Part shown: positions 1-64,000 of the stretch, piece by piece
Numbering within the stretch: position 1 is the stretch's first letter
Layout of the letters: each line of letters starts with the position of its first letter
Origin: Streptomyces monashensis
GTDB lineage: Bacteria > Actinomycetota > Actinomycetes > Streptomycetales > Streptomycetaceae
DNA: 64,000 nt
Direction of reading: 5' to 3'
Assembly: GCF_001866665.1 (NCBI RefSeq)
Contig: NZ_MLYO01000062.1
Span: forward strand, 124,001-188,000
Position numbers and translations under genes: made by a program
The notes under the pieces: generated by a model
Databases searched by the model: none
Told to the model about the DNA's origin: nothing
Seen by the model: only the letters and a program-made list of their open reading frames with translations

Positions 1-2
1 TA

Positions 3-461
3 CGCCGCCCGCTGGTCGGCGTGGCCGTGGGCGCGGCCGTCTTCGCGCTGCCGCTGGCGGCCTTCGGGCTGGGACTGGCGCTGCCCTGGGCGGCGTCTGC
101 GTACTTCCTGGCGATGTTCGGTCTAGGAGTGCTCAGCCCGCTGTGGGAGACCGCCATCCAGCACCGCATCCCGCAGGAGGTGCTCGGGCGGGTAGGCTCC
201 TTCGACGCGCTGATCTCGTTTGCCGCCCGCCCGTTGGGCCTGGCCGTGGCCGTTCCGGTTGCCACCCTCCTCGGCACCACGGCACCACTGCTGGCAGGCG
301 CGGTGCTCGTGGCGGCGGCGAACCTGGCCGTGCTGCTGCTGCCCGAGGCATGGGAGCACCCGGAGCCGGTCACGGCACGGGGCGATGCCAGGCGCGAACC
401 TGTGGCCACGGCGGGCCAGGGTCAGTCGGAGGCTGGCTCCAGGGCGGCGGACGGCAGGTAG
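3..461 (+). CDS. MFS transporter, C-terminal part (5' end outside window)
   Basis: The reading frame is open from the first bases of the window, so the gene starts upstream. The visible ~150 residues hold about four hydrophobic segments rich in Ala, Leu and Val. Between the first two pairs lies a short polar loop (HRIPQEVLGRVGSFDAL) typical of the MFS_3/macrolide-efflux type of proton-driven exporters, where an Arg-containing loop precedes the last helices. The final ~40 residues are polar and probably cytoplasmic. Substrate cannot be judged from this half. An IS5 remnant follows about 200 bp downstream. Confidence 0.75.
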   Translation, partial: RRPLVGVAVGAAVFALPLAAFGLGLALPWAASAYFLAMFGLGVLSPLWETAIQHRIPQEVLGRVGSFDALISFAARPLGLAVAVPVATLLGTTAPLLAGAVLVAAANLAVLLLPEAWEHPEPVTARGDARREPVATAGQGQSEAGSRAADGR

Positions 462-658
462 CCGGAGGAATGCAGACCCGGTGTCGGCCCGTGCCGTTGC
501 CTGACTGGCTGTCGTCGTGCCCATCTTGAGGGCCACGATGGGGTCCCGATGGGGTGATCGTGGCAGCTGCCGTGCACAGGAACAGAGCCTCTTGGCAGCT
601 CGAAGGGTGTCTACGCCAACAAGCTGTCCAGGAGGCCCTGTTGCCGCGGTTCTACGGC

Positions 659-1150
659 ATGGTGGGAGCGGAGTCCGCATCGGTCGCTCTCGCGTGTGAC
701 CGCCTGGCGCACGGGTTCGGGAACGCCGGCGACCACGGGGCGCGCCAACGCCGCTACCCGACCGGCATGTCGGACGCCGAGTGGGCGGTGGTCAGGCCGC
801 TGCTGCCGGTGCCGGGCTGGCCGCGGGGCCGGGGCGGCCGGCCGGAGGCCCACTGCCACCGAGGGACACTGGACGCGATCCGCCACCTCGTCGACAACGG
901 CACAAAGTGGCGGGCGATCCCGATCGACTTCCCGCCGCGGGACCGGGTCCATGCGTTCTTCCGACGCCGGCGCGATCACGGTCTGGTCCGGGAGTTCCAC
1001 GACCGGCTCCGCCGCCGAGTGCGCGAGCAGGCGGGGCGGGATCCGGAGCCGAGTGCGGGCGTCATCGACTCCCGGTCGGTCAAGGCGGACGCGGTGGTCG
1101 GATCCGACAGCCGGGGCTTCGACGGCGGGGCCGTCGACCCTAGTACCTGA
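659..1150 (+). pseudogene. IS5-family transposase, 3'-truncated remnant
   Basis: The protein starts with the residues usual for Streptomyces IS5-type transposases (GAESASVALACDRLAHGFG), then the DUF4096-like segment DAEWAVVRPLLPVPGW and the first part of the DDE domain including VIDSRSVKADAV, which carries the first catalytic Asp. Homology stops after RGFDGG; the frame runs into unrelated sequence and ends at TGA. Intact members are about 270-290 residues, so roughly the last half, with the second Asp and the Glu, is missing. Further starts are possible at 554 or 767. It cannot encode an active enzyme. Confidence 0.8.
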
Positions 1151-1637
1151 ACAGCGGAAACACAGCCATCAAGACCGGAAAGACATCAATTACTCAGGCC
1201 ATTGCTGGGAACGTCGGGCATGGCCTGGCGCTCCTGTTGCTTTCCGGCTCGCGGTACCAGGGCGACCGGTGCTTCGGCCCAAGGGGCCATCGCCCGAACG
1301 GTCAACCTGGTCGGTGCAGGCGGCCTGCTCGTCGGCCACTCCGAAGCCCTTGCGCCAGGTCGATACACAGTTCGGTGTCAGGCCGGCAGAACGTTTCCCT
1401 GTCAACTCCGAGTGTGTTGCATGTGCTCCGTGTCGATGTCCGGCACAATTCGGCTGACGCCGAGAACACCGTGTCGACGGCATCAGTGGCCGGCTGTGCG
1501 CACACCACTGCTGCCGGAGCTCCGAACTGCTGTGGCGGGCCTGCCGGATGTGGAGAACCCGGCTTGCCTGTCGTGGCACCTTGGGATCCGGCCCGGCGTC
1601 AACCGGGCCCACCGGACATCTCGGTCTGAGACCCGAC
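1151..1637. other. Non-coding stretch after IS5 remnant
   Basis: No frame here has convincing coding character; the open frames present lack recognisable domains, ribosome binding sites or the strong G/C third-position bias. The stretch separates the broken transposase from the terminators of the small secreted protein gene. Confidence 0.5.
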
Positions 1638-1673
1638 CGACCGCCCCGCTCCTCCACAAAGACGGGGCGGTCG
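1638..1673. terminator. Hairpin, probable terminator
   Basis: An 11-bp perfect stem (1638-1648 with 1663-1673, core GACCGCCCCG/CGGGGCGGTC) closes a 14-nt loop. It lies about 70 bp beyond the stop of the minus-strand secreted protein gene and could act as a second terminator for it. Confidence 0.55.
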
Positions 1674-1704
1674 TGCGTCTGACATCCATCCTGATGCGAG
1701 ACGC

Positions 1705-1736
1705 GGCGCGCCCCTCGATCCGCTGAGAGGCGCGCC
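1705..1736 (-). terminator. Terminator of small secreted protein gene
   Basis: A 12-bp stem with one mismatch (1705-1716 with 1725-1736, core GGCGCGCC) and an 8-nt loop begins 6 bp after the stop codon at 1742. Confidence 0.7.
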
Positions 1737-1741
1737 TGCCA

Positions 1742-2026
1742 TTAGAAGGCGCTGTTGTTGCAGCCCATGGTCGAGCCGAGGCTGCTGGCCTGGGCGCCCG
1801 GGTTGCCCTCGCCGTTCAGCGCGTTGCCCAGCGCGCCGTTGATCAGTCCGACCTCGCCGAGGACGTCGGCGTTCAGGTCATGCGACCTGCATTTGGAACT
1901 CTGCTGGATGTTGAAGCCGTCGCCGTGGCCGCCGCCCTCGCCGCCGGCGTGGGCGGTACCAGCGGCCATGAGTCCCACGCTGCCGAGGGCAGCGACCAGG
2001 ACGGCAACCTTGCGAAGCTTGTGCAT
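1742..2026 (-). CDS. Small secreted protein with signal peptide
   Basis: The 94-residue product begins MHKLRKVAVLVAALGSVGLM and has a clear Sec signal peptide ending at GTAHA (about residue 27). The mature part is Gly- and His-rich at first, then contains two Cys (one in SSKCRSH, one in GSTMGCNNSAF), a short hydrophobic stretch (VLGEVGLINGALGNALNG) and ends AF. Size and secretion recall chaplins and rodlins of aerial hyphae, but neither family's characteristic motifs are present, so only 'small secreted protein' is supported. The start at 2026 is chosen because GGAGAACGAC precedes ATG and the signal peptide begins there; a longer frame upstream adds charged residues that would spoil it. Two hairpins follow the stop. 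Confidence 0.75.
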   Translation of the reverse strand: MHKLRKVAVLVAALGSVGLMAAGTAHAGGEGGGHGDGFNIQQSSKCRSHDLNADVLGEVGLINGALGNALNGEGNPGAQASSLGSTMGCNNSAF

Positions 2027-2177
2027 GTCGTTCTCCGTGAAAGTGAATGGATGCGATCTCCGATAGACCGACTTCTTTCTCTTATGGGACATTAATGCGA
2101 AGAGTTGTGAATCAGACATTGACGCGCCGGTTGCATAGTCATCGTGGGCGCCCCGCCCTGTGCGGGGCCACCCGCAT

Positions 2178-2567
2178 TCAGTTGAGGATCCCCAACTCCG
2201 AATCCGGCCGGCAGTGGGGACACGGCGCGATGTTCGAGTCGGTGAGCGCGGCCTGTGCCTCGTCGGGTCTGATCCGGTGTGTCGTGCATTCGATCATGGC
2301 GCAGTCCGGCAGATGGAGGAAGGCGGGCTCGGGCCCGTGCGGGGTGCGTTCCTGCTGAACGACGTGGCCGGTCTTCGTACGCGCCGGGCTGAAGCCGGGG
2401 AGTGAACGGCTGCCCTTCATGCCACGTGCCGGTGGCTGCTGCTGAGCCGGACGTTCCGCTTGGGCGAGAGCCTTGTGTACCGCGTCGCGCTGGATCCGGA
2501 GGCAGGTGGCGAGCCTGGACCGGCAGGACCCACTCTCCGAACTCCACGTGCTGGTCAACGAAGTCAC
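2178..2567 (-). CDS. DUF6233 domain protein
   Basis: The C-terminal half matches the Streptomyces DUF6233 pattern: a hydrophobic strand followed by a conserved Cys (LHLPDCAMIE), a basic/polar linker, a helix (PDEAQAALTDSN) and the ending CPHCRPDSELGIL. The N-terminal part has the usual helix (LATCLRIQRDAVHKALAQAE). The paired Cys residues could bind a metal, but the function of the family is unknown to me. The GTG start at 2567 fits the usual ~110-130 residue length; the frame stays open upstream, so the start is uncertain. Members are often found in multiple copies on Streptomyces chromosome arms. Confidence 0.65.
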   Translation of the reverse strand: MTSLTSTWSSESGSCRSRLATCLRIQRDAVHKALAQAERPAQQQPPARGMKGSRSLPGFSPARTKTGHVVQQERTPHGPEPAFLHLPDCAMIECTTHRIRPDEAQAALTDSNIAPCPHCRPDSELGILN

Positions 2568-2877
2568 CGGGTACGGCTCGCTTCGAGTGACGGCTGGGGG
2601 CTGCCTGAGGCCGTCGTCATCCGGTCCGGCAGTGCCGACAGGTCCGGTAACGCGCCGCGAAGACATGCTCGCTGGAGCCAGGCCGCACGGGAGTGCGTTC
2701 TCGCGCCTGACCTGCTCCGCCAGTCGTGCCTCGTTCGCGTCGCTTGCGGGGATCGTGGCCGTGGAGCGAACGGCCGGGGCCAGTGCCGCAGCCGGCACTG
2801 CTTCGACGTGCGCCGGCCAGGGCCGCGCTTGGGCCGGCCAGAGGCGCACCCGGGCGCAGCCTCACGCTCGGGGCTGG

Positions 2878-3204
2878 TCAGTCGACCATGCAGAGGTCCC
2901 AACCCTGCCACCCGCCGTCCTGTGAGGGCCCGTTGCAGGGGTAGCCACGCAGCAGGTCCGAGCCGCCGCTACCGGCGTCGGAGTCGTCCAGGCAGCGGCC
3001 GGTGCCGACATTCCGGAGCACCTGCTGGAAGTAGGCGGGGTGGGTACCGGTGATCCGGCCGACGACCTTCCACTTCTGCCAGTTGTAGCCGTTGCACGGG
3101 AAGCTTCAGCAGCGGCCTTCTCCACCCGGTCGCGCTGGGCCTCGTCGAAAGCGAGGGGAGAACAGCAGCGCCCCGTTCCCGTGCAGGGAGAAGACGTCCG
3201 GCAT
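2878..3204 (-). pseudogene. Lectin-like secreted/binding protein gene with two frameshifts
   Basis: Reading from ATG 3204 (RBS GAGGAAGAGG) gives MPDVFSLHGNGALLFS. The continuing similarity then moves to a second frame (LAFDEAQRDRVEKAAAEA) at a run of four C about 3154-3158, and returns to the first frame near 3097-3103 (CNGYNWQKWKVVGRITGT). The first frame then runs to TGA at 2878. The last ~70 residues contain QKW, NVGTGRCLDDSD and a Cys-Trp-rich end (GGWQGWDLCMVD), like the repeats of ricin-type beta-trefoil lectins. The shifts compensate, so the tail returns to frame, but the original frame meets a stop between them. It is a decayed gene unless both are sequence errors. Confidence 0.6.
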
Positions 3205-3273
3205 GCCTCTTCCTCGGCGTCGGCTCTGTCGGACTGGCTCGCAAACCGGCGACGAGGACCGGAGAAGCACCCC

Positions 3274-3768
3274 TCAGGCCACCCGGTCGCCGTTCTCCAG
3301 TTCCGCGGTTCCGGAGCCGTCCGCGAGGACGTCCAGACAGACCACAACGCGGCGGCCGAGCGCGCCGGGCAGGTGGTCGGTGATCTCCTCGCGCGCCACC
3401 AGGCGCCAGGACAGCAGCTCCTCCTCCTGGAGCCGGATGGACTTCAGCTCGGACTCCGTGAGCACTCCGCCGTCGTACAGGTAGGCCACCAGCGGCGGGC
3501 GGGCCTCGCCGCGCACCCAGTCCACGGCCAGCAGCCGGCCCGGCGCCCGGTCGAGGCCGATCTCCTCCAGCGTCTCGCGGCGCGCGCCCTCGCGCGGGCC
3601 CTCGCCGTCGTCGGACTCGATCGTGCCGCCCGGAAGCGCCCAGCCCTCGCGGTAGTTGGGCTCGACGAGCAGCACCCGCCCCTCGGCGTCCCGGAAGAGC
3701 ACGGCGGCACCGGCGAGGACGCGCGGCAGGCTCGCGATGTACGCGGTGAAGTCATCAGTCGTGGTCAT
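3274..3768 (-). CDS. NUDIX hydrolase
   Basis: The 164-residue protein has a central NUDIX box: GGTIESDDGE at about residues 47-56 leading into GARRETLEEIG (61-71), where REXXEE supplies the metal-binding glutamates. It should hydrolyse a nucleoside-diphosphate-linked substrate, but the box alone does not identify it. There is a slightly longer spacing between the GG and the helix than in the strict consensus, as seen in many actinobacterial members. The gene ends the minus-strand stretch next to the ADP-ribosylglycohydrolase, 28 bp downstream of it; both act on nucleotide-sugar type bonds and may share a transcript. ATG at 3768 is the only good start. Confidence 0.85.
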   Translation of the reverse strand: MTTTDDFTAYIASLPRVLAGAAVLFRDAEGRVLLVEPNYREGWALPGGTIESDDGEGPREGARRETLEEIGLDRAPGRLLAVDWVRGEARPPLVAYLYDGGVLTESELKSIRLQEEELLSWRLVAREEITDHLPGALGRRVVVCLDVLADGSGTAELENGDRVA

Positions 3769-3796
3769 TGCGGCAGCCTAACCAGCCGCCGCACGG

Positions 3797-4888
3797 CTAC
3801 GGCACGGCCGTCGCCAGGCGCAGGGTGCGTTGGGCCAGCGCACTGATCCGTACGCCGTCGAAGCCGGACACCGCGCTCCGTACCGTGTCCCGGAGCGGTT
3901 CCGTCCACGGGGCGGGGATACCGGCCGCGCCGGTGCGGACTCCGGCCACCGAGCCGGCGGTCGCCCCGTTGGAGTCGGTGTCCAGGCCGCCGCGCACGGT
4001 CAGGGTGAGGGTCCGGGTGAAGTCGCCGTCGCCGTACAGCAGCCCGGCGGTCAGTACGGCGGCGTTCGGGACGGTGTGGATCCAGCCGAGTCCGGCGGTC
4101 TCCTCGGACAGCGTGGCCAGGGTCTGCTCCCAGGACATCCCGGACTCGTGCAGGGCCGCGACCCGCCGTACGGTCCGGGCGAGCCGGCAGCCGGCCGGGA
4201 TCACGCCGAGCCCGCCCTCCACCGCGTCGCGCACGCTCGGCGCGGTGAACGCCGCCGCGATCAGCGCGGCCGCCCACATCGCGCCGTACACCCCGTTGCC
4301 GGTGTGCGAGAGCACCGCGTCCCGGCGGGCCAGCCCGGCGGCGCGGACCGGGTCGCCGGGGCAGACCCAGCCGTAGACGTCGGCGCGGATCAGCGCCCCG
4401 ATCCACTCCTGGTAGGGGTTGTGGTACGTCGCCGTCAGCGGCGGTCCGAGCCCGGCGACGAGGTTGCGGTACGCGGCCCGCTCCGCGGTGAAGGTCTGCA
4501 GATACGGCAGCCTGAGCAGCCACAGGCCGCCGACCTGCTCCGTGCTGAAGCCGGGGCCGTGGGTCTCCAGCAGGTCCAGGCCGAGGATCGTGTAGTCCAC
4601 GTCGTCGTCCCGGCAGCTGCCGTCGATGCGCCCGCGCACACAGGCGCGCCACTCCGGGCGCAGCACCGCCCGGTCGGCGGGGTCGACGGGCTCGGGCAGA
4701 TACCCGGTGAGCGGCAGCGCCCCGGCGCGGCGCAGATAGCGGTCGATGCGGTCGCGGGTCCACACCTCGCCCTGTTCGACCGGTTTGCCGAGCATGTTGC
4801 CCGCGATCCGGCCGAGCCAGCCGCCGTGGATGCGGTCGGCGAGGTCGGGCTCGGTGCGCTGGGGGGCCGAGGCGGGCCGGAGCGTCAT
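3797..4888 (-). CDS. ADP-ribosylglycohydrolase family protein
   Basis: The 363-residue protein has the family's N-terminal fold signature (DRIHGGWLGRIAGNMLGKP), a metal-binding acidic motif CRDDDVDYT near residue 100, and the C-terminal motif GGLDTDSNGATAGSVAG, which completes the two-magnesium site in ADP-ribosylglycohydrolases. It probably removes ADP-ribose from a protein or small-molecule acceptor. Related crystallin J1-like proteins share the fold, so the substrate is not fixed. ATG at 4888 is preferred: upstream codons in the same frame lack domain similarity and overlap the divergent glycerate kinase promoter region. The NUDIX gene follows 28 bp downstream. Confidence 0.85.
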   Translation of the reverse strand: MTLRPASAPQRTEPDLADRIHGGWLGRIAGNMLGKPVEQGEVWTRDRIDRYLRRAGALPLTGYLPEPVDPADRAVLRPEWRACVRGRIDGSCRDDDVDYTILGLDLLETHGPGFSTEQVGGLWLLRLPYLQTFTAERAAYRNLVAGLGPPLTATYHNPYQEWIGALIRADVYGWVCPGDPVRAAGLARRDAVLSHTGNGVYGAMWAAALIAAAFTAPSVRDAVEGGLGVIPAGCRLARTVRRVAALHESGMSWEQTLATLSEETAGLGWIHTVPNAAVLTAGLLYGDGDFTRTLTLTVRGGLDTDSNGATAGSVAGVRTGAAGIPAPWTEPLRDTVRSAVSGFDGVRISALAQRTLRLATAVP

Positions 4889-5038
4889 GGCTGGGGTGTA
4901 CCCGTTTTCCCCGGGGCCCTCCCAGCCGCTTCCCAGCCTTCGGTCGGGGCATGACGACGGGGGCCGCTTGCGGTTATGGTCGCAGCGGCGCGACTGGCCC
5001 TGACGTGCGCGGGGCCCGGAGAGCAAGGGGAAAGCAAG

Positions 5039-6190
5039 GTGGCGGACGCAAGCGTGGACGAGCCCTGTCGGGTGCTCGTCGCCGCGGACAAGTTCAAGGG
5101 CTCGCTGACGGCCGTACAGGTCGCCGAGCGGGTGACGGCCGGGCTGCGCCGGGTCGTGCCGGACGTCGAGGTCGAGGCGCTGCCCGTGGCCGACGGCGGC
5201 GACGGGACCGTGGACGCGGCGGTCGCGGCCGGTTTCGAGCGGCGCGAGGTGCGGGTCGCGGGACCGCTGGGCCAGGAGGTGACGGCCGCGTACGCGCTGC
5301 GCGGCACCACCGCGGTCGTGGAGATGGCGGAGGCCAGCGGCCTCCAGCGGCTCCCGGCCGGTGTCTTCGCGCCCCTGACCGCCTCGACGTACGGCTCCGG
5401 AGAGCTGCTGCGGGCCGCGCTGGACGCGGGCGCGCGCAGGATCGTGTTCGGCGTCGGCGGCAGCGCCACGACGGACGGCGGCGCCGGGATGCTGTCGGCG
5501 CTGGGCGCCCGGTTCCTGGACGAGGACGGCGAGCCGGTGCCCCCGGGCGGCGGCGGCCTCGCCGACCTGGCCCGTGCCGACCTGTCCGCCCTGGACCCCC
5601 GCCTCTCCTCGGTCGAACTGGTCCTGGCGAGCGACGTCGACAATCCGCTGACCGGGCCGAAGGGCGCACCGGCCGTCTACGGCCCGCAGAAGGGCGCCTC
5701 GCCGGACGACGTGGACACCCTGGACGGGGCGCTCGCGCACTACGCGAAGGTGCTGGAGGCGGCTGCCTGGCCGCGGGCCGCCGAGTACGCGTCGGCGCCG
5801 GGCGCGGGCGCCGCGGGCGGCATCGGCTACGGCGCCCTGCTCCTGGGCGCCCGCTTCCGCCCCGGCATCGAGGTCATGCTCGACGTCCTCGGCTTCGCGC
5901 CCGCGCTGGAGCGGGCCTCGCTGGTGATCACCGGCGAGGGGTCGCTGGACGAGCAGACGCTGCACGGGAAGGCACCGGCGGGGGTCGCCTCGGCGGCGCG
6001 GGCCGCGGGCCGGCCCGTGGTCGCGGTGTGCGGCCGGCTGGCGCTTCCCGAGGAGGCGCTGCTGCGGGCCGGCATCGAGCGCGCCTACCCCCTGACCTCG
6101 GTCGAGCCGGACGTGGCCAGGTGCATCGCGGACGCGGGACCGATCCTGGAGCGCGTCGCGGCGCAGATCGCCGAGGACTACGTGGCCTGA
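5039..6190 (+). CDS. Glycerate kinase
   Basis: This 383-residue protein phosphorylates glycerate with ATP, linking glyoxylate/hydroxypyruvate breakdown to glycolysis. Family hallmarks are the N-terminal DKFKGSL, the acidic ADGGDGTVDA, the Gly-rich GVGGSATTDGGAGM around residue 140, and ITGEGSLDEQTLHGKAP about residue 300, all diagnostic of the GlxK/GarK family. The GTG at 5039 is preferred to an upstream start at 4976 because AGGGGAAAG precedes it and because it gives the usual ~380 residues. A strong bidirectional terminator follows the stop. Confidence 0.9.
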   Translation: MADASVDEPCRVLVAADKFKGSLTAVQVAERVTAGLRRVVPDVEVEALPVADGGDGTVDAAVAAGFERREVRVAGPLGQEVTAAYALRGTTAVVEMAEASGLQRLPAGVFAPLTASTYGSGELLRAALDAGARRIVFGVGGSATTDGGAGMLSALGARFLDEDGEPVPPGGGGLADLARADLSALDPRLSSVELVLASDVDNPLTGPKGAPAVYGPQKGASPDDVDTLDGALAHYAKVLEAAAWPRAAEYASAPGAGAAGGIGYGALLLGARFRPGIEVMLDVLGFAPALERASLVITGEGSLDEQTLHGKAPAGVASAARAAGRPVVAVCGRLALPEEALLRAGIERAYPLTSVEPDVARCIADAGPILERVAAQIAEDYVA

Positions 6191-6215
6191 GGCCCCGGGC
6201 GGGCTGCACACGCAC

Positions 6216-6249
6216 AGGGGCCCCGGACCAGGAACGGTCCGGGGCCCCT
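6216..6249. terminator. Bidirectional terminator
   Basis: A 14-bp perfect stem (core GGGGCCCCGGACC) with a 6-nt loop sits between the convergent glycerate kinase and pssA genes, 25 bp after one stop and 13 bp after the other. Confidence 0.85.
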
Positions 6250-6262
6250 CGTGCAAGCGCCG

Positions 6263-7120
6263 CTACGGCAACTGCGCCGTCCGCGCCTCGCGCCGGTTGT
6301 CGCGGAAGTTGTTCACCCGGCGGGCCGTGGCGAACAGCGGGATCACCGCGCCCATGACCAGCTGGAGCGCACAGCCCGTCTGGAGCAGCAGCTGCCCGCT
6401 GGGCGCGTCGAAGGCCCAGGCGGCCAGCAGGCCCATGTTCAGCACGATCCAGGACAGCATGGCCCCGGCGAGGCGGCCCCGCGGCTTCGGGTACTCCACC
6501 CGGCTCACCATCAGCCACGCGGTGCCGAGGATCGCCAGCAGCGTCGCCACGAAGGGCAGCTCCAGGAGCACGATCGAGACGACCGTCAGCGCCCCGAACG
6601 GGCTCGGCATGCCCTGGAACATGCCGTCCTTCATCGTCACGCAGGAGAACCGGGCGAGTCTGAGCACGACCGCCAGCAGCACCACGATCGCGCCCAGCGC
6701 CGCCATCCGCTGGTGCGCGTCGTCGGCGACCATGCCGTAGACGAGGACGAAGTACGCGGGCGCGAGCCCGAAGCTGATCAGGTCGGAGAGGTTGTCCAGC
6801 TCCGCGCCCATCGGGGACGAGCGCAGCTTCCTGGCCACCAGTCCGTCGAACAGGTCGAAGACGGCCGCGCAGAGCATCAGGATGACGGCCGTGGCCGCAC
6901 TGTGCCGCGCCATGCCCGCGGACTCGTCCTTGCCCGTCAGGTGCGGGATCAGGATGCCGGTGGTGGTGAAGTACACCGCCATGAAGCCGCAGGTGGCGTT
7001 GCCGAGGGTGAGGGTGTCCGCTATCGACAGACGCAGAGAAAGAGGCATCTCCTCTTCTTCGTCCACCTCGTCGGCCTCGGGCACCCAGCCCGCCTGGGTC
7101 TCCGGATCAATCACGGTCAA
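6263..7120 (-). CDS. pssA: CDP-diacylglycerol--serine O-phosphatidyltransferase
   Basis: This membrane enzyme makes phosphatidylserine from CDP-diacylglycerol and serine. The 285-residue protein has a short acidic N-terminus, then the CDP-alcohol phosphotransferase motif DLFDGLVAR (residues 89-97) continuing to GAELDNLSD (105-113), with the four conserved Asp. About eight hydrophobic segments follow. It overlaps psd by 14 bp at its start, so the two are translationally coupled, and together they form the phosphatidylethanolamine branch of phospholipid synthesis. A terminator lies just after the stop. Confidence 0.92.
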   Translation of the reverse strand: MTVIDPETQAGWVPEADEVDEEEEMPLSLRLSIADTLTLGNATCGFMAVYFTTTGILIPHLTGKDESAGMARHSAATAVILMLCAAVFDLFDGLVARKLRSSPMGAELDNLSDLISFGLAPAYFVLVYGMVADDAHQRMAALGAIVVLLAVVLRLARFSCVTMKDGMFQGMPSPFGALTVVSIVLLELPFVATLLAILGTAWLMVSRVEYPKPRGRLAGAMLSWIVLNMGLLAAWAFDAPSGQLLLQTGCALQLVMGAVIPLFATARRVNNFRDNRREARTAQLP

Positions 7121-7763
7121 TGCGAGTCACCCCAGCCACGGTCTTCTGTCCGACCTCGACCGCGACCTCCACGCCCTCGGGCAGGTAGAGATCGACACGC
7201 GAGCCGAAGCGGATCAGACCGATTCGGTCGCCCTGCTCGACCTTCGTGCCCTCGGGGAGGTAGGGCACGATGCGGCGGGCCACCGCGCCGGCGATCTGGA
7301 TCATCTCGATGTCGCCGAGTTCGGTGTCGAAATGCCAGACTACGCGCTCGTTGTTCTCGCTCTCCTTGTTGAAGGCCGGAACAAAGCCGCCGGGGACGTG
7401 CTCGACGGACGTCACCGTGCCCGCGAGGGGCGCGCGGTTGACGTGGACGTTCAGCGGGCTCATGAAGATCGCGACGCGGGTGCGCCCGTCCTTCCACGGC
7501 ATGATGCTCTGCACCACGCCGTCGGCGGGCGAGATGACCCGGCCCCGGGCGATCTCGCGCTCGGGGTCGCGGAAGAACCACAGCATGCCCGCCGCGAGCG
7601 CGGTGGCGGGCACGGCGACGGCCTTGGCGGCGCCCGAGCGGCGGGCGCGGGCCAGGCTGAGGGCTGCGGTGGCGACGGTCGGGAGGAGCCACGGCGATGC
7701 TCCGCGCGCGAGGCGTACGCCGGCCAGGCTGTCTCGATGTGCAGAGGTTTGGCTGTGGGGCAT
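7107..7763 (-). CDS. psd: Phosphatidylserine decarboxylase
   Basis: The 218-residue proenzyme converts phosphatidylserine to phosphatidylethanolamine. Near the C-terminus is RFGSR, where cleavage between Gly187 and Ser188 would generate the pyruvoyl cofactor, as in the short bacterial Psd type. The N-terminal region has one or two hydrophobic segments that attach it to the membrane, then FFRDPER and the conserved SPLNVHVNR. ATG at 7763 gives the normal length for this short class; the frame stays open upstream but without similarity. The gene is upstream of pssA on the same strand and overlaps it. Confidence 0.9.
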   Translation of the reverse strand: MPHSQTSAHRDSLAGVRLARGASPWLLPTVATAALSLARARRSGAAKAVAVPATALAAGMLWFFRDPEREIARGRVISPADGVVQSIMPWKDGRTRVAIFMSPLNVHVNRAPLAGTVTSVEHVPGGFVPAFNKESENNERVVWHFDTELGDIEMIQIAGAVARRIVPYLPEGTKVEQGDRIGLIRFGSRVDLYLPEGVEVAVEVGQKTVAGVTRIDRD

Positions 7764-7902
7764 GGATGACCTTCGTAGCGGATGATGCCGCGCGGTATGA
7801 CGGGGGACGGCGGCTTTCCGGGGATCGTACCGGTCGCGGGCCGCAACTGGGCAAGCCAGGAAGCCGAGTCGGCGGCCGAAGACCGGCTGAACAATGAGTA
7901 CA

Positions 7903-7933
7903 GGGTGTGATCTTCTTCTCGAAGAAAACACCC
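7903..7933 (-). terminator. Probable terminator of the ethylmalonyl-CoA operon
   Basis: An imperfect hairpin (GGGTGT/ACACCC outer arms, TTCTT/AAGAA inner arms) starts 13 bp after the acyl-CoA dehydrogenase stop. It lies between that operon and psd. Confidence 0.5.
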
Positions 7934-7946
7934 CGTACCCGGACAA

Positions 7947-9152
7947 TCAGCCCTGGAATCGATACTCTTCGAGCAGTCTGCGGCCGATGATCATTTTCTG
8001 GATTTCGGCGGTACCTTCACCGATGAGCAGCATCGGCGCCTCGCGGTACAGACGCTCGATCTCGTACTCCTTCGAGAAGCCGTAGCCGCCGTGGATGCGG
8101 AAGGCGTCCTCGACGACCTCCTTGCAGTACTCGGAGGCCAGGTACTTCGCCATCCCGGCTTCCAGGTCGTTGCGCTCCCCGGAGTCCTTCTTGCGGGCAG
8201 CGTTGACCATCATCGCATGGGCGGCCTCGACTTTGGTCGCCATCTCGGCCAGTTTGAACTGGATCGCCTGGTGCTGGGCGATGGGCTTGCCGAAGGTGTG
8301 GCGCTGCTGGGCGTAGCTCACCCCCAGCTCGAAGGCGCGCTGGGCGACGCCGCAGCCGCGGGCCGCCACGTTCACCCGGCCGACCTCGACGCCGTCCATC
8401 ATCTGGTAGAAGCCGCGGCCGGTGACGCCGCCGAGCACCCGGTCGGCCGGCAGCCGCAGGCCGTCCATGATCAGCTCGGTGGTGTCGACGCCCTTGTAGC
8501 CCATCTTGTCGATCTTGCCGGGGATGGTGAGGCCCGGACGGACCTCGCCGAAGCCAGGCTCCTTCTCGATCAGGAAGGTCGTCATCGACTTGTGCGGGGC
8601 CGTGCCTTCGGGGTGGCCTTCGTCACTGCGGACGAGCACGGCCACCAGCGACGAGGTGCCGCCGTTCGTCAGCCACATCTTCTGGCCGTTCAGGACGTAC
8701 TCGTCGCCGTCCCTGACCGCCTTCGACGTGATCGCCGACACGTCGGAGCCCAGGCCCGGCTCCGACATCGAGAAGGCGCCGCGGATGTCGCCGGCGGCCA
8801 TGCGGGGCAGGAAGTGGTCCTTCTGCTCCTGCGTGCCGTGCTGCTTGAGCATGTACGCGACGATGAAGTGGGTGTTGATGATGCCGGAGACGGACATCCA
8901 GCCGCGGGCGATCTCCTCGACGCACAGCGCGTACGTCAGGAGGGACTCGCCCAGGCCGCCGTACTCCTCGGGGATCATCAGACCGAACAGGCCGAGTTCC
9001 TTCAGCCCGTCCACGATGGCTTGCGGGTACTCGTCGCGGTGCTCCAGCCCGGTCGCGACAGGAATGATCTCCTTGTCGACAAAGTCCCGGACGGTGGAGA
9101 GGATCTCCTGCTGGACGTCGGTCAGACCGGCGGTCTGGGCGAGGCGCGCCAT
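7947..9152 (-). CDS. Acyl-CoA dehydrogenase (probable methylsuccinyl-CoA dehydrogenase)
   Basis: A 401-residue FAD flavoenzyme of the acyl-CoA dehydrogenase family. Visible signatures are the alpha-helical N-terminal domain, the FAD/substrate segments AFSMSEPGLGSDVSA and KMWLTNGGTSS, and the C-terminal GEGTAEIQK carrying the likely catalytic Glu. It is the last gene of the cluster that holds ccr, the B12 mutase, the lyase and the MaoC hydratase, so oxidation of methylsuccinyl-CoA to mesaconyl-CoA is the likely job. It is shorter than the well-studied proteobacterial enzyme (about 550 residues), so the assignment rests on context. Start ATG 9152 overlaps the preceding stop in TAATG. Confidence 0.85.
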   Translation of the reverse strand: MARLAQTAGLTDVQQEILSTVRDFVDKEIIPVATGLEHRDEYPQAIVDGLKELGLFGLMIPEEYGGLGESLLTYALCVEEIARGWMSVSGIINTHFIVAYMLKQHGTQEQKDHFLPRMAAGDIRGAFSMSEPGLGSDVSAITSKAVRDGDEYVLNGQKMWLTNGGTSSLVAVLVRSDEGHPEGTAPHKSMTTFLIEKEPGFGEVRPGLTIPGKIDKMGYKGVDTTELIMDGLRLPADRVLGGVTGRGFYQMMDGVEVGRVNVAARGCGVAQRAFELGVSYAQQRHTFGKPIAQHQAIQFKLAEMATKVEAAHAMMVNAARKKDSGERNDLEAGMAKYLASEYCKEVVEDAFRIHGGYGFSKEYEIERLYREAPMLLIGEGTAEIQKMIIGRRLLEEYRFQG

Positions 9153-9664
9153 TACTTCTCCTGCTGCTTCAGCTCCGGGCGGCCGGGCTGCTCGCCGCCG
9201 CGCTCCTTGATGTACGTCTCGGTCGGCACCATCACCTTGCGGCGGAAGGTGCACACGAGCGTGCCGTCCTGCTTGTAGCCCTTGGTCTCGACGTAGACGA
9301 TCCCGCGGTCGTTCTTCGACTTCGAGGGCCACTTGTCGAGCACGGTCGTCTCGCCGTAGATCGTGTCGCCGTGGAAGGTCGGCGCCACGTGCTTGAGCGA
9401 CTCGATCTCCAGGTTGGCGATCGCCTTGCCGGAGATGTCCGGCACGGACATGCCGAGCAGCAGCGAGTAGATGTAGTTCCCGACCACCACGTTCTTGCCG
9501 AAGTCCGTCGTCTTCTCGGCGTAGTTGGTGTCCATGTGGAGCGGGTGGTGGTTCATGGTGAGGAGACAGAACAGGTGGTCGTCGTACTCCGTGACCGTCT
9601 TTCCGGGCCAGTGCTTGTACGTCGCCCCGACCTCGAACTCCTCGTACGTGCGTCCGAACTGCAT
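9152..9664 (-). CDS. MaoC-like hydratase (probable mesaconyl-CoA hydratase)
   Basis: A 170-residue hot-dog-fold protein. The active-site motif of MaoC/R-hydratases appears as NHHPLHMD, followed by the Gly-rich helix cap VVVGNYIYSLLLGM. Between the malyl-CoA-type lyase (5 bp upstream) and the acyl-CoA dehydrogenase (1-base overlap), it should add water to mesaconyl-CoA, giving beta-methylmalyl-CoA. Proteobacterial mesaconyl-CoA hydratases are about twice as long, with a double hot-dog; this single-domain form would need to dimerise. The C-terminal tail is charged and probably flexible. Confidence 0.82.
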   Translation of the reverse strand: MQFGRTYEEFEVGATYKHWPGKTVTEYDDHLFCLLTMNHHPLHMDTNYAEKTTDFGKNVVVGNYIYSLLLGMSVPDISGKAIANLEIESLKHVAPTFHGDTIYGETTVLDKWPSKSKNDRGIVYVETKGYKQDGTLVCTFRRKVMVPTETYIKERGGEQPGRPELKQQEK

Positions 9665-9669
9665 CGCGC

Positions 9670-10632
9670 TCAGGCCTCCGGGATCTCGAACTTGCTGGTG
9701 CGCTGCATGCCGGCGGCCCGGCCCTTGCCGGAGATGACCAGGGCCATCTTGCGGCTGGCCTCGTCGATCATCTCGTCGCCGAGCATCGCGGAGCCCTTCT
9801 TGCCGCCCGCCTCGGACGTGTAGTAGTCGTACGCGTCCAGGATCAGCTCGGCGTGGTCGTAGTCCTCCTGGGAGGGCGAGAAGATCTCGTTGGACGCCTC
9901 GACCTGGCCCGGGTGCAGCACCCACTTGCCGTCGAAGCCGAGGGCCGCGGCGCGCTGGGCGACCTCGCGGTAGCCGTCGATGTTGCGGATCTGCAGGTAG
10001 GGGCCGTCGATCGCCTGGAGGTTGTTGGCGCGGGCGGCCATCAGGATCTTCATCAGGATGTAGTGGTAGGCGTCCGCCGGGTAGCCGGGCGGCTGCTCGC
10101 CCACGACGAGCGACTTCATGTTGATGGAGGCCATGAAGTCGGCCGGGCCGAAGATGATCGTCTCGACGCGCGGGGAGGCCTGCGCGATCGCGTTGACGTT
10201 GTTCAGGCCCTGCGCGTTCTCGATCTGCGCCTCGATGCCGATCTTGCCGACCTCGAAGCCCATGGTCTTCTCGATCTGCGTCAGCAGCAGGTCCAGGGCG
10301 ACGACCTGCTCGGCCGTCTGCACCTTCGGCAGCATGATGCAGTCGAGGTTCTGGCCGGCGCCCTCGACGACGGTGACGACGTCGCGGTACGTCCACTCGG
10401 TCGTCCAGTCGTTGACGCGCACGACGCGCGTCTTGCCCGTCCAGTCGCCCTCGTTGAGGAACTTGACGATGGTGTGCCGCGCCTCGGGCTTGGCGAGCGG
10501 CGCGCAGGCGTCCTCCAGGTCCAGGAAGACCTGGTCGGCGGGGAGGCCCTGGGCCTTCTCCAGGAAGCGCGGGTTGCTGCCCGGCACGGCCAGGCAGGAG
10601 CGCCGCGGGCGAAGGCGGTTGACGGTCGTCAT
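9670..10632 (-). CDS. HpcH/CitE-type lyase (malyl-CoA / beta-methylmalyl-CoA lyase)
   Basis: A 320-residue TIM-barrel lyase of the citrate-lyase-beta family. Seen are the N-terminal RSCLAVPGSNPRFLEKA, the acidic DLEDACAP, the metal-binding IEAQIENAQGL and FGPADFMAS, and the C-terminal WVLHPGQ. In the ethylmalonyl-CoA pathway this enzyme splits beta-methylmalyl-CoA into glyoxylate and propionyl-CoA, and can also act on malyl-CoA. Its start overlaps the mutase stop by 4 bp (ATGA), and the MaoC gene follows after 5 bp, so the three are surely co-transcribed. Glyoxylate made here needs a malate synthase; the usual one is not adjacent. Confidence 0.88.
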   Translation of the reverse strand: MTTVNRLRPRRSCLAVPGSNPRFLEKAQGLPADQVFLDLEDACAPLAKPEARHTIVKFLNEGDWTGKTRVVRVNDWTTEWTYRDVVTVVEGAGQNLDCIMLPKVQTAEQVVALDLLLTQIEKTMGFEVGKIGIEAQIENAQGLNNVNAIAQASPRVETIIFGPADFMASINMKSLVVGEQPPGYPADAYHYILMKILMAARANNLQAIDGPYLQIRNIDGYREVAQRAAALGFDGKWVLHPGQVEASNEIFSPSQEDYDHAELILDAYDYYTSEAGGKKGSAMLGDEMIDEASRKMALVISGKGRAAGMQRTSKFEIPEA

Positions 10633-12677
10633 GCGGGGACCTCCAGGGGGTCGAGCTTGTTCGCTTTCCGGATCTCGTCGACGATGGCGCCGATGATCCC
10701 GGTGATGTCGAAGTCCTTCGGGGTGAAGACGGCGGCTACTCCGGCGGCCCTGAGCTGCTCGGCGTCACCATTCGGGATGATGCCACCGGCGATCACCGGT
10801 ATATCTGTGGCACCGGCCACACGCAGTCGCTGGAGCACGTCCGGGACGAGCTGGGCGTGCGAGCCGGACAGGATCGACAGGCCCACCGCGTGCACGTCCT
10901 CGGCCAGGGCCGCGTCCACGATCTGCTCCGGGGTGAGCCGGATGCCCTGGTAGACCACCTCGAAGCCGGCGTCACGGGCGCGCACCGCGATCTGCTCGGC
11001 CCCGTTGGAGTGGCCGTCCAGGCCGGGCTTGCCGACCAGGAAGCGCAGCTTGCCCACCCCGAGGTCGCGGGCGGTGGCGTCGACCCGGGCGCGGACGCCG
11101 GCGAGCGCGGAGCCGGCCTCGACGGGGACGGCGACGGGCGCCGAGGAGACCCCGGTGGGGGCCCGGTACTCGCCGAACACCTCGCGCAGGGCGCCCGCCC
11201 ACTCGCCGGTCGTGACCCCGGCGCGGGCGCACTCCAGCGTGGCCTCCATCAGGTTCTCGGTGCCCCTGGCGGCCTCCTTCAGCCGCTCCAGCGCCTTGCA
11301 GGGCCGCGGGTGGTTGAAGGGCGGCTGGTAGCGCGTGTCGCGCCAGTGCTGGAGCGCGCCGATGACGCGGGCCTCGACCGCCGGGTCGACCGTCTGGATC
11401 GCGGTGTCCAGGTCGGCCGTCAGCGGGTTCGGCTCGGTGCCCTCGAAGGCGTTGACACCGATGATCTTCTCCTCGCCGGACTCGATCCGGGCCCGGCGCT
11501 CGGCGTGCGAGGAGACCAGCTGCGACTTCAGGTAGCCGGACTCGACGGCGGCCATCGCGCCGCCCATCTCCTGGATCCGGCCGATCTCCTCGAAGGCGTC
11601 CGCGACCAGCTGGTCCACCTTCGTCTCGATCACCTTCGAGCCCTCGAAGATGTCCTCGTACTCCAGCAGGTCGCTCTCGTAGGCGAGCACCTGCTGGATA
11701 CGCAGGCTCCACTGCTGGTCCCAGGGCCTGGGCAGGCCCAACGCCTCGTTCCAGGCGGGGAGTTGGACGGCGCGCGCGCGGGCGTCCTTGGACAGCGTCA
11801 CGGCCAGCATCTCCAGCACGATGCGCTGGACGTTGTTCTCCGGCTGTGCCTCGGTCAGGCCGAGTGAGTTGACCTGGACGCCGTAGCGGAAGCGGCGCTG
11901 CTTGGGGCTCTCGATGCCGTACCGCTCGCGCGTGACCTCGTCCCAGATGCGGCCGAACGCCCGCATCTTGCACATCTCCTCGACGAAGCGGACGCCCGCG
12001 TTGACGAAGAAGGAGATGCGGGCGACGACGTCACCCATGCGCTCCGGCGGCACCTGGCCGCTGTCGCGCACGGCGTCGAGGACGGCGATCGCGGTGGACA
12101 TCGCGTACGCGATCTCCTGCACCGGCGTGGCGCCGGCCTCCTGCAGGTGGTAGCTGCAGATGTTGATCGGGTTCCACTTGGGGATGTGGGACACCGTGTA
12201 CGCGATCATGTCCGTCGTCAGCCGGAGCGAGGGCCCCGGCGGGAAGACGTGCGTCCCCCGGGACAGGTACTCCTTGACGATGTCGTTCTGGGTCGTGCCC
12301 TGGAGCCTGGTGATGTCCGCACCCTGCTCCTCGGCGACGACCTGGTAGAGCGCCAGCAGCCACATGGCGGTCGCGTTGATCGTCATCGAGGTGTTCATCT
12401 GCTCCAGGGGGATGTCCTGGAACAGCCGGCGCATGTCACCGAGGTGCGAGACGGGCACGCCGACCCGGCCGACCTCGCCGCGGGCGAGGATGTGATCCGG
12501 GTCGTAGCCGGTCTGCGTCGGCAGGTCGAACGCCACCGACAGGCCGGTCTGGCCCTTGGCGAGGTTGCGCCGGTACAACTCGTTGGACGCCTCGGCCGTG
12601 GAGTGACCGGCGTACGTGCGCATGAGCCACGGCCGGTCCTTCTCCCGCTTGTTCTCGGCAGGCTGACGCTCTGTCAT
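10629..12677 (-). CDS. meaA: Ethylmalonyl-CoA mutase, adenosylcobalamin-dependent
   Basis: A 682-residue single-chain B12 mutase converting ethylmalonyl-CoA to methylsuccinyl-CoA. The N-terminal ~500 residues form the acyl-CoA-binding barrel (starting near PWLMRTYAGHSTAEASNELY, with FDLPTQTGYDPD and the TTQNDIVKEY segment). The C-terminal ~140 residues are the cobalamin domain with the DxHxxG base-off motif in LDGHSNG and SGSHAQL. The N-terminal extension of methylmalonyl-CoA mutase large chains is absent, and ccr is 25 bp upstream, both pointing to ethylmalonyl-CoA as substrate. Stop and lyase start overlap by 4 bp. Confidence 0.92.
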   Translation of the reverse strand: MTERQPAENKREKDRPWLMRTYAGHSTAEASNELYRRNLAKGQTGLSVAFDLPTQTGYDPDHILARGEVGRVGVPVSHLGDMRRLFQDIPLEQMNTSMTINATAMWLLALYQVVAEEQGADITRLQGTTQNDIVKEYLSRGTHVFPPGPSLRLTTDMIAYTVSHIPKWNPINICSYHLQEAGATPVQEIAYAMSTAIAVLDAVRDSGQVPPERMGDVVARISFFVNAGVRFVEEMCKMRAFGRIWDEVTRERYGIESPKQRRFRYGVQVNSLGLTEAQPENNVQRIVLEMLAVTLSKDARARAVQLPAWNEALGLPRPWDQQWSLRIQQVLAYESDLLEYEDIFEGSKVIETKVDQLVADAFEEIGRIQEMGGAMAAVESGYLKSQLVSSHAERRARIESGEEKIIGVNAFEGTEPNPLTADLDTAIQTVDPAVEARVIGALQHWRDTRYQPPFNHPRPCKALERLKEAARGTENLMEATLECARAGVTTGEWAGALREVFGEYRAPTGVSSAPVAVPVEAGSALAGVRARVDATARDLGVGKLRFLVGKPGLDGHSNGAEQIAVRARDAGFEVVYQGIRLTPEQIVDAALAEDVHAVGLSILSGSHAQLVPDVLQRLRVAGATDIPVIAGGIIPNGDAEQLRAAGVAAVFTPKDFDITGIIGAIVDEIRKANKLDPLEVPA

Positions 12678-12702
12678 CTATGACCCCGGTGTCCTCGTGT
12701 CC

Positions 12703-14046
12703 TCAGATGTTGCGGAAGCGGTTGATGGCGTCGATGTGCTGGGCGCGCATCGCCTCGTCGCGCACGCCGAGACCTTCCTCGGGTGCGAGGCACAGGACGC
12801 CGACCTTGCCCTGGTGCAGGTTGCGGTGGACGTCGTAGGCGGCCTGCCCGGTCTCCTCCAGGGAGTACACCTTGGACAGGGTCGGGTGGATCTTGCCCTT
12901 GGCGATGAGGCGGTTGGCCTCCCAGGCCTCGCGGTAGTTGGCGAAGTGGGAGCCGATGATGCGCTTGAGGGACATCCACAGGTAGCGGTTGTCGTACTCG
13001 TGGTTGTAGCCCGATGTCGAGGCGCAGGTGACGATCGTGCCGCCCTTGCGGGTGACGTAGACGGAGGCGCCGAAGGTCTCGCGGCCGGGGTGCTCGAAGA
13101 CGATGTCGACGTCCTCGCCGCCGGTGAGTTCGCGGATGCGCTTGCCGAACCGCTTCCACTCGCGCGGGTCCTGGGTGTTCTCGTCCTTCCAGAACCTGTA
13201 GCCCTCGGCGCTGCGGTCGATGATCAGCTCGGCGCCCATCTTCCGGCAGATCTCGGCCTTCTGGGGCGAGGAGACGACACAGATCGGGGTGGCGCCGCCG
13301 GCGAGCGCGAACTGCGTGGCGTACGAGCCGAGTCCGCCGCTCGCGCCCCAGATGAGCACGTTGTCGCCCTGCTTCATCTGGGCGCCGTTGCGGGAGACCA
13401 GCTGGCGGTAGGCGGTGGAGTTGACCAGGCCCGGGGCCGCCGCCTCCTCCCAGCTCAGGTGTCCCGGCTTCGGCATCAGCTGGTTGGACTTGACGAGCGC
13501 TATCTCGGCGAGGCCGCCGAAGTTGGTCTCGAAGCCCCAGATGCGCTGCTCGGGGTCGAGCATCGTGTCGTTGTGCCCGTCGCTCGACTCCAGCTCGACG
13601 GACAGGCAGTGCGCGACGACCTCGTCACCGGGCTTCCAGGCGTTCACGCCCGGGCCGGTGCGCAGGACGACGCCCGCGAGGTCGGAGCCGATGATGTGGT
13701 ACGGCAGGTCGTGCCGCTTGGTGAGCTCGCTGACCTTGCCGTAGCGCTCCAGGAACCCGAACGTGGACAGCGGCTCGAAGATCGAGGTCCACACCGAGTT
13801 GTAGTTGACCGAGGAGGCCATGACGGCCACCAGGGCCTCGCCCGGGCCGAGTTCGGGCACGGGCACCTCGTCGAGGTGGATCGACTTGCGCGGGTCCTTG
13901 TCACGGGTCGCAAGCCCCGCGAACATCTCCGTCTCGTCCTTGTGCACGGTGATCGCGCGGTACGACTCGGGGAGCGGCAGGGCGGCGAAATCGGCGGACG
14001 TGGCGTCCTTCGACTGGATCGCGTCCAGGATGTCCTTCACGGTCAC
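12703..14046 (-). CDS. ccr: Crotonyl-CoA carboxylase/reductase
   Basis: A 447-residue medium-chain dehydrogenase that reductively carboxylates crotonyl-CoA with NADPH and CO2 to ethylmalonyl-CoA, the committed step of the pathway and a supplier of extender units for polyketides. Signatures are VNYNSVWTSIFEP, HIIGSDLAGVVLRTG and the NADPH-binding GASGGLGSYA. The late segment CASTSGYNHEYDNRYLWM is typical of Ccr. GTG 14046 is the start, with GGAGGCAACACC in front. It is the first gene of the operon; a promoter with a palindrome in its spacer lies about 200 bp upstream. Confidence 0.94.
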   Translation of the reverse strand: MTVKDILDAIQSKDATSADFAALPLPESYRAITVHKDETEMFAGLATRDKDPRKSIHLDEVPVPELGPGEALVAVMASSVNYNSVWTSIFEPLSTFGFLERYGKVSELTKRHDLPYHIIGSDLAGVVLRTGPGVNAWKPGDEVVAHCLSVELESSDGHNDTMLDPEQRIWGFETNFGGLAEIALVKSNQLMPKPGHLSWEEAAAPGLVNSTAYRQLVSRNGAQMKQGDNVLIWGASGGLGSYATQFALAGGATPICVVSSPQKAEICRKMGAELIIDRSAEGYRFWKDENTQDPREWKRFGKRIRELTGGEDVDIVFEHPGRETFGASVYVTRKGGTIVTCASTSGYNHEYDNRYLWMSLKRIIGSHFANYREAWEANRLIAKGKIHPTLSKVYSLEETGQAAYDVHRNLHQGKVGVLCLAPEEGLGVRDEAMRAQHIDAINRFRNI

Positions 14047-14249
14047 GGTGTTGCCTCCGGCGGTGAACGCCCCTGAGGGAGGGGGCGCTGAGGGTTCGTC
14101 GGTGCTGCTGAGGGTCTGTGGTGCGAAGAAGGTGCCGTCGGTTCGGCGCGGTGGTGCTTCGGCAGCGCTTTGTGGCGCGGGAGGTTGCCTGTGACGCAGG
14201 CGTCCGGCACACGAGCTGGTGGGCTCGCCGGGACAGGCCGGACACCTTC

Positions 14250-14278
14250 AACGTATGACACCGCGTGTCAGGTGGCAA
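14250..14278 (-). promoter_or_regulatory. Putative ccr promoter with palindromic operator
   Basis: On the minus strand, TTGCCA (14278-14273) and TACGTT (14255-14250) are exactly 17 bp apart, a good vegetative promoter spacing. The spacer is occupied by TGACACCGCGTGTCA (14256-14270; six-base arms, three-base centre). A repressor bound there would block RNA polymerase. The neighbouring TetR protein is the obvious candidate, by inference only. Confidence 0.55.
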
Positions 14279-14389
14279 GGCACTGAGTGCCAGAACAACC
14301 CCTCAGATGAAATCTTTACGTAACAAATGAGCGATGATCGATCGAACGCGCTGGGAATTCTGCTCGAAAACAGGCCCTGACATGGCAAA

Positions 14390-14413
14390 ACGGCCACCCC
14401 GAAGGGTGGCCGT
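14390..14413 (-). terminator. Terminator of TetR gene
   Basis: A 10-bp perfect stem (ACGGCCACCC/GGGTGGCCGT) with a 4-nt loop starts about 33 bp after the regulator's stop codon. It separates this gene from the ccr promoter. Confidence 0.8.
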
Positions 14414-14445
14414 CATCACAGCCGGGAGGCGGGAGGGGAAGGCCC

Positions 14446-15261
14446 TCAGCGCTCCTTCAGGGCCTCCTCGATGGTCCGCATGACCTCCTCCAGCGGGGCA
14501 TCCGTCCGTGCCACCGTCACCAGGACCTCCCCCTGCACCGAGGTCGTGGCCGGCGCGGCGGCAGTGCGCGGGGCCGGGCCGCGGCCCGCGCCGATCCCCG
14601 TGCCGAACGTCTTGCGCACGATCGCGAAGGCGTGGTCGAGCTGCGTCTCCACGTCCCCCTGCCCGCCCGCCCGCAGCCAGCGCCGCAGCACGTGGTTGTG
14701 GGCGGTGACGACGGCGGAGGCGGCGACCTCGGCCAGCAGCGGGTCGTCGTTGGCGTCGTCGGCGTGCGCGTGCTCGTCGAAGTGGCCGAGCAGGTAGCGC
14801 GTGAACAGGCGCTCGTAACGGGCCACCGAGGCGATCTCGGCCTCGCGCAGGGTGGGCACCTCGCGGGTGAGCTTGTAGCGGGCGACCGAGATCGCCGGCT
14901 GCGCCGCGTACATCCTCATGACTTCCTTGATGCCGCGGCACACGGTGTCGAGGGGGTGCTCGTGCGCCGGGGCGGCGTTGAGGACCGCCTCGGCGCGGAC
15001 CAGCGTGTCGTCGTGGTCCGGGAAGATCGCCTCTTCCTTGGAGCGGAAGTGGCGGAAGAAGGTACGGCGGGCCACGCCGGCGGCGGCCGCGATCTCGTCG
15101 ACGGTGGTCGCCTCGTACCCCTTGGTCGCGAACAGCTCCATGGCTGCGGCCGCCAGCTCTCGACGCATCTTGAGCCGCTGGGCGGCGGCGCGACTGCCTG
15201 CGGCACTTTCCGGCGCGTCGGGCGTAGCTGGTGTACGTGAGGACTTGGCGGGCTGGGACAT
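14446..15261 (-). CDS. TetR-family transcriptional regulator
   Basis: The 271-residue protein has a polar ~30-residue leader, then a TetR DNA-binding domain at about residues 35-85 (MELFATKGYEATTVDEIA, the helix-turn-helix AAGVARRTFFRHF). The C-terminal ligand domain is helical with a low-complexity Ala/Pro stretch and a charged tail. It lies directly upstream of ccr and downstream of the 3-hydroxyacyl-CoA dehydrogenase on the same strand, so control of ethylmalonyl-CoA genes by an acyl-CoA ligand is likely, though unproven. Start chosen at ATG 15261; ATG 15282 is an alternative. A terminator follows. Confidence 0.85.
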   Translation of the reverse strand: MSQPAKSSRTPATPDAPESAAGSRAAAQRLKMRRELAAAAMELFATKGYEATTVDEIAAAAGVARRTFFRHFRSKEEAIFPDHDDTLVRAEAVLNAAPAHEHPLDTVCRGIKEVMRMYAAQPAISVARYKLTREVPTLREAEIASVARYERLFTRYLLGHFDEHAHADDANDDPLLAEVAASAVVTAHNHVLRRWLRAGGQGDVETQLDHAFAIVRKTFGTGIGAGRGPAPRTAAAPATTSVQGEVLVTVARTDAPLEEVMRTIEEALKER

Positions 15262-15421
15262 GCCCCGAACGTACTGCATGTGCGCAGCTCTTTGCGCAGG
15301 TGTGGGGGTTTCCCCACCCGGGACGGGCGGGGGACCGCCCGCCCGGGTGGCGAGGAGCTGCGCAGCGGGGTCGAGCAGCCCGCCCCAGTCCGTCTCCGCG
15401 TGGGACCAGTCGCCGACGCCG

Positions 15422-17233
15422 TCAGCGGCGGGCATACTCGCGGAAGCCGCGGCCGGTCTTGCGGCCGAGGCAGCCCGCCGCCACCAGATGCTCCAGCAGC
15501 GGGGCCGGGGCGAGACCCGGGTCGCGGAACTCGCGGTGCAGGACCTTCTCGATGGCCAGCGAGACGTCCAGGCCGACCACGTCCAGCAGCTCGAAGGGGC
15601 CCATCGGGTAGCCGCCGCCGAGCTTCATCGCGGCGTCGATGTCGTCGAGGGACGCGTAGTGCTCCTCGACCATCTTGATGGCGTTGTTCAGGTACGGGAA
15701 CAGCAGCGCGTTCACGATGAAGCCGGCCCGGTCGCCGCAGTCCACCGCGTGCTTCCTGATCTTCGCGCAGACCTCGCGGACGGTGGCGTGGACGTCGTCG
15801 GCCGTGAGCACGGTCCGCACGACCTCGACCAGCTTCATCGCGGGCGCCGGGTTGAAGAAGTGCATGCCGATGACGTCCTGCGGGCGTGAGGTGGCGCGGG
15901 CGCAGGCGACGACGGGCAGCGAGGAGGTGGTGGTGGCGAGGACCGCGCCGGGCTTGCAGACCTTGTCCAGCGTCCGGAACAGCTGCTGCTTGACCTCCAG
16001 GTCCTCGGCGATGGCCTCGACGGCGAGGTCGACGTCGGCGAAGGCGTCGTAGGACCCGGCCGGGGTGATCAGGTCCAGGACCTGGGCCGCGGCCTCGGCG
16101 GTCAGCCGGCCCTTGTCGACCGAGCGGGACAGTGACGTGCCGATCCGGGCCTTGGCGGCCTGGGCCTTCTCCGCGCTGCGGGCGGCCAGCACGACCTCGT
16201 AGCCCGCCTTGGCGAACACCTCGGCGATGCCGGAGGCCATGGTGCCCGAGCCGGCGACGCCGACCGAGCGGACGGTGCGGCCGGCGGCCCCGGCGCCCCC
16301 GTCCGCCGGGGTCAGGGCGTCCGGGACGACCGTGGCGCTGCCCGGCGCCTCGTAGCTGTAGAAGCCGCGCCCGGACTTGCGGCCGGTCAGGCCCGCCTCG
16401 CTGAACTGCTTCAGGATCGGCGCGGGGGCGTGCAGCCGGTCGCGGGACTCGGCGTACATGGCCTCCAGGACCGTGCGCGCGGTGTCGATGCCGATCAGGT
16501 CCAGCAGGGCGAGCGGGCCCATCGGCAGGCCGCAGCCGAGCCGCATGGCCGCGTCGATGTCCTCGCGGGAGGCGTAGCGGGCCTCGTACATCGCGGCGGC
16601 CTGGTTGAGGTAGCCGAACAGCAGGCCGTCGGCGACGAAGCCGGGGCGGTCGCCGACCGCGACGGGCTCCTTGCCCAGCTCGACGGCGAGGTCGGTGACG
16701 GCGGCGACGGCGCTCGGCGCGGTCAGCACCGAGGAGACCACCTCGACCAGCTTCATCGCGGGCGCCGGGTTGAAGAAGTGCAGGCCCAGCACCCGCTCCG
16801 GGTGCGCGGAGTCGGCGGCGAGCCGGGTCACGGACAGGGCGTTGGTGCCGGTGGCGAGGATCGTGTCGGGGCGGACGACGCCGTCCAGCTCGCGGAAGAT
16901 CCGGTGCTTGACCTCGTACGACTCCGGGGCCACCTCGATGACGAGGTCGGCTTCGGCCGCCGCCGCGAGGTCGATGCCGGTGCGCAGCCGGCCCAGGGCG
17001 TCGGCGCGCTCCTGCTCGGTGAGCCGGCCGCGCTCCACGGCGCGGGCGGTGGAGGTCTCCAGGGCCGCGACGCAGCGCGTGGCCTGCGCCTCGCTGACGT
17101 CGATGCCGATCACCTCGCGGCCGGCCTTCACGAGGACCTCGGTGATGCCGGTGCCCATGGTGCCGAGACCGACGACGGCGATCGTCTTCGGCGTGGCGGG
17201 GGTGCCGGACTGGGGGGACAGGGGAGTGGCCAT
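15422..17233 (-). CDS. Tandem-duplicated 3-hydroxyacyl-CoA dehydrogenase
   Basis: The 603-residue protein contains two complete 3-hydroxyacyl-CoA dehydrogenase units. The first starts with the NAD-binding VVGLGTMGTGI at residues 20-30, and the second with GVAGSGTMASGIAEVFAKAG near residue 330. Each has its own copies of LHFFNPAPAMKLVEVV and of a C-terminal domain ending in GRKSGRGF or GRKTGRGF, so it arose by in-frame duplication. It probably oxidises or forms 3-hydroxybutyryl-CoA, feeding crotonyl-CoA to ccr. It is the most upstream gene of the block; the TetR gene follows 160 bp downstream. Confidence 0.88.
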   Translation of the reverse strand: MATPLSPQSGTPATPKTIAVVGLGTMGTGITEVLVKAGREVIGIDVSEAQATRCVAALETSTARAVERGRLTEQERADALGRLRTGIDLAAAAEADLVIEVAPESYEVKHRIFRELDGVVRPDTILATGTNALSVTRLAADSAHPERVLGLHFFNPAPAMKLVEVVSSVLTAPSAVAAVTDLAVELGKEPVAVGDRPGFVADGLLFGYLNQAAAMYEARYASREDIDAAMRLGCGLPMGPLALLDLIGIDTARTVLEAMYAESRDRLHAPAPILKQFSEAGLTGRKSGRGFYSYEAPGSATVVPDALTPADGGAGAAGRTVRSVGVAGSGTMASGIAEVFAKAGYEVVLAARSAEKAQAAKARIGTSLSRSVDKGRLTAEAAAQVLDLITPAGSYDAFADVDLAVEAIAEDLEVKQQLFRTLDKVCKPGAVLATTTSSLPVVACARATSRPQDVIGMHFFNPAPAMKLVEVVRTVLTADDVHATVREVCAKIRKHAVDCGDRAGFIVNALLFPYLNNAIKMVEEHYASLDDIDAAMKLGGGYPMGPFELLDVVGLDVSLAIEKVLHREFRDPGLAPAPLLEHLVAAGCLGRKTGRGFREYARR

Positions 17234-17427
17234 CGCGGGACTCCAGGAATGAGGGTGACGACGAGGAGCGCGCCGGGTGCGCCGAAGACGCACCACGGGG
17301 CGTGAGGAATGCGGGTGTTGCCGGGCTGCGAGCGCACACGCCCGGTGCTGCCGGCGCCACGGGCGCGCACAACGCCCGTACGAACGGCGGGAGTCCGACC
17401 GGCCCTGTCCCGGAGCCCGGTCGTCCA

Positions 17428-17445
17428 TCGGTACTGACGTACCGA
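17428..17445. promoter_or_regulatory. 18-bp perfect palindrome upstream of the dehydrogenase gene
   Basis: TCGGTACTGACGTACCGA has 7-base arms with a TGAC centre and lies about 200 bp upstream of the 3-hydroxyacyl-CoA dehydrogenase start. It is in the divergent region shared with the HEAT-repeat gene. A second, weaker inverted repeat (CGAGT-N5-ACTCG) is at 17498-17512. Both look like dimeric repressor sites; the protein is unknown. No other features are seen in 17234-17618. Confidence 0.45.
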
Positions 17446-17618
17446 ACCGACTGCGCCTGCGACGGCTGCGTCACCAAACCATCGCCGGCGGAATATACGA
17501 GTGGGTAACTCGCTCGTCTGAGCTTAACCGGCCAGTAACGAGCGCGCCAGAGGGATGCGCGCATCGGACTGTGTGATGTAGCTCCCCCTGCGGTCGCCAC
17601 CCGCCTACGCTGGACTTC

Positions 17619-18203
17619 GTGGACGAAGAGTTGCGATCGCTCACGGAGCGCTTACGGCAGGAGTCGCGCGGCTCGGCGGCGTTCGACCGGCTGCTGGCGA
17701 CGCAGGACGACGACGAACTCGCGGAGGTGCTCACCGCTCCAGGACAGCCGCTGTGGGCCAGGGAACTGGCCGCGTTCCGACTCGGGCGCGCGGGCGACCG
17801 GCGCGCATTCGAGTCGCTGGTCCTGCTCCTGAACCACCGCGACCCCCCGCGCTGCGCCTCCGCCGCGCACGCCCTGGCCCGCCTCGGCGATCCGCGCACG
17901 GCCCGCGCCGCCGCCGCCCTCGCCACCAACGAACTGCGCGTCGCCTACGCGCTGCACCCGGTGCGCCTGCTGGCCCTGCTGCGCGCCCCGGAGTCCGTCC
18001 CCGCGCTCATCACGACCCTGGAGCGCCGGCTGCGCCCGCACGATCCCTACCGCAGGGTCGCGCTCGCGTGCGTGGAGGGCCTCGGCACCCTCGGCGATCC
18101 CCGCGCCCGCCGGGTCCTGAACGAGGCGCTGGCCCACCCGGCCCTCGCGGAGGCGGCCGTGCACGCCCTGGCGCGCATCCCCCAGCAGCGGGAGGCGAGA
18201 TGA
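17619..18203 (+). CDS. HEAT-repeat protein
   Basis: A 194-residue helical protein with an irregular series of HEAT-like repeats (for example PLWARELAAFRLGRAGDRRAFESL, then CASAAHALARLGDPRTARAA and VALACVEGLGTLGDPRARRVL). Such repeats form a curved solenoid used for protein binding, so it is probably a scaffold or adaptor; no catalytic motif is present. The start is GTG 17619. It is divergent from the 3-hydroxyacyl-CoA dehydrogenase and convergent with the RidA gene. Confidence 0.75.
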   Translation: MDEELRSLTERLRQESRGSAAFDRLLATQDDDELAEVLTAPGQPLWARELAAFRLGRAGDRRAFESLVLLLNHRDPPRCASAAHALARLGDPRTARAAAALATNELRVAYALHPVRLLALLRAPESVPALITTLERRLRPHDPYRRVALACVEGLGTLGDPRARRVLNEALAHPALAEAAVHALARIPQQREAR

Positions 18204-18233
18204 CACACGGTCAGCGGCCGCCGCCCCGGGCGC

Positions 18234-18632
18234 TCACCCGGCCACCACCGCGAGCGCCTCGATCTCCATCAGGAACTCCGGCGCGACCAGCCCCGCCACC
18301 CGGACCGCGGAGGACGCCGGCAGCCGGTCGTCGGGTATGTGGGCGGCGCGGGCGGCGCGGATCGCCGGCAGATGGGCCGTGTCCGTCACGAAGTAGGTCA
18401 GCTTGACGACGTGCTCGAAACCGGCGCCCGCGGCGGCCAGGCACCGCCGCAGGTTCTCGAACACCTGCCGGGCCTGCGCCGCGGCATCACCCGCCCCGAC
18501 CAACTCCCCCTTCTCGTCGAGGGGAAGCTGACCGGACACGACGACGAGCCGCCCGCTCGCGGTGACCACATGGCTGTACTGGGCGGCGGGCGCGACGCCC
18601 TCGAGGGCGGGAATACGGATCGGTTCGCTCAT
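18234..18632 (-). CDS. RidA/YjgF-family protein
   Basis: A 132-residue member of the YjgF/YER057c/UK114 family. It has the strand-rich N-terminus with LVVVSGQLPLDEKGELVG, then AQARQVFENLRRCLAAAGAGFEHVVKLTYFVTD, and the ending VRVAGLVAPEFLMEIEALAV with the conserved Glu. Canonical RidA deaminates reactive enamines using an Arg in the pocket near the position of the final strands; here VRVAGL has an Arg nearby, but I cannot confirm it is the catalytic one. ATG 18632 is used; ATG 18641 adds three residues. Confidence 0.82.
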   Translation of the reverse strand: MSEPIRIPALEGVAPAAQYSHVVTASGRLVVVSGQLPLDEKGELVGAGDAAAQARQVFENLRRCLAAAGAGFEHVVKLTYFVTDTAHLPAIRAARAAHIPDDRLPASSAVRVAGLVAPEFLMEIEALAVVAG

Positions 18633-18691
18633 GGGTCCCATGGTGGCCCACGGCACTGACAACGCCCCGGGAAGGGGTCCCACCGGTGCCT

Positions 18692-20257
18692 CTACGGGCG
18701 CGTCCCGAGCAACCGGTGAAGCGTCGAACCCTGCGAGGACGGCGACGCCGCCCGCCCCTTCAACGGCTTCGGGTCGGCGGACTTCGCACACACCGCGTCG
18801 GCCACGTCGGTGGCCCTGCGCGGTACCCGGCCGTCCGCCAGATAGTCGCCGAGATACCGGTCCAGACAGCGGTTCCCGCCCAGCGTGATCCCGTGGTTGC
18901 CGCCGCCCTGCTCGACCACCAGGCTGGAGCGGGCGAGCAACTGGTGCACCCGGACACCGCCGGGGTACGGCGTGGCCGCGTCCTCGGTCGCCTGGAAGAG
19001 CAGCGCCGGCGGCAGCTCGGCGTTGGCGACGTTCAGCGGCGCGCGCCGCGCGCCCGGCCAGAAGGCGCACGGCGCGTTGTACCAGGTGTTGTTCCAGGCG
19101 AAGAACGGCGCCTTGTCGTACACCTGCCAGGTGTCCGCGCGCCACCGGTTCCAGGAGGCGGGCCAGGAGGTGTCCCGGCACTGCACCGCCGCGTAGACGC
19201 TGTAGCCGTTGTCTCCCGTGTGGTCCACGGCGCCGAGGTTCTCGTACGCCTCCACCAGCGGCCCGGTCTCGCCCTCGCGGACGTACGCCGCGAACGCCTC
19301 GGCGAGGTAGGGCCAGTAGCCGTCGTAGTAGCCGCCGGGGACGAAGGTGTCCTCCAGCTCGGCGGCGCCGATCCTGCCGTCGGCCGGCTTCTTCGCCAGG
19401 GCCGCGCGCATCGCGTACCAGCGGGCCTCGACCGCCGCGGGGTCCGTGCCGAGGTGGTACGTGGCGTCGTACCGGGCGATCCAGGCCATCAGGGCGCGGT
19501 GGCGGTCGTCGAAGGCGTAGTCCTGGCCGATGTTGTCCCGGTACCAGACGCCGGTCGGGTCGACGATCGAGTCGAGCACCAGGCGGCGCACCCGCGCGGG
19601 GAACAGCTTGGCGTAGACCGCGCCGAGGTAGGTGCCGTAGGAGTAGCCGAAGTAGTTGAGCTTCGGGGCGCCCAGGGCAGCGCGGATGGCGTCCATGTCG
19701 CGTACGGCGCTGACGGTGTCGATGTACGGCAGCACGTCGGCGTGTCTGCGGAAGCAGGCGGCGGTGAAGGCCTTCGCGCGCGCGAGGTTCGCCTCCTCCA
19801 GCGCCGGTGTCGTGGGCAGGGAGTCCGGGCGCACCGGCTTGGCGTGGCCGGGCGAGCAGTCCAGCGCGGGGGAGGAGCTGCCGACGCCGCGCGGGTCGAA
19901 GCCGACGACGTCGTACTGGGCGGCGACGTTCCTCGGCAGCGCGGAGGCGACGAATCCGGCGAGCCGCAGTCCGCTGCCGCCGGGGCCGCCGGGGTTGACC
20001 AGCAGCGGCCCCTGGAAGGTCCTCGCCGTGTGCGGGACGCGGGACAGCGCGAGCGTGATCTGCCGGCCCTGCGGGTTCGCGTGGTCCAGCGGCACCTTCA
20101 GGAAGGCGCACTGGAGCGTCGGGTAGTCGCTGGATCCGCAGGTCTTCCAGGCGAGCCGGGCAGCGGGGGCGGCCGGGGTCCCGTGCGCGGGGACGGCGGT
20201 GACCGAGCCCGCCATCACGGCGGCGGCAGCGCACAGCACGGCTGCGCGTCTTCTCAT
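18692..20257 (-). CDS. Secreted alpha/beta-hydrolase, tripeptidyl aminopeptidase type
   Basis: A 521-residue exported serine hydrolase close to the Streptomyces tripeptidyl aminopeptidase and SlpD/SlpE proteins. It has a twin-Arg-like start (MRRRAAVLC) and signal peptide of about 25-30 residues. The oxyanion segment NPGGPGGSG is at 88-96, the nucleophile elbow GYSYGT has Ser206, and the Asp (ATEDAATPYPGG) and His (GGNHGIT) of the triad lie in the C-terminal TAP-like domain. It should release N-terminal peptides outside the cell. The region upstream to 20434 holds no gene. Confidence 0.88.
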   Translation of the reverse strand: MRRRAAVLCAAAAVMAGSVTAVPAHGTPAAPAARLAWKTCGSSDYPTLQCAFLKVPLDHANPQGRQITLALSRVPHTARTFQGPLLVNPGGPGGSGLRLAGFVASALPRNVAAQYDVVGFDPRGVGSSSPALDCSPGHAKPVRPDSLPTTPALEEANLARAKAFTAACFRRHADVLPYIDTVSAVRDMDAIRAALGAPKLNYFGYSYGTYLGAVYAKLFPARVRRLVLDSIVDPTGVWYRDNIGQDYAFDDRHRALMAWIARYDATYHLGTDPAAVEARWYAMRAALAKKPADGRIGAAELEDTFVPGGYYDGYWPYLAEAFAAYVREGETGPLVEAYENLGAVDHTGDNGYSVYAAVQCRDTSWPASWNRWRADTWQVYDKAPFFAWNNTWYNAPCAFWPGARRAPLNVANAELPPALLFQATEDAATPYPGGVRVHQLLARSSLVVEQGGGNHGITLGGNRCLDRYLGDYLADGRVPRRATDVADAVCAKSADPKPLKGRAASPSSQGSTLHRLLGTRP

Positions 20258-20434
20258 GGGTCCTCCCGGGATGGCGGGGTCGGCGGACCGTGATGATCAC
20301 GCCGCTCGCCGCATCGTCCCGGCGCAGGGCCCCGGAGCTAACGCATGACGGGCGTACGTGACCCGATTGCGCCGCCCGATGCCCTCGAACGCTCCCACCC
20401 GGAGCCGGTCGTGAACGCCGCCGCCCGGCTCCGG

Positions 20435-20850
20435 TCACAGGGGGATCAGCTGGACCGGCTCGGCCGCGGCGTCCGGGGCTTTCGGGGTGTCCGGGGCGTC
20501 CGGGGCCGGGTCGGCGGGCGCCGGGGGGATCCGGCGGGCCAGTCCCGCGCGCGTGGGCCCGATGCCGTACTCCCGTGCGGGCTCGTGCACCTGACGGGTG
20601 ATCCGGCGCTGGTACCACGTCGGGGCGCAGGCGCCCGCCGCGTACAGCCGCTCGTAGCGCCGCACCAGGTGCGGGTGGTGCCGGCCGAGCCAGCACATGA
20701 ACCACTCCCGGGCGCAGAGGCAGCGTCAGCGGTGTGACCGAGGTGGCACCGGCCGCCGCGATCGCCCTTACCGTGGCCCGCAGTTGGTCCGGGCGGTCGC
20801 TCAGGAACGGGACGACCGGTGCCATCGGCACCCCGCAGCCGACGCCGTGC
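20435..20850 (-). pseudogene. C-terminal remnant of a radical SAM protein (Rv2578c-like)
   Basis: Two frames together read as the last part of an Rv2578c-type radical SAM protein. The first gives CGVPMAPVVPFLSDRPDQLRA and ends at LTLPLRPG; one base later the second begins REWFMCWLGRHHPHLVRRYERLY and continues through QRRITRQVHEPAREYGIG. A single base loss at about 20710-20720 breaks the gene. The N-terminal half with the CxxxCxxC cluster is absent, so this fragment cannot be active. The second frame ends in a Pro/Asp-rich tail. Confidence 0.7.
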
Positions 20851-20914
20851 GGGCCGAGGGTGCGACGACGTCCGGACGGCGCTCGGGCGCGGGCGTGCCC
20901 GGTTCCACCGTGCG

Positions 20915-20998
20915 TCACAGCTCGGTGTCGAGGAAGGCGACCGAGACCGAGATGCCCACGCCCGTCACCTCGACGGTCGGGATCCTGTTGTCGTTCAT
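20915..20998 (-). CDS. Small ORF, 27 residues, function unknown
   Basis: ATG 20998 with GGGA a few bases upstream starts MNDNRIPTVEVTGVGISVSV and ends AFLDTEL before TGA. Codon third positions are mostly G/C. The peptide could be a true small protein, a peptide precursor or the leftover start of a deleted gene. A radical SAM remnant lies 65 bp downstream on the same strand. I cannot assign it. Confidence 0.3.
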   Translation of the reverse strand: MNDNRIPTVEVTGVGISVSVAFLDTEL

Positions 20999-21138
20999 GT
21001 CCGTCCCGGCTGGTCAAAGGCCCAGGTCAGAGCCCCAGGTCAGCCTGTCACATCACGGACTTACATGTTCTTTCAGACGCGCTCCCAGGGTTCGTGGGCC
21101 CTGGATGATCGCGCCGTCGGCGACCTGCGGGTCGGCTC

Positions 21139-22890
21139 TTATTGCCTGACGGTGAAGTACTGCCATGCGCCCCATGTGTTGAGGCTTCCGGTGTCCTTGT
21201 TGCTGTGGACGTACTCGGCGCGCAGCCGGAACCTGCTGTTGACTGCCTTGGTCAGGCCCAGCGTCGCGGAGGTGGTGCTCGTCATGCTGAGCGTGTGGCA
21301 CGAGGAGGTGCTCTGTGTGTGCCAGGCACCCCCGTGGTATCGCTGGGTCTGGAATTGCACGCACTGGCCGGCCTTGTTGGGCGTGACCGTGACGTTCAGC
21401 TTTGCGTGGGCGGTGTGGTGGTAGACCCGGTAGAGGATGCTGCCGTAGTGAGTGCTTCCGTCATGGCCGCTGAGTGACTCGGACACCTTGGCGTAGGCGA
21501 ATACGGTGCGGATGGCCGTGGCCGCGGCATAGCGGTAGTCACCGGCGAAAGATGCGGTGAAGACGGTACTGCCGGAGACCTTGTAGCTGGCGGTCAGGTT
21601 GCCGTGGCTGTCCACCGTGCCTGTCCTGACCAGCGCCTTCTTACCGTGGTAAGGCTCGGCGTAGATCGACAGTGTGTGTCCGTTGTAGGTCGTGCCGAGG
21701 TGGGCCGTGATCTTTGCGGTCGCGCTGTAGGCGTATGACGACGCGTTGCTGCTGATGCTCATTGCGGTCGTGCTGCGTGAGACTTGGACGGTTGCAGAGG
21801 CGCTGGTGGCCTGGTGTGTGGAGTCACCGGGGTAGGTCACGGAGTAGGTGTTGGCTCCGCCGACCTGCGGGACGTCGGTAATGTGGAATGTGCCGTCGGC
21901 GGACAGTGGCGCGTCGGGCAGCGCCACGCCGGCGGGATGGGCGAGGTCGCTCTTGACCACCTTGACGGCCTCACCGGACGGGTACGTATCCGCCGACAGC
22001 CGGCCGGACACGGTCAGCTGGGACGCACGGCCGCTTTGCGCCGGGGCGGCGAGGTTGATGGTGGTCGGCGCCGGGAGCTGCCATGGCACGTAGAACGTGT
22101 AGGCCGTCGGTTGCGTCGTCTGGTTCCCGGCTACATCGACGCCGACGACGTGGAGGGTGTGGCTCCCCCAGGTCAGGGAGGCTGTCAGGGTTCCCTTGCC
22201 CTGGGCGTCGGCCGGGGCCTGGGCGGCGCCGATGCCGGGCTGCTGGTCGAAGGCGTACTCGAAGTGATCCAGACCGCTGGCCCAGCAGTCCGGAGCCTCC
22301 GCTTCCGCGCATCCGCGGGGCAGGGGATCACGGGACGTGAAGCTGAACGTTGTGGGCTGCCCGGCACCCTTCTTGGGCGTTCCCGGGCTGCCCGCCGGGG
22401 GGAAGTCCGGGTTCGTGACGACCGGGGCGAGGGGCGCGCTGCCGTCGACCCGGAAGTAGCAGGACGCGGTTGGGTTCGAGTACGCCGTCCCGTCGTACGT
22501 CGACGCGTGCCAGCCGTAGGTATGTCCATCCGTCAGGGCCAGCGGGACATACACGGATTGGTAGGGAACCGGCACGCCGGAGACGGACCCGTCGGCTTCC
22601 TGCGAGCCGTCGACGTCCCCTGCGTGGACGACCCCCTGGTACGACACCCCACCCACCGTGGGCCGCGGCACGCCGATGGAGACCGTCATGCCCGCGGGAG
22701 GCGGAGTGGTCACGGTCTGCCAGGTCGGGCTGCCGTCGCTGCCGCAGGCCGAGCCGGCAGGCAATGTAGGCGTTGGCAGTGCCGGGTTGACGGGGGTTTC
22801 GTCGGCGACCGCTGCCGCCGGAACCGCTGCCATGACGGCGCAGGCCAGCAACAGCGCGACGCAGCCGCGCTGACGCACGGTTCGATTCAC
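21139..22890 (-). CDS. Large secreted protein with Ig-like/fibronectin-like repeats
   Basis: The 583-residue product has a signal peptide (RQRGCVALLLACAVMAAVPAAAVA) and no membrane anchor. The rest is beta-rich: an N-terminal part with several Cys, a middle region with a FSFTSRDPLPRGCAEAEAPD segment and repeats such as HTLHVVGVDVAGNQTTQP, and two bacterial Ig-like domains (SADGTFHITDVP...YPGDSTHQATSASATVQV and GNLTASYKVSGSTVFTASFAGDYRYAAA). It is probably an extracellular binding or structural protein. GTG 22890 with AAGGAAG upstream is preferred because the signal peptide starts there. A related truncated gene lies just upstream at 23006. Confidence 0.75.
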   Translation of the reverse strand: MNRTVRQRGCVALLLACAVMAAVPAAAVADETPVNPALPTPTLPAGSACGSDGSPTWQTVTTPPPAGMTVSIGVPRPTVGGVSYQGVVHAGDVDGSQEADGSVSGVPVPYQSVYVPLALTDGHTYGWHASTYDGTAYSNPTASCYFRVDGSAPLAPVVTNPDFPPAGSPGTPKKGAGQPTTFSFTSRDPLPRGCAEAEAPDCWASGLDHFEYAFDQQPGIGAAQAPADAQGKGTLTASLTWGSHTLHVVGVDVAGNQTTQPTAYTFYVPWQLPAPTTINLAAPAQSGRASQLTVSGRLSADTYPSGEAVKVVKSDLAHPAGVALPDAPLSADGTFHITDVPQVGGANTYSVTYPGDSTHQATSASATVQVSRSTTAMSISSNASSYAYSATAKITAHLGTTYNGHTLSIYAEPYHGKKALVRTGTVDSHGNLTASYKVSGSTVFTASFAGDYRYAAATAIRTVFAYAKVSESLSGHDGSTHYGSILYRVYHHTAHAKLNVTVTPNKAGQCVQFQTQRYHGGAWHTQSTSSCHTLSMTSTTSATLGLTKAVNSRFRLRAEYVHSNKDTGSLNTWGAWQYFTVRQ

Positions 22891-23005
22891 AGGTGTCTTC
22901 CTTCCGGGCCGCGCCCGCACATCGGTATCGAAGTCCTGCGCTCTCGCGGGGGCAGCGCCCGCAGACCTGGTCGCGCGCCCGGCGACCGCCATGACGGCAT
23001 GCGTC

Positions 23006-23458
23006 TCACCATCTACGCGACCGCCCGCCCCCCTTGCTGCGGTACGGGACCGCAGGGTTCAGGTCGGGAATCCTCACGGCGACGGTGTCGCCTTGGGCGC
23101 TGTCGCCCGGGCGTAGCCGGGAGATGCTCCCGTCGCCGTTGGCGAAGGGCGGATTGCAGGTGGCCGCGGTGTCGCAGTCGGTCGGGGCGAGGGAATCACT
23201 GAACCCCGGCTCGGGGCCGTAGGAGGGCGGGGAACCCGGCTGGATGCTTCGGTCGTAGACGTAATCACCACCGCCTGCCCCGCGCTCGACCGTGTACAGC
23301 TTCCCGCCGCCGAGGGCCAGGCCGTCGACTGGGGCGGGCACGGCGGGGTCGGAGTCGACGGCGGTGCCTGTCGGGGTTCCGTCCGGTCCGGCGGTGAACA
23401 GGTGGGCCGCCCAGTCGGTGGCGGCCGGGCCGCCGTCGGCGACCGCCCCGTCAGCCAC
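23006..23458 (-). pseudogene. Fragment of a secreted repeat/propeller protein
   Basis: This 150-residue open frame has good coding bias and strand-turn-strand segments (LFTAGPDGTPTG, VDGLALGGGKLYTVERGAG, NGDGSISRLRPGDSAQGDTVAVRIPDLNP). It has neither a signal peptide nor a proper C-terminus, and it begins and ends in sequence without similarity. It resembles the N-terminal domain of Streptomyces Ig-repeat secreted proteins and may be the remainder of a duplicate of the gene downstream. Low-confidence assignment. Confidence 0.45.
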
Positions 23459-23557
23459 TGCCTGAGCGAGTTGACATAGACGTGGTCTCGCGGCGTTTGC
23501 CGAAAAGCCCCGTTCGACCGGCTTGGTTGCGGTCCAGGCTCGTGGTTGCCGACCAGA

Positions 23558-24283
23558 TCACTCCGTTATGGGCAGGCGCTCGGCGAGCAGGTCGACGATG
23601 TCCCGCCAAGCTCGCTGCGCGTGCTGCGGGTGGTAGCCGATCCCGGGGCGCACGGTGTGGTCGACCGGCGGGTGATGGAAGGCGTGCAAGGCGCCGCCGT
23701 AGACCACGAGGCGCCAGTCGACGCCCGCAGCCTGCATCTCGTCGGTGAATGCGTCCCGTTGCGCGGGCGGCATGATCGGGTCTTCCGACCCGACCCCGGC
23801 CCACACCGGGCAGCGAATGCGCGCCGCCTCGCCCGGTCGGCCCGCGGTCAGCGCGTTGACTGTCGCGATCGCTCGCAGGTCGACGCCGTCGCGCCCGAGT
23901 TCCAGCGCGATTGCGCCCCCGGTGCCGTAGCCGACGGCGGCGATCCGGTCCGGGTCGGTCCGCGGCTCGGCGCGGAGCACGTCGAGCGCCGCGTGGCCGA
24001 TGCCTCGCATCCGGTCGGTGTCGGCGAGCAGCGGCATACAACGGGCCAGCATCTCCTCGGGGTCGCCCAAATAGCGCCCGCCGTGGAGGTCGAAGGCCAG
24101 CGCCACGTATCCCAGCTCGGCGAGCGCATCGGCCCGGCGGCGCTCGACATCGCTGAGCCCCACCCCCTCGGGCCCGACCAGGACCGCCGGCCGGCGGTCG
24201 ACACCGGCCGGGAGCGCGAGGTGCCCGATCATCGTCAGGCCGTCGGCCGCGTATTCGATCGTGCGCGTGGTAACCGTCGTCAT
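23558..24283 (-). CDS. Dienelactone hydrolase family protein lacking the usual nucleophile
   Basis: The 241-residue protein has the dienelactone hydrolase alpha/beta fold: LPAGVDRRPAVLVGPEGVGL near the N-terminus, the DRIAAVGYGTGGAIALEL nucleophile-elbow region at about 135-150, SEDPIMPP with the putative Asp, and GALHAFHHP with the putative His. In classical enzymes the elbow reads GYCxGG with a catalytic Cys; here it is GYGTGG, so the nucleophile is Gly. Either a different residue serves, or it has lost hydrolase activity. No partner gene is nearby; both sides are decayed sequence. Confidence 0.75.
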   Translation of the reverse strand: MTTVTTRTIEYAADGLTMIGHLALPAGVDRRPAVLVGPEGVGLSDVERRRADALAELGYVALAFDLHGGRYLGDPEEMLARCMPLLADTDRMRGIGHAALDVLRAEPRTDPDRIAAVGYGTGGAIALELGRDGVDLRAIATVNALTAGRPGEAARIRCPVWAGVGSEDPIMPPAQRDAFTDEMQAAGVDWRLVVYGGALHAFHHPPVDHTVRPGIGYHPQHAQRAWRDIVDLLAERLPITE

Positions 24284-24401
24284 GAGCCTGGACTGTAGTG
24301 ATCGTCGAGCCCGGTCGGGCCGGTGTTCTGCCGCTGGCAGAAGGCAGGCCTATGGCGTATTCCGGAACCATCCCACGGACCAGACACTCAGTCAGTTCAG
24401 A

Positions 24402-24674
24402 GAAGCTTGCACCAGATGCCCCGTCCTTCGGCCGGATCCCGAGCAGATGCCCCGCCTGGAGGAGATCCACGCGAACCTGCTCGACCGGCTCCAGGAGGCC
24501 AAGGAACAAGGCTGGCTCGGCGAGGTCGCCGCGATCGAGGCACGCCTCGCCGCCGCCGAGCAGAAGCTCGCCGCCATGTGCGACCTCGAAGCCCGGCACG
24601 CCAAAGTCCACCTCGGCATGCCCGACTTCCGCACCAGCGCCGGCCGACTCACCGACAGCCCTGACAGCGGCTGA
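24402..24674 (+). pseudogene. C-terminal fragment of a site-specific integrase
   Basis: From EACTRCPVLRPDPEQMPRL to the stop, this frame matches the cysteine-containing C-terminal tail found in large Streptomyces integrase/recombinase proteins, ending LGMPDFRTSAGR. It has a helix-rich coiled region (LEEIHANLLDRLQEAKEQ, then AAIEARLAAAEQKLAAM). The catalytic core is missing and there is no start codon, so this is a relic of an integrated element. Confidence 0.6.
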
Positions 24675-24717
24675 CAGCCGTCCGACCCAGGGCCCTTCGC
24701 CCCTGGCTGCCCTGGTC

Positions 24718-25302
24718 TCAGGCGCGAGGCGGCAGGACCTCGATGATTTCGGCGATGCCAGCGGCCGGTTGGGCCTCGTGCATGGTGATCACGTCACCGG
24801 GCTTCAGATGCTGCCATTGCTCGGGCTGCAGGGGAGCCAGGCGAACGTCGGCTGTCTCTCCAGGGCCAAGCTGCGGCTCGAACTCCACCCAGAGCCGCGC
24901 GATGTTCAGATCCTGCTGTCCGTCTGCGGTGCGGTGACCGATGTCCCACAGCGGTCTGAGCTGGCCGTCCCCTGAGAAGGCACTCTGGCGTCCGCTCTCG
25001 TCGGCTCGCAGAAGGGTCAAGGTGGCACGGATCGTGCCGTGTTCGACTTCCCAGCCCCGCCACTCGCACCAACGGCGGCTGCGGTCGAGCATCATCTGCC
25101 CAGCAGCCTCGGAGAGCATCTCCCAGAACGTGATGGATACCGGATGGACATCCGCGATCTCGATGAGCACATCGAGCGCCATCTCCCACTCCTGGAGCTC
25201 GATCTCCTTGCGAACATCTGCAACCGTCTGGCCGTTCTCCGCCATGGCCTCCTCCGGCAGTACGTCAACGGCCTGGCGAAGGAGTGTGAACGCGTCATCC
25301 AT
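24718..25302 (-). CDS. Hypothetical protein, two-part
   Basis: An intact 194-residue protein not recognised by me. Residues 1-90 are helical and acidic (DDAFTLLRQAVDVLPEEAM, then EWEMALDVLIEIADVHPVS). Residues 90-194 look beta-rich and end with APLQPEQWQHLKPGDVITMHE, which resembles the C-terminal beta-barrel of translation factors and of some small immunity-type proteins. Coding bias is good and the ATG start is clear. It is isolated between an integrase fragment and a Tn3 fragment, which suggests a mobile cargo gene; a toxin partner was not seen. Confidence 0.6.
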   Translation of the reverse strand: MDDAFTLLRQAVDVLPEEAMAENGQTVADVRKEIELQEWEMALDVLIEIADVHPVSITFWEMLSEAAGQMMLDRSRRWCEWRGWEVEHGTIRATLTLLRADESGRQSAFSGDGQLRPLWDIGHRTADGQQDLNIARLWVEFEPQLGPGETADVRLAPLQPEQWQHLKPGDVITMHEAQPAAGIAEIIEVLPPRA

Positions 25303-25436
25303 ATGCGGGATTGTCGCCTGGCCCCGGGCGCCTTGTCACAGGTGCGCAGGCAGAACGCAGCGGCGCGCGACACGCCCGGACACTCCAGGGCTCCAAGATC
25401 TCAGACAATTGCTTTCAGTGACTCGACCCGCGCATA

Positions 25437-25733
25437 CCCCTGCCGGGCCGTCGGCTGGGCTCGTTCGGACAAGACCAGCTCGCCGCCCTCGGCCTGGTCC
25501 TCAACGCCGTCGTCCTGCGGAGCACCCGCTACCTGGATGTCGCCGTCGCCCAGCTCCGTGCCGAGGGCCACGACATCAAGGACGAGGACGCCGCGCGCCT
25601 CTCCCCACTCAAGGACCGGCACATCAACTTCCTGGGCCGCTACCTGTTCGACATCAAGGCCGGCGGTCCCGGCCAGGGCCTGCGGCCCTTCCGGGACCCG
25701 GACGCCAACGAGGACGACGAGGACGGGACCTGA
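25437..25733 (+). pseudogene. C-terminal fragment of a Tn3-family transposase
   Basis: The frame reads LGSFGQDQLAALGLVLNAVV, then RYLDVAVAQLRAEGHDIKDED and ARLSPLKDRHINFLGRYLF, the standard end of Tn3-type transposases. There is no start codon and the ~900 preceding residues are absent. It ends with an acidic tail at TGA 25731-25733. Confidence 0.8.
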
Positions 25734-25890
25734 TCACGCATGGCGGGCGGACTTGACCGCCGAGACGAGCAGGATCACGGATTGTTCTCGAAGAAGGCCG
25801 GATACCCGGGGACACCGACTTCGGCGTTTCGGGGTCTGGATCTGTGTCGGGACTCGTGACGCGATGTGTCCGGGCTGGTGCACCGGAAGC

Positions 25891-26064
25891 ATGCGGTATC
25901 CGGACGGGGGCGCGCTGACCGCCGAGCAGCGCAGGCGCCGGGAAGAGGTGCGGATGCTGGCCGTTGACCTCTTCGAGGAGAGCGTGGAAGTCCCGCGTAT
26001 CGCCCGGGAGTTACGCGTGAGCTCCCGACAGACCGGACGGACCCCGATACGCCGAGATCAGTAG
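25891..26064 (+). pseudogene. N-terminal fragment of an IS630-family transposase
   Basis: ATG 25891 opens MRYPDGGALTAEQRRRREEV followed by MLAVDLFEESVEVPRIARELRVSSR, the helix-turn-helix start of IS630-type transposases. Similarity ends after about 47 residues and the frame then runs into the 3' end of the convergent propeller gene (7-bp overlap of frames). The catalytic domain is gone. Confidence 0.7.
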
Positions 26065-27035
26065 TGCAGGGGCAGGCTTTCGAGGGTGAACACCGGGCTG
26101 GTCAGCGGGTCTCCGTACAGGTAGGTGTCCATCTGGGAGTTGCTGACCAGGAGCTGGTCGCCGCTGAGGGCGACGGCGGTGGTGGTGTCGGCTCCGGGGT
26201 AGGTGCGTTCGGAGTCGAGGGTGGCCCGGGTGTCGTCGTCGGAGAGCCGCAGCGTGGCGATCTCGTTGTTGACGGAGCGGGCGATATAGAGGGTGTTTCC
26301 TCGTCGTGCGATGCCGTCGGCGCTGGTCAGGGGCGGTGCGGCGATCTTGTGGACTTCGCCGGTGGCGAGGGTGAGCCGGTACAGCGCGCCGCTGTACCAG
26401 TAGCCGATGATCAGGGACGTGCCGTCGGGACTGGTGGTGATGCCGTTGCCGTTGGACTGGCCGGCCACGTAGTCCGGCAGGTGGTAGGCCACCTGGAGGG
26501 TCCGGTGGGTGCCGGTGGCGGGGGCGTTCACCTGTGCCGCCGGGATCCGGTAGACCACGGAGCGGAAGGAGTCGGTGACGTAGACGTCCCCGTTGGGGGC
26601 GACGGCCGCGTCGTTGACGAGGGTCGACTCGCCGGTGCCGGGGACGGTGTAGCGGGCGACGAGCTTGCCGGCGTCGGTGTAGACGAAGAACCGTCCGGTG
26701 AAGGCGCCGGCGATCAGCAGGCGGTTGCCGGTGATCTTGATGCCGGTGGCCTGGGTGCGGCCGTCCTGCCCGGCGGGCAGGAAGGGTTCGAGCGTCCTGG
26801 ATCCGACGCGGCCACGGTAGATGGTGCCGTCGTCGATGCTGCCGGTGTAGATGTACCGGCTGCCGGCCGCGATGCTCTCGGGGAAGGCGTTGGCGCCCTC
26901 GACCGTGATCGTGTGGGCGCTGTCCGTGGCGTCGTGGGTCGTTGCGGCGGTGGCGGGGACGGTGAGCGCGGCCAGGGCGGCGGATGTCGCGGTGAGAGTG
27001 GGCAGAGCGCGTCGCGCGGTGCGGCGGTTGGACAT
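26058..27035 (-). CDS. Secreted SMP-30/NHL-type beta-propeller protein
   Basis: The 325-residue protein starts with a signal peptide (about residues 1-31, cleavage near ATAA), followed by repeated propeller blades: SRYIYTGSIDDGTIYRGRVG, then RLLIAGAFTGRFFVYTD, VAPNGDVYVTDSFRSVVYRI, GNGITTSPDGTSLIIGYW and GDQLLVSNSQMDTYL. The N-rich turns (NDAAVAPNGD, NGNGITT) match the metal-binding side of SMP-30/gluconolactonase folds. Role: an extracellular lactonase-like or binding protein. It is 72 bp downstream of the NmrA gene on the same strand, so both are probably under the divergent HxlR regulator. Confidence 0.75.
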   Translation of the reverse strand: MSNRRTARRALPTLTATSAALAALTVPATAATTHDATDSAHTITVEGANAFPESIAAGSRYIYTGSIDDGTIYRGRVGSRTLEPFLPAGQDGRTQATGIKITGNRLLIAGAFTGRFFVYTDAGKLVARYTVPGTGESTLVNDAAVAPNGDVYVTDSFRSVVYRIPAAQVNAPATGTHRTLQVAYHLPDYVAGQSNGNGITTSPDGTSLIIGYWYSGALYRLTLATGEVHKIAAPPLTSADGIARRGNTLYIARSVNNEIATLRLSDDDTRATLDSERTYPGADTTTAVALSGDQLLVSNSQMDTYLYGDPLTSPVFTLESLPLHY

Positions 27036-27107
27036 GATGACGGACCCTTCCGTTCGGTTTACAGGGGGTGTGGCTCTCTTCTTCGGTGCTCGCGGGCGGG
27101 GCCGGTG

Positions 27108-27968
27108 TCAGCGCAGGGCGGCGGCGAGCGCGTCGGCGAGGGTGGTGGTGGGCCGTCCGATCAGGCGGCGCAGGTCGCCGGTGTCGGTGAACAGTTCGCC
27201 GCGGCCCAGTCCGAGATCGGAGTCGGCAAGGATCCGGGCCAGTTCGGGGGGCACGCCTGCGCCGGTGAGCGCCTGGGTGAATGCGCCTGCGGGCAGGTCG
27301 CTGTAGGCGATGGGGGTACCGGTCGCGGCGGAGGCGGTGGCGGCCAGTTCGGCCAGGGTGAACGCCTGGTCGCCGCCCAGCTCGTAGAAGGCGCCGGTGT
27401 GGCCTTCGGTGGTCAGGACGACCGCGGCGGCCTCGGCGTAGTCGGCGCGGGTGGCCGCACTGACCCTGCCTCCGCCGGCCGCTCCGAGGAAGGTGCCGTG
27501 CTGGAGGGCCAGCGGCAGTTGGTCGGTGTAGTTCTCCAGGTACCAGCTGTTGCGCAGCACCACGGCGTGGGCGTCGCGCTCGCGCAGGTACTCCTCGGTG
27601 GCGCGGTGGGTGCCGGCGAGGATCGTGCGGGCTGTGTCGGCACGGGTCATGCTCGTGTACGCGATCAGGGACACCCCAGCGGTCAGTGCTGCGTCGATGG
27701 CGCGGCAGTGATGGGCCAGGCGCTCGTCCACGGGGATCGAGGCCGAGATCAGCAGTAGCTTCTCCGCTCCCGCGAAGGCCGCGGCAAGGCTGTCGGGGTC
27801 GGCGAAGTCCGCCCGGCGCGTCACGACACCACGGTCGGCCAGGTCCTTGATCCCGGCGGTGTCCCGGCCCGTGGCGACGATGTCCGCGGCTGGCCCTCCA
27901 CGCCGCAGCAGCGCCTCGACGGTGAGTCGGCCCAGCTGGCCGGTGGCTCCGGTGACGACGATGGACAT
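27108..27968 (-). CDS. NmrA/QorB-type NAD(P)-binding oxidoreductase
   Basis: A 286-residue atypical short-chain dehydrogenase. The N-terminal Rossmann motif GATGQLG is at residues 7-13. Seen later are RRADFADPDSLAAAFAG, the segment LRNSWYLENY and TGAFYELGGDQAFTLAELAA, all usual for the quinone-reductase-like QorB/NmrA group. The strict catalytic Tyr-xxx-Lys of classical SDRs is not in place, as in that group. Start ATG 27968 with GGGGAAACC upstream. It is divergent from an HxlR regulator, a very common pairing for electrophile- or quinone-responsive reductases. Confidence 0.85.
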   Translation of the reverse strand: MSIVVTGATGQLGRLTVEALLRRGGPAADIVATGRDTAGIKDLADRGVVTRRADFADPDSLAAAFAGAEKLLLISASIPVDERLAHHCRAIDAALTAGVSLIAYTSMTRADTARTILAGTHRATEEYLRERDAHAVVLRNSWYLENYTDQLPLALQHGTFLGAAGGGRVSAATRADYAEAAAVVLTTEGHTGAFYELGGDQAFTLAELAATASAATGTPIAYSDLPAGAFTQALTGAGVPPELARILADSDLGLGRGELFTDTGDLRRLIGRPTTTLADALAAALR

Positions 27969-28036
27969 GTGAGGTTTCCCCATTTCCGCCGCGGCTTTCG
28001 CGGCACGACATGATCCTGACCTGGGAACTCTCCATC

Positions 28037-28069
28037 GGTAAGTAGCCACCTTTTGGTAAGGTAGCCACC
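28037..28069. promoter_or_regulatory. Direct repeats, likely HxlR operator
   Basis: GGTAAGTAGCCACC (28037-28050) and GGTAAGGTAGCCACC (28055-28069) are two near-identical copies separated by 4 bp in the divergent region between the NmrA and HxlR genes. Their starts are 18 bp apart, close to two helical turns. They are the best candidate binding site for the regulator encoded next door. Confidence 0.6.
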
Positions 28070-28095
28070 CGGATGAAAGAAATGAGGTGGGAGCT

Positions 28096-28500
28096 GTGAG
28101 GACTGTCGAGACTGTGACCGACGCGACATCGTCCTGGGACCCGTACGAGCAAGGCTGCCCGTCACGGGACCTGCTCGACCGGATCGGCGACAAATGGTCG
28201 ATCCTCGTTCTCGGCGAACTCGGGGAGCACGGGACATCCCGGTTCACCGAGCTGCGCAAGCGCCTGTCGGGGGTCAGCGAGAAGATGCTCACCCAGACGC
28301 TGCGCGCCCTCGAACGCGACGGCCTGGTCCTGCGAACGGTCCACCCGGAAGTGCCGGTGCGCGTCGAGTACGAGCTGACCCCGCTCGGGCACACTCTGCG
28401 CGGCCCCCTCAGAGGGCTCACGCAATGGTCCCTGCAGCACATGGCCGAGGTCCTCGCAGCCCGCGAGGCTTACGACGTCCGCACCGGGCAGACCGGCTGA
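28096..28500 (+). CDS. HxlR-family transcriptional regulator
   Basis: A 134-residue winged-helix regulator: CPSRDLLDRIGDKWSILVLGEL begins the domain (the Cys may be a redox sensor as in related proteins), followed by FTELRKRLSGVSEKMLTQTLRALERDGLV and the wing VRVEYELTPLGHTL. GTG 28096 is chosen because GAGGTGGGAG lies just upstream; GTG 28087 has no such site. It probably controls itself and the divergent NmrA-propeller unit through the repeats between them. Confidence 0.85.
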   Translation: MRTVETVTDATSSWDPYEQGCPSRDLLDRIGDKWSILVLGELGEHGTSRFTELRKRLSGVSEKMLTQTLRALERDGLVLRTVHPEVPVRVEYELTPLGHTLRGPLRGLTQWSLQHMAEVLAAREAYDVRTGQTG

Positions 28501-28694
28501 GCACGCCGAAACGCAGTGGGTGCAAGCCGTGCGGACCCGCCAGGCAGGCGCGGTCGTCACCGAGCCGCTCTCCCAGCCCCCGGCAGGCCCGAGACGCCGA
28601 CCGTCGGCAGCCGACGAGCCCCGAAGCCCTCACCGCCTCACTGCGCCCGACCCACCGCGCCCCCCGCGGACGCACGCCCCGCGGTGTCCTGCGC

Positions 28695-28949
28695 GTGTCC
28701 TGGACGGGGAGTCAGAACACGCCCCGTTCCTGCCTGCTCACTGTCGCCGTCGACTGCTGCCCCTCCGGCGAGCACCGTGTCCTGGCGCAGGTCCCCTACC
28801 GCGAAGCCGCCGAGCGGTTTCGTGCCTGGTCGGCCGAGACGGTCCCTGCCGTGGCCGCCGCGGCCGGTCCTGACCTCCTGGACGGCCTCCCTGCCCAGGC
28901 CCGGCCCGTCATCGCGGACACCAGCGGCGAGGGCCTGGCACTGTTCTGA
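28695..28949 (+). CDS. Hypothetical protein or remnant
   Basis: This 84-residue frame has strong G/C third-position bias from about 28735 on and reads TVAVDCCPSGEHRVLAQVPY followed by a helical part (AAERFRAWSAETVPAVAAA) and the end ADTSGEGLALF. No ribosome binding site is clear at the GTG and the N-terminus may be lost. I do not recognise it. The preceding ~190 bp after the HxlR gene show nothing. Confidence 0.35.
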   Translation: MSWTGSQNTPRSCLLTVAVDCCPSGEHRVLAQVPYREAAERFRAWSAETVPAVAAAAGPDLLDGLPAQARPVIADTSGEGLALF

Positions 28950-29075
28950 GCGGGCGCCGGGAGACCTGACACCCCAACGTCACCGCGTGGCACCCCACAG
29001 GCTGCGCGGCCGCGAGTGCGCTGCCGGAAATCACGTAGAGATCGTCGCGTTACGCGCCGCACTTAACGTCCCCTC

Positions 29076-30617
29076 ATGGCGGATATATTCGACGCATACG
29101 CGTTGGCCGACGCGTGGGACGAGATGTTTGTGCGGCCGGGTGAGGTCAGGACCGCCTATGAGCCGGTACTGGCGGCGCTGCAGCCGATCGCACCGAGTGA
29201 ACTGCGTTTCAGAGCCGACCAGATGGCCCGGTCGTTCACCGACCGTGGTGTGACCTACGCCTTCGCGGGCGAGGAGCGGCCGTGGCCGCTGGACCTCGTG
29301 CCGCGCATCCTCGACGCCCTCGAATGGGATCTCATACAACGCGGCGTCGGCCAGAGAGTCAGGGCCCTGGAGGCCTATCTCGCCGATGCCTACGGTCCCT
29401 GCCGTGCCTTCGAGGACGGCGTCGTGCCCTGGCGGCTGCTCCTCAACTCCCCCCATTTCCACCGGGTCACGCACGGGATCGAGCCTCCCGGTGGTGTGCG
29501 CATCCACGTCGCCGGCATCGATCTCGTGCGTGACGAGGCCGGGGACTTCCGGGTGCTGGAGGACAACGTGCGGGTGCCCAGCGGGGTCTCGTACGTGATC
29601 GAGAACCGGCGCGCGATGACCCGCATCTTCCCCTCCCTCTTCGCCGAGCAGCACGTGCTGCCCGTCGACGGTTACGGACACCGTCTGCTGGCCGCCCTGC
29701 GCGCCGCCGCGCCCGACGGGACCGCCGACCCCCGGGTCGTCGTACTGACCCCCGGGCCCAACAACGCGGCCTACTTCGAACACGCCCTGCTCGCCCGGCT
29801 GATGGGTGTGCAGCTGGTGGAGGGGCACGACCTGCTGTGCCGGAACAACCGCGTGTGGATGCGGACCACGCGCGGCGAGGTGCCCGTCCACGTCGTGTAC
29901 CGGCGTCTGGACGACGACTTCCTCGATCCGCTGCACTTCCGGCCCGACTCGGTGATCGGCTGCCCGGGGATCATGAGCGCGGCGATGGCGGGCAACGTCA
30001 CGCTCGCGAACGCCGTCGGAAACGGGATCGCGGACGACAAGCTGCTCTACACCTACGTCCCGGATCTGATCCGGTACTACCTGTCCGAGGAACCGGTCCT
30101 GCCCAATGTGGAGTCCTACCGGCCCGACGAACCAGAGCAGTTGGAGGCAGTCCTCGACCTGATCGAGCAGCTCGTCGTCAAGCCGGTGGACGGAGCGGGC
30201 GGTCAGGGCATCGTCATCGGACCGAAGGCCGACCCCGACACCCTCGAACGCACCCGCAAAGCCGTCATCGCCAACCCGCGCGGCTTCATCGCGCAGCGGC
30301 CCGTCGCCCTCTCCACCTCCCCCACCCTCGCGGGCGAGCGCATGGCCCCGCGCCACATCGACCTGCGCCCGTTCGCCGTGCACGACGGCAACGATGTCTG
30401 GGTGCTGCCCGGAGGCCTCACCCGCGTCGCCCTCCAGGAGGGCAACCTGATCGTCAACTCCAGCCAGGGCGGCGGCTCCAAGGACACCTGGGTACTCGCC
30501 GAGGGCCCCGCCGAGCGGCCGGCCTCCGTCGGCTCCGGTGATCTGCCCGAGGTCGCTCCCCGCCAGCTGGGTCCCGACGGCACCACCACGGTCGTACAGG
30601 AAGGGGCGCAGCAGTGA
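29076..30617 (+). CDS. Circularly permuted ATP-grasp protein (DUF404/DUF407 type)
   Basis: A 513-residue protein of the circularly permuted ATP-grasp type 2 group. Recognisable segments are LRFRADQMARSFTDRGVTY, HVAGIDLVRDEAGDFRVLEDN, VLTPGPNNAAYFEHALLARLMG, GNGIADDKLLYTYVPDLI and VKPVDGAGGQGIVIGPKA, the last being the ATP-binding loop. Family knowledge suggests an amide or peptide-bond-forming ligase of unknown substrate. It is the first gene of an operon with alpha-E and transglutaminase-like partners, a grouping described across bacteria and proposed to make or process a peptide. Its stop overlaps the next GTG by 4 bp. Confidence 0.9.
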   Translation: MADIFDAYALADAWDEMFVRPGEVRTAYEPVLAALQPIAPSELRFRADQMARSFTDRGVTYAFAGEERPWPLDLVPRILDALEWDLIQRGVGQRVRALEAYLADAYGPCRAFEDGVVPWRLLLNSPHFHRVTHGIEPPGGVRIHVAGIDLVRDEAGDFRVLEDNVRVPSGVSYVIENRRAMTRIFPSLFAEQHVLPVDGYGHRLLAALRAAAPDGTADPRVVVLTPGPNNAAYFEHALLARLMGVQLVEGHDLLCRNNRVWMRTTRGEVPVHVVYRRLDDDFLDPLHFRPDSVIGCPGIMSAAMAGNVTLANAVGNGIADDKLLYTYVPDLIRYYLSEEPVLPNVESYRPDEPEQLEAVLDLIEQLVVKPVDGAGGQGIVIGPKADPDTLERTRKAVIANPRGFIAQRPVALSTSPTLAGERMAPRHIDLRPFAVHDGNDVWVLPGGLTRVALQEGNLIVNSSQGGGSKDTWVLAEGPAERPASVGSGDLPEVAPRQLGPDGTTTVVQEGAQQ

Positions 30618-31546
30618 ACGACGTGATCCTCTCCCGGATAGCGGAGGCGCTGACCTGGACCGGGCGGTACGTCGAGCGGGCGGACGCCACCGGCCGGATC
30701 CTCGACGCGTATCTGCACCGCATGCTGGAGGACCCCTGGCGCGACGAGGACGCGGCCTGCCGGTCGCTGTACGCGATCCTCGGCGTGGACGCGGGGGCGC
30801 AAGCGGTGGACATGCAGCAGGTGCTGGACCAGCTCGCGTTCGACGCCCGCTCGACCGGTTCCATCGAGGGTGCGCTGGGCGCCGCCCGGCTCAATGCCCG
30901 CAGCGCCCGTGAGGCCGTCTCCTCGGAGATGTGGGAGTGCCTCAACTCCACCTGGCACGCCCTTGCCGACCAGCGGCTCGCGGCCCGCCGTACGGGCCCG
31001 TACGCCTACCTGGAACTTGTCCGGCGCCGCGCGGCCCTCTTCTTCGGGCTCGCCGACTCCACGATGAGCCGGGACGACAGCTGGCGGTTCGTCGTCCTGG
31101 GCCGGAGTCTGGAGCGGGTCGACATGACCGTACGGCTGCTGAGCGTGCGCGTGCTGGACGCGGCGCACGCGCCGGACTGGCCGACGCTGCTGAGCGCGAG
31201 CGGTGCCGACGAGGCGTACGCGCGCGTGTACGGCGGTTTCGGCGACACCCCGCGCGTGGCCGAATTCCTGCTTCTGGACCGGGACTTCCCGCGCTCGGCG
31301 CTGCACGCGCTGACGACGGCCGAGGAGTGCCTGACCGCGCTGGGCCGCCCGCGCCAGGACCCGGCACGCCGCCCGATAGGCCGCCTGCGTACCCGCCTGG
31401 AGTACCTGGACTCGCACGCTCTTGAGGAGCAACTACCGGTACTGCTGGGTGACTTGCAGCAGGCCTGCATGACGTCCGCCGACGCGGTGGCGGAGCAGTT
31501 CTTCCCGTACCAGGGGGCCGTCGAGTGGGCCCAGGAAGGAGCGTGA
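30614..31546 (+). CDS. Alpha-E domain protein (DUF403)
   Basis: The 310-residue, almost wholly helical protein begins VILSRIAEALTWTGRYVERAD, the conserved start of the alpha-E family. Other conserved parts are ARLNARSAREAVSSEMWECLN and the helix with SWRFVVLGRSLERVDMTVRLL, with the usual late segment LLDRDFPRSALHAL. No catalytic motif is known. It always accompanies the circularly permuted ATP-grasp protein and is presumed to assist it. GTG start within the preceding stop, and its TGA overlaps the next ATG by one base, so translation of the three genes is coupled. Confidence 0.9.
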   Translation: MNDVILSRIAEALTWTGRYVERADATGRILDAYLHRMLEDPWRDEDAACRSLYAILGVDAGAQAVDMQQVLDQLAFDARSTGSIEGALGAARLNARSAREAVSSEMWECLNSTWHALADQRLAARRTGPYAYLELVRRRAALFFGLADSTMSRDDSWRFVVLGRSLERVDMTVRLLSVRVLDAAHAPDWPTLLSASGADEAYARVYGGFGDTPRVAEFLLLDRDFPRSALHALTTAEECLTALGRPRQDPARRPIGRLRTRLEYLDSHALEEQLPVLLGDLQQACMTSADAVAEQFFPYQGAVEWAQEGA

Positions 31547-32403
31547 TGGTGACCGACAAGGGAATCCGCCGCCTCCGCATCCGGCACGAGACCCGCGTCT
31601 CCTACGCGCAGGCCGCCGTCTCCTCGCACAACGAGGTCCGTATGACCCCGCTGACGCTGCCCGGCCAGACCACCCTGGACGGCCGGGTGACCGTCGGCCC
31701 GGCGGCCGCGACCTGGTCGTACTGGGACTACTGGGGCACTCAGGTGACCGGCTTCGACCTGATGGACCCGCACTCCGACCTCACCATCACCGCCTCCAGC
31801 CTGGTGGAGACGGCCCCGCCCGGTCCGCTTCCCGGGCCGCCCGGCTGGGCGGAGGTGGCCGAACGCACCGCGCGCTCCCGCCTGCTGGAGTTCGCGATTC
31901 CGACGGCGCGTACGACGGTCCCGGCGGAGCTGATCGCCCACGCGCGGGAGGTCACGGCGGGCCTCGACCCGCACGAGACGGCCGTCGCCGTCTCCTCACT
32001 GGTCGCCGACCGGGTGTCGTACCTGCCCGGCACCACCGGTGTGAACACCTCCGCCGCCGAGGCCTGGGAGCAGGGCACGGGCGTCTGCCAGGACATCGCC
32101 CACGTCACCATCGCCCTGCTGCGGGGCCTGGGGCTGCCGTCCCGCTACGTGTCCGGCTACCTGCACCCGGAGAAGGAGGCCGAGCTGCACCGCCCGGTCG
32201 CCGGACAGAGCCACGCCTGGATCGAGTACTGGGCGGGCGACTGGTGCGGCTACGACCCGACCAACCGCACCCGCGCCGACGAGTCCCACGTGGTGGTCGG
32301 CCGCGGCCGCGACTACGACGACGTGCCCCCGCACAAGGGCGTGTACCGGGGGGTGGCGGGCGGGCCACCGGAGGTGACCGTGGAGTTCACGCGGGTCGCC
32401 TGA
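31546..32403 (+). CDS. Transglutaminase-like cysteine protease family protein
   Basis: A 285-residue protein with an N-terminal beta domain (IRHETRVSYAQAAVSSHNEVR) and a C-terminal transglutaminase-like domain. The catalytic Cys is in GTGVCQDIAH, the His in SHAWIEYWAG, and the Asp in YDPTNRTRAD. Proteins of this type may cleave or form isopeptide bonds. As the last gene of the ATP-grasp/alpha-E operon it probably processes the same peptide product. The TGATG overlap sets the start. A strong hairpin follows the stop within 7 bp. Confidence 0.9.
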   Translation: MVTDKGIRRLRIRHETRVSYAQAAVSSHNEVRMTPLTLPGQTTLDGRVTVGPAAATWSYWDYWGTQVTGFDLMDPHSDLTITASSLVETAPPGPLPGPPGWAEVAERTARSRLLEFAIPTARTTVPAELIAHAREVTAGLDPHETAVAVSSLVADRVSYLPGTTGVNTSAAEAWEQGTGVCQDIAHVTIALLRGLGLPSRYVSGYLHPEKEAELHRPVAGQSHAWIEYWAGDWCGYDPTNRTRADESHVVVGRGRDYDDVPPHKGVYRGVAGGPPEVTVEFTRVA

Positions 32404-32409
32404 ACGCGG

Positions 32410-32440
32410 CGGGGGGCCGGGAGCCGCTCCCGGCCCCCCG
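32410..32440 (+). terminator. Terminator of ATP-grasp operon
   Basis: A 14-bp perfect stem (core GGGGGGCCGGGAG) with a 3-nt loop starts 7 bp after the transglutaminase stop. It could also end the convergent eutC transcript. Confidence 0.85.
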
Positions 32441-32539
32441 GACGACCGGTCTGTGGTGGGAGCGAGGTCGCTCGGTGCATGGCGTGTGACGGCGCCGCAG
32501 ACGATCGACGGCGCATCGCGGCACGGCCGGCGTGCTGGG

Positions 32540-33322
32540 TCAGCTCTCCAGCGCGGCAGGCTCCTTGACGGCCACTCCGCTCCGCCCGTCGGCCATCAGC
32601 GCCTCCACCAGCCCGACGATCCGACTCGCGGCTTCCCGCACCGGAATCCCCGCGCGGTGGATGTTGGAGAGGAGGTTGCGGTCCGCGTCGGTGTGCCCGG
32701 GACGCGGCCGGTACGCCAGGTACGCGGAAAGGCTTTCCGCCGTCGCCAGGCCCGGGCGTTCACCGATCAGCAGCACGACCACCGCCGGGTCCAGCAGATC
32801 GCCGATCTCGTTGAGCACTCCGACCCGGCACTGCCGCACCACGATCGGACGGCCCACGGACCAGCCGCGCACCGCGCAGCCCTCGTGCACCAGTGGCAGC
32901 AGAGCCGGCACCTGGGCGTGCACGGCGGTGGAGGACAGCCCGTCGCCGATCACGAGCTGCACGTCCGGGCCCGGTCCGTGCGCGGCGCGGATCGTCTGCC
33001 GCGCTTGCGGGGTGAGGCGCCGGCCCAGGTCCGGGCGGCGCAGGTAGCGGTGCCGGGAGTCGGCCATGGTGGCGACCACTGTCCAGGGGAAGCGATCGGC
33101 CAGCGCGGCCATCCCTGGGGCGTCGAGGTCCAGCGGCGTCGAGACCGCGTCCCGCGCGGCCGCGTGGTCGCCGCGCAGGGCCAGCAGGGTGGCGGTGTGG
33201 TAGGAACTGCCCGCCCGGCCGGTGAAGATACGAGCGGGGGTCGCCGCGCGCAGCCAGGCAGCGGTGCGCTCCGCGGGCGTCGGGTCGGCAAAAGGAGCGC
33301 AGAGCTCCAGGTGCTCCGTCAC
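32540..33322 (-). CDS. eutC: Ethanolamine ammonia-lyase, small subunit
   Basis: A 260-residue subunit that, with EutB, binds adenosylcobalamin and splits ethanolamine into acetaldehyde and ammonia. Conserved parts are ARIFTGRAGSSYHTATLLALR, QLVIGDGLSSTAVHAQ, VLLIGERPGLATAESLSAYL and RNLLSNIHRAGIPV. GTG 33322 overlaps the eutB stop (GTGA), which fixes the start; the frame is open further upstream inside eutB but without similarity. No microcompartment shell genes are present. Confidence 0.92.
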   Translation of the reverse strand: MTEHLELCAPFADPTPAERTAAWLRAATPARIFTGRAGSSYHTATLLALRGDHAAARDAVSTPLDLDAPGMAALADRFPWTVVATMADSRHRYLRRPDLGRRLTPQARQTIRAAHGPGPDVQLVIGDGLSSTAVHAQVPALLPLVHEGCAVRGWSVGRPIVVRQCRVGVLNEIGDLLDPAVVVLLIGERPGLATAESLSAYLAYRPRPGHTDADRNLLSNIHRAGIPVREAASRIVGLVEALMADGRSGVAVKEPAALES

Positions 33323-34752
33323 GCCACACCTCCGGGGAGGAGTGCGCGCAGCGCTCCGCTGTCCTCCAGCGCGGAGGCGAGCTCGGCCAGGCTGGTCGGC
33401 AGGCCGTGCGCTCCGCTGCCCGGGCGGCCGTCGCAGCGGATGCCCATCTCGGCCAGCCAGAACTCGAACTCCGGAGCGGTGCGCAGCCCCAGCGTCCGGC
33501 GGGCACTCACCACATCGTGGTAGCTGGTGGTCTGGTAGTTGAGCATCACGTCGTCCCCGGCCGGGATGGCCATCACGAAGGTGCACCCGGCGGAGGCGAG
33601 CAGCACCAGCAGGTTGTCGTTGGTGTTCTGGTCGGCGTCCGCGTGGTTGGTGTAGCAGACGTCCACGCCGGTCGGTACGCCCATCAGCTTGCCGACGAAA
33701 TGGTCCTCCAGGCCCGCGCGGGTGATCTGCACCGAGTCGGCCAAGTACTCCGGCCCGATGAAGCCGACCACCGAGTTGACCAGGAACGGGTCGTAGAGCC
33801 GGGCCACCGCCTGTGCCCGCGCCTCCAGGGTGAGCTGGTCGACGCCGTGGTGGGCCTCGGCGGAGAGCGCACTGCCCTGGCCGGTCTCGAAGTACATCAC
33901 CTGATCGCCGGCGAACTCGCCCGCCCGTTCGGCGTGGTGGGCGAGCACAGCCTCCCGGCCGCGAGCGAGCAGGCCGAGGTCGATGCCGAAACTCGCGTTG
34001 GCCGCCTCCGTCCCGGCGACCGACTGGAAGAGCAGATCCACGGGTGCGCCTGCCTCCAGTGCGGCCAGCTGGGTGGTGACGTGCGCCAGCACGCAGGACT
34101 GGGTGGGTATGCCCAGCCGGGCGATCAGCTCGTGCACGCCGCGCAGCACCTCGCCGATCACCGGCACGGACTCGGTAGCCGGGTTGACGCCGATCATCGC
34201 GTCGCCACAGCCGAACGCCAGGCCGTCCAGCGCGGACAGCATGATGCCGCGCACGCTGTCGGTGGGGTGGTTGGGTTGGATGCGAGAGCCGAAGACGCCC
34301 GCACCGCCCATGGTGTTACGGCAGCGGGTGGTACGGCGCAGCGGGGCAGCCGCCACCACCAGGTCCAGATTGCTCATCAGCTTGGCGCAGGCGGCGGCGA
34401 TCTCCGGGGTGATCGTCGCGTGCAGCCCGCCCGACCAGCGCTGCCGGAAGCCGGGCTCCAGGACCGACTCGCGCAGTTCACCCACGGTGAGCGAGGCGAT
34501 CTCCGCGAAGCTCGCCGGGTCGGCGGGCACGGAGACCGCCTCCGTCACCGCGTCCTCCACGACGGCAGTCGCGGCGATCTCGGCCACCCGCACGTCGGCC
34601 AGGGCGAGCTTGGCCGCTACCCGCTCCCGCTCGCTGCGTGCGGCGAGTCCGGCGAGCTGGTCACCCGACTTCACCTCGTTCGCCTTGGCCAGCAACTCGG
34701 GCAGCGTGGCGAACGTGAACCGCTCGCCACGCAGGGTGCTGCGGTAGACCAT
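33319..34752 (-). CDS. eutB: Ethanolamine ammonia-lyase, large subunit
   Basis: The 477-residue catalytic barrel subunit. Clear family segments are ATLPELLAKANEVKSGDQLAG, RNTMGGAGVFGSRIQPNHPTD, ALDGLAFGCGDAMIGVNPAT, ESVAGTEAAN-like QSVAGTEAANASFG, MYFETGQGSALSAEAHHGVDQ, and YTNHADADQNTNDNLL. The gene lies between a permease (46 bp upstream) and eutC, giving a minimal ethanolamine utilisation unit. The reactivating factor EutA and an aldehyde dehydrogenase are not present here. Confidence 0.94.
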   Translation of the reverse strand: MVYRSTLRGERFTFATLPELLAKANEVKSGDQLAGLAARSERERVAAKLALADVRVAEIAATAVVEDAVTEAVSVPADPASFAEIASLTVGELRESVLEPGFRQRWSGGLHATITPEIAAACAKLMSNLDLVVAAAPLRRTTRCRNTMGGAGVFGSRIQPNHPTDSVRGIMLSALDGLAFGCGDAMIGVNPATESVPVIGEVLRGVHELIARLGIPTQSCVLAHVTTQLAALEAGAPVDLLFQSVAGTEAANASFGIDLGLLARGREAVLAHHAERAGEFAGDQVMYFETGQGSALSAEAHHGVDQLTLEARAQAVARLYDPFLVNSVVGFIGPEYLADSVQITRAGLEDHFVGKLMGVPTGVDVCYTNHADADQNTNDNLLVLLASAGCTFVMAIPAGDDVMLNYQTTSYHDVVSARRTLGLRTAPEFEFWLAEMGIRCDGRPGSGAHGLPTSLAELASALEDSGALRALLPGGVA

Positions 34753-34798
34753 GCTGTCAACCTCTCCGAACTCTCTCCGCGGTACGCATGAGGGGCTG

Positions 34799-36358
34799 TC
34801 AGCGCTCGTGGGACTCGGCCAGAACCGTGCTGCCGATCTGCTCGTAGCGCGCCCGGTCGGTGGACCGGAGCACGAGCGCTGTCACCGCGCCCAGCACGCC
34901 CACACCGATCACCAGGTAGGGGGTGAGGGTGTAGACGGGACTGTCGGAGGCGGCGCCCGCCGCGAAGGAGAGGTTGCTGAACAGCAGGTAGACGACGTAG
35001 GCCATGCCCGCTGCGCCCACCGCCGGACAGAGCAGAGTCCGCCACCAGCTACGGGTCTCCGGGTGGCGTTTGCCGGCGTGGAAGTACCAGATCACCGAGA
35101 CGGAGCAGATCGCCTGGACGATGAGGATCCCCATCGTGCCCATGATGGCCAGCAGGCCGAACTGGTAGTAGTACGCCACGTCCGGCGCGGCTTTGCTGGG
35201 AGCCTGGAAAAGGAAGAAGTACAAGGTGATGAGCAGGGTGATCACGGACTGCACGATCGAGGCGACCCACGGGGACCTGTGCTTGTCGTGGGTGGCGCCG
35301 AGCGGGGTGACGGCCTTGTGCAGACCCTCGCGGCCGATCGCGTAGAGGTAGCGGGAGGCCGAGTTGTGGAAGGCCAGCGCACAGGCGAAGGAGCCGGTGA
35401 CGGCCAGGACCTGGTAGAGGTCCTTGGCCCAGACACCCACGAACTTCTGGGTGATGCCGAAGAAGAGGTCGAAGGGGTTGCCGGTACTGCCCTGGGCGAT
35501 GGTGACGGCGTTGTGCGCGCCGTTGCCCGCGATGGTCATCCAGGAGACGAAGGTGTAGAGCGCGCCGAGCGCGATGACCACGAGCAGGGTGGCGCGCGGG
35601 ATGATCCGGGTCGGGTTGCGGGACTCCTCGCCGTAGACAGCAGTGGTCTCGAAGCCCACCCACGACCAGAAACCGAAGAACAGACCGATCGCCACGCTGC
35701 CGCCGGCCACCGCGGTGAAACCGCGTGCCGGGTCGAGGGAGCCGGTCATCAGCCCGTCGGGGCCGCCGCCGTGGAAGAGCACCGAGCCGCCCATCAGCAG
35801 CAGGATCAGCACCTCGGCGACCAGGAAGACGCCCAGCACCTTCCCGGAGAGCTCGATGTCGAAGTAGCCGAGTACCGCGATGGCGAGGATGCCGACGAGC
35901 GCGTAGACGATCCAGCTCAGTTTCGGCCCGCCGAAGGTCTCCACGTCCGTCTTGAAGAAGGACGCGAAGATCCCGATCAGCGAGCCCTCGAAGACCACGT
36001 AGGCAAGGGTCGCGATGAGGCCGCTGGCCAGCCCGGCGACCCGGCCCAGGCCACGGGTGACGAAACCGTAGAAGGCGCCGGTGGCGGTGATGTGCCGGGC
36101 CATCGCGGAGTAGCCGATGGTGAAGATGACCAGAACGGCGGTGCAGAAGATGAAGGTGGCCGGGGTCCCCGTGCCGGCTCCGGAGCCTATCGCGATGGGC
36201 ACGTTGCCCGTCATGGCGGTGATGGGAGCGGCCGTGGCCAGCACGGTGAAGACGACGCCCCACATGCCCAGTGCCCCGGTGCGCAGGCGCTTGGGCTCGG
36301 GGGTGGCGCCCGTGCCGGGACCGTTGAGGGGTGTGTGGGCGGATTCTGTAGCAGTCAC
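34799..36358 (-). CDS. APC-family permease, probable ethanolamine importer
   Basis: A 519-residue membrane protein with about 12 hydrophobic segments. The first TM region contains GVVFTVLATAAPITAMTGNV, and the family's consensus features include SWVGFETTAVYGEESRNPTR. Both ends are polar. It heads the eutB-eutC unit on the same strand, so ethanolamine uptake is the likely job; homologues also carry amino acids. GTG 36358 is the start; no strong Shine-Dalgarno stands out. Confidence 0.82.
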   Translation of the reverse strand: MTATESAHTPLNGPGTGATPEPKRLRTGALGMWGVVFTVLATAAPITAMTGNVPIAIGSGAGTGTPATFIFCTAVLVIFTIGYSAMARHITATGAFYGFVTRGLGRVAGLASGLIATLAYVVFEGSLIGIFASFFKTDVETFGGPKLSWIVYALVGILAIAVLGYFDIELSGKVLGVFLVAEVLILLLMGGSVLFHGGGPDGLMTGSLDPARGFTAVAGGSVAIGLFFGFWSWVGFETTAVYGEESRNPTRIIPRATLLVVIALGALYTFVSWMTIAGNGAHNAVTIAQGSTGNPFDLFFGITQKFVGVWAKDLYQVLAVTGSFACALAFHNSASRYLYAIGREGLHKAVTPLGATHDKHRSPWVASIVQSVITLLITLYFFLFQAPSKAAPDVAYYYQFGLLAIMGTMGILIVQAICSVSVIWYFHAGKRHPETRSWWRTLLCPAVGAAGMAYVVYLLFSNLSFAAGAASDSPVYTLTPYLVIGVGVLGAVTALVLRSTDRARYEQIGSTVLAESHER

Positions 36359-36951
36359 GCGATCTGGCTCCGGATGTTGCGCTGGGCGGTGTAGGTGCCC
36401 GATCGTCGCTAACCCTCTTTACGGAATGCGGCGGCCGTCGTTTCATCTTCGTTAAGCAGGGCGAAAGACATATCTCACGCATTCGTGGCCGCGCAGGCCG
36501 TAGTGAGGAGGTTCTGCGAAACCTCCGCGAACTGCCATCGCGTCGGGGGTGGTTCACGTTGAGGGCCCGCGATCACGCCGGCGGCAGAGCCGCCGCGTGC
36601 GGAAAGACGGGGCCGCTGAAACCTGTGTGGCTGTGTCTGCCGGATCAGACGGCGACGTTGGGCTCGTCGAGCCGTCCGGCGAGTCGTTCAGCGCGTCCCA
36701 GCCGGGTCCCCGCCCCGGCTAGGGGTGGAGGGAGCACACTGCTCGCTCCAGCGAGTACGGCCTCCGTGCGGGGCGAGGCCCATGGACGTGACCATGCTGG
36801 CGATCAGGCAGGGCGAAGCCATCCGCGATGTCCTCGCGTGGCTGTACACGCAACTCGGCTGTGCGGAGCGCAAAAACGAACTCGCGCAGCGGTGATGTTG
36901 CCAGCTTGCGCCGTCGCTCTGCTTGCGCACCGCAACGGGTCAGGAGCAAGG
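36359..36951. other. Intergenic region upstream of the ethanolamine permease
   Basis: About 590 bp with no supported gene. The first ~150 bp have lower GC content (for example AACCCTCTTTACGGAATGCG) and must contain the permease promoter. The remainder has short open frames on both strands without domain similarity, and runs into the broken end of the IS481 remnant. Confidence 0.5.
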
Positions 36952-37276
36952 TCACCGCACACGCAGCGGATCTGCCCGTGGGCCTGTGGCGCGGTCCAGA
37001 TGCGACAGCCGAGCGATTCGGTATCGGCTGAGTACTCGGTGCACGGTAGCGGGGTTGAGGCCGAGCAGGTAGGCGATGCGGCTTGGGCCCCGGCGGCGCA
37101 GGACGCGAACTTCGATGATGCGCCGCTCGGTTCGTGTCGGCGTCTGACGTGGGCTGAAGTGTGGGCGGCTGGAGCGATCCGTCATTCCAGCTGGTCCCTG
37201 CTCGCGGTAGCGGTCAGCTCACCGTTTCGCAGTGGTGGGCGAGACTTGGAAGCGTTCAGCCGCGCGGCGGAGTGAC
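36952..37276 (-). pseudogene. IS481-family transposase, N-terminal remnant with a nonsense codon
   Basis: The frame reads WSLRRAAERFQVSPTTAKR, a TGA at 37219-37221, and then on in the same frame ADRYREQGPAG and TDRSSRPHFSPRQTPTRTER, finishing YLLGLNPATVHRVLSRYRIA. In intact IS481 transposases the codon after AKR is Trp, so TGG to TGA is a single-base nonsense change. Similarity stops after LDRATG; the DDE domain is lost. Upstream it is joined in frame to an oxidoreductase remnant. Confidence 0.75.
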
Positions 37277-37673
37277 CATTGATCGTCGAGCAGCCGGTGC
37301 GCGTCGGCGACGCGCTCGAACGGGAACGTCTCCTGCACATGGACCCGGAGGCTGCCCTGTTCGACGAGTTCGGCGAGACGTCGCAGGGCGACCGGATCCT
37401 GGTCGACCGCGATGCCGCTGAAGCGCATGCCGGCCGCCTCGTACCTGGCGATGAGTTCCACGTCCTCCTCGGCGACCGCCGTCACCAGGTGCCCGCCGGG
37501 CGGAGCACGTGCAGCGACTGCTCGACGGTGTCGCCGCCGATCGCCTCGAGCGCGACGTCGATGTCACGGACCACCCCGGCGAAGTCGACCGCCGTGTAGT
37601 CGATCACCTCGTCCGGGCCGAACCCCTCGACGAACTTCCGCTTGCTCCCGCCGGCGGTGGCCACCACGTACGC
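37277..37673 (-). pseudogene. Remnant of an NADPH:quinone/zinc-type oxidoreductase
   Basis: Two frames combine to give the second half of an MDR oxidoreductase. AYVVATAGGSKRKFVEGFGP and VVRDIDVALEAIGGDTVEQSL end at LRPAGTW-stop. One base earlier, the next frame continues GGHLVTAVAEEDVELIARYE, QGSLRVHVQETFPFERVADA and HRLLDD. The N-terminal domain is missing and the last ~15 residues are replaced by the IS481 fragment, so the gene was broken by at least three events. Confidence 0.65.
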
Positions 37674-37839
37674 GGATGATGGCGCTCGTTGAACGACCAC
37701 CCCCTGCTCGGGGTGACCCCACGCCTGCTCAGTGGATCTCCCCACCCTTATCACCTGTTTTCGGCAACGTGAGTGGGAGCCACCCCTTTCGAATGGCATC
37801 CGGCAGTCACCGGTTTCCGTCGGTGGGGCGACCGGATCC

Positions 37840-39063
37840 TCAGTCGAGTTCGGCAAGGTGGTCGGCGGCGCCGCCATGCCACTCGACCATGAAAAGGGTG
37901 GCGTCGTCGCTGGTGAGCCCGCCACGTTCCCTCTTCAGCGTGTGGGAGAGTTGGCGCAGATCCGCCCGCACCCCCTGGGACGGCTCCTGCCCAAGGCGGT
38001 TGATGCAGCGGACGAGTCGTTCCTCACCGAACGGCTCCCCGCCGTCGACGTGCTCCTCGATGATGCCGTCGGTGTAGCACAGCACCCGGTCGCCCCGCTG
38101 GAGCATGTGCTGTCTGACCCGGGGTGCCTCACCGCCGAAGCCGACGGGCAGCGTCGTCGCGCTCTCCAGCTGCTGCACGACCTGGCGATCGCGGATCAGC
38201 AAGGGCGCGGGGTGGCCCGCGTTGACCAGCTCCATCTCACCGGTGGCGATGTTGATGTGCATCAGCTGCGCGGTGACGAAGTGGTCGGGCCCGAACTGCC
38301 GGGAGATGGCGTCGTCCATGAACGCGTACTTCTCGGCCAGGCTGACGAACACGCGCCGGGCATGCCGGTAGGCGCCGATGGCGATGGTTGCCATCGCGGC
38401 GGCGTCCAGGCCGTGGCCCATCGCGTCGATCACGGCGATGTGCAGGATGTTGTCGTTGAGGGCATAGTCGAAGCTGTCGCCGGCGACGCGGTAGGCGGGC
38501 TCCAGGATGCCGGCCACCGCGACCTGCGGAATGGACATCGTCAGCGGCGGCAGCAGGCCCCACTGGATCTCCGCGGACACGCTCATCGGCTCCCGGCGTC
38601 GGGCCAGGAAGAACTGGTCGGTGTAGGCGTTCTTGGTGACCAGTATGTCGGCGACCAGGCTGGCGAGCCTGCCCAGCAGGCGCCGGTCGTCGTCGCCGAT
38701 GGTGTCCAGGGTGAGGGACATCACGCCCACCTGGTCGCTGCCGTCCAGCAGCGGCAAGTACATCCGGACGCCGTGGGTCTGCTTCACCTCGACGACCTCC
38801 GCGTGCAGGAAGGACCGGCCAGCGGCGGAATCAGCCACCGGCTCGGGCTGGCTGACGTGCAGCTTCCTACCCGGCAGCGGCACCAGCAGCTCCTGCGCAT
38901 AGTCCTGGAGCAGGATGGAGACGTCACGCCCGCCGATCCTGGCCACCTCTTCCGCGATCAGCGGACCGATCAGCTGCGGCGGCAGCAGCCGCGCCCGATC
39001 CAGCAACAGCCCCAGCAGCCGCTCACCGAAGCCTTCCGACCGGTCCACCGCACCGTTCGCCAT
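37840..39063 (-). CDS. GAF-SpoIIE (PP2C-type) phosphatase
   Basis: The 407-residue protein has a GAF-like sensor part (about 40-150, LLQDYAQELLVPLPGRKLHV to LADILVTKN) and a C-terminal SpoIIE/PP2C domain from about residue 165. Motifs with metal-binding acids are AYRVAGDSFDYALND, AVIDAMGHGLDAAAMATIA and TSDDATLFMVEW. It should dephosphorylate a phospho-Ser anti-sigma antagonist, as in Streptomyces partner-switching networks. No kinase or antagonist is adjacent; a STAS-ANTAR protein lies at 61.2 kb. ATG 39063 start. Confidence 0.88.
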   Translation of the reverse strand: MANGAVDRSEGFGERLLGLLLDRARLLPPQLIGPLIAEEVARIGGRDVSILLQDYAQELLVPLPGRKLHVSQPEPVADSAAGRSFLHAEVVEVKQTHGVRMYLPLLDGSDQVGVMSLTLDTIGDDDRRLLGRLASLVADILVTKNAYTDQFFLARRREPMSVSAEIQWGLLPPLTMSIPQVAVAGILEPAYRVAGDSFDYALNDNILHIAVIDAMGHGLDAAAMATIAIGAYRHARRVFVSLAEKYAFMDDAISRQFGPDHFVTAQLMHINIATGEMELVNAGHPAPLLIRDRQVVQQLESATTLPVGFGGEAPRVRQHMLQRGDRVLCYTDGIIEEHVDGGEPFGEERLVRCINRLGQEPSQGVRADLRQLSHTLKRERGGLTSDDATLFMVEWHGGAADHLAELD

Positions 39064-39638
39064 GGCCCGCCTTCTCCCACTTTCCCGCTCGTATCCGGCT
39101 CACCGCACTCATTGGCGCCCGGTCATGCCGGACAAACCGGAGAGATAAGGCGGCTCGCGGGGCCCTCCTTCCGCCTCTCACATCCTGTCCGGTCAACCAC
39201 CCCCCGGCCAGCCGAGCCACCATGACCCTCGCGTGACGCCGCCGAACGGCCCAACGACGGCGCATACTCCATCGGTGGCATGTCTCACCAGGTTGCGCAG
39301 AATGGCTCCCCATTCGGCTTCCGGAGACGTGGCTCCCGTTTCTGTTGCCGAGTAGCTCTACTGCACCCTGTCAGAAACAGGGCACCTGACCTGCGGGCGG
39401 GCGTCACCAGGGAGGGGCAGCCCGATCACCGGCCGGGTCCAGGGGCGGGACGGACTGTCCAGGGTGGCCGAAGGGCGGCTCCGGCGAGCTCTCCGTCTCC
39501 GCCTGGTCCGCCGGGTCGATCGGCGTCTTCACGGCCCGGTTACCGGCGGACGCCGCCGACCAGCAGTCAGTCGGGCGTCTGAAGGAGGAGGGGGAGGGAG
39601 GAGGCAACCAGATGGTTCGCCCTCCCTCCCGTAAGCGG
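39064..39638. other. Intergenic region upstream of SpoIIE phosphatase
   Basis: No gene is supported. Scattered short frames lack coding bias or domains. The region holds the phosphatase promoter and the decayed 3' flank of the MFS remnant. Confidence 0.5.
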
Positions 39639-40135
39639 TCATGGCGTGGGATTCGTACTGGTTGTCTGAAGCGTTTCCTCAGGTTGCCGCTCCTGAGCGT
39701 CTCGCCCACCCACACGGTCCATCTCGCGCCATTCCGGCCGCAGCCCGGCCAGGTTCGTGGTGAGGAAGTACGCGGCCCCGCCGGCGAGCAACACCGGCGC
39801 AAGTCCGACGGAGGCCACCGCCGCCCCAGCGATCAGTCCACCGAGAGGGATACCGGCCCAGGCCAGCGAGTCGCCAAGGGCGTTGACTCGGCCCAGCATC
39901 CGGCGCGGTACCCGCTCGAACAGGACGGCCCCCAGTACCGGATTCAGGAAGCCCGCCCCGAATCCACTGACGGCGAACACGGCCAATACCGCCCCCATCG
40001 GTGCATCGGAGGCGAGAATCAGGAATCTCGGCGCTCCGGCCAACAGGAACCCGGTGAAGAACACCACCCTGCGCGGCAGCCGGTGCGCGGCCGCCGCAGC
40101 AATCAGACTCCCAGCGACTGTCGCGGCTCGGCACG
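39639..40135 (-). pseudogene. MFS transporter, C-terminal remnant
   Basis: In one frame without a good start, AATVAGSLIAAAAAHRLPRR is followed by about four hydrophobic segments and the loop FERVPRRMLGRVNALGDSLAW, the same family signature as the exporter at the window start. The N-terminal ~260 residues are absent. It is a truncated exporter gene. Confidence 0.65.
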
Positions 40136-40405
40136 ACGAGCGAGCGGTAGCGACCGTAGGGCCGGGCGTGCCGCTACGACCGCTCCCTGGCGACCGTCAA
40201 GGGGGGTGCTCACGGAGGACCGGGACGGCTGCTGAGGCCGGTTGCGTGCGATGGGTCACTCCGGGCGTGATTTACGCGTCCGTAACGCGGAAGTCTCCGG
40301 CGGGATCAAGAGCTCCTTGAGAGTGATCGTCACGGAAGTCGCTTTCCGTATCGCAGAAGTCTATCCCCGGCTTCTGCGTGTTCACCTCCCCTCTAGGAGT
40401 GCCCC

Positions 40406-41764
40406 GTGCCGCCGACTGCACCCTCCCTGCCGCGACGCGTCGCACGCATACTGCGTACCTCTCTCTTCGCGCAGGTCCTCTGCGCGCTCGTGCTCGGAAT
40501 CGTCATCGGGAAGCTGTGGCCCGGCTTCGCCGCGGATCTCAAGCCGCTCGGCGACGGTTTCACCCGGCTCATCAAGACGATCATCTCGCCGCTGGTGTTC
40601 TGCGTGGTCGTCGTCGGCATCGCCAAGGCCGGTGACCTCAAGGCCTTCGGCCGGATCGGGCTCAAGGCCCTGATCTGGTTCGAGGTCGCGAGCACCGCGG
40701 CGCTGATCATCGGCCTGGTCGCCGCCAACGTCGTCCAGCCCGGCTCGGGGATGCATGTCGACCCGTCCACCTTGAGCACCAAGGCGGTCGACGCGAAGAC
40801 GGGCGGCGCCGCGCTGCCCTCGACGACCGAGTTCGCCGTCAACGCGCTGCCCACCAGTTTCATCGGCGCGTTCGCCGAGAACTCCCTGCTCCAGGTGCTC
40901 ATCCTGGCCTGTCTGGTGGGCGCCGCGCTGCTCCACCTCGGCCACACCAAGGTGCCGAAGGTCCTGCCCGCCGTCGAGCAGGCCCAGGAGATCATCTTCG
41001 TGATCGTCGGCTTCGTCATGCGCCTGGCCCCGATCGCGGTGTTCGGCGCGATGGCCGTCCTCATCGGCCAGTACGGGCTCGGCGTGATCAAGACCTACGG
41101 CGAGCTGATCATCCTGTGCTACGCCGCCGCCGCGCTGTTCGTCGCGCTGCTCGCCGTCGCCCTGCGCATCGTCACCGGGCTCAGCCTCTGGAAGTTCCTG
41201 CGCTACATCCGCGAGGAGATGCTTCTCGCGCTGGGCACCGCGTCCACCGAGTCCGTCATGCCGCGCGTGATGCAGAAGCTGCGCGGGGCCGGCGCCCGCG
41301 ACGACGCCGTGGGCCTGGTGCTGCCCACCGGCTACTCCTTCAACCTCGACGGCGCCTCGCTCTACCTCTCCATCGGCACCCTGTTCATCGCCCAGGCCGT
41401 CGGCGTCGACCTCAGCCTGAGCCAGCAGATCACCGTCGTCCTGGTGCTGATGCTGACCAGCAAGGGCATGGCGGGCATCCCCGGCTCCGCCTTCCTCGCC
41501 CTGTCCGCGACCGCCTCCTCGCTCGGTGCCATCCCCGCCGGGGCGGTGGCACTGCTGCTGGGCGTGGACCGGATCATGGACTCGATGCGGGTGGTGACGA
41601 ACCTGCTCGGTAACTGTGTCGCCGTCTTCGCCGTCTCCCGCTGGGAGGGCGCGCTGGACGTGGAACACGCGAAGAAGGTGCTGGACGGTTCAGCTGCCGC
41701 TGCCGCTGCCGCTGCCGAGTCGGAGGCCTCGGTGCCAGAACCGTCGGTGCGTGTCGCCCAGTAG
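40406..41764 (+). CDS. dctA: Dicarboxylate/amino acid:cation symporter (DAACS)
   Basis: A 452-residue transporter related to DctA/GltP that imports C4-dicarboxylates or glutamate with H+ or Na+. Visible are TRLIKTIISPLVFCVVVVGI, the HP1 serine motif ALGTASTESVMPRVM, PTGYSFNLDGASLYLS, LVLMLTSKGMAGIPGSAFL (HP2) and the last TM with RIMDSMRVVTNLLGNCVAVF carrying substrate-binding Asp and Asn. The GTG start has CTAGGAG ahead. A polyalanine stretch precedes the end. About 130 bp upstream is a small inverted repeat TTACG-N4-CGTAA (40272-40285). Confidence 0.88.
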   Translation: MPPTAPSLPRRVARILRTSLFAQVLCALVLGIVIGKLWPGFAADLKPLGDGFTRLIKTIISPLVFCVVVVGIAKAGDLKAFGRIGLKALIWFEVASTAALIIGLVAANVVQPGSGMHVDPSTLSTKAVDAKTGGAALPSTTEFAVNALPTSFIGAFAENSLLQVLILACLVGAALLHLGHTKVPKVLPAVEQAQEIIFVIVGFVMRLAPIAVFGAMAVLIGQYGLGVIKTYGELIILCYAAAALFVALLAVALRIVTGLSLWKFLRYIREEMLLALGTASTESVMPRVMQKLRGAGARDDAVGLVLPTGYSFNLDGASLYLSIGTLFIAQAVGVDLSLSQQITVVLVLMLTSKGMAGIPGSAFLALSATASSLGAIPAGAVALLLGVDRIMDSMRVVTNLLGNCVAVFAVSRWEGALDVEHAKKVLDGSAAAAAAAAESEASVPEPSVRVAQ

Positions 41765-41800
41765 CCCGGGGCGTGTTGTCTCGTGGGGGCTGCGGGTACG

Positions 41801-41832
41801 TGGGGGCTGCTCGCGCGGTTCCCCGCGCCCCT
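41801..41832. repeat. Common Streptomyces intergenic hairpin motif
   Basis: TGGGGGCTGCTCGCGCGG followed by TTCC and CCGCGCCCCT forms an interrupted stem. Elements of this form recur between genes in many Streptomyces genomes and often follow stop codons as terminators; here it is 37 bp after the symporter stop. Confidence 0.55.
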
Positions 41833-41911
41833 ACGACGAGCTCGTAACAGGATCTTGCTGAGGTGTCCTGGTCGGGCGTGACCGACGGGATGATTCGGCC
41901 GTTCGTGTCGT

Positions 41912-42515
41912 GTGACAACGCGGCCTCGGATCGTGGACGACGGCTTGTGGGCACGGATCGAACCGCTGCTCCCGCCCTGGCCTGATCGGTCACCGGGGCC
42001 GAAGCCGGTGGACGACCGGCTGTGCCTTCAGGGCATCCTGTACGTCCTCCACCAGGACATCGCCTGGCAACTCCTGCCCCGGGAGCCGGGATTCGGCTCC
42101 GGACAGACCTGCTGGCGGCGACTGGACCGATGGCAGAAGGCCGGCGTCTTCGAGCAACTGCACCACGTGCTGCTCGCCGAGCTGAACGCGGCCGGCGAAC
42201 TCGACCGGAGTCGCGCATGCGTGGACGGCTCCCACGTTCGCGCGGAAAAGGGGGAGCCGCGACCGGCCCGTCGCCGGTCGACCGGCGCAAGACGGGCAGC
42301 AAACACCACCTGACCTGCGACGGCAGGGGCACCCCGCTGCACGTCACCACGACCGCCGCGAAGGCCAACGACATCACCTGGTCGACGGCATCCTTCCCGT
42401 TGCCGGACGGCCCGGCCGCCCACGACGGCGACCCGAATCCATCCTGGGTGACAAGGCATACGACTCCAAGGCCGTACGCCGGGAGCTGCGGCGCCGCCGG
42501 ATCCTGCCGGTGATC
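41912..42515 (+). pseudogene. IS5-family transposase, frameshifted
   Basis: Frame one begins DDGLWARIEPLLPPWPDRSP and covers the N-terminal half up to the first catalytic Asp (ACVDGSHVRAEKG). From A_AAG_GGG at 42247 the similarity continues in the -1 frame with GAATGPSPVDRRKTGSKHHL, as expected for programmed frameshifting in this IS group. It is broken again at about 42376-42381, after which a third frame gives LVDGILPVAGRPG and ESILGDKAYDSKAVRRELRR. The last third, with the catalytic Glu, is replaced by another transposase at about 42515. Confidence 0.8.
42247..42253 (+). other. Slippery heptamer A_AAG_GGG
   Basis: In the upstream frame the codons read GAA AAG GGG GAG, giving the X_XXY_YYZ pattern A AAG GGG. 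A -1 slip here joins the two halves of the IS5 transposase exactly at the family junction. It is a likely site for ribosomal frameshifting in the ancestor element. Confidence 0.5.
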
Positions 42516-42517
42516 TG

Positions 42518-43255
42518 CGCCATCAGCTCATTGGTGCTGGAACGCCAACTCGGCGGGGAGAGGGCACGGTTCGCCCCGGGCGACCGGGCGTTCCTGGCCA
42601 CGCTGCTGCACCGTCTCCCGCGTGGCGTGCTGCGCCAGGTGCGGCTGCTGGTGCACCCCGATACGGTGCTGCGGTGGCACCGCGACCTGCTCGCGCGTCG
42701 GCACGCGGCCCGTTCCCGGCCGGGCCGCCCGGGCCGCCCGGGCCGGCCCCGCACCGTGTGCTCCGTCCGTGTCCTGGTGCTGCGTCCGGCCCGGGAGAAT
42801 CCCGGTTGGGGCTACCGTAGAGTGCATGGCGAACTGCTCGTCCTGGGCGTGCGGGTGGCTGCTTCCACGGTATGGCAGATCCTGAAGGGGGTCGGGATCG
42901 ATCCCGCGTCCGAACGGAGTTCCAGCACGTGGGCAGGTTTCCTGCGTTCCCAGGCCGACGCCCTTGTGGCATCCGTATGCCGCGCATGAACTCGATCACG
43001 GAACGCTGGGTACTGACCTGCCGACGGGCGCTCCTGGACCGAACACTGATCTGGAACCAGCGCCACCTCCTCCACGCCCTGCGCGAGTTCGAGGACTTCT
43101 GCAACTCCCACAGGCCGCATCAGGGCATCACCAACACCCGCCCGCTGCAACGGCTCCCTACACCGATCACCGACCCGGACGCCATCGCCCACCTCGACAT
43201 ACGACGACGCGACCGCCTCGGGGGAATCCTCCACGAGTACGAACATGCCGCGTGA
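42518..43255 (+). pseudogene. Integrase-core (DDE) transposase with internal deletion
   Basis: The first frame runs LVLERQLGGERARFAPGDRA, LVHPDTVLRWHRDLLARRHA and GWGYRRVHGELLVLGVRVAA to FLRSQADALVASV; after a deletion at about 42960-42976, another frame resumes MPRMNSITERWVLTCRRALL and goes to GGILHEYEHAA. The missing block holds the catalytic Asp residues of the core. It is fused to the decayed IS5 element in front. A related fragment lies at 53590, on the other side of the hydroxymandelate cluster. Confidence 0.75.
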
Positions 43256-43321
43256 CCTTCGCGGACGAGTTTTCCGGCAAGAGCAAGGTCACCGAGTTGC
43301 GGCCCTGGCCGGATGAGCGTT

Positions 43322-44503
43322 TCAGAGTGTCGGCAGGCCGAGCGCGATCATGGTGGACGACAGTCCGTGCCAGGTGCGTACGTCCCAGTCGGTGAGTTGC
43401 TGCCAGCGCTGAAGGCGGTACTTCACCGTGTTCGGATGCACGTGCAGGACGCGGGCTGTCGCGGTGAGCGAGAAGCCGTTCTCGGCGAACCTGAGCACGG
43501 TCTCTGCCAGGTCGGGGTGTTGCCGCGCGGCCTCTCGGCGCGGTTCGAGCAGCACCGCGAAGCGTTGCGCCGTGGGTGCCAAGGTGGCGAGCAGCCAGTG
43601 GTCTGCGAAGGATTTCACCTGTCCCGGATCCGCCAGGGGCAGCGCCGCTCTCGCGTCCGCCATGCTCATCGCGGCGCCGGGGAGCCCGGTCCGCGGCAGG
43701 CCGATGCCGAAGCTCGCGTCAGGGTTCTGCCGCTGGGCCGCTTCGACCACGGCCTGCGGCGAGATGTCCTGGACCAGGGCGATCATGAGGTTGCCGCGGG
43801 TCGCGCAGCGCAGCGTGCCCGGCCACCGGCGGTGCCGCAAATCCATCATGCGCTCGTCGGTCCAGGCCTCGGCCGGTGAGCACAGCGCCTGGAACCCGCC
43901 GGCAGGGTCGAAGGTGAGGGCGGCGGCCAGTTGCTCGAGGTCGACGCCGGCGGGCGCGGCGGTGGCAAGTCCGTCGAGGAACTGGTGGGTCAGCCTCAGG
44001 AGCGTGGCATCGGCGGCGCGGACGGCAACGCCGTACGCCTCGGCGGCCGCGCTGCTGGAAGCCTGCACCCACGTCCAGACCATCCCGACGATCGACAGGA
44101 GTTGCGCGCCGGCCCGGGTGTCGTGCGACTGAGCACGCGCGAGCAGCACGTTCCACATCTCGCGGTAGCCGACGTGGTAGGCCTCGATGAGGGCGTGCAG
44201 CGGCAGGCCGGTGGCGGCGCGTTCGGCTCCGAGCGCATGTGCGGCCTCGACCTCTTCGCGGGTGGGTGAGCGGCGTGCGGCCACGCCGGTCAGCAGTCCC
44301 TGGTAGTGACGGGTGACGTCGCGTTCCTGCTGCTCGCGGTCCACGATTCCGTAGCTCGGGATCTCGAGCCGTATGCGGTCGACGATCCTCGGGATCACCG
44401 TGGGCAGTTCTGCGGCGAGTGATGCGCAGAGTTCGACGACGGGCTGCCACGCCGCGGCGGTGTCGCCCTGCGCCCCGGCCCCTTCGGTCACGGGCTCCAC
44501 CAT
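43322..44503 (-). CDS. PucR-type transcriptional regulator
   Basis: A 393-residue regulator with an N-terminal helical sensor part (VVELCASLAAELPTVIPRIV, then ALIEAYHVGYREMWNVLLAR), a middle GGDEF-like region and a C-terminal PucR helix-turn-helix (FAENGFSLTATARVLHVHPN followed by TVKYRLQRWQQLTDWD). ATG 44503 has GGGAGGGGCC directly ahead. It diverges from the amino-acid dehydrogenase-MFS pair and so probably controls that pair and perhaps the hydroxymandelate operon. PucR proteins often sense a metabolite of the pathway they govern; the ligand is unknown. Confidence 0.85.
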   Translation of the reverse strand: MVEPVTEGAGAQGDTAAAWQPVVELCASLAAELPTVIPRIVDRIRLEIPSYGIVDREQQERDVTRHYQGLLTGVAARRSPTREEVEAAHALGAERAATGLPLHALIEAYHVGYREMWNVLLARAQSHDTRAGAQLLSIVGMVWTWVQASSSAAAEAYGVAVRAADATLLRLTHQFLDGLATAAPAGVDLEQLAAALTFDPAGGFQALCSPAEAWTDERMMDLRHRRWPGTLRCATRGNLMIALVQDISPQAVVEAAQRQNPDASFGIGLPRTGLPGAAMSMADARAALPLADPGQVKSFADHWLLATLAPTAQRFAVLLEPRREAARQHPDLAETVLRFAENGFSLTATARVLHVHPNTVKYRLQRWQQLTDWDVRTWHGLSSTMIALGLPTL

Positions 44504-44610
44504 GGCCCCTCCCGATATGTGGATTTCGTAGTGCTCTCTCTCGCGATTGCATGGCAGCGGCGCTGCGACCACGCCTCGACGATAGGAGATCAAGAACGCG
44601 CACGCTGCAG

Positions 44611-44629
44611 TTTTGTGGACTTCGCAAAA
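44611..44629. promoter_or_regulatory. Inverted repeat in the divergent pucR-dehydrogenase region
   Basis: TTTTGTGGACTTCGCAAAA has five-base arms (TTTTG/CAAAA) around a 9-base spacer, in an otherwise GC-rich 260-bp intergenic region. It is a candidate operator for the PucR protein. Confidence 0.4.
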
Positions 44630-44764
44630 ACGGTGCGGGGAAGTTCTCGGATTCGGTTCTGGTCCCGCTGACCGGCCGTCAGCAGGCTGGACAGCGGACG
44701 CCGCAGGGGCCTGGCCTGGCCCCCGGGTGAGGGGTCCTGAAGATCCGGGTGCACGGGAGGACGC

Positions 44765-45832
44765 GTGGAGACTCCGATGGAGTTCAGTCATGAATCGGTC
44801 GTGGTGCGACGCGGGCGGCGAAGCCGGCTGCCGATCGTCGTCGCAGTGCACTCCACTGCTCTCGGCCGTGCGGTCGGCGGCTGCCGGATGTGGGCCTACG
44901 ACAGCTGGGAGGACGGCCTGCGCGACGCGCTGCGCCTGTCGGAGGGCATGACCCGTAAGTGCGCTGCCGCCGGACTGCCGAACGGCGGCGGCAAGACGGT
45001 CGTGGTCCTTCCCACCGGGCGGAGCCTCACCGCGGACGAACGCCGCGCGGCGCTGCACGATGTCGGCGACATCGTGGCGGAGTTCGGCGGCGCCTACGTG
45101 ACCGGCCCCGACGCGGGTACCGGACCGGCCGACATGGCGGCCATCGGCGAACGCACCGAGTACGTGTTCTGCCGGCCGCAGGCCGCCGGCGGAAGCGGTG
45201 ACCCCTCGCCGTTCACGGCCCTGGGTGTCGTCGCCGCGCTGCGCTCGACCTGCCTGGCGCTGTTCGGCTCGCCGGCCTTGGCGGGCAGGAAATTCGCGGT
45301 GATCGGTCTCGGACACGTCGGGGAGCAGATAGCCCGGCAGTTGGCGGCCGCGGGAGCCGGCCTGATCCTGAGCGACGTCGACCCGGCGAAGCGCTCCCTC
45401 GGCGCGGAACTGGGCGCGGTGTTCGCCGAACCCGACGCAGCGGCCACCGCCGAGGTGGACGTGCTCGTCCCCGCCGCGCTCGGCGGCCTGCTGACCCGGG
45501 ATCTGGTGGCGCGGCTGCGCTGCGGCGCGGTGGCGGGCGCGGCCAACAACCAACTGGCCGATCCCGGCGTGGCGGAGCTGTTGCGGGAGCGCGAGATCCT
45601 CTGGGCCCCCGACTACATCGCCAACGCCGGCGGTGTCGTCAACGCGGTCTCTCGCGAAGTCCTGGGCGACGAACCGGAGGAAGCGGTCAAGCGCATCGAG
45701 TCGATCGCCGACACGCTGACCGGCCTGTTCGAAACGGCCGCGCGCACGAAGATCACGACCGCGCAGGCCGCCGACGACCTCGCGCGCCGGCGCCTTGCCG
45801 CACCGGTTCCCACCGCGCCGGAACCGGCATGA
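44765..45832 (+). CDS. Glu/Leu/Phe/Val-type amino acid dehydrogenase
   Basis: A 355-residue NAD(P)-dependent dehydrogenase that interconverts an alpha-keto acid and an L-amino acid with ammonia. Catalytic-domain residues are present: K65 in MTRK, K77 in GGGK and D116 in TGPDAGTG, equivalent to the two Lys and the Asp of leucine dehydrogenase. The Rossmann motif GLGHVG is at 181-186. The Streptomyces valine dehydrogenase is of this length and kind. Start GTG 44765 has GGGAGG upstream; ATG 44777 is possible. Its position before an arylglyoxylate-producing operon suggests amination of an aromatic keto acid (inference). It overlaps the next gene by 4 bp. Confidence 0.85.
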   Translation: METPMEFSHESVVVRRGRRSRLPIVVAVHSTALGRAVGGCRMWAYDSWEDGLRDALRLSEGMTRKCAAAGLPNGGGKTVVVLPTGRSLTADERRAALHDVGDIVAEFGGAYVTGPDAGTGPADMAAIGERTEYVFCRPQAAGGSGDPSPFTALGVVAALRSTCLALFGSPALAGRKFAVIGLGHVGEQIARQLAAAGAGLILSDVDPAKRSLGAELGAVFAEPDAAATAEVDVLVPAALGGLLTRDLVARLRCGAVAGAANNQLADPGVAELLREREILWAPDYIANAGGVVNAVSREVLGDEPEEAVKRIESIADTLTGLFETAARTKITTAQAADDLARRRLAAPVPTAPEPA

Positions 45833-47019
45833 ACCCCCGGGTGTACGTGCTGGCCCTGGCCACTTTCACCGTCGGCACCGAGGGGTATGTCATCGCCGGT
45901 GTGCTGCCGGAGGTCGCGCACTCCATGCATGTGTCCGTGTCGGTGTGCGGGCAGCTGGTCACGGTCTTCGCGCTGGTCTACGCCCTGGGCGGGCCGCTGC
46001 TGATCGGCGCGTTCCGCAGAGTGCCGCCGAAGTCGGTGCTGATCGGGGCCATGCTGGCTTTCGCGCTCAGCAACGCCCTCGCGGCGTGCGCACCCGACTA
46101 TGCCGTGCTCGCCGCGGCGCGCGTGCTGGCCGCGTTGAGCGCGGCCCTGCTGGCCGCGCCGGCCGCCGCCGCCGCGGCGGCGCTGTGCCGTCCGCAGGAC
46201 ATGCCCAACGCGATCGCGGTCACCGCCAGCGGCAACGCGCTGGCGCTCACTCTGGGCGCGCCGATCGGCACCTTGATCGGCGGACTGCTCGGCTGGCGGG
46301 GTACGTTCCTGTTCGTCACGGTCCTGGCGCTGGTCACTGCGTTGATGCTGGTGGCTTTGCTGCCGACGGTGCCGGTGGCTCCCGTCGGCACCGGCCGGGC
46401 CGAACTGCTGCGCAACCCGGCCGTCCGGTGGAGTCTGCTGACCACCTTCGGGGTCTTCCTCGCCGCGTACTGCACCTACACGTATCTTGCGCCGATCGTC
46501 GAGCGGGCGACCGGGATGGGAAGCCAGGGCGTCGCGGCGCTGATGATCGTCTTCGGTGCGGGTGCGTTGCTGGCCGGGCGCACGATCGGCAGGATCCTGG
46601 TCAAGGTGCCCGTGGCACGGGTGCTGCGCGTGGCTCTCTCGCTGATGGCGCTGCTCCTCGCAGCCATTGCCGTCGGCACCGCCTGGCATCCCCGCACCAC
46701 CGCGGCGATCGCCGCGTTTCCGGTGCTGTTCTGCCTGGGTGCCGCCTGGTGCTGCGGCGGGGTCTCCCAGCAGACACGGATCGCCGCCCTGGCGCCCGCG
46801 CAGCGGTCCCTGGCGCTGGGGGTGCACTTCTCCGTGCAGTTCCTGGGAGTCGCCGTCGGCGGTGCCGTCGGCGGCCTCGCCCTGTCGACGGGGGGACCGG
46901 TGGCCGTTCCAGCCCTGTCTGCGCTGATCGCGTGCGTATCGCTGCTCTCCGTGCGGCGGACCGTCCCGGAACCGGCCGAGACGCCGGCTCGCGAGGCGCC
47001 CGCGACGATCCCGCGGTGA
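45829..47019 (+). CDS. MFS exporter (DHA1/AraJ-like)
   Basis: A 396-residue membrane protein with about 12 TM segments. TM1 reads LALATFTVGTEGYVIAGVLP, the usual start of the AraJ-type DHA1 exporters, and motif-A-like FRRVPPKSVLIG follows TM2. A second motif near GWRGTFLFVTVLALVTAL supports an exporter. Translation is coupled to the dehydrogenase by ATGA, so it probably exports that enzyme's product or a toxic relative. A clean terminator follows the stop. Confidence 0.85.
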   Translation: MNPRVYVLALATFTVGTEGYVIAGVLPEVAHSMHVSVSVCGQLVTVFALVYALGGPLLIGAFRRVPPKSVLIGAMLAFALSNALAACAPDYAVLAAARVLAALSAALLAAPAAAAAAALCRPQDMPNAIAVTASGNALALTLGAPIGTLIGGLLGWRGTFLFVTVLALVTALMLVALLPTVPVAPVGTGRAELLRNPAVRWSLLTTFGVFLAAYCTYTYLAPIVERATGMGSQGVAALMIVFGAGALLAGRTIGRILVKVPVARVLRVALSLMALLLAAIAVGTAWHPRTTAAIAAFPVLFCLGAAWCCGGVSQQTRIAALAPAQRSLALGVHFSVQFLGVAVGGAVGGLALSTGGPVAVPALSALIACVSLLSVRRTVPEPAETPAREAPATIPR

Positions 47020-47057
47020 TCACCACGCGGGAGTGAGCAGGGGGACCAGCCCGTTAC

Positions 47058-47091
47058 CCAGAAGCGCCTTCGCATGCGGAGGCGCTTCTGG
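47058..47091 (+). terminator. Terminator after dehydrogenase-MFS pair
   Basis: An 11-bp perfect stem (CCAGAAGCGCC/GGCGCTTCTGG) with a 12-nt loop starts 39 bp after the MFS stop. It separates this pair from the hydroxymandelate operon. Confidence 0.8.
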
Positions 47092-47470
47092 TGTGTCAAG
47101 GGTTGCTCCTGGGGTTCGGAGGCTTCGACGAGTTGGCACCGCCGTTCGGTGAAATCCACAGAATGGCAGGCCTCAGATGTGCGAGAACTGCAACCGGCGA
47201 TTACGTATTGCCTGCTCGGCGCGCACAAGATGTGCCGTGAAACAAGGACTTAATATCGACTCCGTTGTGCTGCCGAATGCGGCCATTGTCAAGTCGCATG
47301 AGGGGCCTGTAAGTTCGAGTTGAACGAGCAATAAAGGGGCCCGCGGCTCTCCTTAGCCGAGCCGCGGCTGCCAATGGGGTGCGTCAGCCGCAGGTCGGGG
47401 CGTTCTGGGGGATTGCTTATTCGAAGTCCCCTCTGATTTGGGTTGACTTCAAAGCGTTTGGAGAGCTGCC
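47092..47470 (+). promoter_or_regulatory. Long leader of the hydroxymandelate operon
   Basis: This 380-bp region has lower GC content than its surroundings and holds the operon's promoter. A 9-bp hairpin CCGCGGCTC/GAGCCGCGG is at 47341-47367, about 100 bp before hmaS. A 48-codon frame (47177-47323, MCENCNRRLRIACSARTRC... ending EGPVSSS) lies in front of the hairpin; it lacks a good ribosome site and has poor codon bias, so it may be chance or a leader peptide. No other element is evident. Confidence 0.4.
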
Positions 47471-48547
47471 ATGCAAGTTTTGCGTGATGCTCGGTTGGAT
47501 CACGTCGAGTTCTATGTCGAAGACATTGACGCGACCGTCAAAGATCTCGCGTCGAAATACGCCTTCCAGCTAGCGGGAACGTCGAGCGCGAGCATCCAGT
47601 CCCACCGCTCGATTGCGTTGAGGCAAGGGGGCATCGTGCTCCTGCTCACCCAGGGGCTGACCGAGGATTCCCCGGTGTCCGCCTGGGTCCGCACCCATGG
47701 CGACGGCGTGGCCAACATCTGGCTGCGCACGCCGTCGGTCGATGCGGCCTTCGCGGAGGCCGTGGCCAACGGCGCCGAAGCCGTGCTTCAGCCGGTCGAG
47801 CGCGCCGGTGTGCTGGTCGCCGGTTTCGGTGCGTTCGGCGATGTCCAGCACGGCCTGGTCGAACGCCCGGATGATGCCGCACCTGGCCAACTGCCGCCGG
47901 GCATCGTCCCGGCACCGGAGTCCGCGGCGCAAGTGCCCGCGGAATTCGGTGTGCTGGACCACTTCGCCTACCTCGTCGGAGCCGGCGACCTTCGGAACGC
48001 GGTGAAGTTCTATGAATCCGTCCTGGGTTTCTCGGTGATTTTCGAGGACCGGACCATGGTCGGCGGTCAGGGTATGGATTCCCAGGTCGTGCGCAACGCC
48101 GCGGGCGACGTCACGTTCACCATCGTCGAGTCCGCCGCGAAGCCGGGGCAGTCCCTGGACTTCATCGCGGAGTTCGTGCAGAACAACGCCGGGCCGGGGG
48201 TCGAGCACATCGCGTTCAGCTGCGCGGACATCGTGACGGCCGTTCAGAAGCTGCGCGGGCGCGGGGTGGACTTCCTCGACACTCCGGGCGCTTACTACGA
48301 CCTGCTGCCGGACCGCCTCGGCGGCGTAGCGCGTCACGAGCTCGAGCAACTGCGCGAACTGGGCATCCTCGCCGACCGGGACCACGGCGGCGAGTTGTTC
48401 CAGATCTTCACGCACTCCACGCATCCGCGCAACACCTTCTTCTTCGAGGTGATCGAGCGGGTCGGTGCCGAGACCTTCGGCAAGGGCAACGTCAAGGCGT
48501 TGTTCGAGGCCAGGAAGGCGGAGCGGAGCCAGCGGGAGGAACGGTGA
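47471..48547 (+). CDS. hmaS: 4-Hydroxymandelate synthase-like dioxygenase
   Basis: A 358-residue Fe(II) dioxygenase of the HPPD fold. The metal ligands are H164 (LDHFAYL), H246 (VEHIAFS) and E326 (FFFEVIER). It is closer to hydroxymandelate synthases than to HPPD: SKYAFQLAGTSS, SHRSIALRQGG, TPGAYYDLL and DHGGELFQIFTHSTHPRNTF follow the synthase pattern, and length and N-terminus fit. The synthase turns (4-hydroxy)phenylpyruvate and O2 into (4-hydroxy)mandelate plus CO2, the first step towards (hydroxy)phenylglycine. It starts the five-gene operon; GTGA overlap with the oxidase gene. Separating it from HPPD rests on sequence resemblance and on the neighbouring oxidase. Confidence 0.83.
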   Translation: MQVLRDARLDHVEFYVEDIDATVKDLASKYAFQLAGTSSASIQSHRSIALRQGGIVLLLTQGLTEDSPVSAWVRTHGDGVANIWLRTPSVDAAFAEAVANGAEAVLQPVERAGVLVAGFGAFGDVQHGLVERPDDAAPGQLPPGIVPAPESAAQVPAEFGVLDHFAYLVGAGDLRNAVKFYESVLGFSVIFEDRTMVGGQGMDSQVVRNAAGDVTFTIVESAAKPGQSLDFIAEFVQNNAGPGVEHIAFSCADIVTAVQKLRGRGVDFLDTPGAYYDLLPDRLGGVARHELEQLRELGILADRDHGGELFQIFTHSTHPRNTFFFEVIERVGAETFGKGNVKALFEARKAERSQREER

Positions 48548-49683
48548 CGGAGGTGACGGAGACCGGGGAACCGAGTCGGCCGCAATCCGTGGCCGAGTTC
48601 TCCGACGCGGCCTGCGACGTGATATCGCCCGCCGCTTGGGATTTCATCTCCGGCGGCAGCGGTGCCGAGCGGAGCGTGGCGGCCAATCTGCGCGCCTTCG
48701 ACAACCTGTATGTGGCGCCGCGGATGCTGCGGGACGTATCGCATGTGTCGACCGCATCCCGCCTGGTCGGCACCGAATCGAGCCTGCCGGTGGCCATCGC
48801 GCCGATGGCCTACCACGGGCTGGTACATCCGCAGAGCGAGGCGGCCACCGCACGCGCGGCGAAGACGGCGGGCGTACCGTTCACCGTGGCGATGCTCAGC
48901 GGGACACCGGTGGAGCGCATCGCCGAGTCGGGTGCCGACCTGTGGTTCCAGCTGTATTGGCTGCGGGACCGGGGCGCCACGAAGGAACTGGTGAGCCGGG
49001 CCGAAGCCGCGGGCTGCCAGGCGCTCATGCTCACCGTCGACGTGCCCCGACTGGGCCGCCGCCTCAAAGACCAGCGCAACGGCTTCGCGCTGCCGCCCGA
49101 CGTCTACGCCGCCCACTTCCGCGGCGAGGCCGCGATCGGAGCGCAACGGGCCCCGGCCGGAGGTTCGGCCGTCGCCTCGCACACCACCGTGATGTTCGAC
49201 CCCTCATTGGCGTGGAGCGACATCGAATGGCTGCGGGAGCGCACCCGGCTGCCGCTCGTCGTGAAGGGCATCCTGACGCGCGAGGACGCCCTCATGGCGA
49301 CGCGCTCGGGCGTGGACGCGCTGGTGGTCTCCAATCACGGCGGGCGTCAGCTCGACGGAGCCGTGCCCGGACTCACGGTGCTGCCGGAGATCCGGGCCGC
49401 AGTGGGAGACACGGTGGACGTACTCGTCGACGGCGGCATCCGATCAGGCTCGGACGTACTCAAGGCGCTGGCTCGCGGCGCCGACGGCGTTCTGCTGGGG
49501 CGGCCGATCCTTTACGGGCTCGCCGTCGGCGGCGAGTCGGGCGTCGACGCCGTGCTGTCGCTGCTGCGCGAGGAACTCGAGACGGATCTCGCCCTGTCCG
49601 GCTGCCGTACCGTCGGCGAAGCCGCCCACCTGACAACCTACGAATTCAGCGCTTCCAGCAGTACGGGGACTGCATCATGGTGA
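48544..49683 (+). CDS. hmo: 4-Hydroxymandelate oxidase-like FMN enzyme
   Basis: A 379-residue FMN-dependent alpha-hydroxy acid oxidase. The family segments are AAWDFISGGSGAERS, PVAIAPMAYHGLVHP, WFQLYWLRDRG, TVDVPRLGRR, LVVKGILTREDA, and the active site VVSNHGGRQLDG with catalytic H265 and R268, then VLVDGGIRSGSDVLKALARG. It should oxidise mandelate or 4-hydroxymandelate to the arylglyoxylate with O2, giving H2O2. The pairing HmaS-Hmo is the known entry to 4-hydroxyphenylglycine in glycopeptide clusters. The aminotransferase HpgT that usually follows is absent; a dehydrogenase is found instead. GTG start overlaps hmaS by 4 bp. Confidence 0.85.
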   Translation: MTEVTETGEPSRPQSVAEFSDAACDVISPAAWDFISGGSGAERSVAANLRAFDNLYVAPRMLRDVSHVSTASRLVGTESSLPVAIAPMAYHGLVHPQSEAATARAAKTAGVPFTVAMLSGTPVERIAESGADLWFQLYWLRDRGATKELVSRAEAAGCQALMLTVDVPRLGRRLKDQRNGFALPPDVYAAHFRGEAAIGAQRAPAGGSAVASHTTVMFDPSLAWSDIEWLRERTRLPLVVKGILTREDALMATRSGVDALVVSNHGGRQLDGAVPGLTVLPEIRAAVGDTVDVLVDGGIRSGSDVLKALARGADGVLLGRPILYGLAVGGESGVDAVLSLLREELETDLALSGCRTVGEAAHLTTYEFSASSSTGTASW

Positions 49684-50222
49684 AGCAGAGCGTCATCAAG
49701 ACGCTCGGACCGTCGGGGACGGACGCGCACGCGGAGGCCCTCCGCATCGGAGGCGAAGACATCGAGCTCTTCCCCTCCTTCCGCGCCGCCATCGACGATT
49801 CCGAGACACACGGCGGCAGGGCGCTGGTCGCCGCCGGATATCTGGACATGAACAACGGATCAGTGGTCGACTCCTGGGTCGACCTTCATTTCAGCAAGCT
49901 CAGGTCGATGACGATGGTCGGAGTCTGGGAGTCGCCGACCAAGCCCATGTGCGTCGCGGTCCATTCGGACTTCTCCGGCGGGATCGCGGACATCCGCACG
50001 GCGGCGTCTCACCCGGCCACCCTGCAGTTCGTGCGCGAGCACATGCCGGCCGACGTGGTGGTCTCGACGGTCCGGGCGAAGCCGGAAGCCGCACGGCTGG
50101 TGAGCGAGCAGGCCGTCGATGCCTGCATCGGATCGGTGGACGTCGTCGAATCCATCGAGAATCTGAAGATCTTGAAGAAGCTGGAGGCGACGATGGTGTG
50201 GTGCCTGTATGAGCATCGCTGA
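49677..50222 (+). CDS. BacA/prephenate-dehydratase-like protein
   Basis: A 181-residue protein with the periplasmic-binding-like fold shared by prephenate dehydratase and BacA. KTLGPSGTDAHAEAL opens it. Seen later are PTKPMCVAVHSDF, TAASHPATLQFVREH and AARLVSEQAVDACIGSVDVVE, in the same order as BacA (prephenate decarboxylase of bacilysin synthesis). The catalytic TRF triad of true dehydratases is not present, and there is no ACT regulatory domain. It could make a non-aromatic or aromatic precursor from prephenate, or be a structural partner. It starts inside the hmo stop region (7-bp overlap) and ends 14 bp inside the next gene, so it belongs to the operon. Confidence 0.6.
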   Translation: MVKQSVIKTLGPSGTDAHAEALRIGGEDIELFPSFRAAIDDSETHGGRALVAAGYLDMNNGSVVDSWVDLHFSKLRSMTMVGVWESPTKPMCVAVHSDFSGGIADIRTAASHPATLQFVREHMPADVVVSTVRAKPEAARLVSEQAVDACIGSVDVVESIENLKILKKLEATMVWCLYEHR

Positions 50223-52350
50223 CGTCGCCGAGGACGCGCGGGTCCGGATCGGGGCCCTGCGGGTCGCGCGCGCGTTCCGGGATTTCGTGGAACGGGAGGC
50301 TCTCCCCGGCATCGGCGTGGCTGCCGGGGAGTTCTGGGCCGGATTCGAGCGGCTGATCGACGACCTCGCGCCGCGCAATCGCGCACTGCTGGACCGGCGC
50401 CGCGCACTGCAGGACAGCGTGGACGCCTGGCACACCGAGCACCGCGCCGAGGACTTCGACGCGGACGCGTATCGCCGGTACCTGACCGAGATCGGCTACC
50501 TGGTTGCGACACCGGAGCCCTTCTCCGTGGACACCGCCGGTACGGACGCGGAGATCACGCGGATCGCCGGTCCGCAGCTGCTGGTGCCGGTGGTCGACGA
50601 GCCCTTCGCGCTCGAAGGGGCCAACGCCCGATGGGGATCGCTGTATCGCGCCCTGTACAAGACCGACGTGATTCCTCAGGGCGACACCGGTGAACGCCGC
50701 GAGGCGGTCATCGACTTCGCCCGAGGCCTTCTCGACGTGATGGCGCCGCTCGACGAGGGCTCGCACGCGAAATCGACGCGCTATCACGTCGTCGACGGTG
50801 CGCTGCGCGTGCAGATGGCCGACGGCACGTTCAGCACACTGGCCCCTGCGGCGCGGCTGGCCGGATTCCGCGGTGATCCCGCTCGGCCGTCGGTCGTGCT
50901 GATCGAACATCATCACCTGCACGTCGAGATCCAGTTCGACCCGGATGGCGCGTTCGGCCGTCTCGACGCGGCCGGCATCCAGGATGTGGTCCCGGAATCC
51001 GGGATCTCCACGATCATGGACTTCGAGGACTGCGTCGCTGCCGTTGATGTCACGGACAAGATCGAGGTCTACCGCGCTTGGTTGCGCCTGATGCGCGGCA
51101 GCTACACCACGCGGCACGGTGGCGGCATGCATCCCGATCGCCGGTACACCGCCCCGGACGGCAGCCGCATATCGCTGCCCGGGCGGGCACTGCTGTTCGC
51201 CCGGATCGTCGGGCAGTTGATGACCACGGACGCGATCCTCGACCACGAGGGCGCCGAGGTGCCGGAAGTCATCGTCGACGCGGTGATCGCCACCCTCGCG
51301 GCGCTGCACGACCTGCGGGGCGACACCTCCCGCGTGAACTCCCGTGCGGGCGCGGTGTATCTGGCGGTGCCGAAACTGCACGGTCCTGACGAGTTCGCCT
51401 TCATCGATGAGCTCTTCGGTCGCATCGAGCGCTTGCTCGGACTGCCGGACCACACGGTGAAACTCGGTCTCCTGGACGAGGAGCGGCGCACCACCGTCAA
51501 CCTGGCGGCGTGCCTCGAGGCGGTACGGCATCGAGTCGTCTCCACCAACAACGGCCTGCTCGACCGAACTGCCGACGAGATCCACACGTCGATGGCGGCC
51601 GGGCCCATGGTGCCCAAGGCCGCCATGAAGACCCAAGACTGGCGGATGGCGTACGAGCAGTGGCACGTCGACACCTGCCTGGCCCATGGCCTTCAGGGGC
51701 GGGCACTGATCGGGCTGGGCATGTGGCCCACACCCGAGCGGATGAGCGACCTGTTCGCGTCCAAGATCGGCCAGCTCTCTCTGGGCGCGGGGACGACCTG
51801 GGTGCCGACCGCCGTCGCCGCGACTCTGCACGCCGTGCACTACCACCAGGTGGACATCGCCGACGTGCAGCGCGAGATCGCGGCGGCCGGACCGCGACGT
51901 TCGCTCGGCGAGCTCCTGCGCCCGCCGGTCGCCGAAACCCTCACCGGCCTGCGGAGGGAGTTGGACGCCCACTGCTACACCGTTCTCGGCTATGCGGTGC
52001 GCTGGGTCGAGCGTGCCGTCGCCAGTGCCCCGATGCCCGCCTTCGACGGTGTCGTCGTACTCGAAGACCGCGCCACGATACGGATGTCGACCCAACTGCT
52101 GGCGAACTGGCTGCACCACAACGTGATCACCGTGCGGGATGTGGACGAGGGTCTACGCCGGACGGCGGCGGTCCTCGACGAGCGCCTCCACGACGAACCG
52201 GGTTACCGGCCGCTGCTCCCTGCACGGGAAGCCTCCCTCGCGTGGCAGGCGGCCCGCGAACTGATCATCCGGGGCGCGACGGCGCCGAACGGCTATACCG
52301 AACCGGCGCTGTACCGATTCCGTCGCGAACAGAAGGCCCGGACAGCGTGA
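50209..52350 (+). CDS. Malate synthase G homologue with altered substrate pocket
   Basis: The 713-residue protein aligns along its length with malate synthase G (about 720 residues), which condenses glyoxylate with acetyl-CoA. Catalytic residues are kept: R332 (LLFARIVGQ), E424 (LLDEERRT), D452 (LLDRTADE) and D620 (LEDRAT). Neighbouring positions differ: from memory E. coli GlcB reads IRNVGHLM where this has ARIVGQLM, KPKMHGP versus VPKLHGP, and FINTGFLD versus STNNGLLD. Several bulky side chains near the glyoxylate site are thus smaller or polar. In an operon that makes arylglyoxylate, condensation of that keto acid with acetyl-CoA to an arylmalate is a reasonable hypothesis. A plain glyoxylate role is the alternative. 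Confidence 0.8.
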   Translation: MSIADVAEDARVRIGALRVARAFRDFVEREALPGIGVAAGEFWAGFERLIDDLAPRNRALLDRRRALQDSVDAWHTEHRAEDFDADAYRRYLTEIGYLVATPEPFSVDTAGTDAEITRIAGPQLLVPVVDEPFALEGANARWGSLYRALYKTDVIPQGDTGERREAVIDFARGLLDVMAPLDEGSHAKSTRYHVVDGALRVQMADGTFSTLAPAARLAGFRGDPARPSVVLIEHHHLHVEIQFDPDGAFGRLDAAGIQDVVPESGISTIMDFEDCVAAVDVTDKIEVYRAWLRLMRGSYTTRHGGGMHPDRRYTAPDGSRISLPGRALLFARIVGQLMTTDAILDHEGAEVPEVIVDAVIATLAALHDLRGDTSRVNSRAGAVYLAVPKLHGPDEFAFIDELFGRIERLLGLPDHTVKLGLLDEERRTTVNLAACLEAVRHRVVSTNNGLLDRTADEIHTSMAAGPMVPKAAMKTQDWRMAYEQWHVDTCLAHGLQGRALIGLGMWPTPERMSDLFASKIGQLSLGAGTTWVPTAVAATLHAVHYHQVDIADVQREIAAAGPRRSLGELLRPPVAETLTGLRRELDAHCYTVLGYAVRWVERAVASAPMPAFDGVVVLEDRATIRMSTQLLANWLHHNVITVRDVDEGLRRTAAVLDERLHDEPGYRPLLPAREASLAWQAARELIIRGATAPNGYTEPALYRFRREQKARTA

Positions 52351-52387
52351 TGCGGCCGAACCGACGAGAGCGAGAAGGGGAGACCTC

Positions 52388-53350
52388 GTGCACGCAGTGG
52401 TGGTGACCGAGCCCGGCGGCCCTGATGCCCTTCGTTACCGGCGGATGCCGGACCCGGTTCCCGGGCCGGGCGAGGTGCTGGTGCGGACCAGAGCGATCGG
52501 CGTGAACTACCGCGACGTGTACGTGCGCAGAGGGGAGTACCCCGCTGAACTCCCCGTTCCGGGCCTCGAGGGAGCAGGCGAGGTCGTGGCGGCGGGCGAG
52601 GGAGCCGAGGTCGCCGTCGGGGATCGAGTGGCCTGGGCGTACGGCAGGGCCAGCTATGCCGAACTCGTGGCCGTGCCGGCCGGTCAGTGCGTGCCGGTGC
52701 CCGACGGGATCGACTGGCAGGTCGCAGGTGGGGCGCTGCTGCAGGGAATGACCGCGCACTACCTCTTGGAGTCGGTGTACCGACCGACGCCGGGAGACGC
52801 GATCCTGGTTCACGCGGGTGCCGGCGGCATGGGCCAGCTTCTGGTGCAGTGGGCCGCGGCGCGAGGTGCCAAGGTGATCACCACCGTGTCCACCGACGAG
52901 AAGGAGAAGCTCGCCCGGGAGGCCGGGGCCCGGCACGTGCTGCGATACGGAGACGATCTCGCCGAACACGTCCGGGAACTGACGGGCGGCGAAGGTGTCT
53001 CCGCCGCCTACGACGGCGTCGGTGCGGCCACCTTCGAGTCGAGCCTCGCCTCGCTTCGGCCGCGGGGCACACTCGCGTTGTTCGGATCCGCGAGTGGCCG
53101 AGTCCCGCCGTTCGATCTGCAGCGTCTCGCCGAACCGGGTTCGCTGTTCGTGACCCGGCCGGTGCTGCCGCACTTCGTCCGTACCCGCGCCGAGGTGCTG
53201 TGGCGCGCGAACGAGGTCTTCAGCGCGATATCCGAAGACATACTGCGCATACGGTTCGGTGGCACCTACGCCTTGTCCGACGCGGCGCAGGCCCATCGGG
53301 CGATCGAGTCCCGCGCCACAGCCGGTTCACTCGTGCTGCTGCCGGCATGA
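52388..53350 (+). CDS. Zinc-free MDR / quinone oxidoreductase-like enzyme
   Basis: The 320-residue protein has the MDR fold: VTEPGGPDALRYRRMPDPVP, AIGVNYRDVYVRRGEYP, the NADPH-binding HAGAGGMGQLLVQWAAARGA and AYDGVGAATFESSLASLRPRG. The Cys ligands of zinc alcohol dehydrogenases are missing, placing it with QorA/enoyl reductases that reduce quinones or conjugated C=C bonds. A reductase at the end of this operon may act on an unsaturated product. GTG start 37 bp after the malate synthase homologue with AGAAGGGGAG upstream. The following ~240 bp hold no clear gene. Confidence 0.82.
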   Translation: MHAVVVTEPGGPDALRYRRMPDPVPGPGEVLVRTRAIGVNYRDVYVRRGEYPAELPVPGLEGAGEVVAAGEGAEVAVGDRVAWAYGRASYAELVAVPAGQCVPVPDGIDWQVAGGALLQGMTAHYLLESVYRPTPGDAILVHAGAGGMGQLLVQWAAARGAKVITTVSTDEKEKLAREAGARHVLRYGDDLAEHVRELTGGEGVSAAYDGVGAATFESSLASLRPRGTLALFGSASGRVPPFDLQRLAEPGSLFVTRPVLPHFVRTRAEVLWRANEVFSAISEDILRIRFGGTYALSDAAQAHRAIESRATAGSLVLLPA

Positions 53351-53589
53351 TGGTGGACCTTGGCTTGACTCTGTTGGGGATCTTGGAGTTTCCCTGTGCG
53401 CCGACTTGGTCAGCGGGCGTGCTCGGGGCTGTTTCGCAGGCCGATGCAGTTGTCGAGGTGCACGTTGTCGCTGTGCCTGCCGAAAAACTCATCCGTCCTG
53501 GTGGGGGCTGGTGTACGGGTGGTGTCGAGCGCGGGCGCTCGGGCGGGTGCTCTGGGCGCCTGGTGAGTGCCCCGGCAGGATGATCTGTC

Positions 53590-53780
53590 GTGCTGCTTCG
53601 ACTTGCCTGTCTGGGTGTGGCGAACGTGTTCACCCTGCTGCGGCTGCTGCCGGTGAGCAACCAGGACAAGGACGCAGAGATCCTTCGCGCTGCGTCATCA
53701 GATCACCGTGCTGGAACGCCGAATCGGCCGGGATCGGGTGCGGTTCGCCCCGAGTGACCGGGTGTTCCAGGCGTGCCTGA
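53590..53780 (+). pseudogene. N-terminal fragment of an integrase-core transposase
   Basis: GTG 53590 begins LLRLACLGVANVFTLLRLLP and SNQDKDAEIL; one frame further on the similarity continues RHQITVLERRIGRDRVRFAP and ends soon after. A frameshift and truncation have destroyed it. The LER-(Q/R)-x-G-x-x-x-x-(R/K)-F-A-P pattern is shared with the remnant at 42518, so related elements flank the hydroxymandelate cluster in the same orientation. Confidence 0.65.
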
Positions 53781-53879
53781 GGTCGCCCGCGGCCTCCTGG
53801 TCGCCGACGATTCTGTGGCGACTGTTGTCGCCGTCCTTGGCCTGTGGTGGCATGGCTGTGTCCCCGTGGTGATCAGCCG

Positions 53880-54014
53880 GTGCTCACGGACGACGAAGTC
53901 CGCTACATCGCCGAAGACTGCTCCGCCGCGATGGCGCACCTGGACGCAGCTCCCAGGTGGCAACGCGCCCTGGAGGAGCTGTTCGAGACGAGATCCTCGA
54001 GCAGTACGGTCTAG
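53880..54014 (+). CDS. Short hypothetical ORF
   Basis: A 44-residue frame with good codon bias reads LTDDEVRYIAEDCSAAMAHL and then RWQRALEELFETR. It may be a small acidic helical protein or the surviving end of a longer gene; no start signal is convincing. Confidence 0.3.
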   Translation: MLTDDEVRYIAEDCSAAMAHLDAAPRWQRALEELFETRSSSSTV

Positions 54015-54024
54015 GCTCGTAGGC

Positions 54025-54189
54025 GTGGGAATCGACTGGGAGAACATGCTTGGCACAAAGGGCAACGGCCTCAACGATGCCTACGACAGCGCGGTCTCCG
54101 CGGTCATCTACGGCGAGGGCCCGGGGGAGGACCGTCGGCCACTCCCCGTCGGCGAAGGTACGGTGACCCAGGCGCCGTCGCGGACTTAG
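54025..54189 (+). CDS. Short hypothetical ORF
   Basis: A 54-residue frame from GTG 54025 gives GIDWENMLGTKGNGLNDAYD followed by a polar C-terminal part. It is not recognised; it may be a partial gene. Its end meets the convergent transposase fragment. Confidence 0.3.
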   Translation: MGIDWENMLGTKGNGLNDAYDSAVSAVIYGEGPGEDRRPLPVGEGTVTQAPSRT

Positions 54190-54305
54190 CCGTCCGGCTC
54201 GACGGCCGGCGTCCATGCTGATGCCGGGACTCTCAGGACGGCCTGGTGGATGGCATCGGTGATGGTCATGCCGACCGAGTGGGACAGCCACCGGCCGCGG
54301 GCGGA
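54186..54305 (-). pseudogene. Probable transposase C-terminal fragment (IS1380-like)
   Basis: The frame has WLSHSVGMTITDAIHQAVLR and VPASAWTPAVEPDG, resembling a piece of IS1380-type transposases near a conserved ALPAxAWTPA motif. It is only ~35 residues, so the family call is tentative. Confidence 0.4.
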
Positions 54306-54472
54306 AAGCCGCTCTGCCCGGGTGAGGCGCCTCGTGTTCGGCCAGGTGGTCGAGCAGTTGTTGGAGGCCAGTGGCGTGGGCGCTGACCCTGGCCCGGACA
54401 CCAGCGTGCCGCCGGCATCGACGAGGGCGCAGCATGACGACTATCCGCGAGGTGCCCTGCATCGTTATGGTT

Positions 54473-55405
54473 TCATGCCTCCTCGTCTTGATACTCGTCT
54501 TCGTATTCGTCTTCTGTTTCGTCCTCGGGGTATTCGTCCTCCGGTGCCTCTTCCTCTTCTTCGGGTTCTTCGTCCTCGTACTCGGCTTCTTCCTCTTCCA
54601 GTGCCTCTTCGTGGGTGCGCACCACCTCGCCCTGGCGGATCTCGCCGCGCCAGCCGTCGGCGTCCTCGTCCGAGAGGGTGACGTAGCGCTGGAAGTGTTT
54701 GGCGTCGAGCCGGAGTCGGCGGCCCTGGGCGCGCCAGAGGTTGCCGGTTTTCTCGAAGAAGCCCGAAGGGTAGTACTCGACGACGAGCACGATGTGCGTG
54801 AGCGTGGGCGTGAGTTCGTGGAAGCTGACGCAGCCTCGGGTGCTGCCTTTGGCGCCGTCCGAAGTCCACATGATGCGCTCGTCCGGGATCTGTTCTTGGA
54901 TGGTGGCCTTCCAGGAACGGGTGGACGGACCTACCTTTACCTTCCAGTCACTGCTGGTTTCGTCTCCTTGTGACACGCTGCGCACGCCTTTGGTGAAGGA
55001 GCTGAACTTCTCGAACCGGGTCCAGTGGTCGTAGGCGACGCGTACGGGGACGCCCACATCCAGGTGTTCGATGATGGTCGTGACCTTGGGATTGCCGGAC
55101 TTGCTACCCTTGCCGCCGAACAGGCTCGAAACCTTCTCGGCCGCGCTGTCCTTGATGCTTTTCGCCTTCTCGCCGATCAGGGCTCTGAGAGGTGAGTCCC
55201 CCTGGAGGACGCGGGCGCCGACTTTCGGAAGAACGCCGCCGTTCTCGGCCACGTCCAGCAACTGGTCGGTGAGGTCTTCCACTTTGTCGCCCGCCAGGTC
55301 CGCGAGATGCTCGACCTGCGCACCGACGTAGTCGACGAGTTCGTCACGCAACCGGTCGAGGCCGGAGGGTTCGTCCCGCCCGGTCTTCTGTGCCGTCCTG
55401 GCCAT
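54473..55405 (-). CDS. SRPBCC-fold protein next to the gas vesicle operon
   Basis: A 310-residue soluble protein. Residues ~20-110 are helical and amphipathic; ~105-240 form an SRPBCC/START-like domain (IIEHLDVGVPVRVAYDHWTR, then FEKFSSFTKGVRSVSQGDET and HIVLVVEYYPSGFFEKTGNL) that normally binds a hydrophobic ligand. The last ~65 residues are almost entirely Glu/Asp/Tyr (net charge strongly negative). It is 4 bp downstream of the gene for a basic-tailed protein. Accessory proteins of this kind sit in Streptomyces gas vesicle clusters, so a role in vesicle assembly or surface association is inferred. Confidence 0.7.
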   Translation of the reverse strand: MARTAQKTGRDEPSGLDRLRDELVDYVGAQVEHLADLAGDKVEDLTDQLLDVAENGGVLPKVGARVLQGDSPLRALIGEKAKSIKDSAAEKVSSLFGGKGSKSGNPKVTTIIEHLDVGVPVRVAYDHWTRFEKFSSFTKGVRSVSQGDETSSDWKVKVGPSTRSWKATIQEQIPDERIMWTSDGAKGSTRGCVSFHELTPTLTHIVLVVEYYPSGFFEKTGNLWRAQGRRLRLDAKHFQRYVTLSDEDADGWRGEIRQGEVVRTHEEALEEEEAEYEDEEPEEEEEAPEDEYPEDETEDEYEDEYQDEEA

Positions 55406-55408
55406 GGC

Positions 55409-56206
55409 CTACCTCCGCCGCGTGGTGGACGCCCTTTTGGCCGTCGCCTTCTTCGGGGCACTCTTCCTGGGGGCGGTTTTCTTCGCCGCGGTCTTCCTGG
55501 CTGGTGCGGCAGTCTTCTTCGCCGCGGCCTTTCTCGCTGGAGCCGCGGTTTTCTTCGCCGCGGTCTTCCTGGCCGGAGCCGCTTTTTTCATGGCCGTCTT
55601 CTTCGTCGGCTGTGCCTTCCTGGCGGTGGTCTTACGTGCCGGAGCCTTACGCGGAGTGGGGCGTGCGGACGGACGCTTGGCTGTGCGGCGCCGGGTGCGC
55701 GGCTCTTCCTGGGCGTCTTCAGCCCTGTGGCCGGGACGCCGACGCCTGGAGGTGGGCCTCTTCGCCCGGGGCTGCTCCTCTTCCTCTTCCGGCTCTTCTT
55801 CCTCGAGTCCCTCTTCGTCTTCGTCCCCCCCGTCCTCGTACTCTTCTTCGGCCTCTGGCTCGTACTCTTCTTCCCCGCTTCCCTCTTCCCTCTCGCTTCC
55901 GATGCGTGCGGTGCGCTCGTGCAAGGCGTCCGCGAGGTCGCCGAGTTTGCGGTCGGCAGTTGCCGCCAGAGCCTTGCGGCCCGCGTCCTTGAATTCGCCG
56001 CGCACCTGCTCGTTGAGGTCGGCGACCTGGGGGATCTCCTGGAGTTTGCGGAGCCCGTCACTGAGCAGTTGCTGCGGTTCCAGGCCGAAACGGCGGCCTG
56101 CGAGATAGGTGGCCACTCCGAAGGCGAGTCGCCCCTTCTTGGCCCGGCCGAGGACGTAGCCGCCGGCGACTGCGGCAGCGAGAGCGATCTTCGTTGAATC
56201 GTTCAT
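55409..56206 (-). CDS. Gas-vesicle-associated protein with acidic middle and histone-like basic tail
   Basis: The 265-residue protein begins with a short glycine-containing helix (KIALAAAVAGGYVLGRAKKG). An amphipathic region follows, then an acidic block of ~45 residues, and finally a ~95-residue Lys/Ala/Arg/Pro-rich tail with repeats such as KKTAAPARKAAAKKTAAPAR, like histone H1 C-termini. The opposed charges suggest polyanion or DNA/RNA binding, or association with the acidic tails of GvpA and the SRPBCC protein. It is divergent from gvpO and is probably under the same regional control. No enzymatic domain is visible. Confidence 0.7.
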   Translation of the reverse strand: MNDSTKIALAAAVAGGYVLGRAKKGRLAFGVATYLAGRRFGLEPQQLLSDGLRKLQEIPQVADLNEQVRGEFKDAGRKALAATADRKLGDLADALHERTARIGSEREEGSGEEEYEPEAEEEYEDGGDEDEEGLEEEEPEEEEEQPRAKRPTSRRRRPGHRAEDAQEEPRTRRRTAKRPSARPTPRKAPARKTTARKAQPTKKTAMKKAAPARKTAAKKTAAPARKAAAKKTAAPARKTAAKKTAPRKSAPKKATAKRASTTRRR

Positions 56207-56354
56207 CGATCATTCCCTCCGGCGAGCAGCGGCGCGGTCGCACGGCGGCGCAGCGGCCGCCAGTGGCCCGTCGCGGCACACTTTCAAGGTGCATATGGTG
56301 AAATAGTACATTTGAGTGATGGGGGGGTGCTGCTCCAGCAACGGAGTTGGGAAC

Positions 56355-56711
56355 ATGCCCGCCTCAGACAAGGACAGCACGGGGAGTGGCAGGCGCCCCT
56401 CCCGCAGTGACGACGCCACACGCCGCACCGGGCGCATGCGGAAATCCGCCCAGCACTCGGCGGCCTGGGCCATGCGCTCCGCCGCCCGGCAACTGGAGGA
56501 ACTTCTCGGACGCGCCCCCGAGTCGGTGTCGGCAATCAAGCCGACCGAGGAGGGATGGGAGGCGGATGTCGAGGTACTCGAGCTGAAGCGAGTCCCCGAG
56601 ACCACCAGCGTGCTCGGCACCTACCACGTGAGGCTTGACGCGGAGGGCGAGCTGCTGGCGTACGAACGGATCCGCCGCTACACGCGCGGCCAGATCGACC
56701 GACGTCGCTGA
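56355..56711 (+). CDS. gvpO: Gas vesicle protein GvpO
   Basis: The 118-residue protein has a ~35-residue basic leader and a GvpO domain (AARQLEELLGRAPESVSAIK, then EVLELKRVPETTSVLGTYHV and YERIRRYTRGQ). GvpO is needed for gas vesicle formation in haloarchaea and actinobacteria, probably acting in assembly or expression. ATG 56355 follows GGAGTTGGG. It heads the operon; gvpA follows after 33 bp. Confidence 0.9.
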   Translation: MPASDKDSTGSGRRPSRSDDATRRTGRMRKSAQHSAAWAMRSAARQLEELLGRAPESVSAIKPTEEGWEADVEVLELKRVPETTSVLGTYHVRLDAEGELLAYERIRRYTRGQIDRRR

Positions 56712-56744
56712 TATATGCACGAGGGGGTGGTGAAGGGAGGTGCC

Positions 56745-57257
56745 ATGACTGTGGTGCCGCAGGGCGAAAGCGGCATCTCGCGCGGTAGCACGAGCAGCCT
56801 GTACGACGTCCTGGACCTGATTCTGGACCGCGGCCTCGTCATAGACGTCTTCGTCCGTGTGTCCCTCGTCGGTATCGAGATACTCAAGATCGACGCCCGC
56901 ATTGTCGTTGCCAGTGTGGACACCTACCTTCGCTTCGCCGAGGCCTGCAACCGCCTCGACCTCGAAACAGGCAGCAAACAGCCAACCCAGCTCACCGATC
57001 TCGTCGGCGAGATCACCGAAGGCGGGGCGGAGGGCAAGTCCAAGGGGGCTCTGACCGGCGCCGTCGAGGCCGTCAAGGACACCCTGACAGGTGACGGCGG
57101 TGAAGAAGGGGGCGACGCGGATGAAGACGAGGAGGAGGACTACGAGGAGCAGGACAACGAGGGCGGCGAAGGCGAACAGGAGGAGCCCGAATACGAGGAG
57201 GAGCCCCGGCAGCGTCGCCGACAGGCCAGGCGGACTTCCCGGCGGCAGAGGGAGTGA
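56745..57257 (+). CDS. gvpA: Gas vesicle structural protein GvpA with long acidic tail
   Basis: The core (about residues 12-75) has the GvpA shell sequence: [20 protein letters not shown], then [25 protein letters not shown] with helix-strand-strand-helix. After it comes a linker and an acidic, Gly-rich tail of about 90 residues ending in a basic [15 protein letters not shown]-type segment. Most GvpA proteins are about 70-75 residues; this form is 170 and resembles the actinobacterial long type. ATG 56745 is directly behind GGGAGG; the frame starts earlier without a site. It forms the vesicle wall. Confidence 0.88.
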
Positions 57258-57259
57258 CC

Positions 57260-57973
57260 ATGGCCGTCTACGTCTACTCCATCACCTCGAAGGACCACCC
57301 GATGCGGCTGGACGACGTCCACGGCGTCGGCGAGCCTTCCAGCCCGCTGCGCACAGTGACAAACGGATCGCTGTGTGCGGTCGTCAGCGACGCGCCCGAG
57401 GACCTGCGTGCCCGGCGGCGTGATGTGCTGGCTCACCAGGAAGTCCAGGAGCGGCTGATGGTCGAGGGTGCCGTGCTGCCGCTGCAGTTCGGCATGACGG
57501 CCGAGAGCGACGAAGCCGTACGCGCAGCCCTGGAGGACAGGGCCGACGAATTCCGGGAACGACTGCGAAGCCTGGAAGGCGCCAAGGAGTACAACCTGAA
57601 GGTCTCCTGGGAGGAAGGGGCGTTGCTGCGCCGGATCCTGCTGGAGTCCGAGGAAGCCCGTGAACTGAACGCCGCCACTCGCGGCGGCAACGGCACCCCG
57701 CAGATGTCACTCGCGCTCGGCGAACTGGTCGCGCGGGAAGCCGAGGTCCGGCAACAGGCGCTCGCCACGGGCATCGTCGAGGCTCTGCGCCCGTACGCGC
57801 GCGACGAGACCCCCTCGCCCCCCGGCGGCCGTGACTTCCTCAACATCTCCTTCCTGGTCGCGGCGGACGAGGAGGAGATGTTCCAAGCCACGGGGACCAG
57901 ACTGGCCAACCAATTGGGCGAGGAATGCGAGGTCCGACTGCGCGGCCCTCTGCCCCCGTACAGTTTCGTCTGA
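57260..57973 (+). CDS. gvpF: Gas vesicle protein GvpF
   Basis: A 237-residue GvpF/L-family protein: AVYVYSITSKDHPMRLDDVH starts it, followed by the helical core LAHQEVQERLMVEGAVLPLQ and EYNLKVSWEEGALLRRILLE, ending with LRGPLPPYSFV. The GP-x-PPYSF ending is the standard C-terminus of the family. GvpF is a minor shell or assembly protein. It starts 2 bp after gvpA. Confidence 0.9.
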   Translation: MAVYVYSITSKDHPMRLDDVHGVGEPSSPLRTVTNGSLCAVVSDAPEDLRARRRDVLAHQEVQERLMVEGAVLPLQFGMTAESDEAVRAALEDRADEFRERLRSLEGAKEYNLKVSWEEGALLRRILLESEEARELNAATRGGNGTPQMSLALGELVAREAEVRQQALATGIVEALRPYARDETPSPPGGRDFLNISFLVAADEEEMFQATGTRLANQLGEECEVRLRGPLPPYSFV

Positions 57974-57985
57974 GAGGCGCAGCTC

Positions 57986-58240
57986 ATGGGCCTGCTGTCT
58001 CAGCTCCTCACCTTCCCGCTGGCGCCCGTGCGGGGCGTGGGCTGGGTTGTCGACCGGGTGATCGAGGCCGCCGAGCGGGAGTACTACGACCCCGAGCCCG
58101 TCGAGCGTGAACTGGCCGCGCTGGAGCGAGCCCTGCTTGAGGGCCGCATCGATCAGAAGACGTTCGACGAGCACGAGGACCGGCTCCTCGACCGTCTGGA
58201 GGAGATCACAGCCTACTGGCGGGGCGACCCCGCTCCCTGA
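57986..58240 (+). CDS. gvpG: Gas vesicle protein GvpG
   Basis: The 84-residue, helical, acidic protein has the family start GLLSQLLTFPLAPVRGVGWV and VERELAALERALLEGRIDQK. GvpG is an assembly accessory protein of the vesicle. It lies 12 bp after gvpF and 21 bp before gvpJ. Confidence 0.88.
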   Translation: MGLLSQLLTFPLAPVRGVGWVVDRVIEAAEREYYDPEPVERELAALERALLEGRIDQKTFDEHEDRLLDRLEEITAYWRGDPAP

Positions 58241-58261
58241 GCTGGAATCGAGGTGGCCGCA

Positions 58262-58690
58262 GTGTCGGAATCCCCCGCGAACCGGCTGAGCGCGTACCCG
58301 TCCAGGGCGACGGCCTCGTACGGCTACGGACAAGGTTCCTCCGCGAACCTGGCCGACATCCTCGAGCGCGTCCTGGACAAGGGAATCGTCATTGCCGGGG
58401 ACATCCGGATCAATCTCCTGGACATCGAGTTGCTCACCGTCAAGCTCCGGCTCATCGTCGCCTCCGTCGACAAAGCCAGGGAAATGGGAATTGACTGGTG
58501 GGAGCACGATCCGTCGCTTTCCTCCCGGCCTGGCGAGCGTGCACTGGCCGAAGAGAACAGACGGTTGCACGCGGAGATCGAGACGCTGAAGGGCGAGTGT
58601 GAGCTGCCGCCCGACGAGGAGCGGACCGCCGCACGGCGCCGCCCGAGGTCCTCCACCACGCGACACCGGAACGGGGCTGCCGATGACTGA
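58262..58690 (+). CDS. gvpJ: Gas vesicle protein GvpJ
   Basis: The 142-residue protein has a GvpA-like core (ANLADILERVLDKGIVIAGD, then IRINLLDIELLTVKLRLIVASVDKA) with a long helical tail. GvpJ is a minor shell protein that helps nucleation or sets vesicle shape. GTG 58262 is preferred to GTG 58253, as GAGGTGG precedes it. The stop overlaps the next start by 8 bp. Confidence 0.85.
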   Translation: MSESPANRLSAYPSRATASYGYGQGSSANLADILERVLDKGIVIAGDIRINLLDIELLTVKLRLIVASVDKAREMGIDWWEHDPSLSSRPGERALAEENRRLHAEIETLKGECELPPDEERTAARRRPRSSTTRHRNGAADD

Positions 58691-59507
58691 ACCGGTCACC
58701 TATGCCTACGCCGTACTACGCACAGCGGAGGGGCTTGCTGAGGCCCTGGGCGATGTGAAGGGCGTGGCGGGGGCATCCGTTCGCCTGGTACGGGAAGAAT
58801 CCGGGGGCGAACTGAACGCTGCTGTCAGTTCGGTGCCCGCCCAGGACTTCCAGGAGAGCGCTTTGCGACGCCATCTGGAGGACCTGGACTGGCTCGAGGC
58901 CGTCGCCCGCGCCCACCACGCGGTGATCGAGGCCCTGGCCGCACACACCACCGTCCTGCCCCTGCGGCTCGCCACGGTGTACCTGGACGACAAACGGGTG
59001 GGGACCATGCTGCGCGAGGAGACGGACGGGCTCTCCCGCGCCCTTCGGCGGCTGGCAGGACATCTCGAATGGGGCGTGAAGATCTACGTGGAACCGCAGC
59101 CGGACGCACAGGCCACCGGTGAGGCGGGCGCGGTCGGCACGGACGGCGGGCTCAGTCCGGGCCGGGCCTATCTGCGCGCTCGCCGCTCCCAGCGGCACTC
59201 GCGCGACGAGGCCTACAGGGCCGCCCGGCAGGCTGCCGAACGCGTCGAAGCGATCGGCCACACCATGGCGGCGGGTCACGTCCGGCACCGGGTACAGCAA
59301 GGAGAACTCGCCGCTGACGCCGGCGAGAACGTCGTCAACGACGCCTACCTCCTCTCGCGTGACGCGGCGGCAGGCTTCCGCACGCGGGTGCTCGAAGTCG
59401 CTCAGGGGCTGTCCGGCGTGCGGATCGACGTCACTGGACCCTGGGCGCCGTACTCCTTCGTCGCTCCGCCGGGCACGCAGACATCCGCAACGGACCGGGC
59501 GCCATGA
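58683..59507 (+). CDS. gvpL: Gas vesicle protein GvpL (GvpF/L family)
   Basis: The 274-residue homologue of GvpF: VTYAYAVLRTAEGLAEALGD start, helical middle with WLEAVARAHHAVIEALAAHT and VLPLRLATVYLDD, then GVKIYVEPQ and the ending GPWAPYSFV. It may interact with other Gvp proteins during assembly. Overlap with gvpJ (8 bp) and with gvpS (4 bp) implies coupled translation. Confidence 0.88.
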   Translation: MTEPVTYAYAVLRTAEGLAEALGDVKGVAGASVRLVREESGGELNAAVSSVPAQDFQESALRRHLEDLDWLEAVARAHHAVIEALAAHTTVLPLRLATVYLDDKRVGTMLREETDGLSRALRRLAGHLEWGVKIYVEPQPDAQATGEAGAVGTDGGLSPGRAYLRARRSQRHSRDEAYRAARQAAERVEAIGHTMAAGHVRHRVQQGELAADAGENVVNDAYLLSRDAAAGFRTRVLEVAQGLSGVRIDVTGPWAPYSFVAPPGTQTSATDRAP

Positions 59508-59737
59508 ACGACGTGACGTACTCGCCCGGGGCCGAACCGCTGGCGCAGCGCCAGGTGGCCCTCATCGACCTGCTCGACCGCCTGCTGAGCGGCGGCGTCG
59601 TCCTCACCGGGGACGTGGTCCTGTCGATCGCCGACATCGATCTGGTGCGCATCTCGCTGCGGGCCCTGATCGTCTCTGTGAGCGTCCAGAACCCGTCACC
59701 ATGGATGACGCCGACACGCTCCGGGGAGGCGTCATGA
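59504..59737 (+). CDS. gvpS: Gas vesicle protein GvpS (GvpA-like)
   Basis: A 77-residue GvpA-fold protein (VALIDLLDRLLSGGVVLTGD, then VVLSIADIDLVRISLRALIV), with no long tail. In actinobacterial operons such a protein between gvpL and gvpK is named GvpS. It is probably a minor shell component. Its stop overlaps gvpK (ATGA). Confidence 0.85.
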   Translation: MNDVTYSPGAEPLAQRQVALIDLLDRLLSGGVVLTGDVVLSIADIDLVRISLRALIVSVSVQNPSPWMTPTRSGEAS

Positions 59738-60168
59738 CGGGTGTGGTCGCCGGGGGCGGGCACACGGATCCGCCCGACCGTCTGGGCGAGGTCGCCGAAG
59801 CGGCCGCCCGGGCCTGCCGGCTGCTGTCCGCGGTACCCGACGTCACCACACCGGCCCGTCCGTCACCGCGCCCCGCCCGCCGCATCAGTACGGACCCGGA
59901 CACCGTCGAACGGGACCTGGTCCGGCTTGTCCTCACCCTGGTCGAACTGTTGCGGCAACTCATGGAGCGCCAGGCGTTGCACCGCGTCGACCAAGGTGAT
60001 CTCACCGAGGAGCAGGAAGAGCGGCTCGGTTCCACTCTCATGATCCTCCACGACCGGATGTCCGAGCTGTGCACCCGCTACGGCCTGACCATGGAGGACC
60101 TCAACTTGGACCTGGGCCCGCTCGGCCCCCTCCTTCCCCCTGATCGCGCAAGTGACACCTCTCCCTGA
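59734..60168 (+). CDS. gvpK: Gas vesicle protein GvpK
   Basis: A 144-residue helical protein with the GvpK pattern ISTDPDTVERDLVRLVLTLV, ELLRQLMERQALHRVDQGDL and EEQEERLGSTLMILHDRMSE, ending DLNLDLGPLGPLL. GvpK is required for vesicle formation, exact role unknown. The start with GGGGAGG is at ATG 59734. It ends the operon. Confidence 0.88.
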   Translation: MTGVVAGGGHTDPPDRLGEVAEAAARACRLLSAVPDVTTPARPSPRPARRISTDPDTVERDLVRLVLTLVELLRQLMERQALHRVDQGDLTEEQEERLGSTLMILHDRMSELCTRYGLTMEDLNLDLGPLGPLLPPDRASDTSP

Positions 60169-60228
60169 GCGGTCCCGTGGTCGTGATCATGCGATGGGTT
60201 GCGACGCGTCCCAACCGCAGTGACTGCT

Positions 60229-60252
60229 GTTTTCCTGCGAGATATGGGGTAC
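60229..60252 (+). promoter_or_regulatory. Sigma-B-type promoter in front of csbD
   Basis: GTTT, 14 bp, GGGTAC (60247-60252) fits the Streptomyces sigma-B consensus GNNT-N14-16-GGGTAC/T exactly. It lies 46 bp before the CsbD start, the right distance, and CsbD genes are general-stress genes elsewhere. Confidence 0.65.
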
Positions 60253-60297
60253 CCGACGTGGGTGTCCGCAACCTCCCATCTAGGAGAGTGAACAACG

Positions 60298-60471
60298 ATG
60301 GCCGTAGAGAAAAAGGCCAAAGGCAAGATGGAAGAAGCCGCAGGCAAGACCAAAGAGGCGGTCGGGCGCACCGTGGGCAACGAGCGGATGACAGCCGAAG
60401 GGCAGGCCAAGAAGTCAAAGGGTGCAGCGCGCCAGGCCAAGGAGAAGACCAAGGACATCTTCAAGCACTGA
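60298..60471 (+). CDS. CsbD-family stress protein
   Basis: A 57-residue, highly charged protein (AVEKKAKGKMEEAAGKTKEA, then AEGQAKKSKGAARQAKEKTK, end DIFKH). It has the CsbD signature of repeated KxKGxxxEAxGK. The family belongs to general stress regulons; biochemical function unknown. AGGAGAG precedes ATG. The promoter before it looks sigma-B-dependent and a hairpin follows. Confidence 0.9.
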   Translation: MAVEKKAKGKMEEAAGKTKEAVGRTVGNERMTAEGQAKKSKGAARQAKEKTKDIFKH

Positions 60472-60484
60472 GCAGGAAAGTCCT

Positions 60485-60515
60485 GGGCGGGATCCCTGAA
60501 ATCCGGATCCCGCCC
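60485..60515 (+). terminator. Terminator after csbD
   Basis: An 11-bp stem GGGCGGGATCC/GGATCCCGCCC with a 9-nt loop begins 14 bp after the stop, followed by a CTCTAT stretch. Confidence 0.8.
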
Positions 60516-60610
60516 CTCTATGCCGTCTAGTCGCACGTCACCAGCCTGATCGAGCAGAGCTCATACCATGAAGAGCTTCCGGATCCCAGGCAGACGGCAC
60601 GCCACCAAAA

Positions 60611-60766
60611 TCACCAGTAGTGACGTCGGCCGGCGACTGCGTGACCCATTGACCCCATGGCCCACAAGGCGATTCCGACCACCGCCAGAATGAGGCCTAT
60701 GGTCCACAGGATCGATATTCCTGTGACGAAACCGACTATGAGCAGAATGATTCCGAGTGCGATCAT
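60611..60766 (-). CDS. Small membrane protein (DUF6131 type)
   Basis: A 51-residue protein made almost wholly of two hydrophobic helices (IALGIILLIVGFVTGISILW, then TIGLILAVVGIALWAMGSM) with a short basic end (GRRHYW). AGGAG lies 7 bases before ATG 60766. DUF6131 proteins are common in Streptomyces and their role is not known to me. Confidence 0.75.
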   Translation of the reverse strand: MIALGIILLIVGFVTGISILWTIGLILAVVGIALWAMGSMGHAVAGRRHYW

Positions 60767-61168
60767 GGCATGACTCCTGTAGTGGGTACTTTCTCCTCGT
60801 TCACGGGTTCCCGGAAAATGGTTCCTCTCATCGGCGGTGCGGCGAAAATCTGGAGCACGCCCGATGCTTCGTAGCGCCAATGGCCCACTCGTCGGCGGCA
60901 GGGCGACCTTGTGAGCCGGCCGGTGAGGGAGCCTGGGTATCCATCGGCCTGTGACCGGGCCTCGTCGTCGGGCCTGGGCCTTGTCCCTGATGTCCGCGAG
61001 TGCGGGGGACCGCCGATCTGTGGTGTCACGACTACTCCTGGGCTGTGCCGTGAGGTGCTACGTCTGAGGACGGGTGCCTCCCCTACGGGGAAGCAGCAGT
61101 GTTCGGCGCTGGAGCGGCACTTCGGCCCTCAGCCGTCCTGCGCACGCACCGAGTGACGTGCGCCCGGT
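60767..61168. other. Intergenic stretch
   Basis: No supported gene; open frames here are opposite-strand shadows without motifs. It contains the promoter of the small membrane protein and the 3' flank of the STAS-ANTAR gene. Confidence 0.5.
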
Positions 61169-61936
61169 CTATGCATGCTCCTGGCCTTGGAGCATCGGGC
61201 GCCGGGTCTGGCCTCCGCAGGTCCGGTGCTGGGGGTGTCCGTCGGCCAGACGTGTTCGGGCGACGGCTGCCGTGAGCTGCTTTTGGACCGGGTCCGGCAG
61301 AGACGTGCCCTGCACGGTGGTGACCACGTCTTCGGCCAGGCGGTGCAGTTTGGTGTTGGTGTTCTGTGATGCAGCGACCAGTACCTTCCACGCCTCGTCG
61401 GCGTTCAGGCCGAAGGAGGCCATGAGGATGCCGCGTGCCAGGTCTATCTCCGGCCGGGTCCGCAGCGCACGCCGCAACTGGATCACCTCGGTCTGCAGGA
61501 GGCCGTCCTCGGGGCCCTCGCGCATCCGGCCGGGCCTGTCGTCGGCCGGGTGGGCGTGGTCGTGCGCGGGGGAGAAGAGGGGGTAGGTGTCGGTGTAGGT
61601 CAGCAGGCGTTCCGTGGCGGGGCTGGCCTCGGTGACGGTGATCGTTTTTCCCGTCGTGAGTGCGTCGCGGCGTGCGGTCAGGAGCACGTTGAGCGCGGAG
61701 CAGTCCACGAACATGAGTTCGCCGAGGTCGAGGTCCACGCCCTCCTCCGACTTCGCGAGGGCTTTGCTGAGGGCGTGCCTGAGGCGCTGACTGTTGTCGA
61801 GGCAGAACTTCCCGCTCACGGCGACGGATACGCGGACGCCGGGCGGCCCCGCCTGCACGAGCAGAGTCGTGCAGGGCGACAGTGTGCCGTCGGTTTCGTC
61901 GCTTGCGGGGGACCTGTTCTGGGACGGTTGGTTCAT
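61169..61936 (-). CDS. STAS-ANTAR fusion regulator
   Basis: The 255-residue protein joins two regulatory domains. Residues ~30-120 are an anti-sigma antagonist STAS domain (RVSVAVSGKFCLDNSQRLRH, then DLDLGELMFVDCSALNVLLT, with Ser or Cys near the usual phospho-site: VDCSALN). Residues ~150-215 are an ANTAR RNA-binding domain (LRRALRTRPEIDLARGILMA and FGLNADEAWKVLVAASQNTN). ANTAR proteins prevent termination by binding paired hairpins in mRNA. A protein that links a partner-switching input to RNA binding is unusual but known in Streptomyces. No target hairpin pair was identified in this window. Confidence 0.85.
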   Translation of the reverse strand: MNQPSQNRSPASDETDGTLSPCTTLLVQAGPPGVRVSVAVSGKFCLDNSQRLRHALSKALAKSEEGVDLDLGELMFVDCSALNVLLTARRDALTTGKTITVTEASPATERLLTYTDTYPLFSPAHDHAHPADDRPGRMREGPEDGLLQTEVIQLRRALRTRPEIDLARGILMASFGLNADEAWKVLVAASQNTNTKLHRLAEDVVTTVQGTSLPDPVQKQLTAAVARTRLADGHPQHRTCGGQTRRPMLQGQEHA

Positions 61937-62053
61937 GCTCGCCTCCTCCGCATGTCTCCTCCAGGCTCATCCGTACCCCATGACGCGTCAAGCCCTACAC
62001 GAATCCAAGTTCGTACTTTGGAGTGCGTGAACGCGAGGTCGTACGATGGAGTC

Positions 62054-62398
62054 ATGGCTGATGGAGTGCCCGAGCCGCACAACGGGTGGACGTTCCTGAC
62101 CAATCACGCGCGGGTACTGGCCAGCATCGCCGATAACCACAACGCGCGCGTCCGTGACATCGCGGCGCGCTGCCGGCTTACGGAACGCGCTGTTCAAAAG
62201 ATCATCGTGGACCTGGAGCAGAACGGGTATCTCTCGCACACGCGGGTCGGCCGCGTCAATCGGTACAGCATCGACCCGGACAGAGTTCTTCGCCATCCGG
62301 CCGAGGCAGGCCTGACCGTGGCATCCCTGCTGTCGGTGCTGGTCAGGGACGAGGACGAGCGCCGAGGCTTTGGCGAGCACGTCCGGCCCGACACGTGA
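62054..62398 (+). CDS. Winged-helix DNA-binding protein (MarR/ArsR-like)
   Basis: A 114-residue protein with a HTH: FLTNHARVLASIADNHNARV, RDIAARCRLTERAVQKIIVD and LEQNGYLSHTRVGRVNRYSI (the wing). No sensor domain is seen, so it may respond through oligomerisation or a partner. The start ATG 62054 is one of several in-frame choices. It is divergent from the STAS-ANTAR gene and may regulate it. Confidence 0.8.
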   Translation: MADGVPEPHNGWTFLTNHARVLASIADNHNARVRDIAARCRLTERAVQKIIVDLEQNGYLSHTRVGRVNRYSIDPDRVLRHPAEAGLTVASLLSVLVRDEDERRGFGEHVRPDT

Positions 62399-62536
62399 GC
62401 GCGGCGGTCAGCCGCGGGCAGGCGCGGCTTGTCGGTCGGGCTCACGTGTCGGGCCGGTCAACGCCGCCGAGGCTGCGCCGGGCCTCATGGCGTCCGAGGC
62501 AAAGTTGATGGAGGGCTCGCCGGTGGAGGTTGCGAG

Positions 62537-62737
62537 GTGACACTGATGCGGGATTCACCCGACAAAGAGACGCCCGAGGCCGACGACGGCACGAAGCGCC
62601 GGGACACCGAACCGGAGCGGCGTTTCGACCCTGACGAACTGATACCTGCCTCAGGTGGAGAGATTTCCGCCGAAACCGTCGAACGGATAAGGCAGCGCAT
62701 GGAAGAGCAGCGGGAGGCAGAAAGCGAGCAGCCATAG
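62537..62737 (+). CDS. Small acidic hypothetical protein
   Basis: A 66-residue hydrophilic protein, rich in Glu, Asp, Arg and Pro (SPDKETPEADDGTKRRDTEP), ending in a helix (AETVERIRQRMEEQREAESE). GTG 62537 has GGAGG 8 bases upstream; ATG 62546 is an alternative. It is probably disordered; the function is unknown. Confidence 0.6.
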   Translation: MTLMRDSPDKETPEADDGTKRRDTEPERRFDPDELIPASGGEISAETVERIRQRMEEQREAESEQP

Positions 62738-62833
62738 TCGTGGTGCCTGTGGCGACCGGCCGGGTGCCTCAGGCCTGGGTTTTGCCCGGGAGCAGTTCAT
62801 CGGGTGACGAGGGCTTGGAAGCCACGCCATGGC

Positions 62834-63895
62834 TCAAGCGTGCGCCGCGTCTGGGGTGGCGTGGTCGGTGATCCAGTGGTCGACGCGGGCCCACTGGGTG
62901 AGCAGCCACTCGCTGCGGGCATCATCGCCCAGTGGGACGCGGCTTGCGGGTATGCGCCACCAGCGCGCTCGCACGCCGTCGCGGAGCGGCAGCTGGCTCC
63001 AAACGGTGCGCGCCGAGTGGACGACGTCGAGGCCGGTGTGGGCGACGAAGGCCACGTCGGCAGCGGGCGCGGCGGCGATCGCGGCGAGTGCGCCGGCGTC
63101 CAGCGGTGGGAGGACATGGTGCATCTGTGCCGCGCGGGATGCCCGGCGCGGCAATCCCCGGCGGCGCAGTGAGGCGATCGCGCGCCGGCGGCGGCGCGGT
63201 GTGAAGTTGCCGCCCTCCGGAAAGATCACGAGGGCGTCGCCCGGGCCCAGCTTGGCCGCCAGCTCCCCGATCGCGTCCTCGGCGCGGCCGTCGAGGGGCG
63301 GGAGGAAGCAGTGGGGGACCCGCCCGATGAGGACGTCGAGAGCGGGGTCGGCGCGTAGCGTCCGCTTCAGAACGGTGTGCGGGCGCAACCCGGCCTGGCT
63401 GAGCAATATCTGGAGCAGCAGGAAGGAGTCACCGACCCCGGCGTGCCGTGCGAAGACGAGGACCGGTACCACGGCGTGTCCGGTCTCGCCTGGTGGCGAG
63501 GGCATCACTTCCACCCGGAGCCGGAAGACTCGCTCGCCTGCGCGTCGTAGCAGCCGCAGCAGCCGCTCCAGCACGGCGAATGCGTCCGCGGCGCGTCGCT
63601 CCTCGCGGTTCTGTTTGTCGGGCAGCTGTCGCACCCACAGAATGGCGGCGGCCATCAGCCCGGCCAAGTCCACCAGGAGGTAGAAAAGCGCGAAGCTGGT
63701 GATCCGCACCGGTTTCCAGGGGCCGCGTGTGACGAGGGAGACCGGCGCGCAGAGCACGCCTGCGGCGAGGGCGAGCGTGGCCACCGTCGGGATGAGGGCG
63801 AACAGCAGCGTGGTGGTGGCTGTGCGGCGCAGCCCGGTTACCAGTGCCCCGGCCAGTCGCGCCGCGTGTCTTTGGGACGTACTCGCATCGGTCAT
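62834..63895 (-). CDS. 1-Acylglycerol-3-phosphate acyltransferase-family membrane protein
   Basis: The 353-residue protein has two hydrophobic segments at the N-terminus (LFALIPTVATLALAAGVLCA and SFALFYLLVDLAGLMAAAIL). The PlsC domain follows: motif I HxxxxD at H151-D156 (ARHAGVGDSF), the motif II/III region, and VIFPEGGN at 223-230. It probably transfers an acyl group to lysophosphatidate or a related acceptor at the inner membrane. Its start overlaps the stop of the upstream gene (ATGA), so the two form an operon extending outside the window. Confidence 0.85.
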   Translation of the reverse strand: MTDASTSQRHAARLAGALVTGLRRTATTTLLFALIPTVATLALAAGVLCAPVSLVTRGPWKPVRITSFALFYLLVDLAGLMAAAILWVRQLPDKQNREERRAADAFAVLERLLRLLRRAGERVFRLRVEVMPSPPGETGHAVVPVLVFARHAGVGDSFLLLQILLSQAGLRPHTVLKRTLRADPALDVLIGRVPHCFLPPLDGRAEDAIGELAAKLGPGDALVIFPEGGNFTPRRRRRAIASLRRRGLPRRASRAAQMHHVLPPLDAGALAAIAAAPAADVAFVAHTGLDVVHSARTVWSQLPLRDGVRARWWRIPASRVPLGDDARSEWLLTQWARVDHWITDHATPDAAHA

Positions 63896-64000
63896 GGCTC
63901 GCCGTCGGGTGTGCTGAGAGCGGTCTCGAGATAGCGGGAGGAGGCGGCGTAGGCGCGCTCGATGCGCTCGGCGGTCCGGCCGAAGCTGCGGTGGCGCAAC
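63892..64000 (-). CDS. C-terminal end of a gene continuing beyond the window
   Basis: Only 35 codons are visible (FGRTAERIERAYAASSRYLE, ending ALSTPDGEP), a helical C-terminus with good codon bias. It overlaps the acyltransferase start by 4 bp, so it is the preceding gene of that operon. The product cannot be identified from this part. Confidence 0.6.
   Translation of the reverse strand, partial: LRHRSFGRTAERIERAYAASSRYLETALSTPDGEP

Follow-up and report, generated by a model that had tools for sequence, protein, structure and literature searches.

A conserved eight-gene cassette of Streptomyces monashensis as a candidate route from prephenate to non-aromatic glyoxylates and 2-carbocyclyl malates

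An eight-gene island at positions 43,322–53,350 of a 64,000-nucleotide stretch of Streptomyces monashensis DNA (the window) raises the question of which keto acid it shortens to a glyoxylate and what it makes from the product. An earlier note read it as an arylglyoxylate pathway. The glyoxylate logic of HmaS and Hmo stands; the "aryl" fares less well, since the BacA-like protein in the cassette makes a cyclohexenyl or hydroxycyclohexenyl keto acid more likely. The eight genes, the PucR regulator counted among them, lie where that note had placed them (Table 1), with overlaps of 4 nt for LDH/MFS and for HmaS/Hmo, 7 nt for Hmo/BacA-like and 14 nt for BacA-like/MSG. Pfam and NCBIfam name the families of seven genes, the BacA-like protein being the exception. 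The top PDB match of LDH is leucine dehydrogenase 6acf (245 bits). The NCBIfam labels of two proteins score below their cut-offs: cmx_cmrA for the MFS protein (178 bits, cut-off 400) and PRK10754 for the MDR reductase (249 bits, cut-off 348).

Table 1. Genes of the cassette and copies of the candidate operator, in window positions
Feature	Position	Strand	Basis or remark
PucR-family regulator, divergent	43322..44503	-	Pfam HTH_30 1e-15, GGDEF_2; kept in 7/7 loci
Candidate operator copy 1, TGTGGATTTCGTA	44518..44530	+	
Candidate operator copy 2, within near-palindrome TTTTGTGGACTTCGCAAAA	44614..44626	+	
Leucine/phenylalanine-dehydrogenase-type amino-acid dehydrogenase (LDH)	44765..45832	+	Pfam ELFV_dehydrog
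MFS efflux-type transporter (Cmx/CmrA-like)	45829..47019	+	Pfam MFS_1 7e-37
Candidate operator copy 3, upstream of HmaS operon	47148..47160	-	One mismatch to the 13-base form
Hydroxymandelate-synthase-type dioxygenase (HmaS)	47471..48547	+	PDB scores, tree, residue positions
Hydroxymandelate-oxidase-type FMN enzyme (Hmo)	48544..49683	+	PDB scores, tree
BacA-like prephenate decarboxylase candidate, 181 aa	49677..50222	+	Prephenate-dehydratase fold
Malate-synthase-G-like enzyme (MSG), altered pocket	50209..52350	+	NCBIfam, residue comparison
MDR/quinone-oxidoreductase-type NAD(P)H reductase (MDR)	52388..53350	+	Pfam ADH_N, ADH_zinc_N

The same genome holds a hydroxyphenylglycine-type set, separate from the cassette, in the order HmaS, PhyH, prephenate dehydrogenase, aminotransferase and Hmo (contig C139). 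Judged by its genes, the cassette reads as that set with two swaps, the BacA-like protein and LDH, plus MSG and MDR. Glycopeptide antibiotics draw on a hydroxyphenylglycine set made up of HmaS, Hmo, HpgT and prephenate dehydrogenase; the cassette shares its HmaS and Hmo clades and the logic by which an arylpyruvate is shortened to a glyoxylate. It is unlike that set in having the BacA-like protein for prephenate dehydrogenase, an amino-acid dehydrogenase for the aminotransferase, and MSG and MDR in addition. Pfam finds neither prephenate dehydrogenase nor an aminotransferase among the eight genes. The earlier note was right that a dehydrogenase stands where an aminotransferase is usual. Its statement that no NRPS is present holds for the flank proteins scanned, which are a selection of the flank ORFs.

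The cassette recurs as a block. Genome contigs scanned with the BacA-like protein gave seven loci, five of Streptomyces type and two from Nocardia, and all eight genes keep the same order and orientation in every one, so the arrangement is more than chance, and the gene order, whose lack in other genomes would have told against the earlier note, is conserved. As the BacA-like protein served as the query, every locus has it by construction; the MSG searches are the only ones that do not depend on it. One copy is damaged (L029), its HmaS lacking the first 230 residues (148 aa left) and its Hmo frame being broken. The cassette occupies at least four settings, at differing chromosome places in Streptomyces and Nocardia. 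DNA homology of the relatives to the window begins at 43,288–43,332 and ends at 53,343–53,388 in six of seven, continuing to 53,772 in S. alanosinicus; dN/dS of the eight genes is 0.145–0.383 in two comparisons. Three relatives of the BacA-like protein at 40–46% (L020–L022) lack the rest of the cassette in the 20 kb of sequence examined. As far as sequence can tell, the cassette looks like a self-contained biosynthetic unit that moves between genomes. Searches of the open PMC literature brought up no account of it; such a compact, transferable and seemingly complete pathway, with eight genes and no NRPS or PKS, is one that gene-cluster tools could miss.

HmaS scores 318 bits against the hydroxymandelate synthase structure 2r5v and 172 bits against HPPD (1t47), although NCBIfam labels it 4HPPD (303.6 bits, cut-off 277). 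In a tree computed without the damaged copy, the HmaS group is set apart from HPPD by a 100/100 split with the island HmaS inside it; its join to 2r5v (87/70) is flagged by the program as a possible long-branch effect. The residue comparison covered eight of nine genome HmaS rows (all but L083) with 2r5v and 10 of the 20 HPPD rows from genomes, and the damaged copy was again set aside. At the position of HPPD Phe337 and HMS Ile335, where a hydroxymandelate synthase has no Phe, the island has Val (7/7 rows), HmaS has Ile (9/9) and HPPD has Phe (10/10). Over the listed positions fixed in HmaS the picture is mixed: the island HmaS is HmaS-like at 16 and HPPD-like at 5, the rest being peculiar to it. 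It also departs from other HmaS (2r5v numbering) at 164–165, where Val/Ile-Cys becomes Tyr-Leu, and at Gln240, which becomes Glu, presumably near the metal-binding His. Per domain, Hmo scores highest with hydroxymandelate oxidase 5zzp (358 bits), followed by glycolate oxidase (284), mandelate dehydrogenase (218) and lactate oxidase (185); the 371 bits of the tandem lactate oxidase 7f22 are summed over two domains of 185. The Hmo tree, also computed without L029, places the enzyme in a 99/98 clade with 5zzp and three genome rows, apart from lactate oxidases; glycolate oxidase, of which the tree has no named row, is set apart by score. Two of the tree's rows (L108, L109), cropped in the wrong place from long proteins, give a long branch that is an artefact. 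The earlier note, which had proposed both enzyme types, had counted a placement among true HPPDs and lactate or glycolate oxidases as decisive against it; neither trees nor scores support such a placement, the 4HPPD label notwithstanding.

These two enzymes also argue for an aromatic keto acid. Host phenylpyruvate or hydroxyphenylpyruvate could pass through HmaS and Hmo to (hydroxy)phenylglyoxylate, which LDH would turn into (hydroxy)phenylglycine or MSG into a 2-arylmalate, with the BacA-like protein merely steering flux. Both enzymes cluster with relatives of known aromatic specificity, and a known pair acts on phenyl substrates: according to PMC3182895, A. orientalis HmaS converts phenylpyruvate to mandelate, albeit with affinity much below that shown toward its native substrate, and Hmo of S. 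coelicolor was employed to oxidise mandelate to phenylglyoxylate. The same observations indicate that the chemistry can do without the phenol OH. Against an aromatic substrate, the gene for the BacA-like protein overlaps those of Hmo and MSG and lies beside all four strong MSG matches in 246 genus genomes, the eight genes lack prephenate dehydrogenase, and the HmaS of the island departs from the rest of its family at 164–165 and 240. We consider this joint reading, flux steering included, unlikely.

The BacA-like protein has no match in Pfam or NCBIfam, nor at E < 0.1 against PDB sequence profiles. Since the sequence databases gave nothing, its identity rests on fold and profile–profile comparison. 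Its AF2 model (pLDDT 88) matches 6vh5 in Foldseek (E 4e-10, TM 0.52) and 3mwb with a VIA Z of 13.7, and its profile aligns with prephenate dehydratase (PDT) in hhalign (prob 85, E 6e-6). The fold by itself is moderately specific, because the best Foldseek matches have TM 0.5–0.6 at rmsd 5–6.5 and periplasmic binding proteins reach VIA Z 10–11.4, equal to several PDTs. TRF occurs late in the catalytic domain in 15/15 PDT loci, an unbiased count in contrast to the subset of 10 that a script had chosen for their TRF. It occurs in none of eight cassette rows, which have TMV (5) or SMV (3) at the corresponding place, located by counting back from where the domain stops; the hhalign alignment does not reach that far. 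The missing motif speaks against a prephenate dehydratase, and 181 residues are too few for an ACT domain. The modelled protein thus has the features of a prephenate decarboxylase, a PDT fold with neither ACT domain nor TRF, the marks of BacA, SalX and AerD. By fold and these features, it is a candidate non-aromatising prephenate decarboxylase.

Likeness extends to the pathways of bacilysin (BacA), salinosporamide (SalX) and the aeruginosins (AerD): each combines a small PDT-fold protein with a reductase and an exporter, as the cassette does. None of them is known to rely on HmaS, Hmo or malate synthase. Since the BacA-like protein stands for prephenate dehydrogenase, and the prephenate decarboxylase family makes no aromatic ring, the keto acid is probably non-aromatic, and the glyoxylate is probably alicyclic and ketomycin-like rather than aryl.

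What distinguishes the cassette further is MSG. The earlier note had seen a malate-synthase-like enzyme added here, and it is a full-length malate synthase G (GlcB) homologue: it scores 869 bits with NF002825 (cut-off 565) and, short of the cut-off of 989, 800 bits with TIGR01345, with mean identity of 51% to 29 actinobacterial MSGs. The catalytic and Mg residues E274, D275, R339, E434, D462 and D633 (M. tuberculosis numbering) are kept in 9/9 cassette rows. Unlike GlcB, it is altered in lid and pocket: F455 becomes S/A, I456 T, T458 N, the lid residue F460 L, M631 L, and S544-P545-T546 T-A-V/I. The canonical residues at these eight positions occur in 0/9 cassette rows (8 distinct, as L035 equals L026) and are fixed in 29/29 ordinary MSGs (28/29 for I456), the 29 being those fetched as loci among 54 matching genomes, weak matches and own genome counted. 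Roles of R339, D462, D633, T458–L461, M515 and M631 follow PMC5207166. Across the protein, 103 of 358 positions conserved in ordinary MSGs are changed in the cassette enzyme and 14 in Pseudomonas MSG, a contrast unmatched for divergence (51% versus 70% overall identity). The changes are spread protein-wide, with no enrichment around the active site (25/81 versus 78/277, p 0.68), which counts against the altered substrate specificity that we infer from the lid and pocket residues.

Could MSG nonetheless be an ordinary malate synthase? A malate synthase A of the host genome (848 bits, cut-off 594) is encoded on the same contig at a distance of about 163 kb, so the glyoxylate shunt can run without the cassette enzyme. 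A genus search with MSG matched 5 of 246 genomes, four strongly (own included) and one weakly (E 6e-4), and all four strong matches are cassette copies. The residues and this search make a plain malate synthase unlikely, and with it a glyoxylate-shunt role. An operon that breaks down or detoxifies aromatic or alicyclic acids, in which MSG as an ordinary malate synthase would consume the glyoxylate formed, would suit a PucR regulator, as these often govern catabolic genes, and a glyoxylate carboligase gene adjoins the cassette in three Streptomyces loci (1182 bits in S. eurythermus). That gene was in place before the cassette: L165 and L166 have 0.9–1.3 kb between it and the same acyl-CoA synthetase gene, a gap too small for the cassette. 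The transporter is of efflux type, the MSG pocket is unlike that of 29/29 ordinary enzymes, and all HmaS/Hmo pairs we know of are biosynthetic. We regard a catabolic function as highly improbable.

Our preferred route, whose reactions, step order, ring structure, regulation and end product we infer, starts from prephenate. The BacA-like protein would decarboxylate it without aromatising, giving a dihydro-hydroxyphenylpyruvate, and MDR would reduce the ring enone. HmaS would remove the keto-acid carboxyl and hydroxylate the adjacent carbon (R-CH2-CO-COOH to R-CH(OH)-COOH), and oxidation by Hmo would yield the (hydroxy)cyclohexenyl glyoxylate R-CO-COOH. MSG would join acetyl-CoA to this keto acid to form a 2-carbocyclyl malate, LDH would interconvert the same keto acid with the matching glycine, and the MFS protein would export the product. 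The chances that the whole route, from prephenate through a non-aromatic glyoxylate to a 2-carbocyclyl malate and/or a glycine, is right seem to us evenly balanced. The more specific proposal is tentative and somewhat doubtful: a new logic in which a repurposed MSG extends the shortened non-aromatic keto acid to secreted 2-cyclohexenyl malates, with ketomycin or the glycine as intermediate or co-product. Loss of one carbon followed by a gain of two is unusual chemistry, and nothing in the preferred route explains why it forks between LDH and MSG; both points count against that route.

Ketomycin (3-cyclohexeneglyoxylic acid) is of the same type as the predicted keto acid. It has been reported from Streptomyces, and its biosynthesis was the subject of a 1984 paper ("Biosynthesis of ketomycin", Takeda) cited in PMC5924784; searches of the open PMC literature brought up no genes for it. 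The product might thus be cyclohexenyl glyoxylate (ketomycin) or cyclohexenylglycine itself, with MSG a self-protection or side enzyme that clears a toxic keto acid. Prephenate decarboxylase, reductase, HmaS, Hmo, exporter and keto/amino interconversion would fit this end point. However, MSG has no explanation in ketomycin biosynthesis, its gene overlaps that of the BacA-like protein within the biosynthetic operon, away from the exporter, and loss of the ring OH calls for an extra reductive step without a clear gene. We find this quite unlikely. If ketomycin does lie on the route, the cassette would be its missing gene cluster and supply candidate ketomycin genes. More broadly, the preferred route predicts 2-carbocyclyl malates or cyclohexenyl glycine/glyoxylate, would join the hydroxyphenylglycine and prephenate decarboxylase pathways, and would turn malate synthase G, an enzyme of central metabolism, to secondary metabolism. 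Secreted 2-cyclohexenyl malates, if real, could be mimics of 2-isopropylmalate.

Finally, both intergenic regions (44,504–44,764 and 47,020–47,470) contain a candidate operator motif, TGTGGANTYC. It was picked from the same intergenic alignments on which it was scored, the first of which was made without Streptomyces L025, whose region is 963 bp long. Three of its six matches in the window are intergenic and three lie outside, which allows for chance sites. In seven related 20-kb loci, all 17 matches fall in the two intergenic regions, and because of this confinement the genes look like one regulon, with PucR probably controlling the whole cassette.

The eight genes of the island, whose coordinates in the earlier note proved correct when the genes were checked in the window, lie in a genome of 10.25 Mb assembled into 218 contigs. 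Overlaps of 4, 7 and 14 nt link the HmaS-Hmo-BacA-MSG run, which is followed by a 37-nt gap ahead of the MDR gene. In the most likely route, each reaction of which we infer, a BacA-like enzyme would convert prephenate to a dihydro-hydroxyphenylpyruvate, the MDR-type reductase would reduce the ring, HmaS and Hmo would shorten the keto acid to a glyoxylate, and the malate-synthase-G-like protein (MSG) would condense that glyoxylate with acetyl-CoA. The leucine-dehydrogenase-like enzyme (LDH) would provide an amination branch, and the MFS protein would export the product. On this route the keto acid would be a ketomycin-type compound; the passages on ketomycin consulted in the open literature give no biosynthetic genes for it.

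Coordinates of the cassette and of other features (window positions unless a locus is named)
Feature	Position	Strand	Remark
PucR gene	43322-44503	-	divergent from LDH-MFS
LDH-MFS unit	44765-47019	opposite to PucR	
HmaS-Hmo-BacA-MSG-MDR unit	47471-53350		begins 451 bp past LDH-MFS
Hydroxyphenylglycine-type set	L169:7648-13175		contig C139, same genome
Dicarboxylate transporter region	40122-41838; L024:14761-16465		97% identical
tRNA-Thr call (ARAGORN)	53531-53772		
GvpL/GvpF genes (two)	57254-57973; 58599-59507		
Damaged HmaS and Hmo	L029:8228-9977		Nocardia sp. alder85J
P450-like gene and ~560-aa protein	L028:303-3312; L029:1051-4233		both Nocardia copies

On another contig of the same genome, HmaS and Hmo are grouped with a PhyH protein, a prephenate dehydrogenase (332 bits against a cut-off of 294) and a class I/II aminotransferase, the make-up of a hydroxyphenylglycine set. 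By comparison, the cassette has the BacA-like protein in place of the prephenate dehydrogenase and LDH in place of the aminotransferase, with MSG and MDR as additions. The enzyme types are each already known; in the open PMC literature we found no described precedent for their combination, for the BacA-like and LDH swap or for the altered MSG.

The HmaS and Hmo identities proposed in the earlier note are supported by trees, in which the HmaS and hydroxyphenylpyruvate dioxygenase (HPPD) groups separate at 100/100 and Hmo clusters with HMO 5zzp at 99/98. HmaS scores 318 bits against A. orientalis HMS (2r5v) and 172 bits against S. avermitilis HPPD (1t47); with 303.6 bits it also passes the cut-off of 277 set for NCBIfam's 4HPPD model. 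HmaS-like matches among 296 genomes reach at least 234 bits, the next ones at most 187. At the listed diagnostic positions the island protein is HmaS-like at 16 and HPPD-like at 5. The key position 335 is Val in the island protein, Ile in HmaS and Phe in HPPD, and Gln240, common to both families, is Glu. Passages of PMC3182895 state that phenylpyruvate is a low-affinity substrate of A. orientalis HmaS, which converts it to mandelate, and that Hmo from S. coelicolor served to take mandelate to phenylglyoxylate.

The BacA-like protein has no match in Pfam or NCBIfam. Its AlphaFold model (pLDDT 88) best matches prephenate dehydratases (PDT; Foldseek E 4e-10, TM 0.52; VIA alignment Z 13.7, 166 residues, 4.5 A), with periplasmic binding proteins close behind. 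Comparing its profile with that of PDT domains yields a probability of 85 and an E value of 6e-6 across 149 columns. At 181 aa it corresponds to the PDT catalytic domain only. The PDT motif TRF, present in 15/15 PDT loci, is replaced by TMV (5/8) or SMV (3/8), and ENSVEG, invariant in the PDT alignment A2, is not conserved. These traits are those to be expected of a prephenate decarboxylase. Relatives at 40-46% occur in other settings (L020, L021 and L022, around 10 kb), possibly other prephenate-derived clusters; the distant one in L020 has an NRPS condensation domain nearby, together with an aminotransferase, an epimerase and an NAD-binding dehydrogenase.

The genome also encodes malate synthase A (848 bits). 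MSG matches occur in 5/246 genomes of the genus, the four strong ones all being cassette copies. Sixty positions conserved (at least 90%) in 29 ordinary MSGs are fixed to another residue in the cassette copies (nine rows, eight distinct). Among residues named for M. tuberculosis GlcB in passages of PMC5207166, the cassette MSG retains R339 (position 340 in the row that set the numbering), G459, L461, D462, Y492, M515, P543, E632, D633 and T636; T458 becomes N, the lid residue F460 L, C619 S (as in 2/29 ordinary MSGs) and M631 L. It differs at 103 of 358 conserved positions and at 25/80 within 8 residues of key sites, versus 14 and 1/80 for Pseudomonas MSG, a contrast unmatched for divergence (overall identity 51% versus 70%); within the protein, the changes show no concentration near the active site. 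Our reading is that catalysis is probably retained and the acceptor pocket altered.

The BacA-like protein has matches in 8/150 genomes, its own included, three of them weak (E ~1e-4 to 1e-3). Scanning genome contigs with its short peptide patterns, which reaches close relatives only, yielded seven loci: Streptomyces sp. GQFP, S. alanosinicus, 'Actinobacteria bacterium' OK074, S. eurythermus, S. achromogenes, Nocardia aurantia and Nocardia sp. alder85J. The gene order, on whose conservation the earlier note had staked its proposal, is kept with orientation in all seven (identity 71-99%), and dN/dS of the eight genes is 0.145-0.383 in two comparisons. The alder85J HmaS and Hmo are damaged; HmaS lacks its first 230 codons and the Hmo frame is broken, in a copy that is either decaying or misassembled.

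DNA similarity to the window starts at 43288-43332 and, in six of the seven loci, stops at 53343-53388. The cassette occupies at least four settings: the window and S. alanosinicus, with surroundings rearranged relative to each other; OK074; three Streptomyces, between glyoxylate carboligase and acyl-CoA synthetase genes; and two Nocardia. Those two flanking genes lie 0.9-1.3 kb apart in 2/20 carboligase loci (L165, L166), which leaves no room for the cassette; the other 18 have no acyl-CoA synthetase near the carboligase within the stretch covered per locus. For S. eurythermus, identity in the cassette and in the flanks is 92% and 96% against S. achromogenes, and 91% and 83% against GQFP. Because cassette and flank identities disagree, these sequences speak for horizontal exchange of the cassette. 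The S. alanosinicus cassette is followed by a transposase-like gene that scores below the Pfam cut-offs. Rearrangement around the cassette has placed the dicarboxylate transporter region on opposite sides, to the left in the window and to the right in S. alanosinicus (L024). The tRNA-Thr call overlaps DNA resembling the start of the transposase-like gene and may be spurious.

Alignment of both cassette intergenic regions revealed a common element. TGTGGANTYC, which was chosen from these alignments, so that its counts are no independent test, has six sites in the window versus 0.67 expected, three inside the two intergenic regions, and all 17 matches in the seven related loci (~20.5 kb each) fall inside these regions. 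Its absence elsewhere in those loci is telling. Matches are confined to the PucR-LDH region in L027 and in the Nocardia loci L028 and L029. The eight genes thus look like one regulon with TGTGGANTYC as candidate operator.

Beside the PucR gene, the two Nocardia copies have a P450-like gene and one for a protein of ~560 aa, possibly two extra cassette genes; the protein has no Pfam match and, in L028, no PDB match either. The two GvpL/GvpF genes in the window likely belong to a gas-vesicle cluster.
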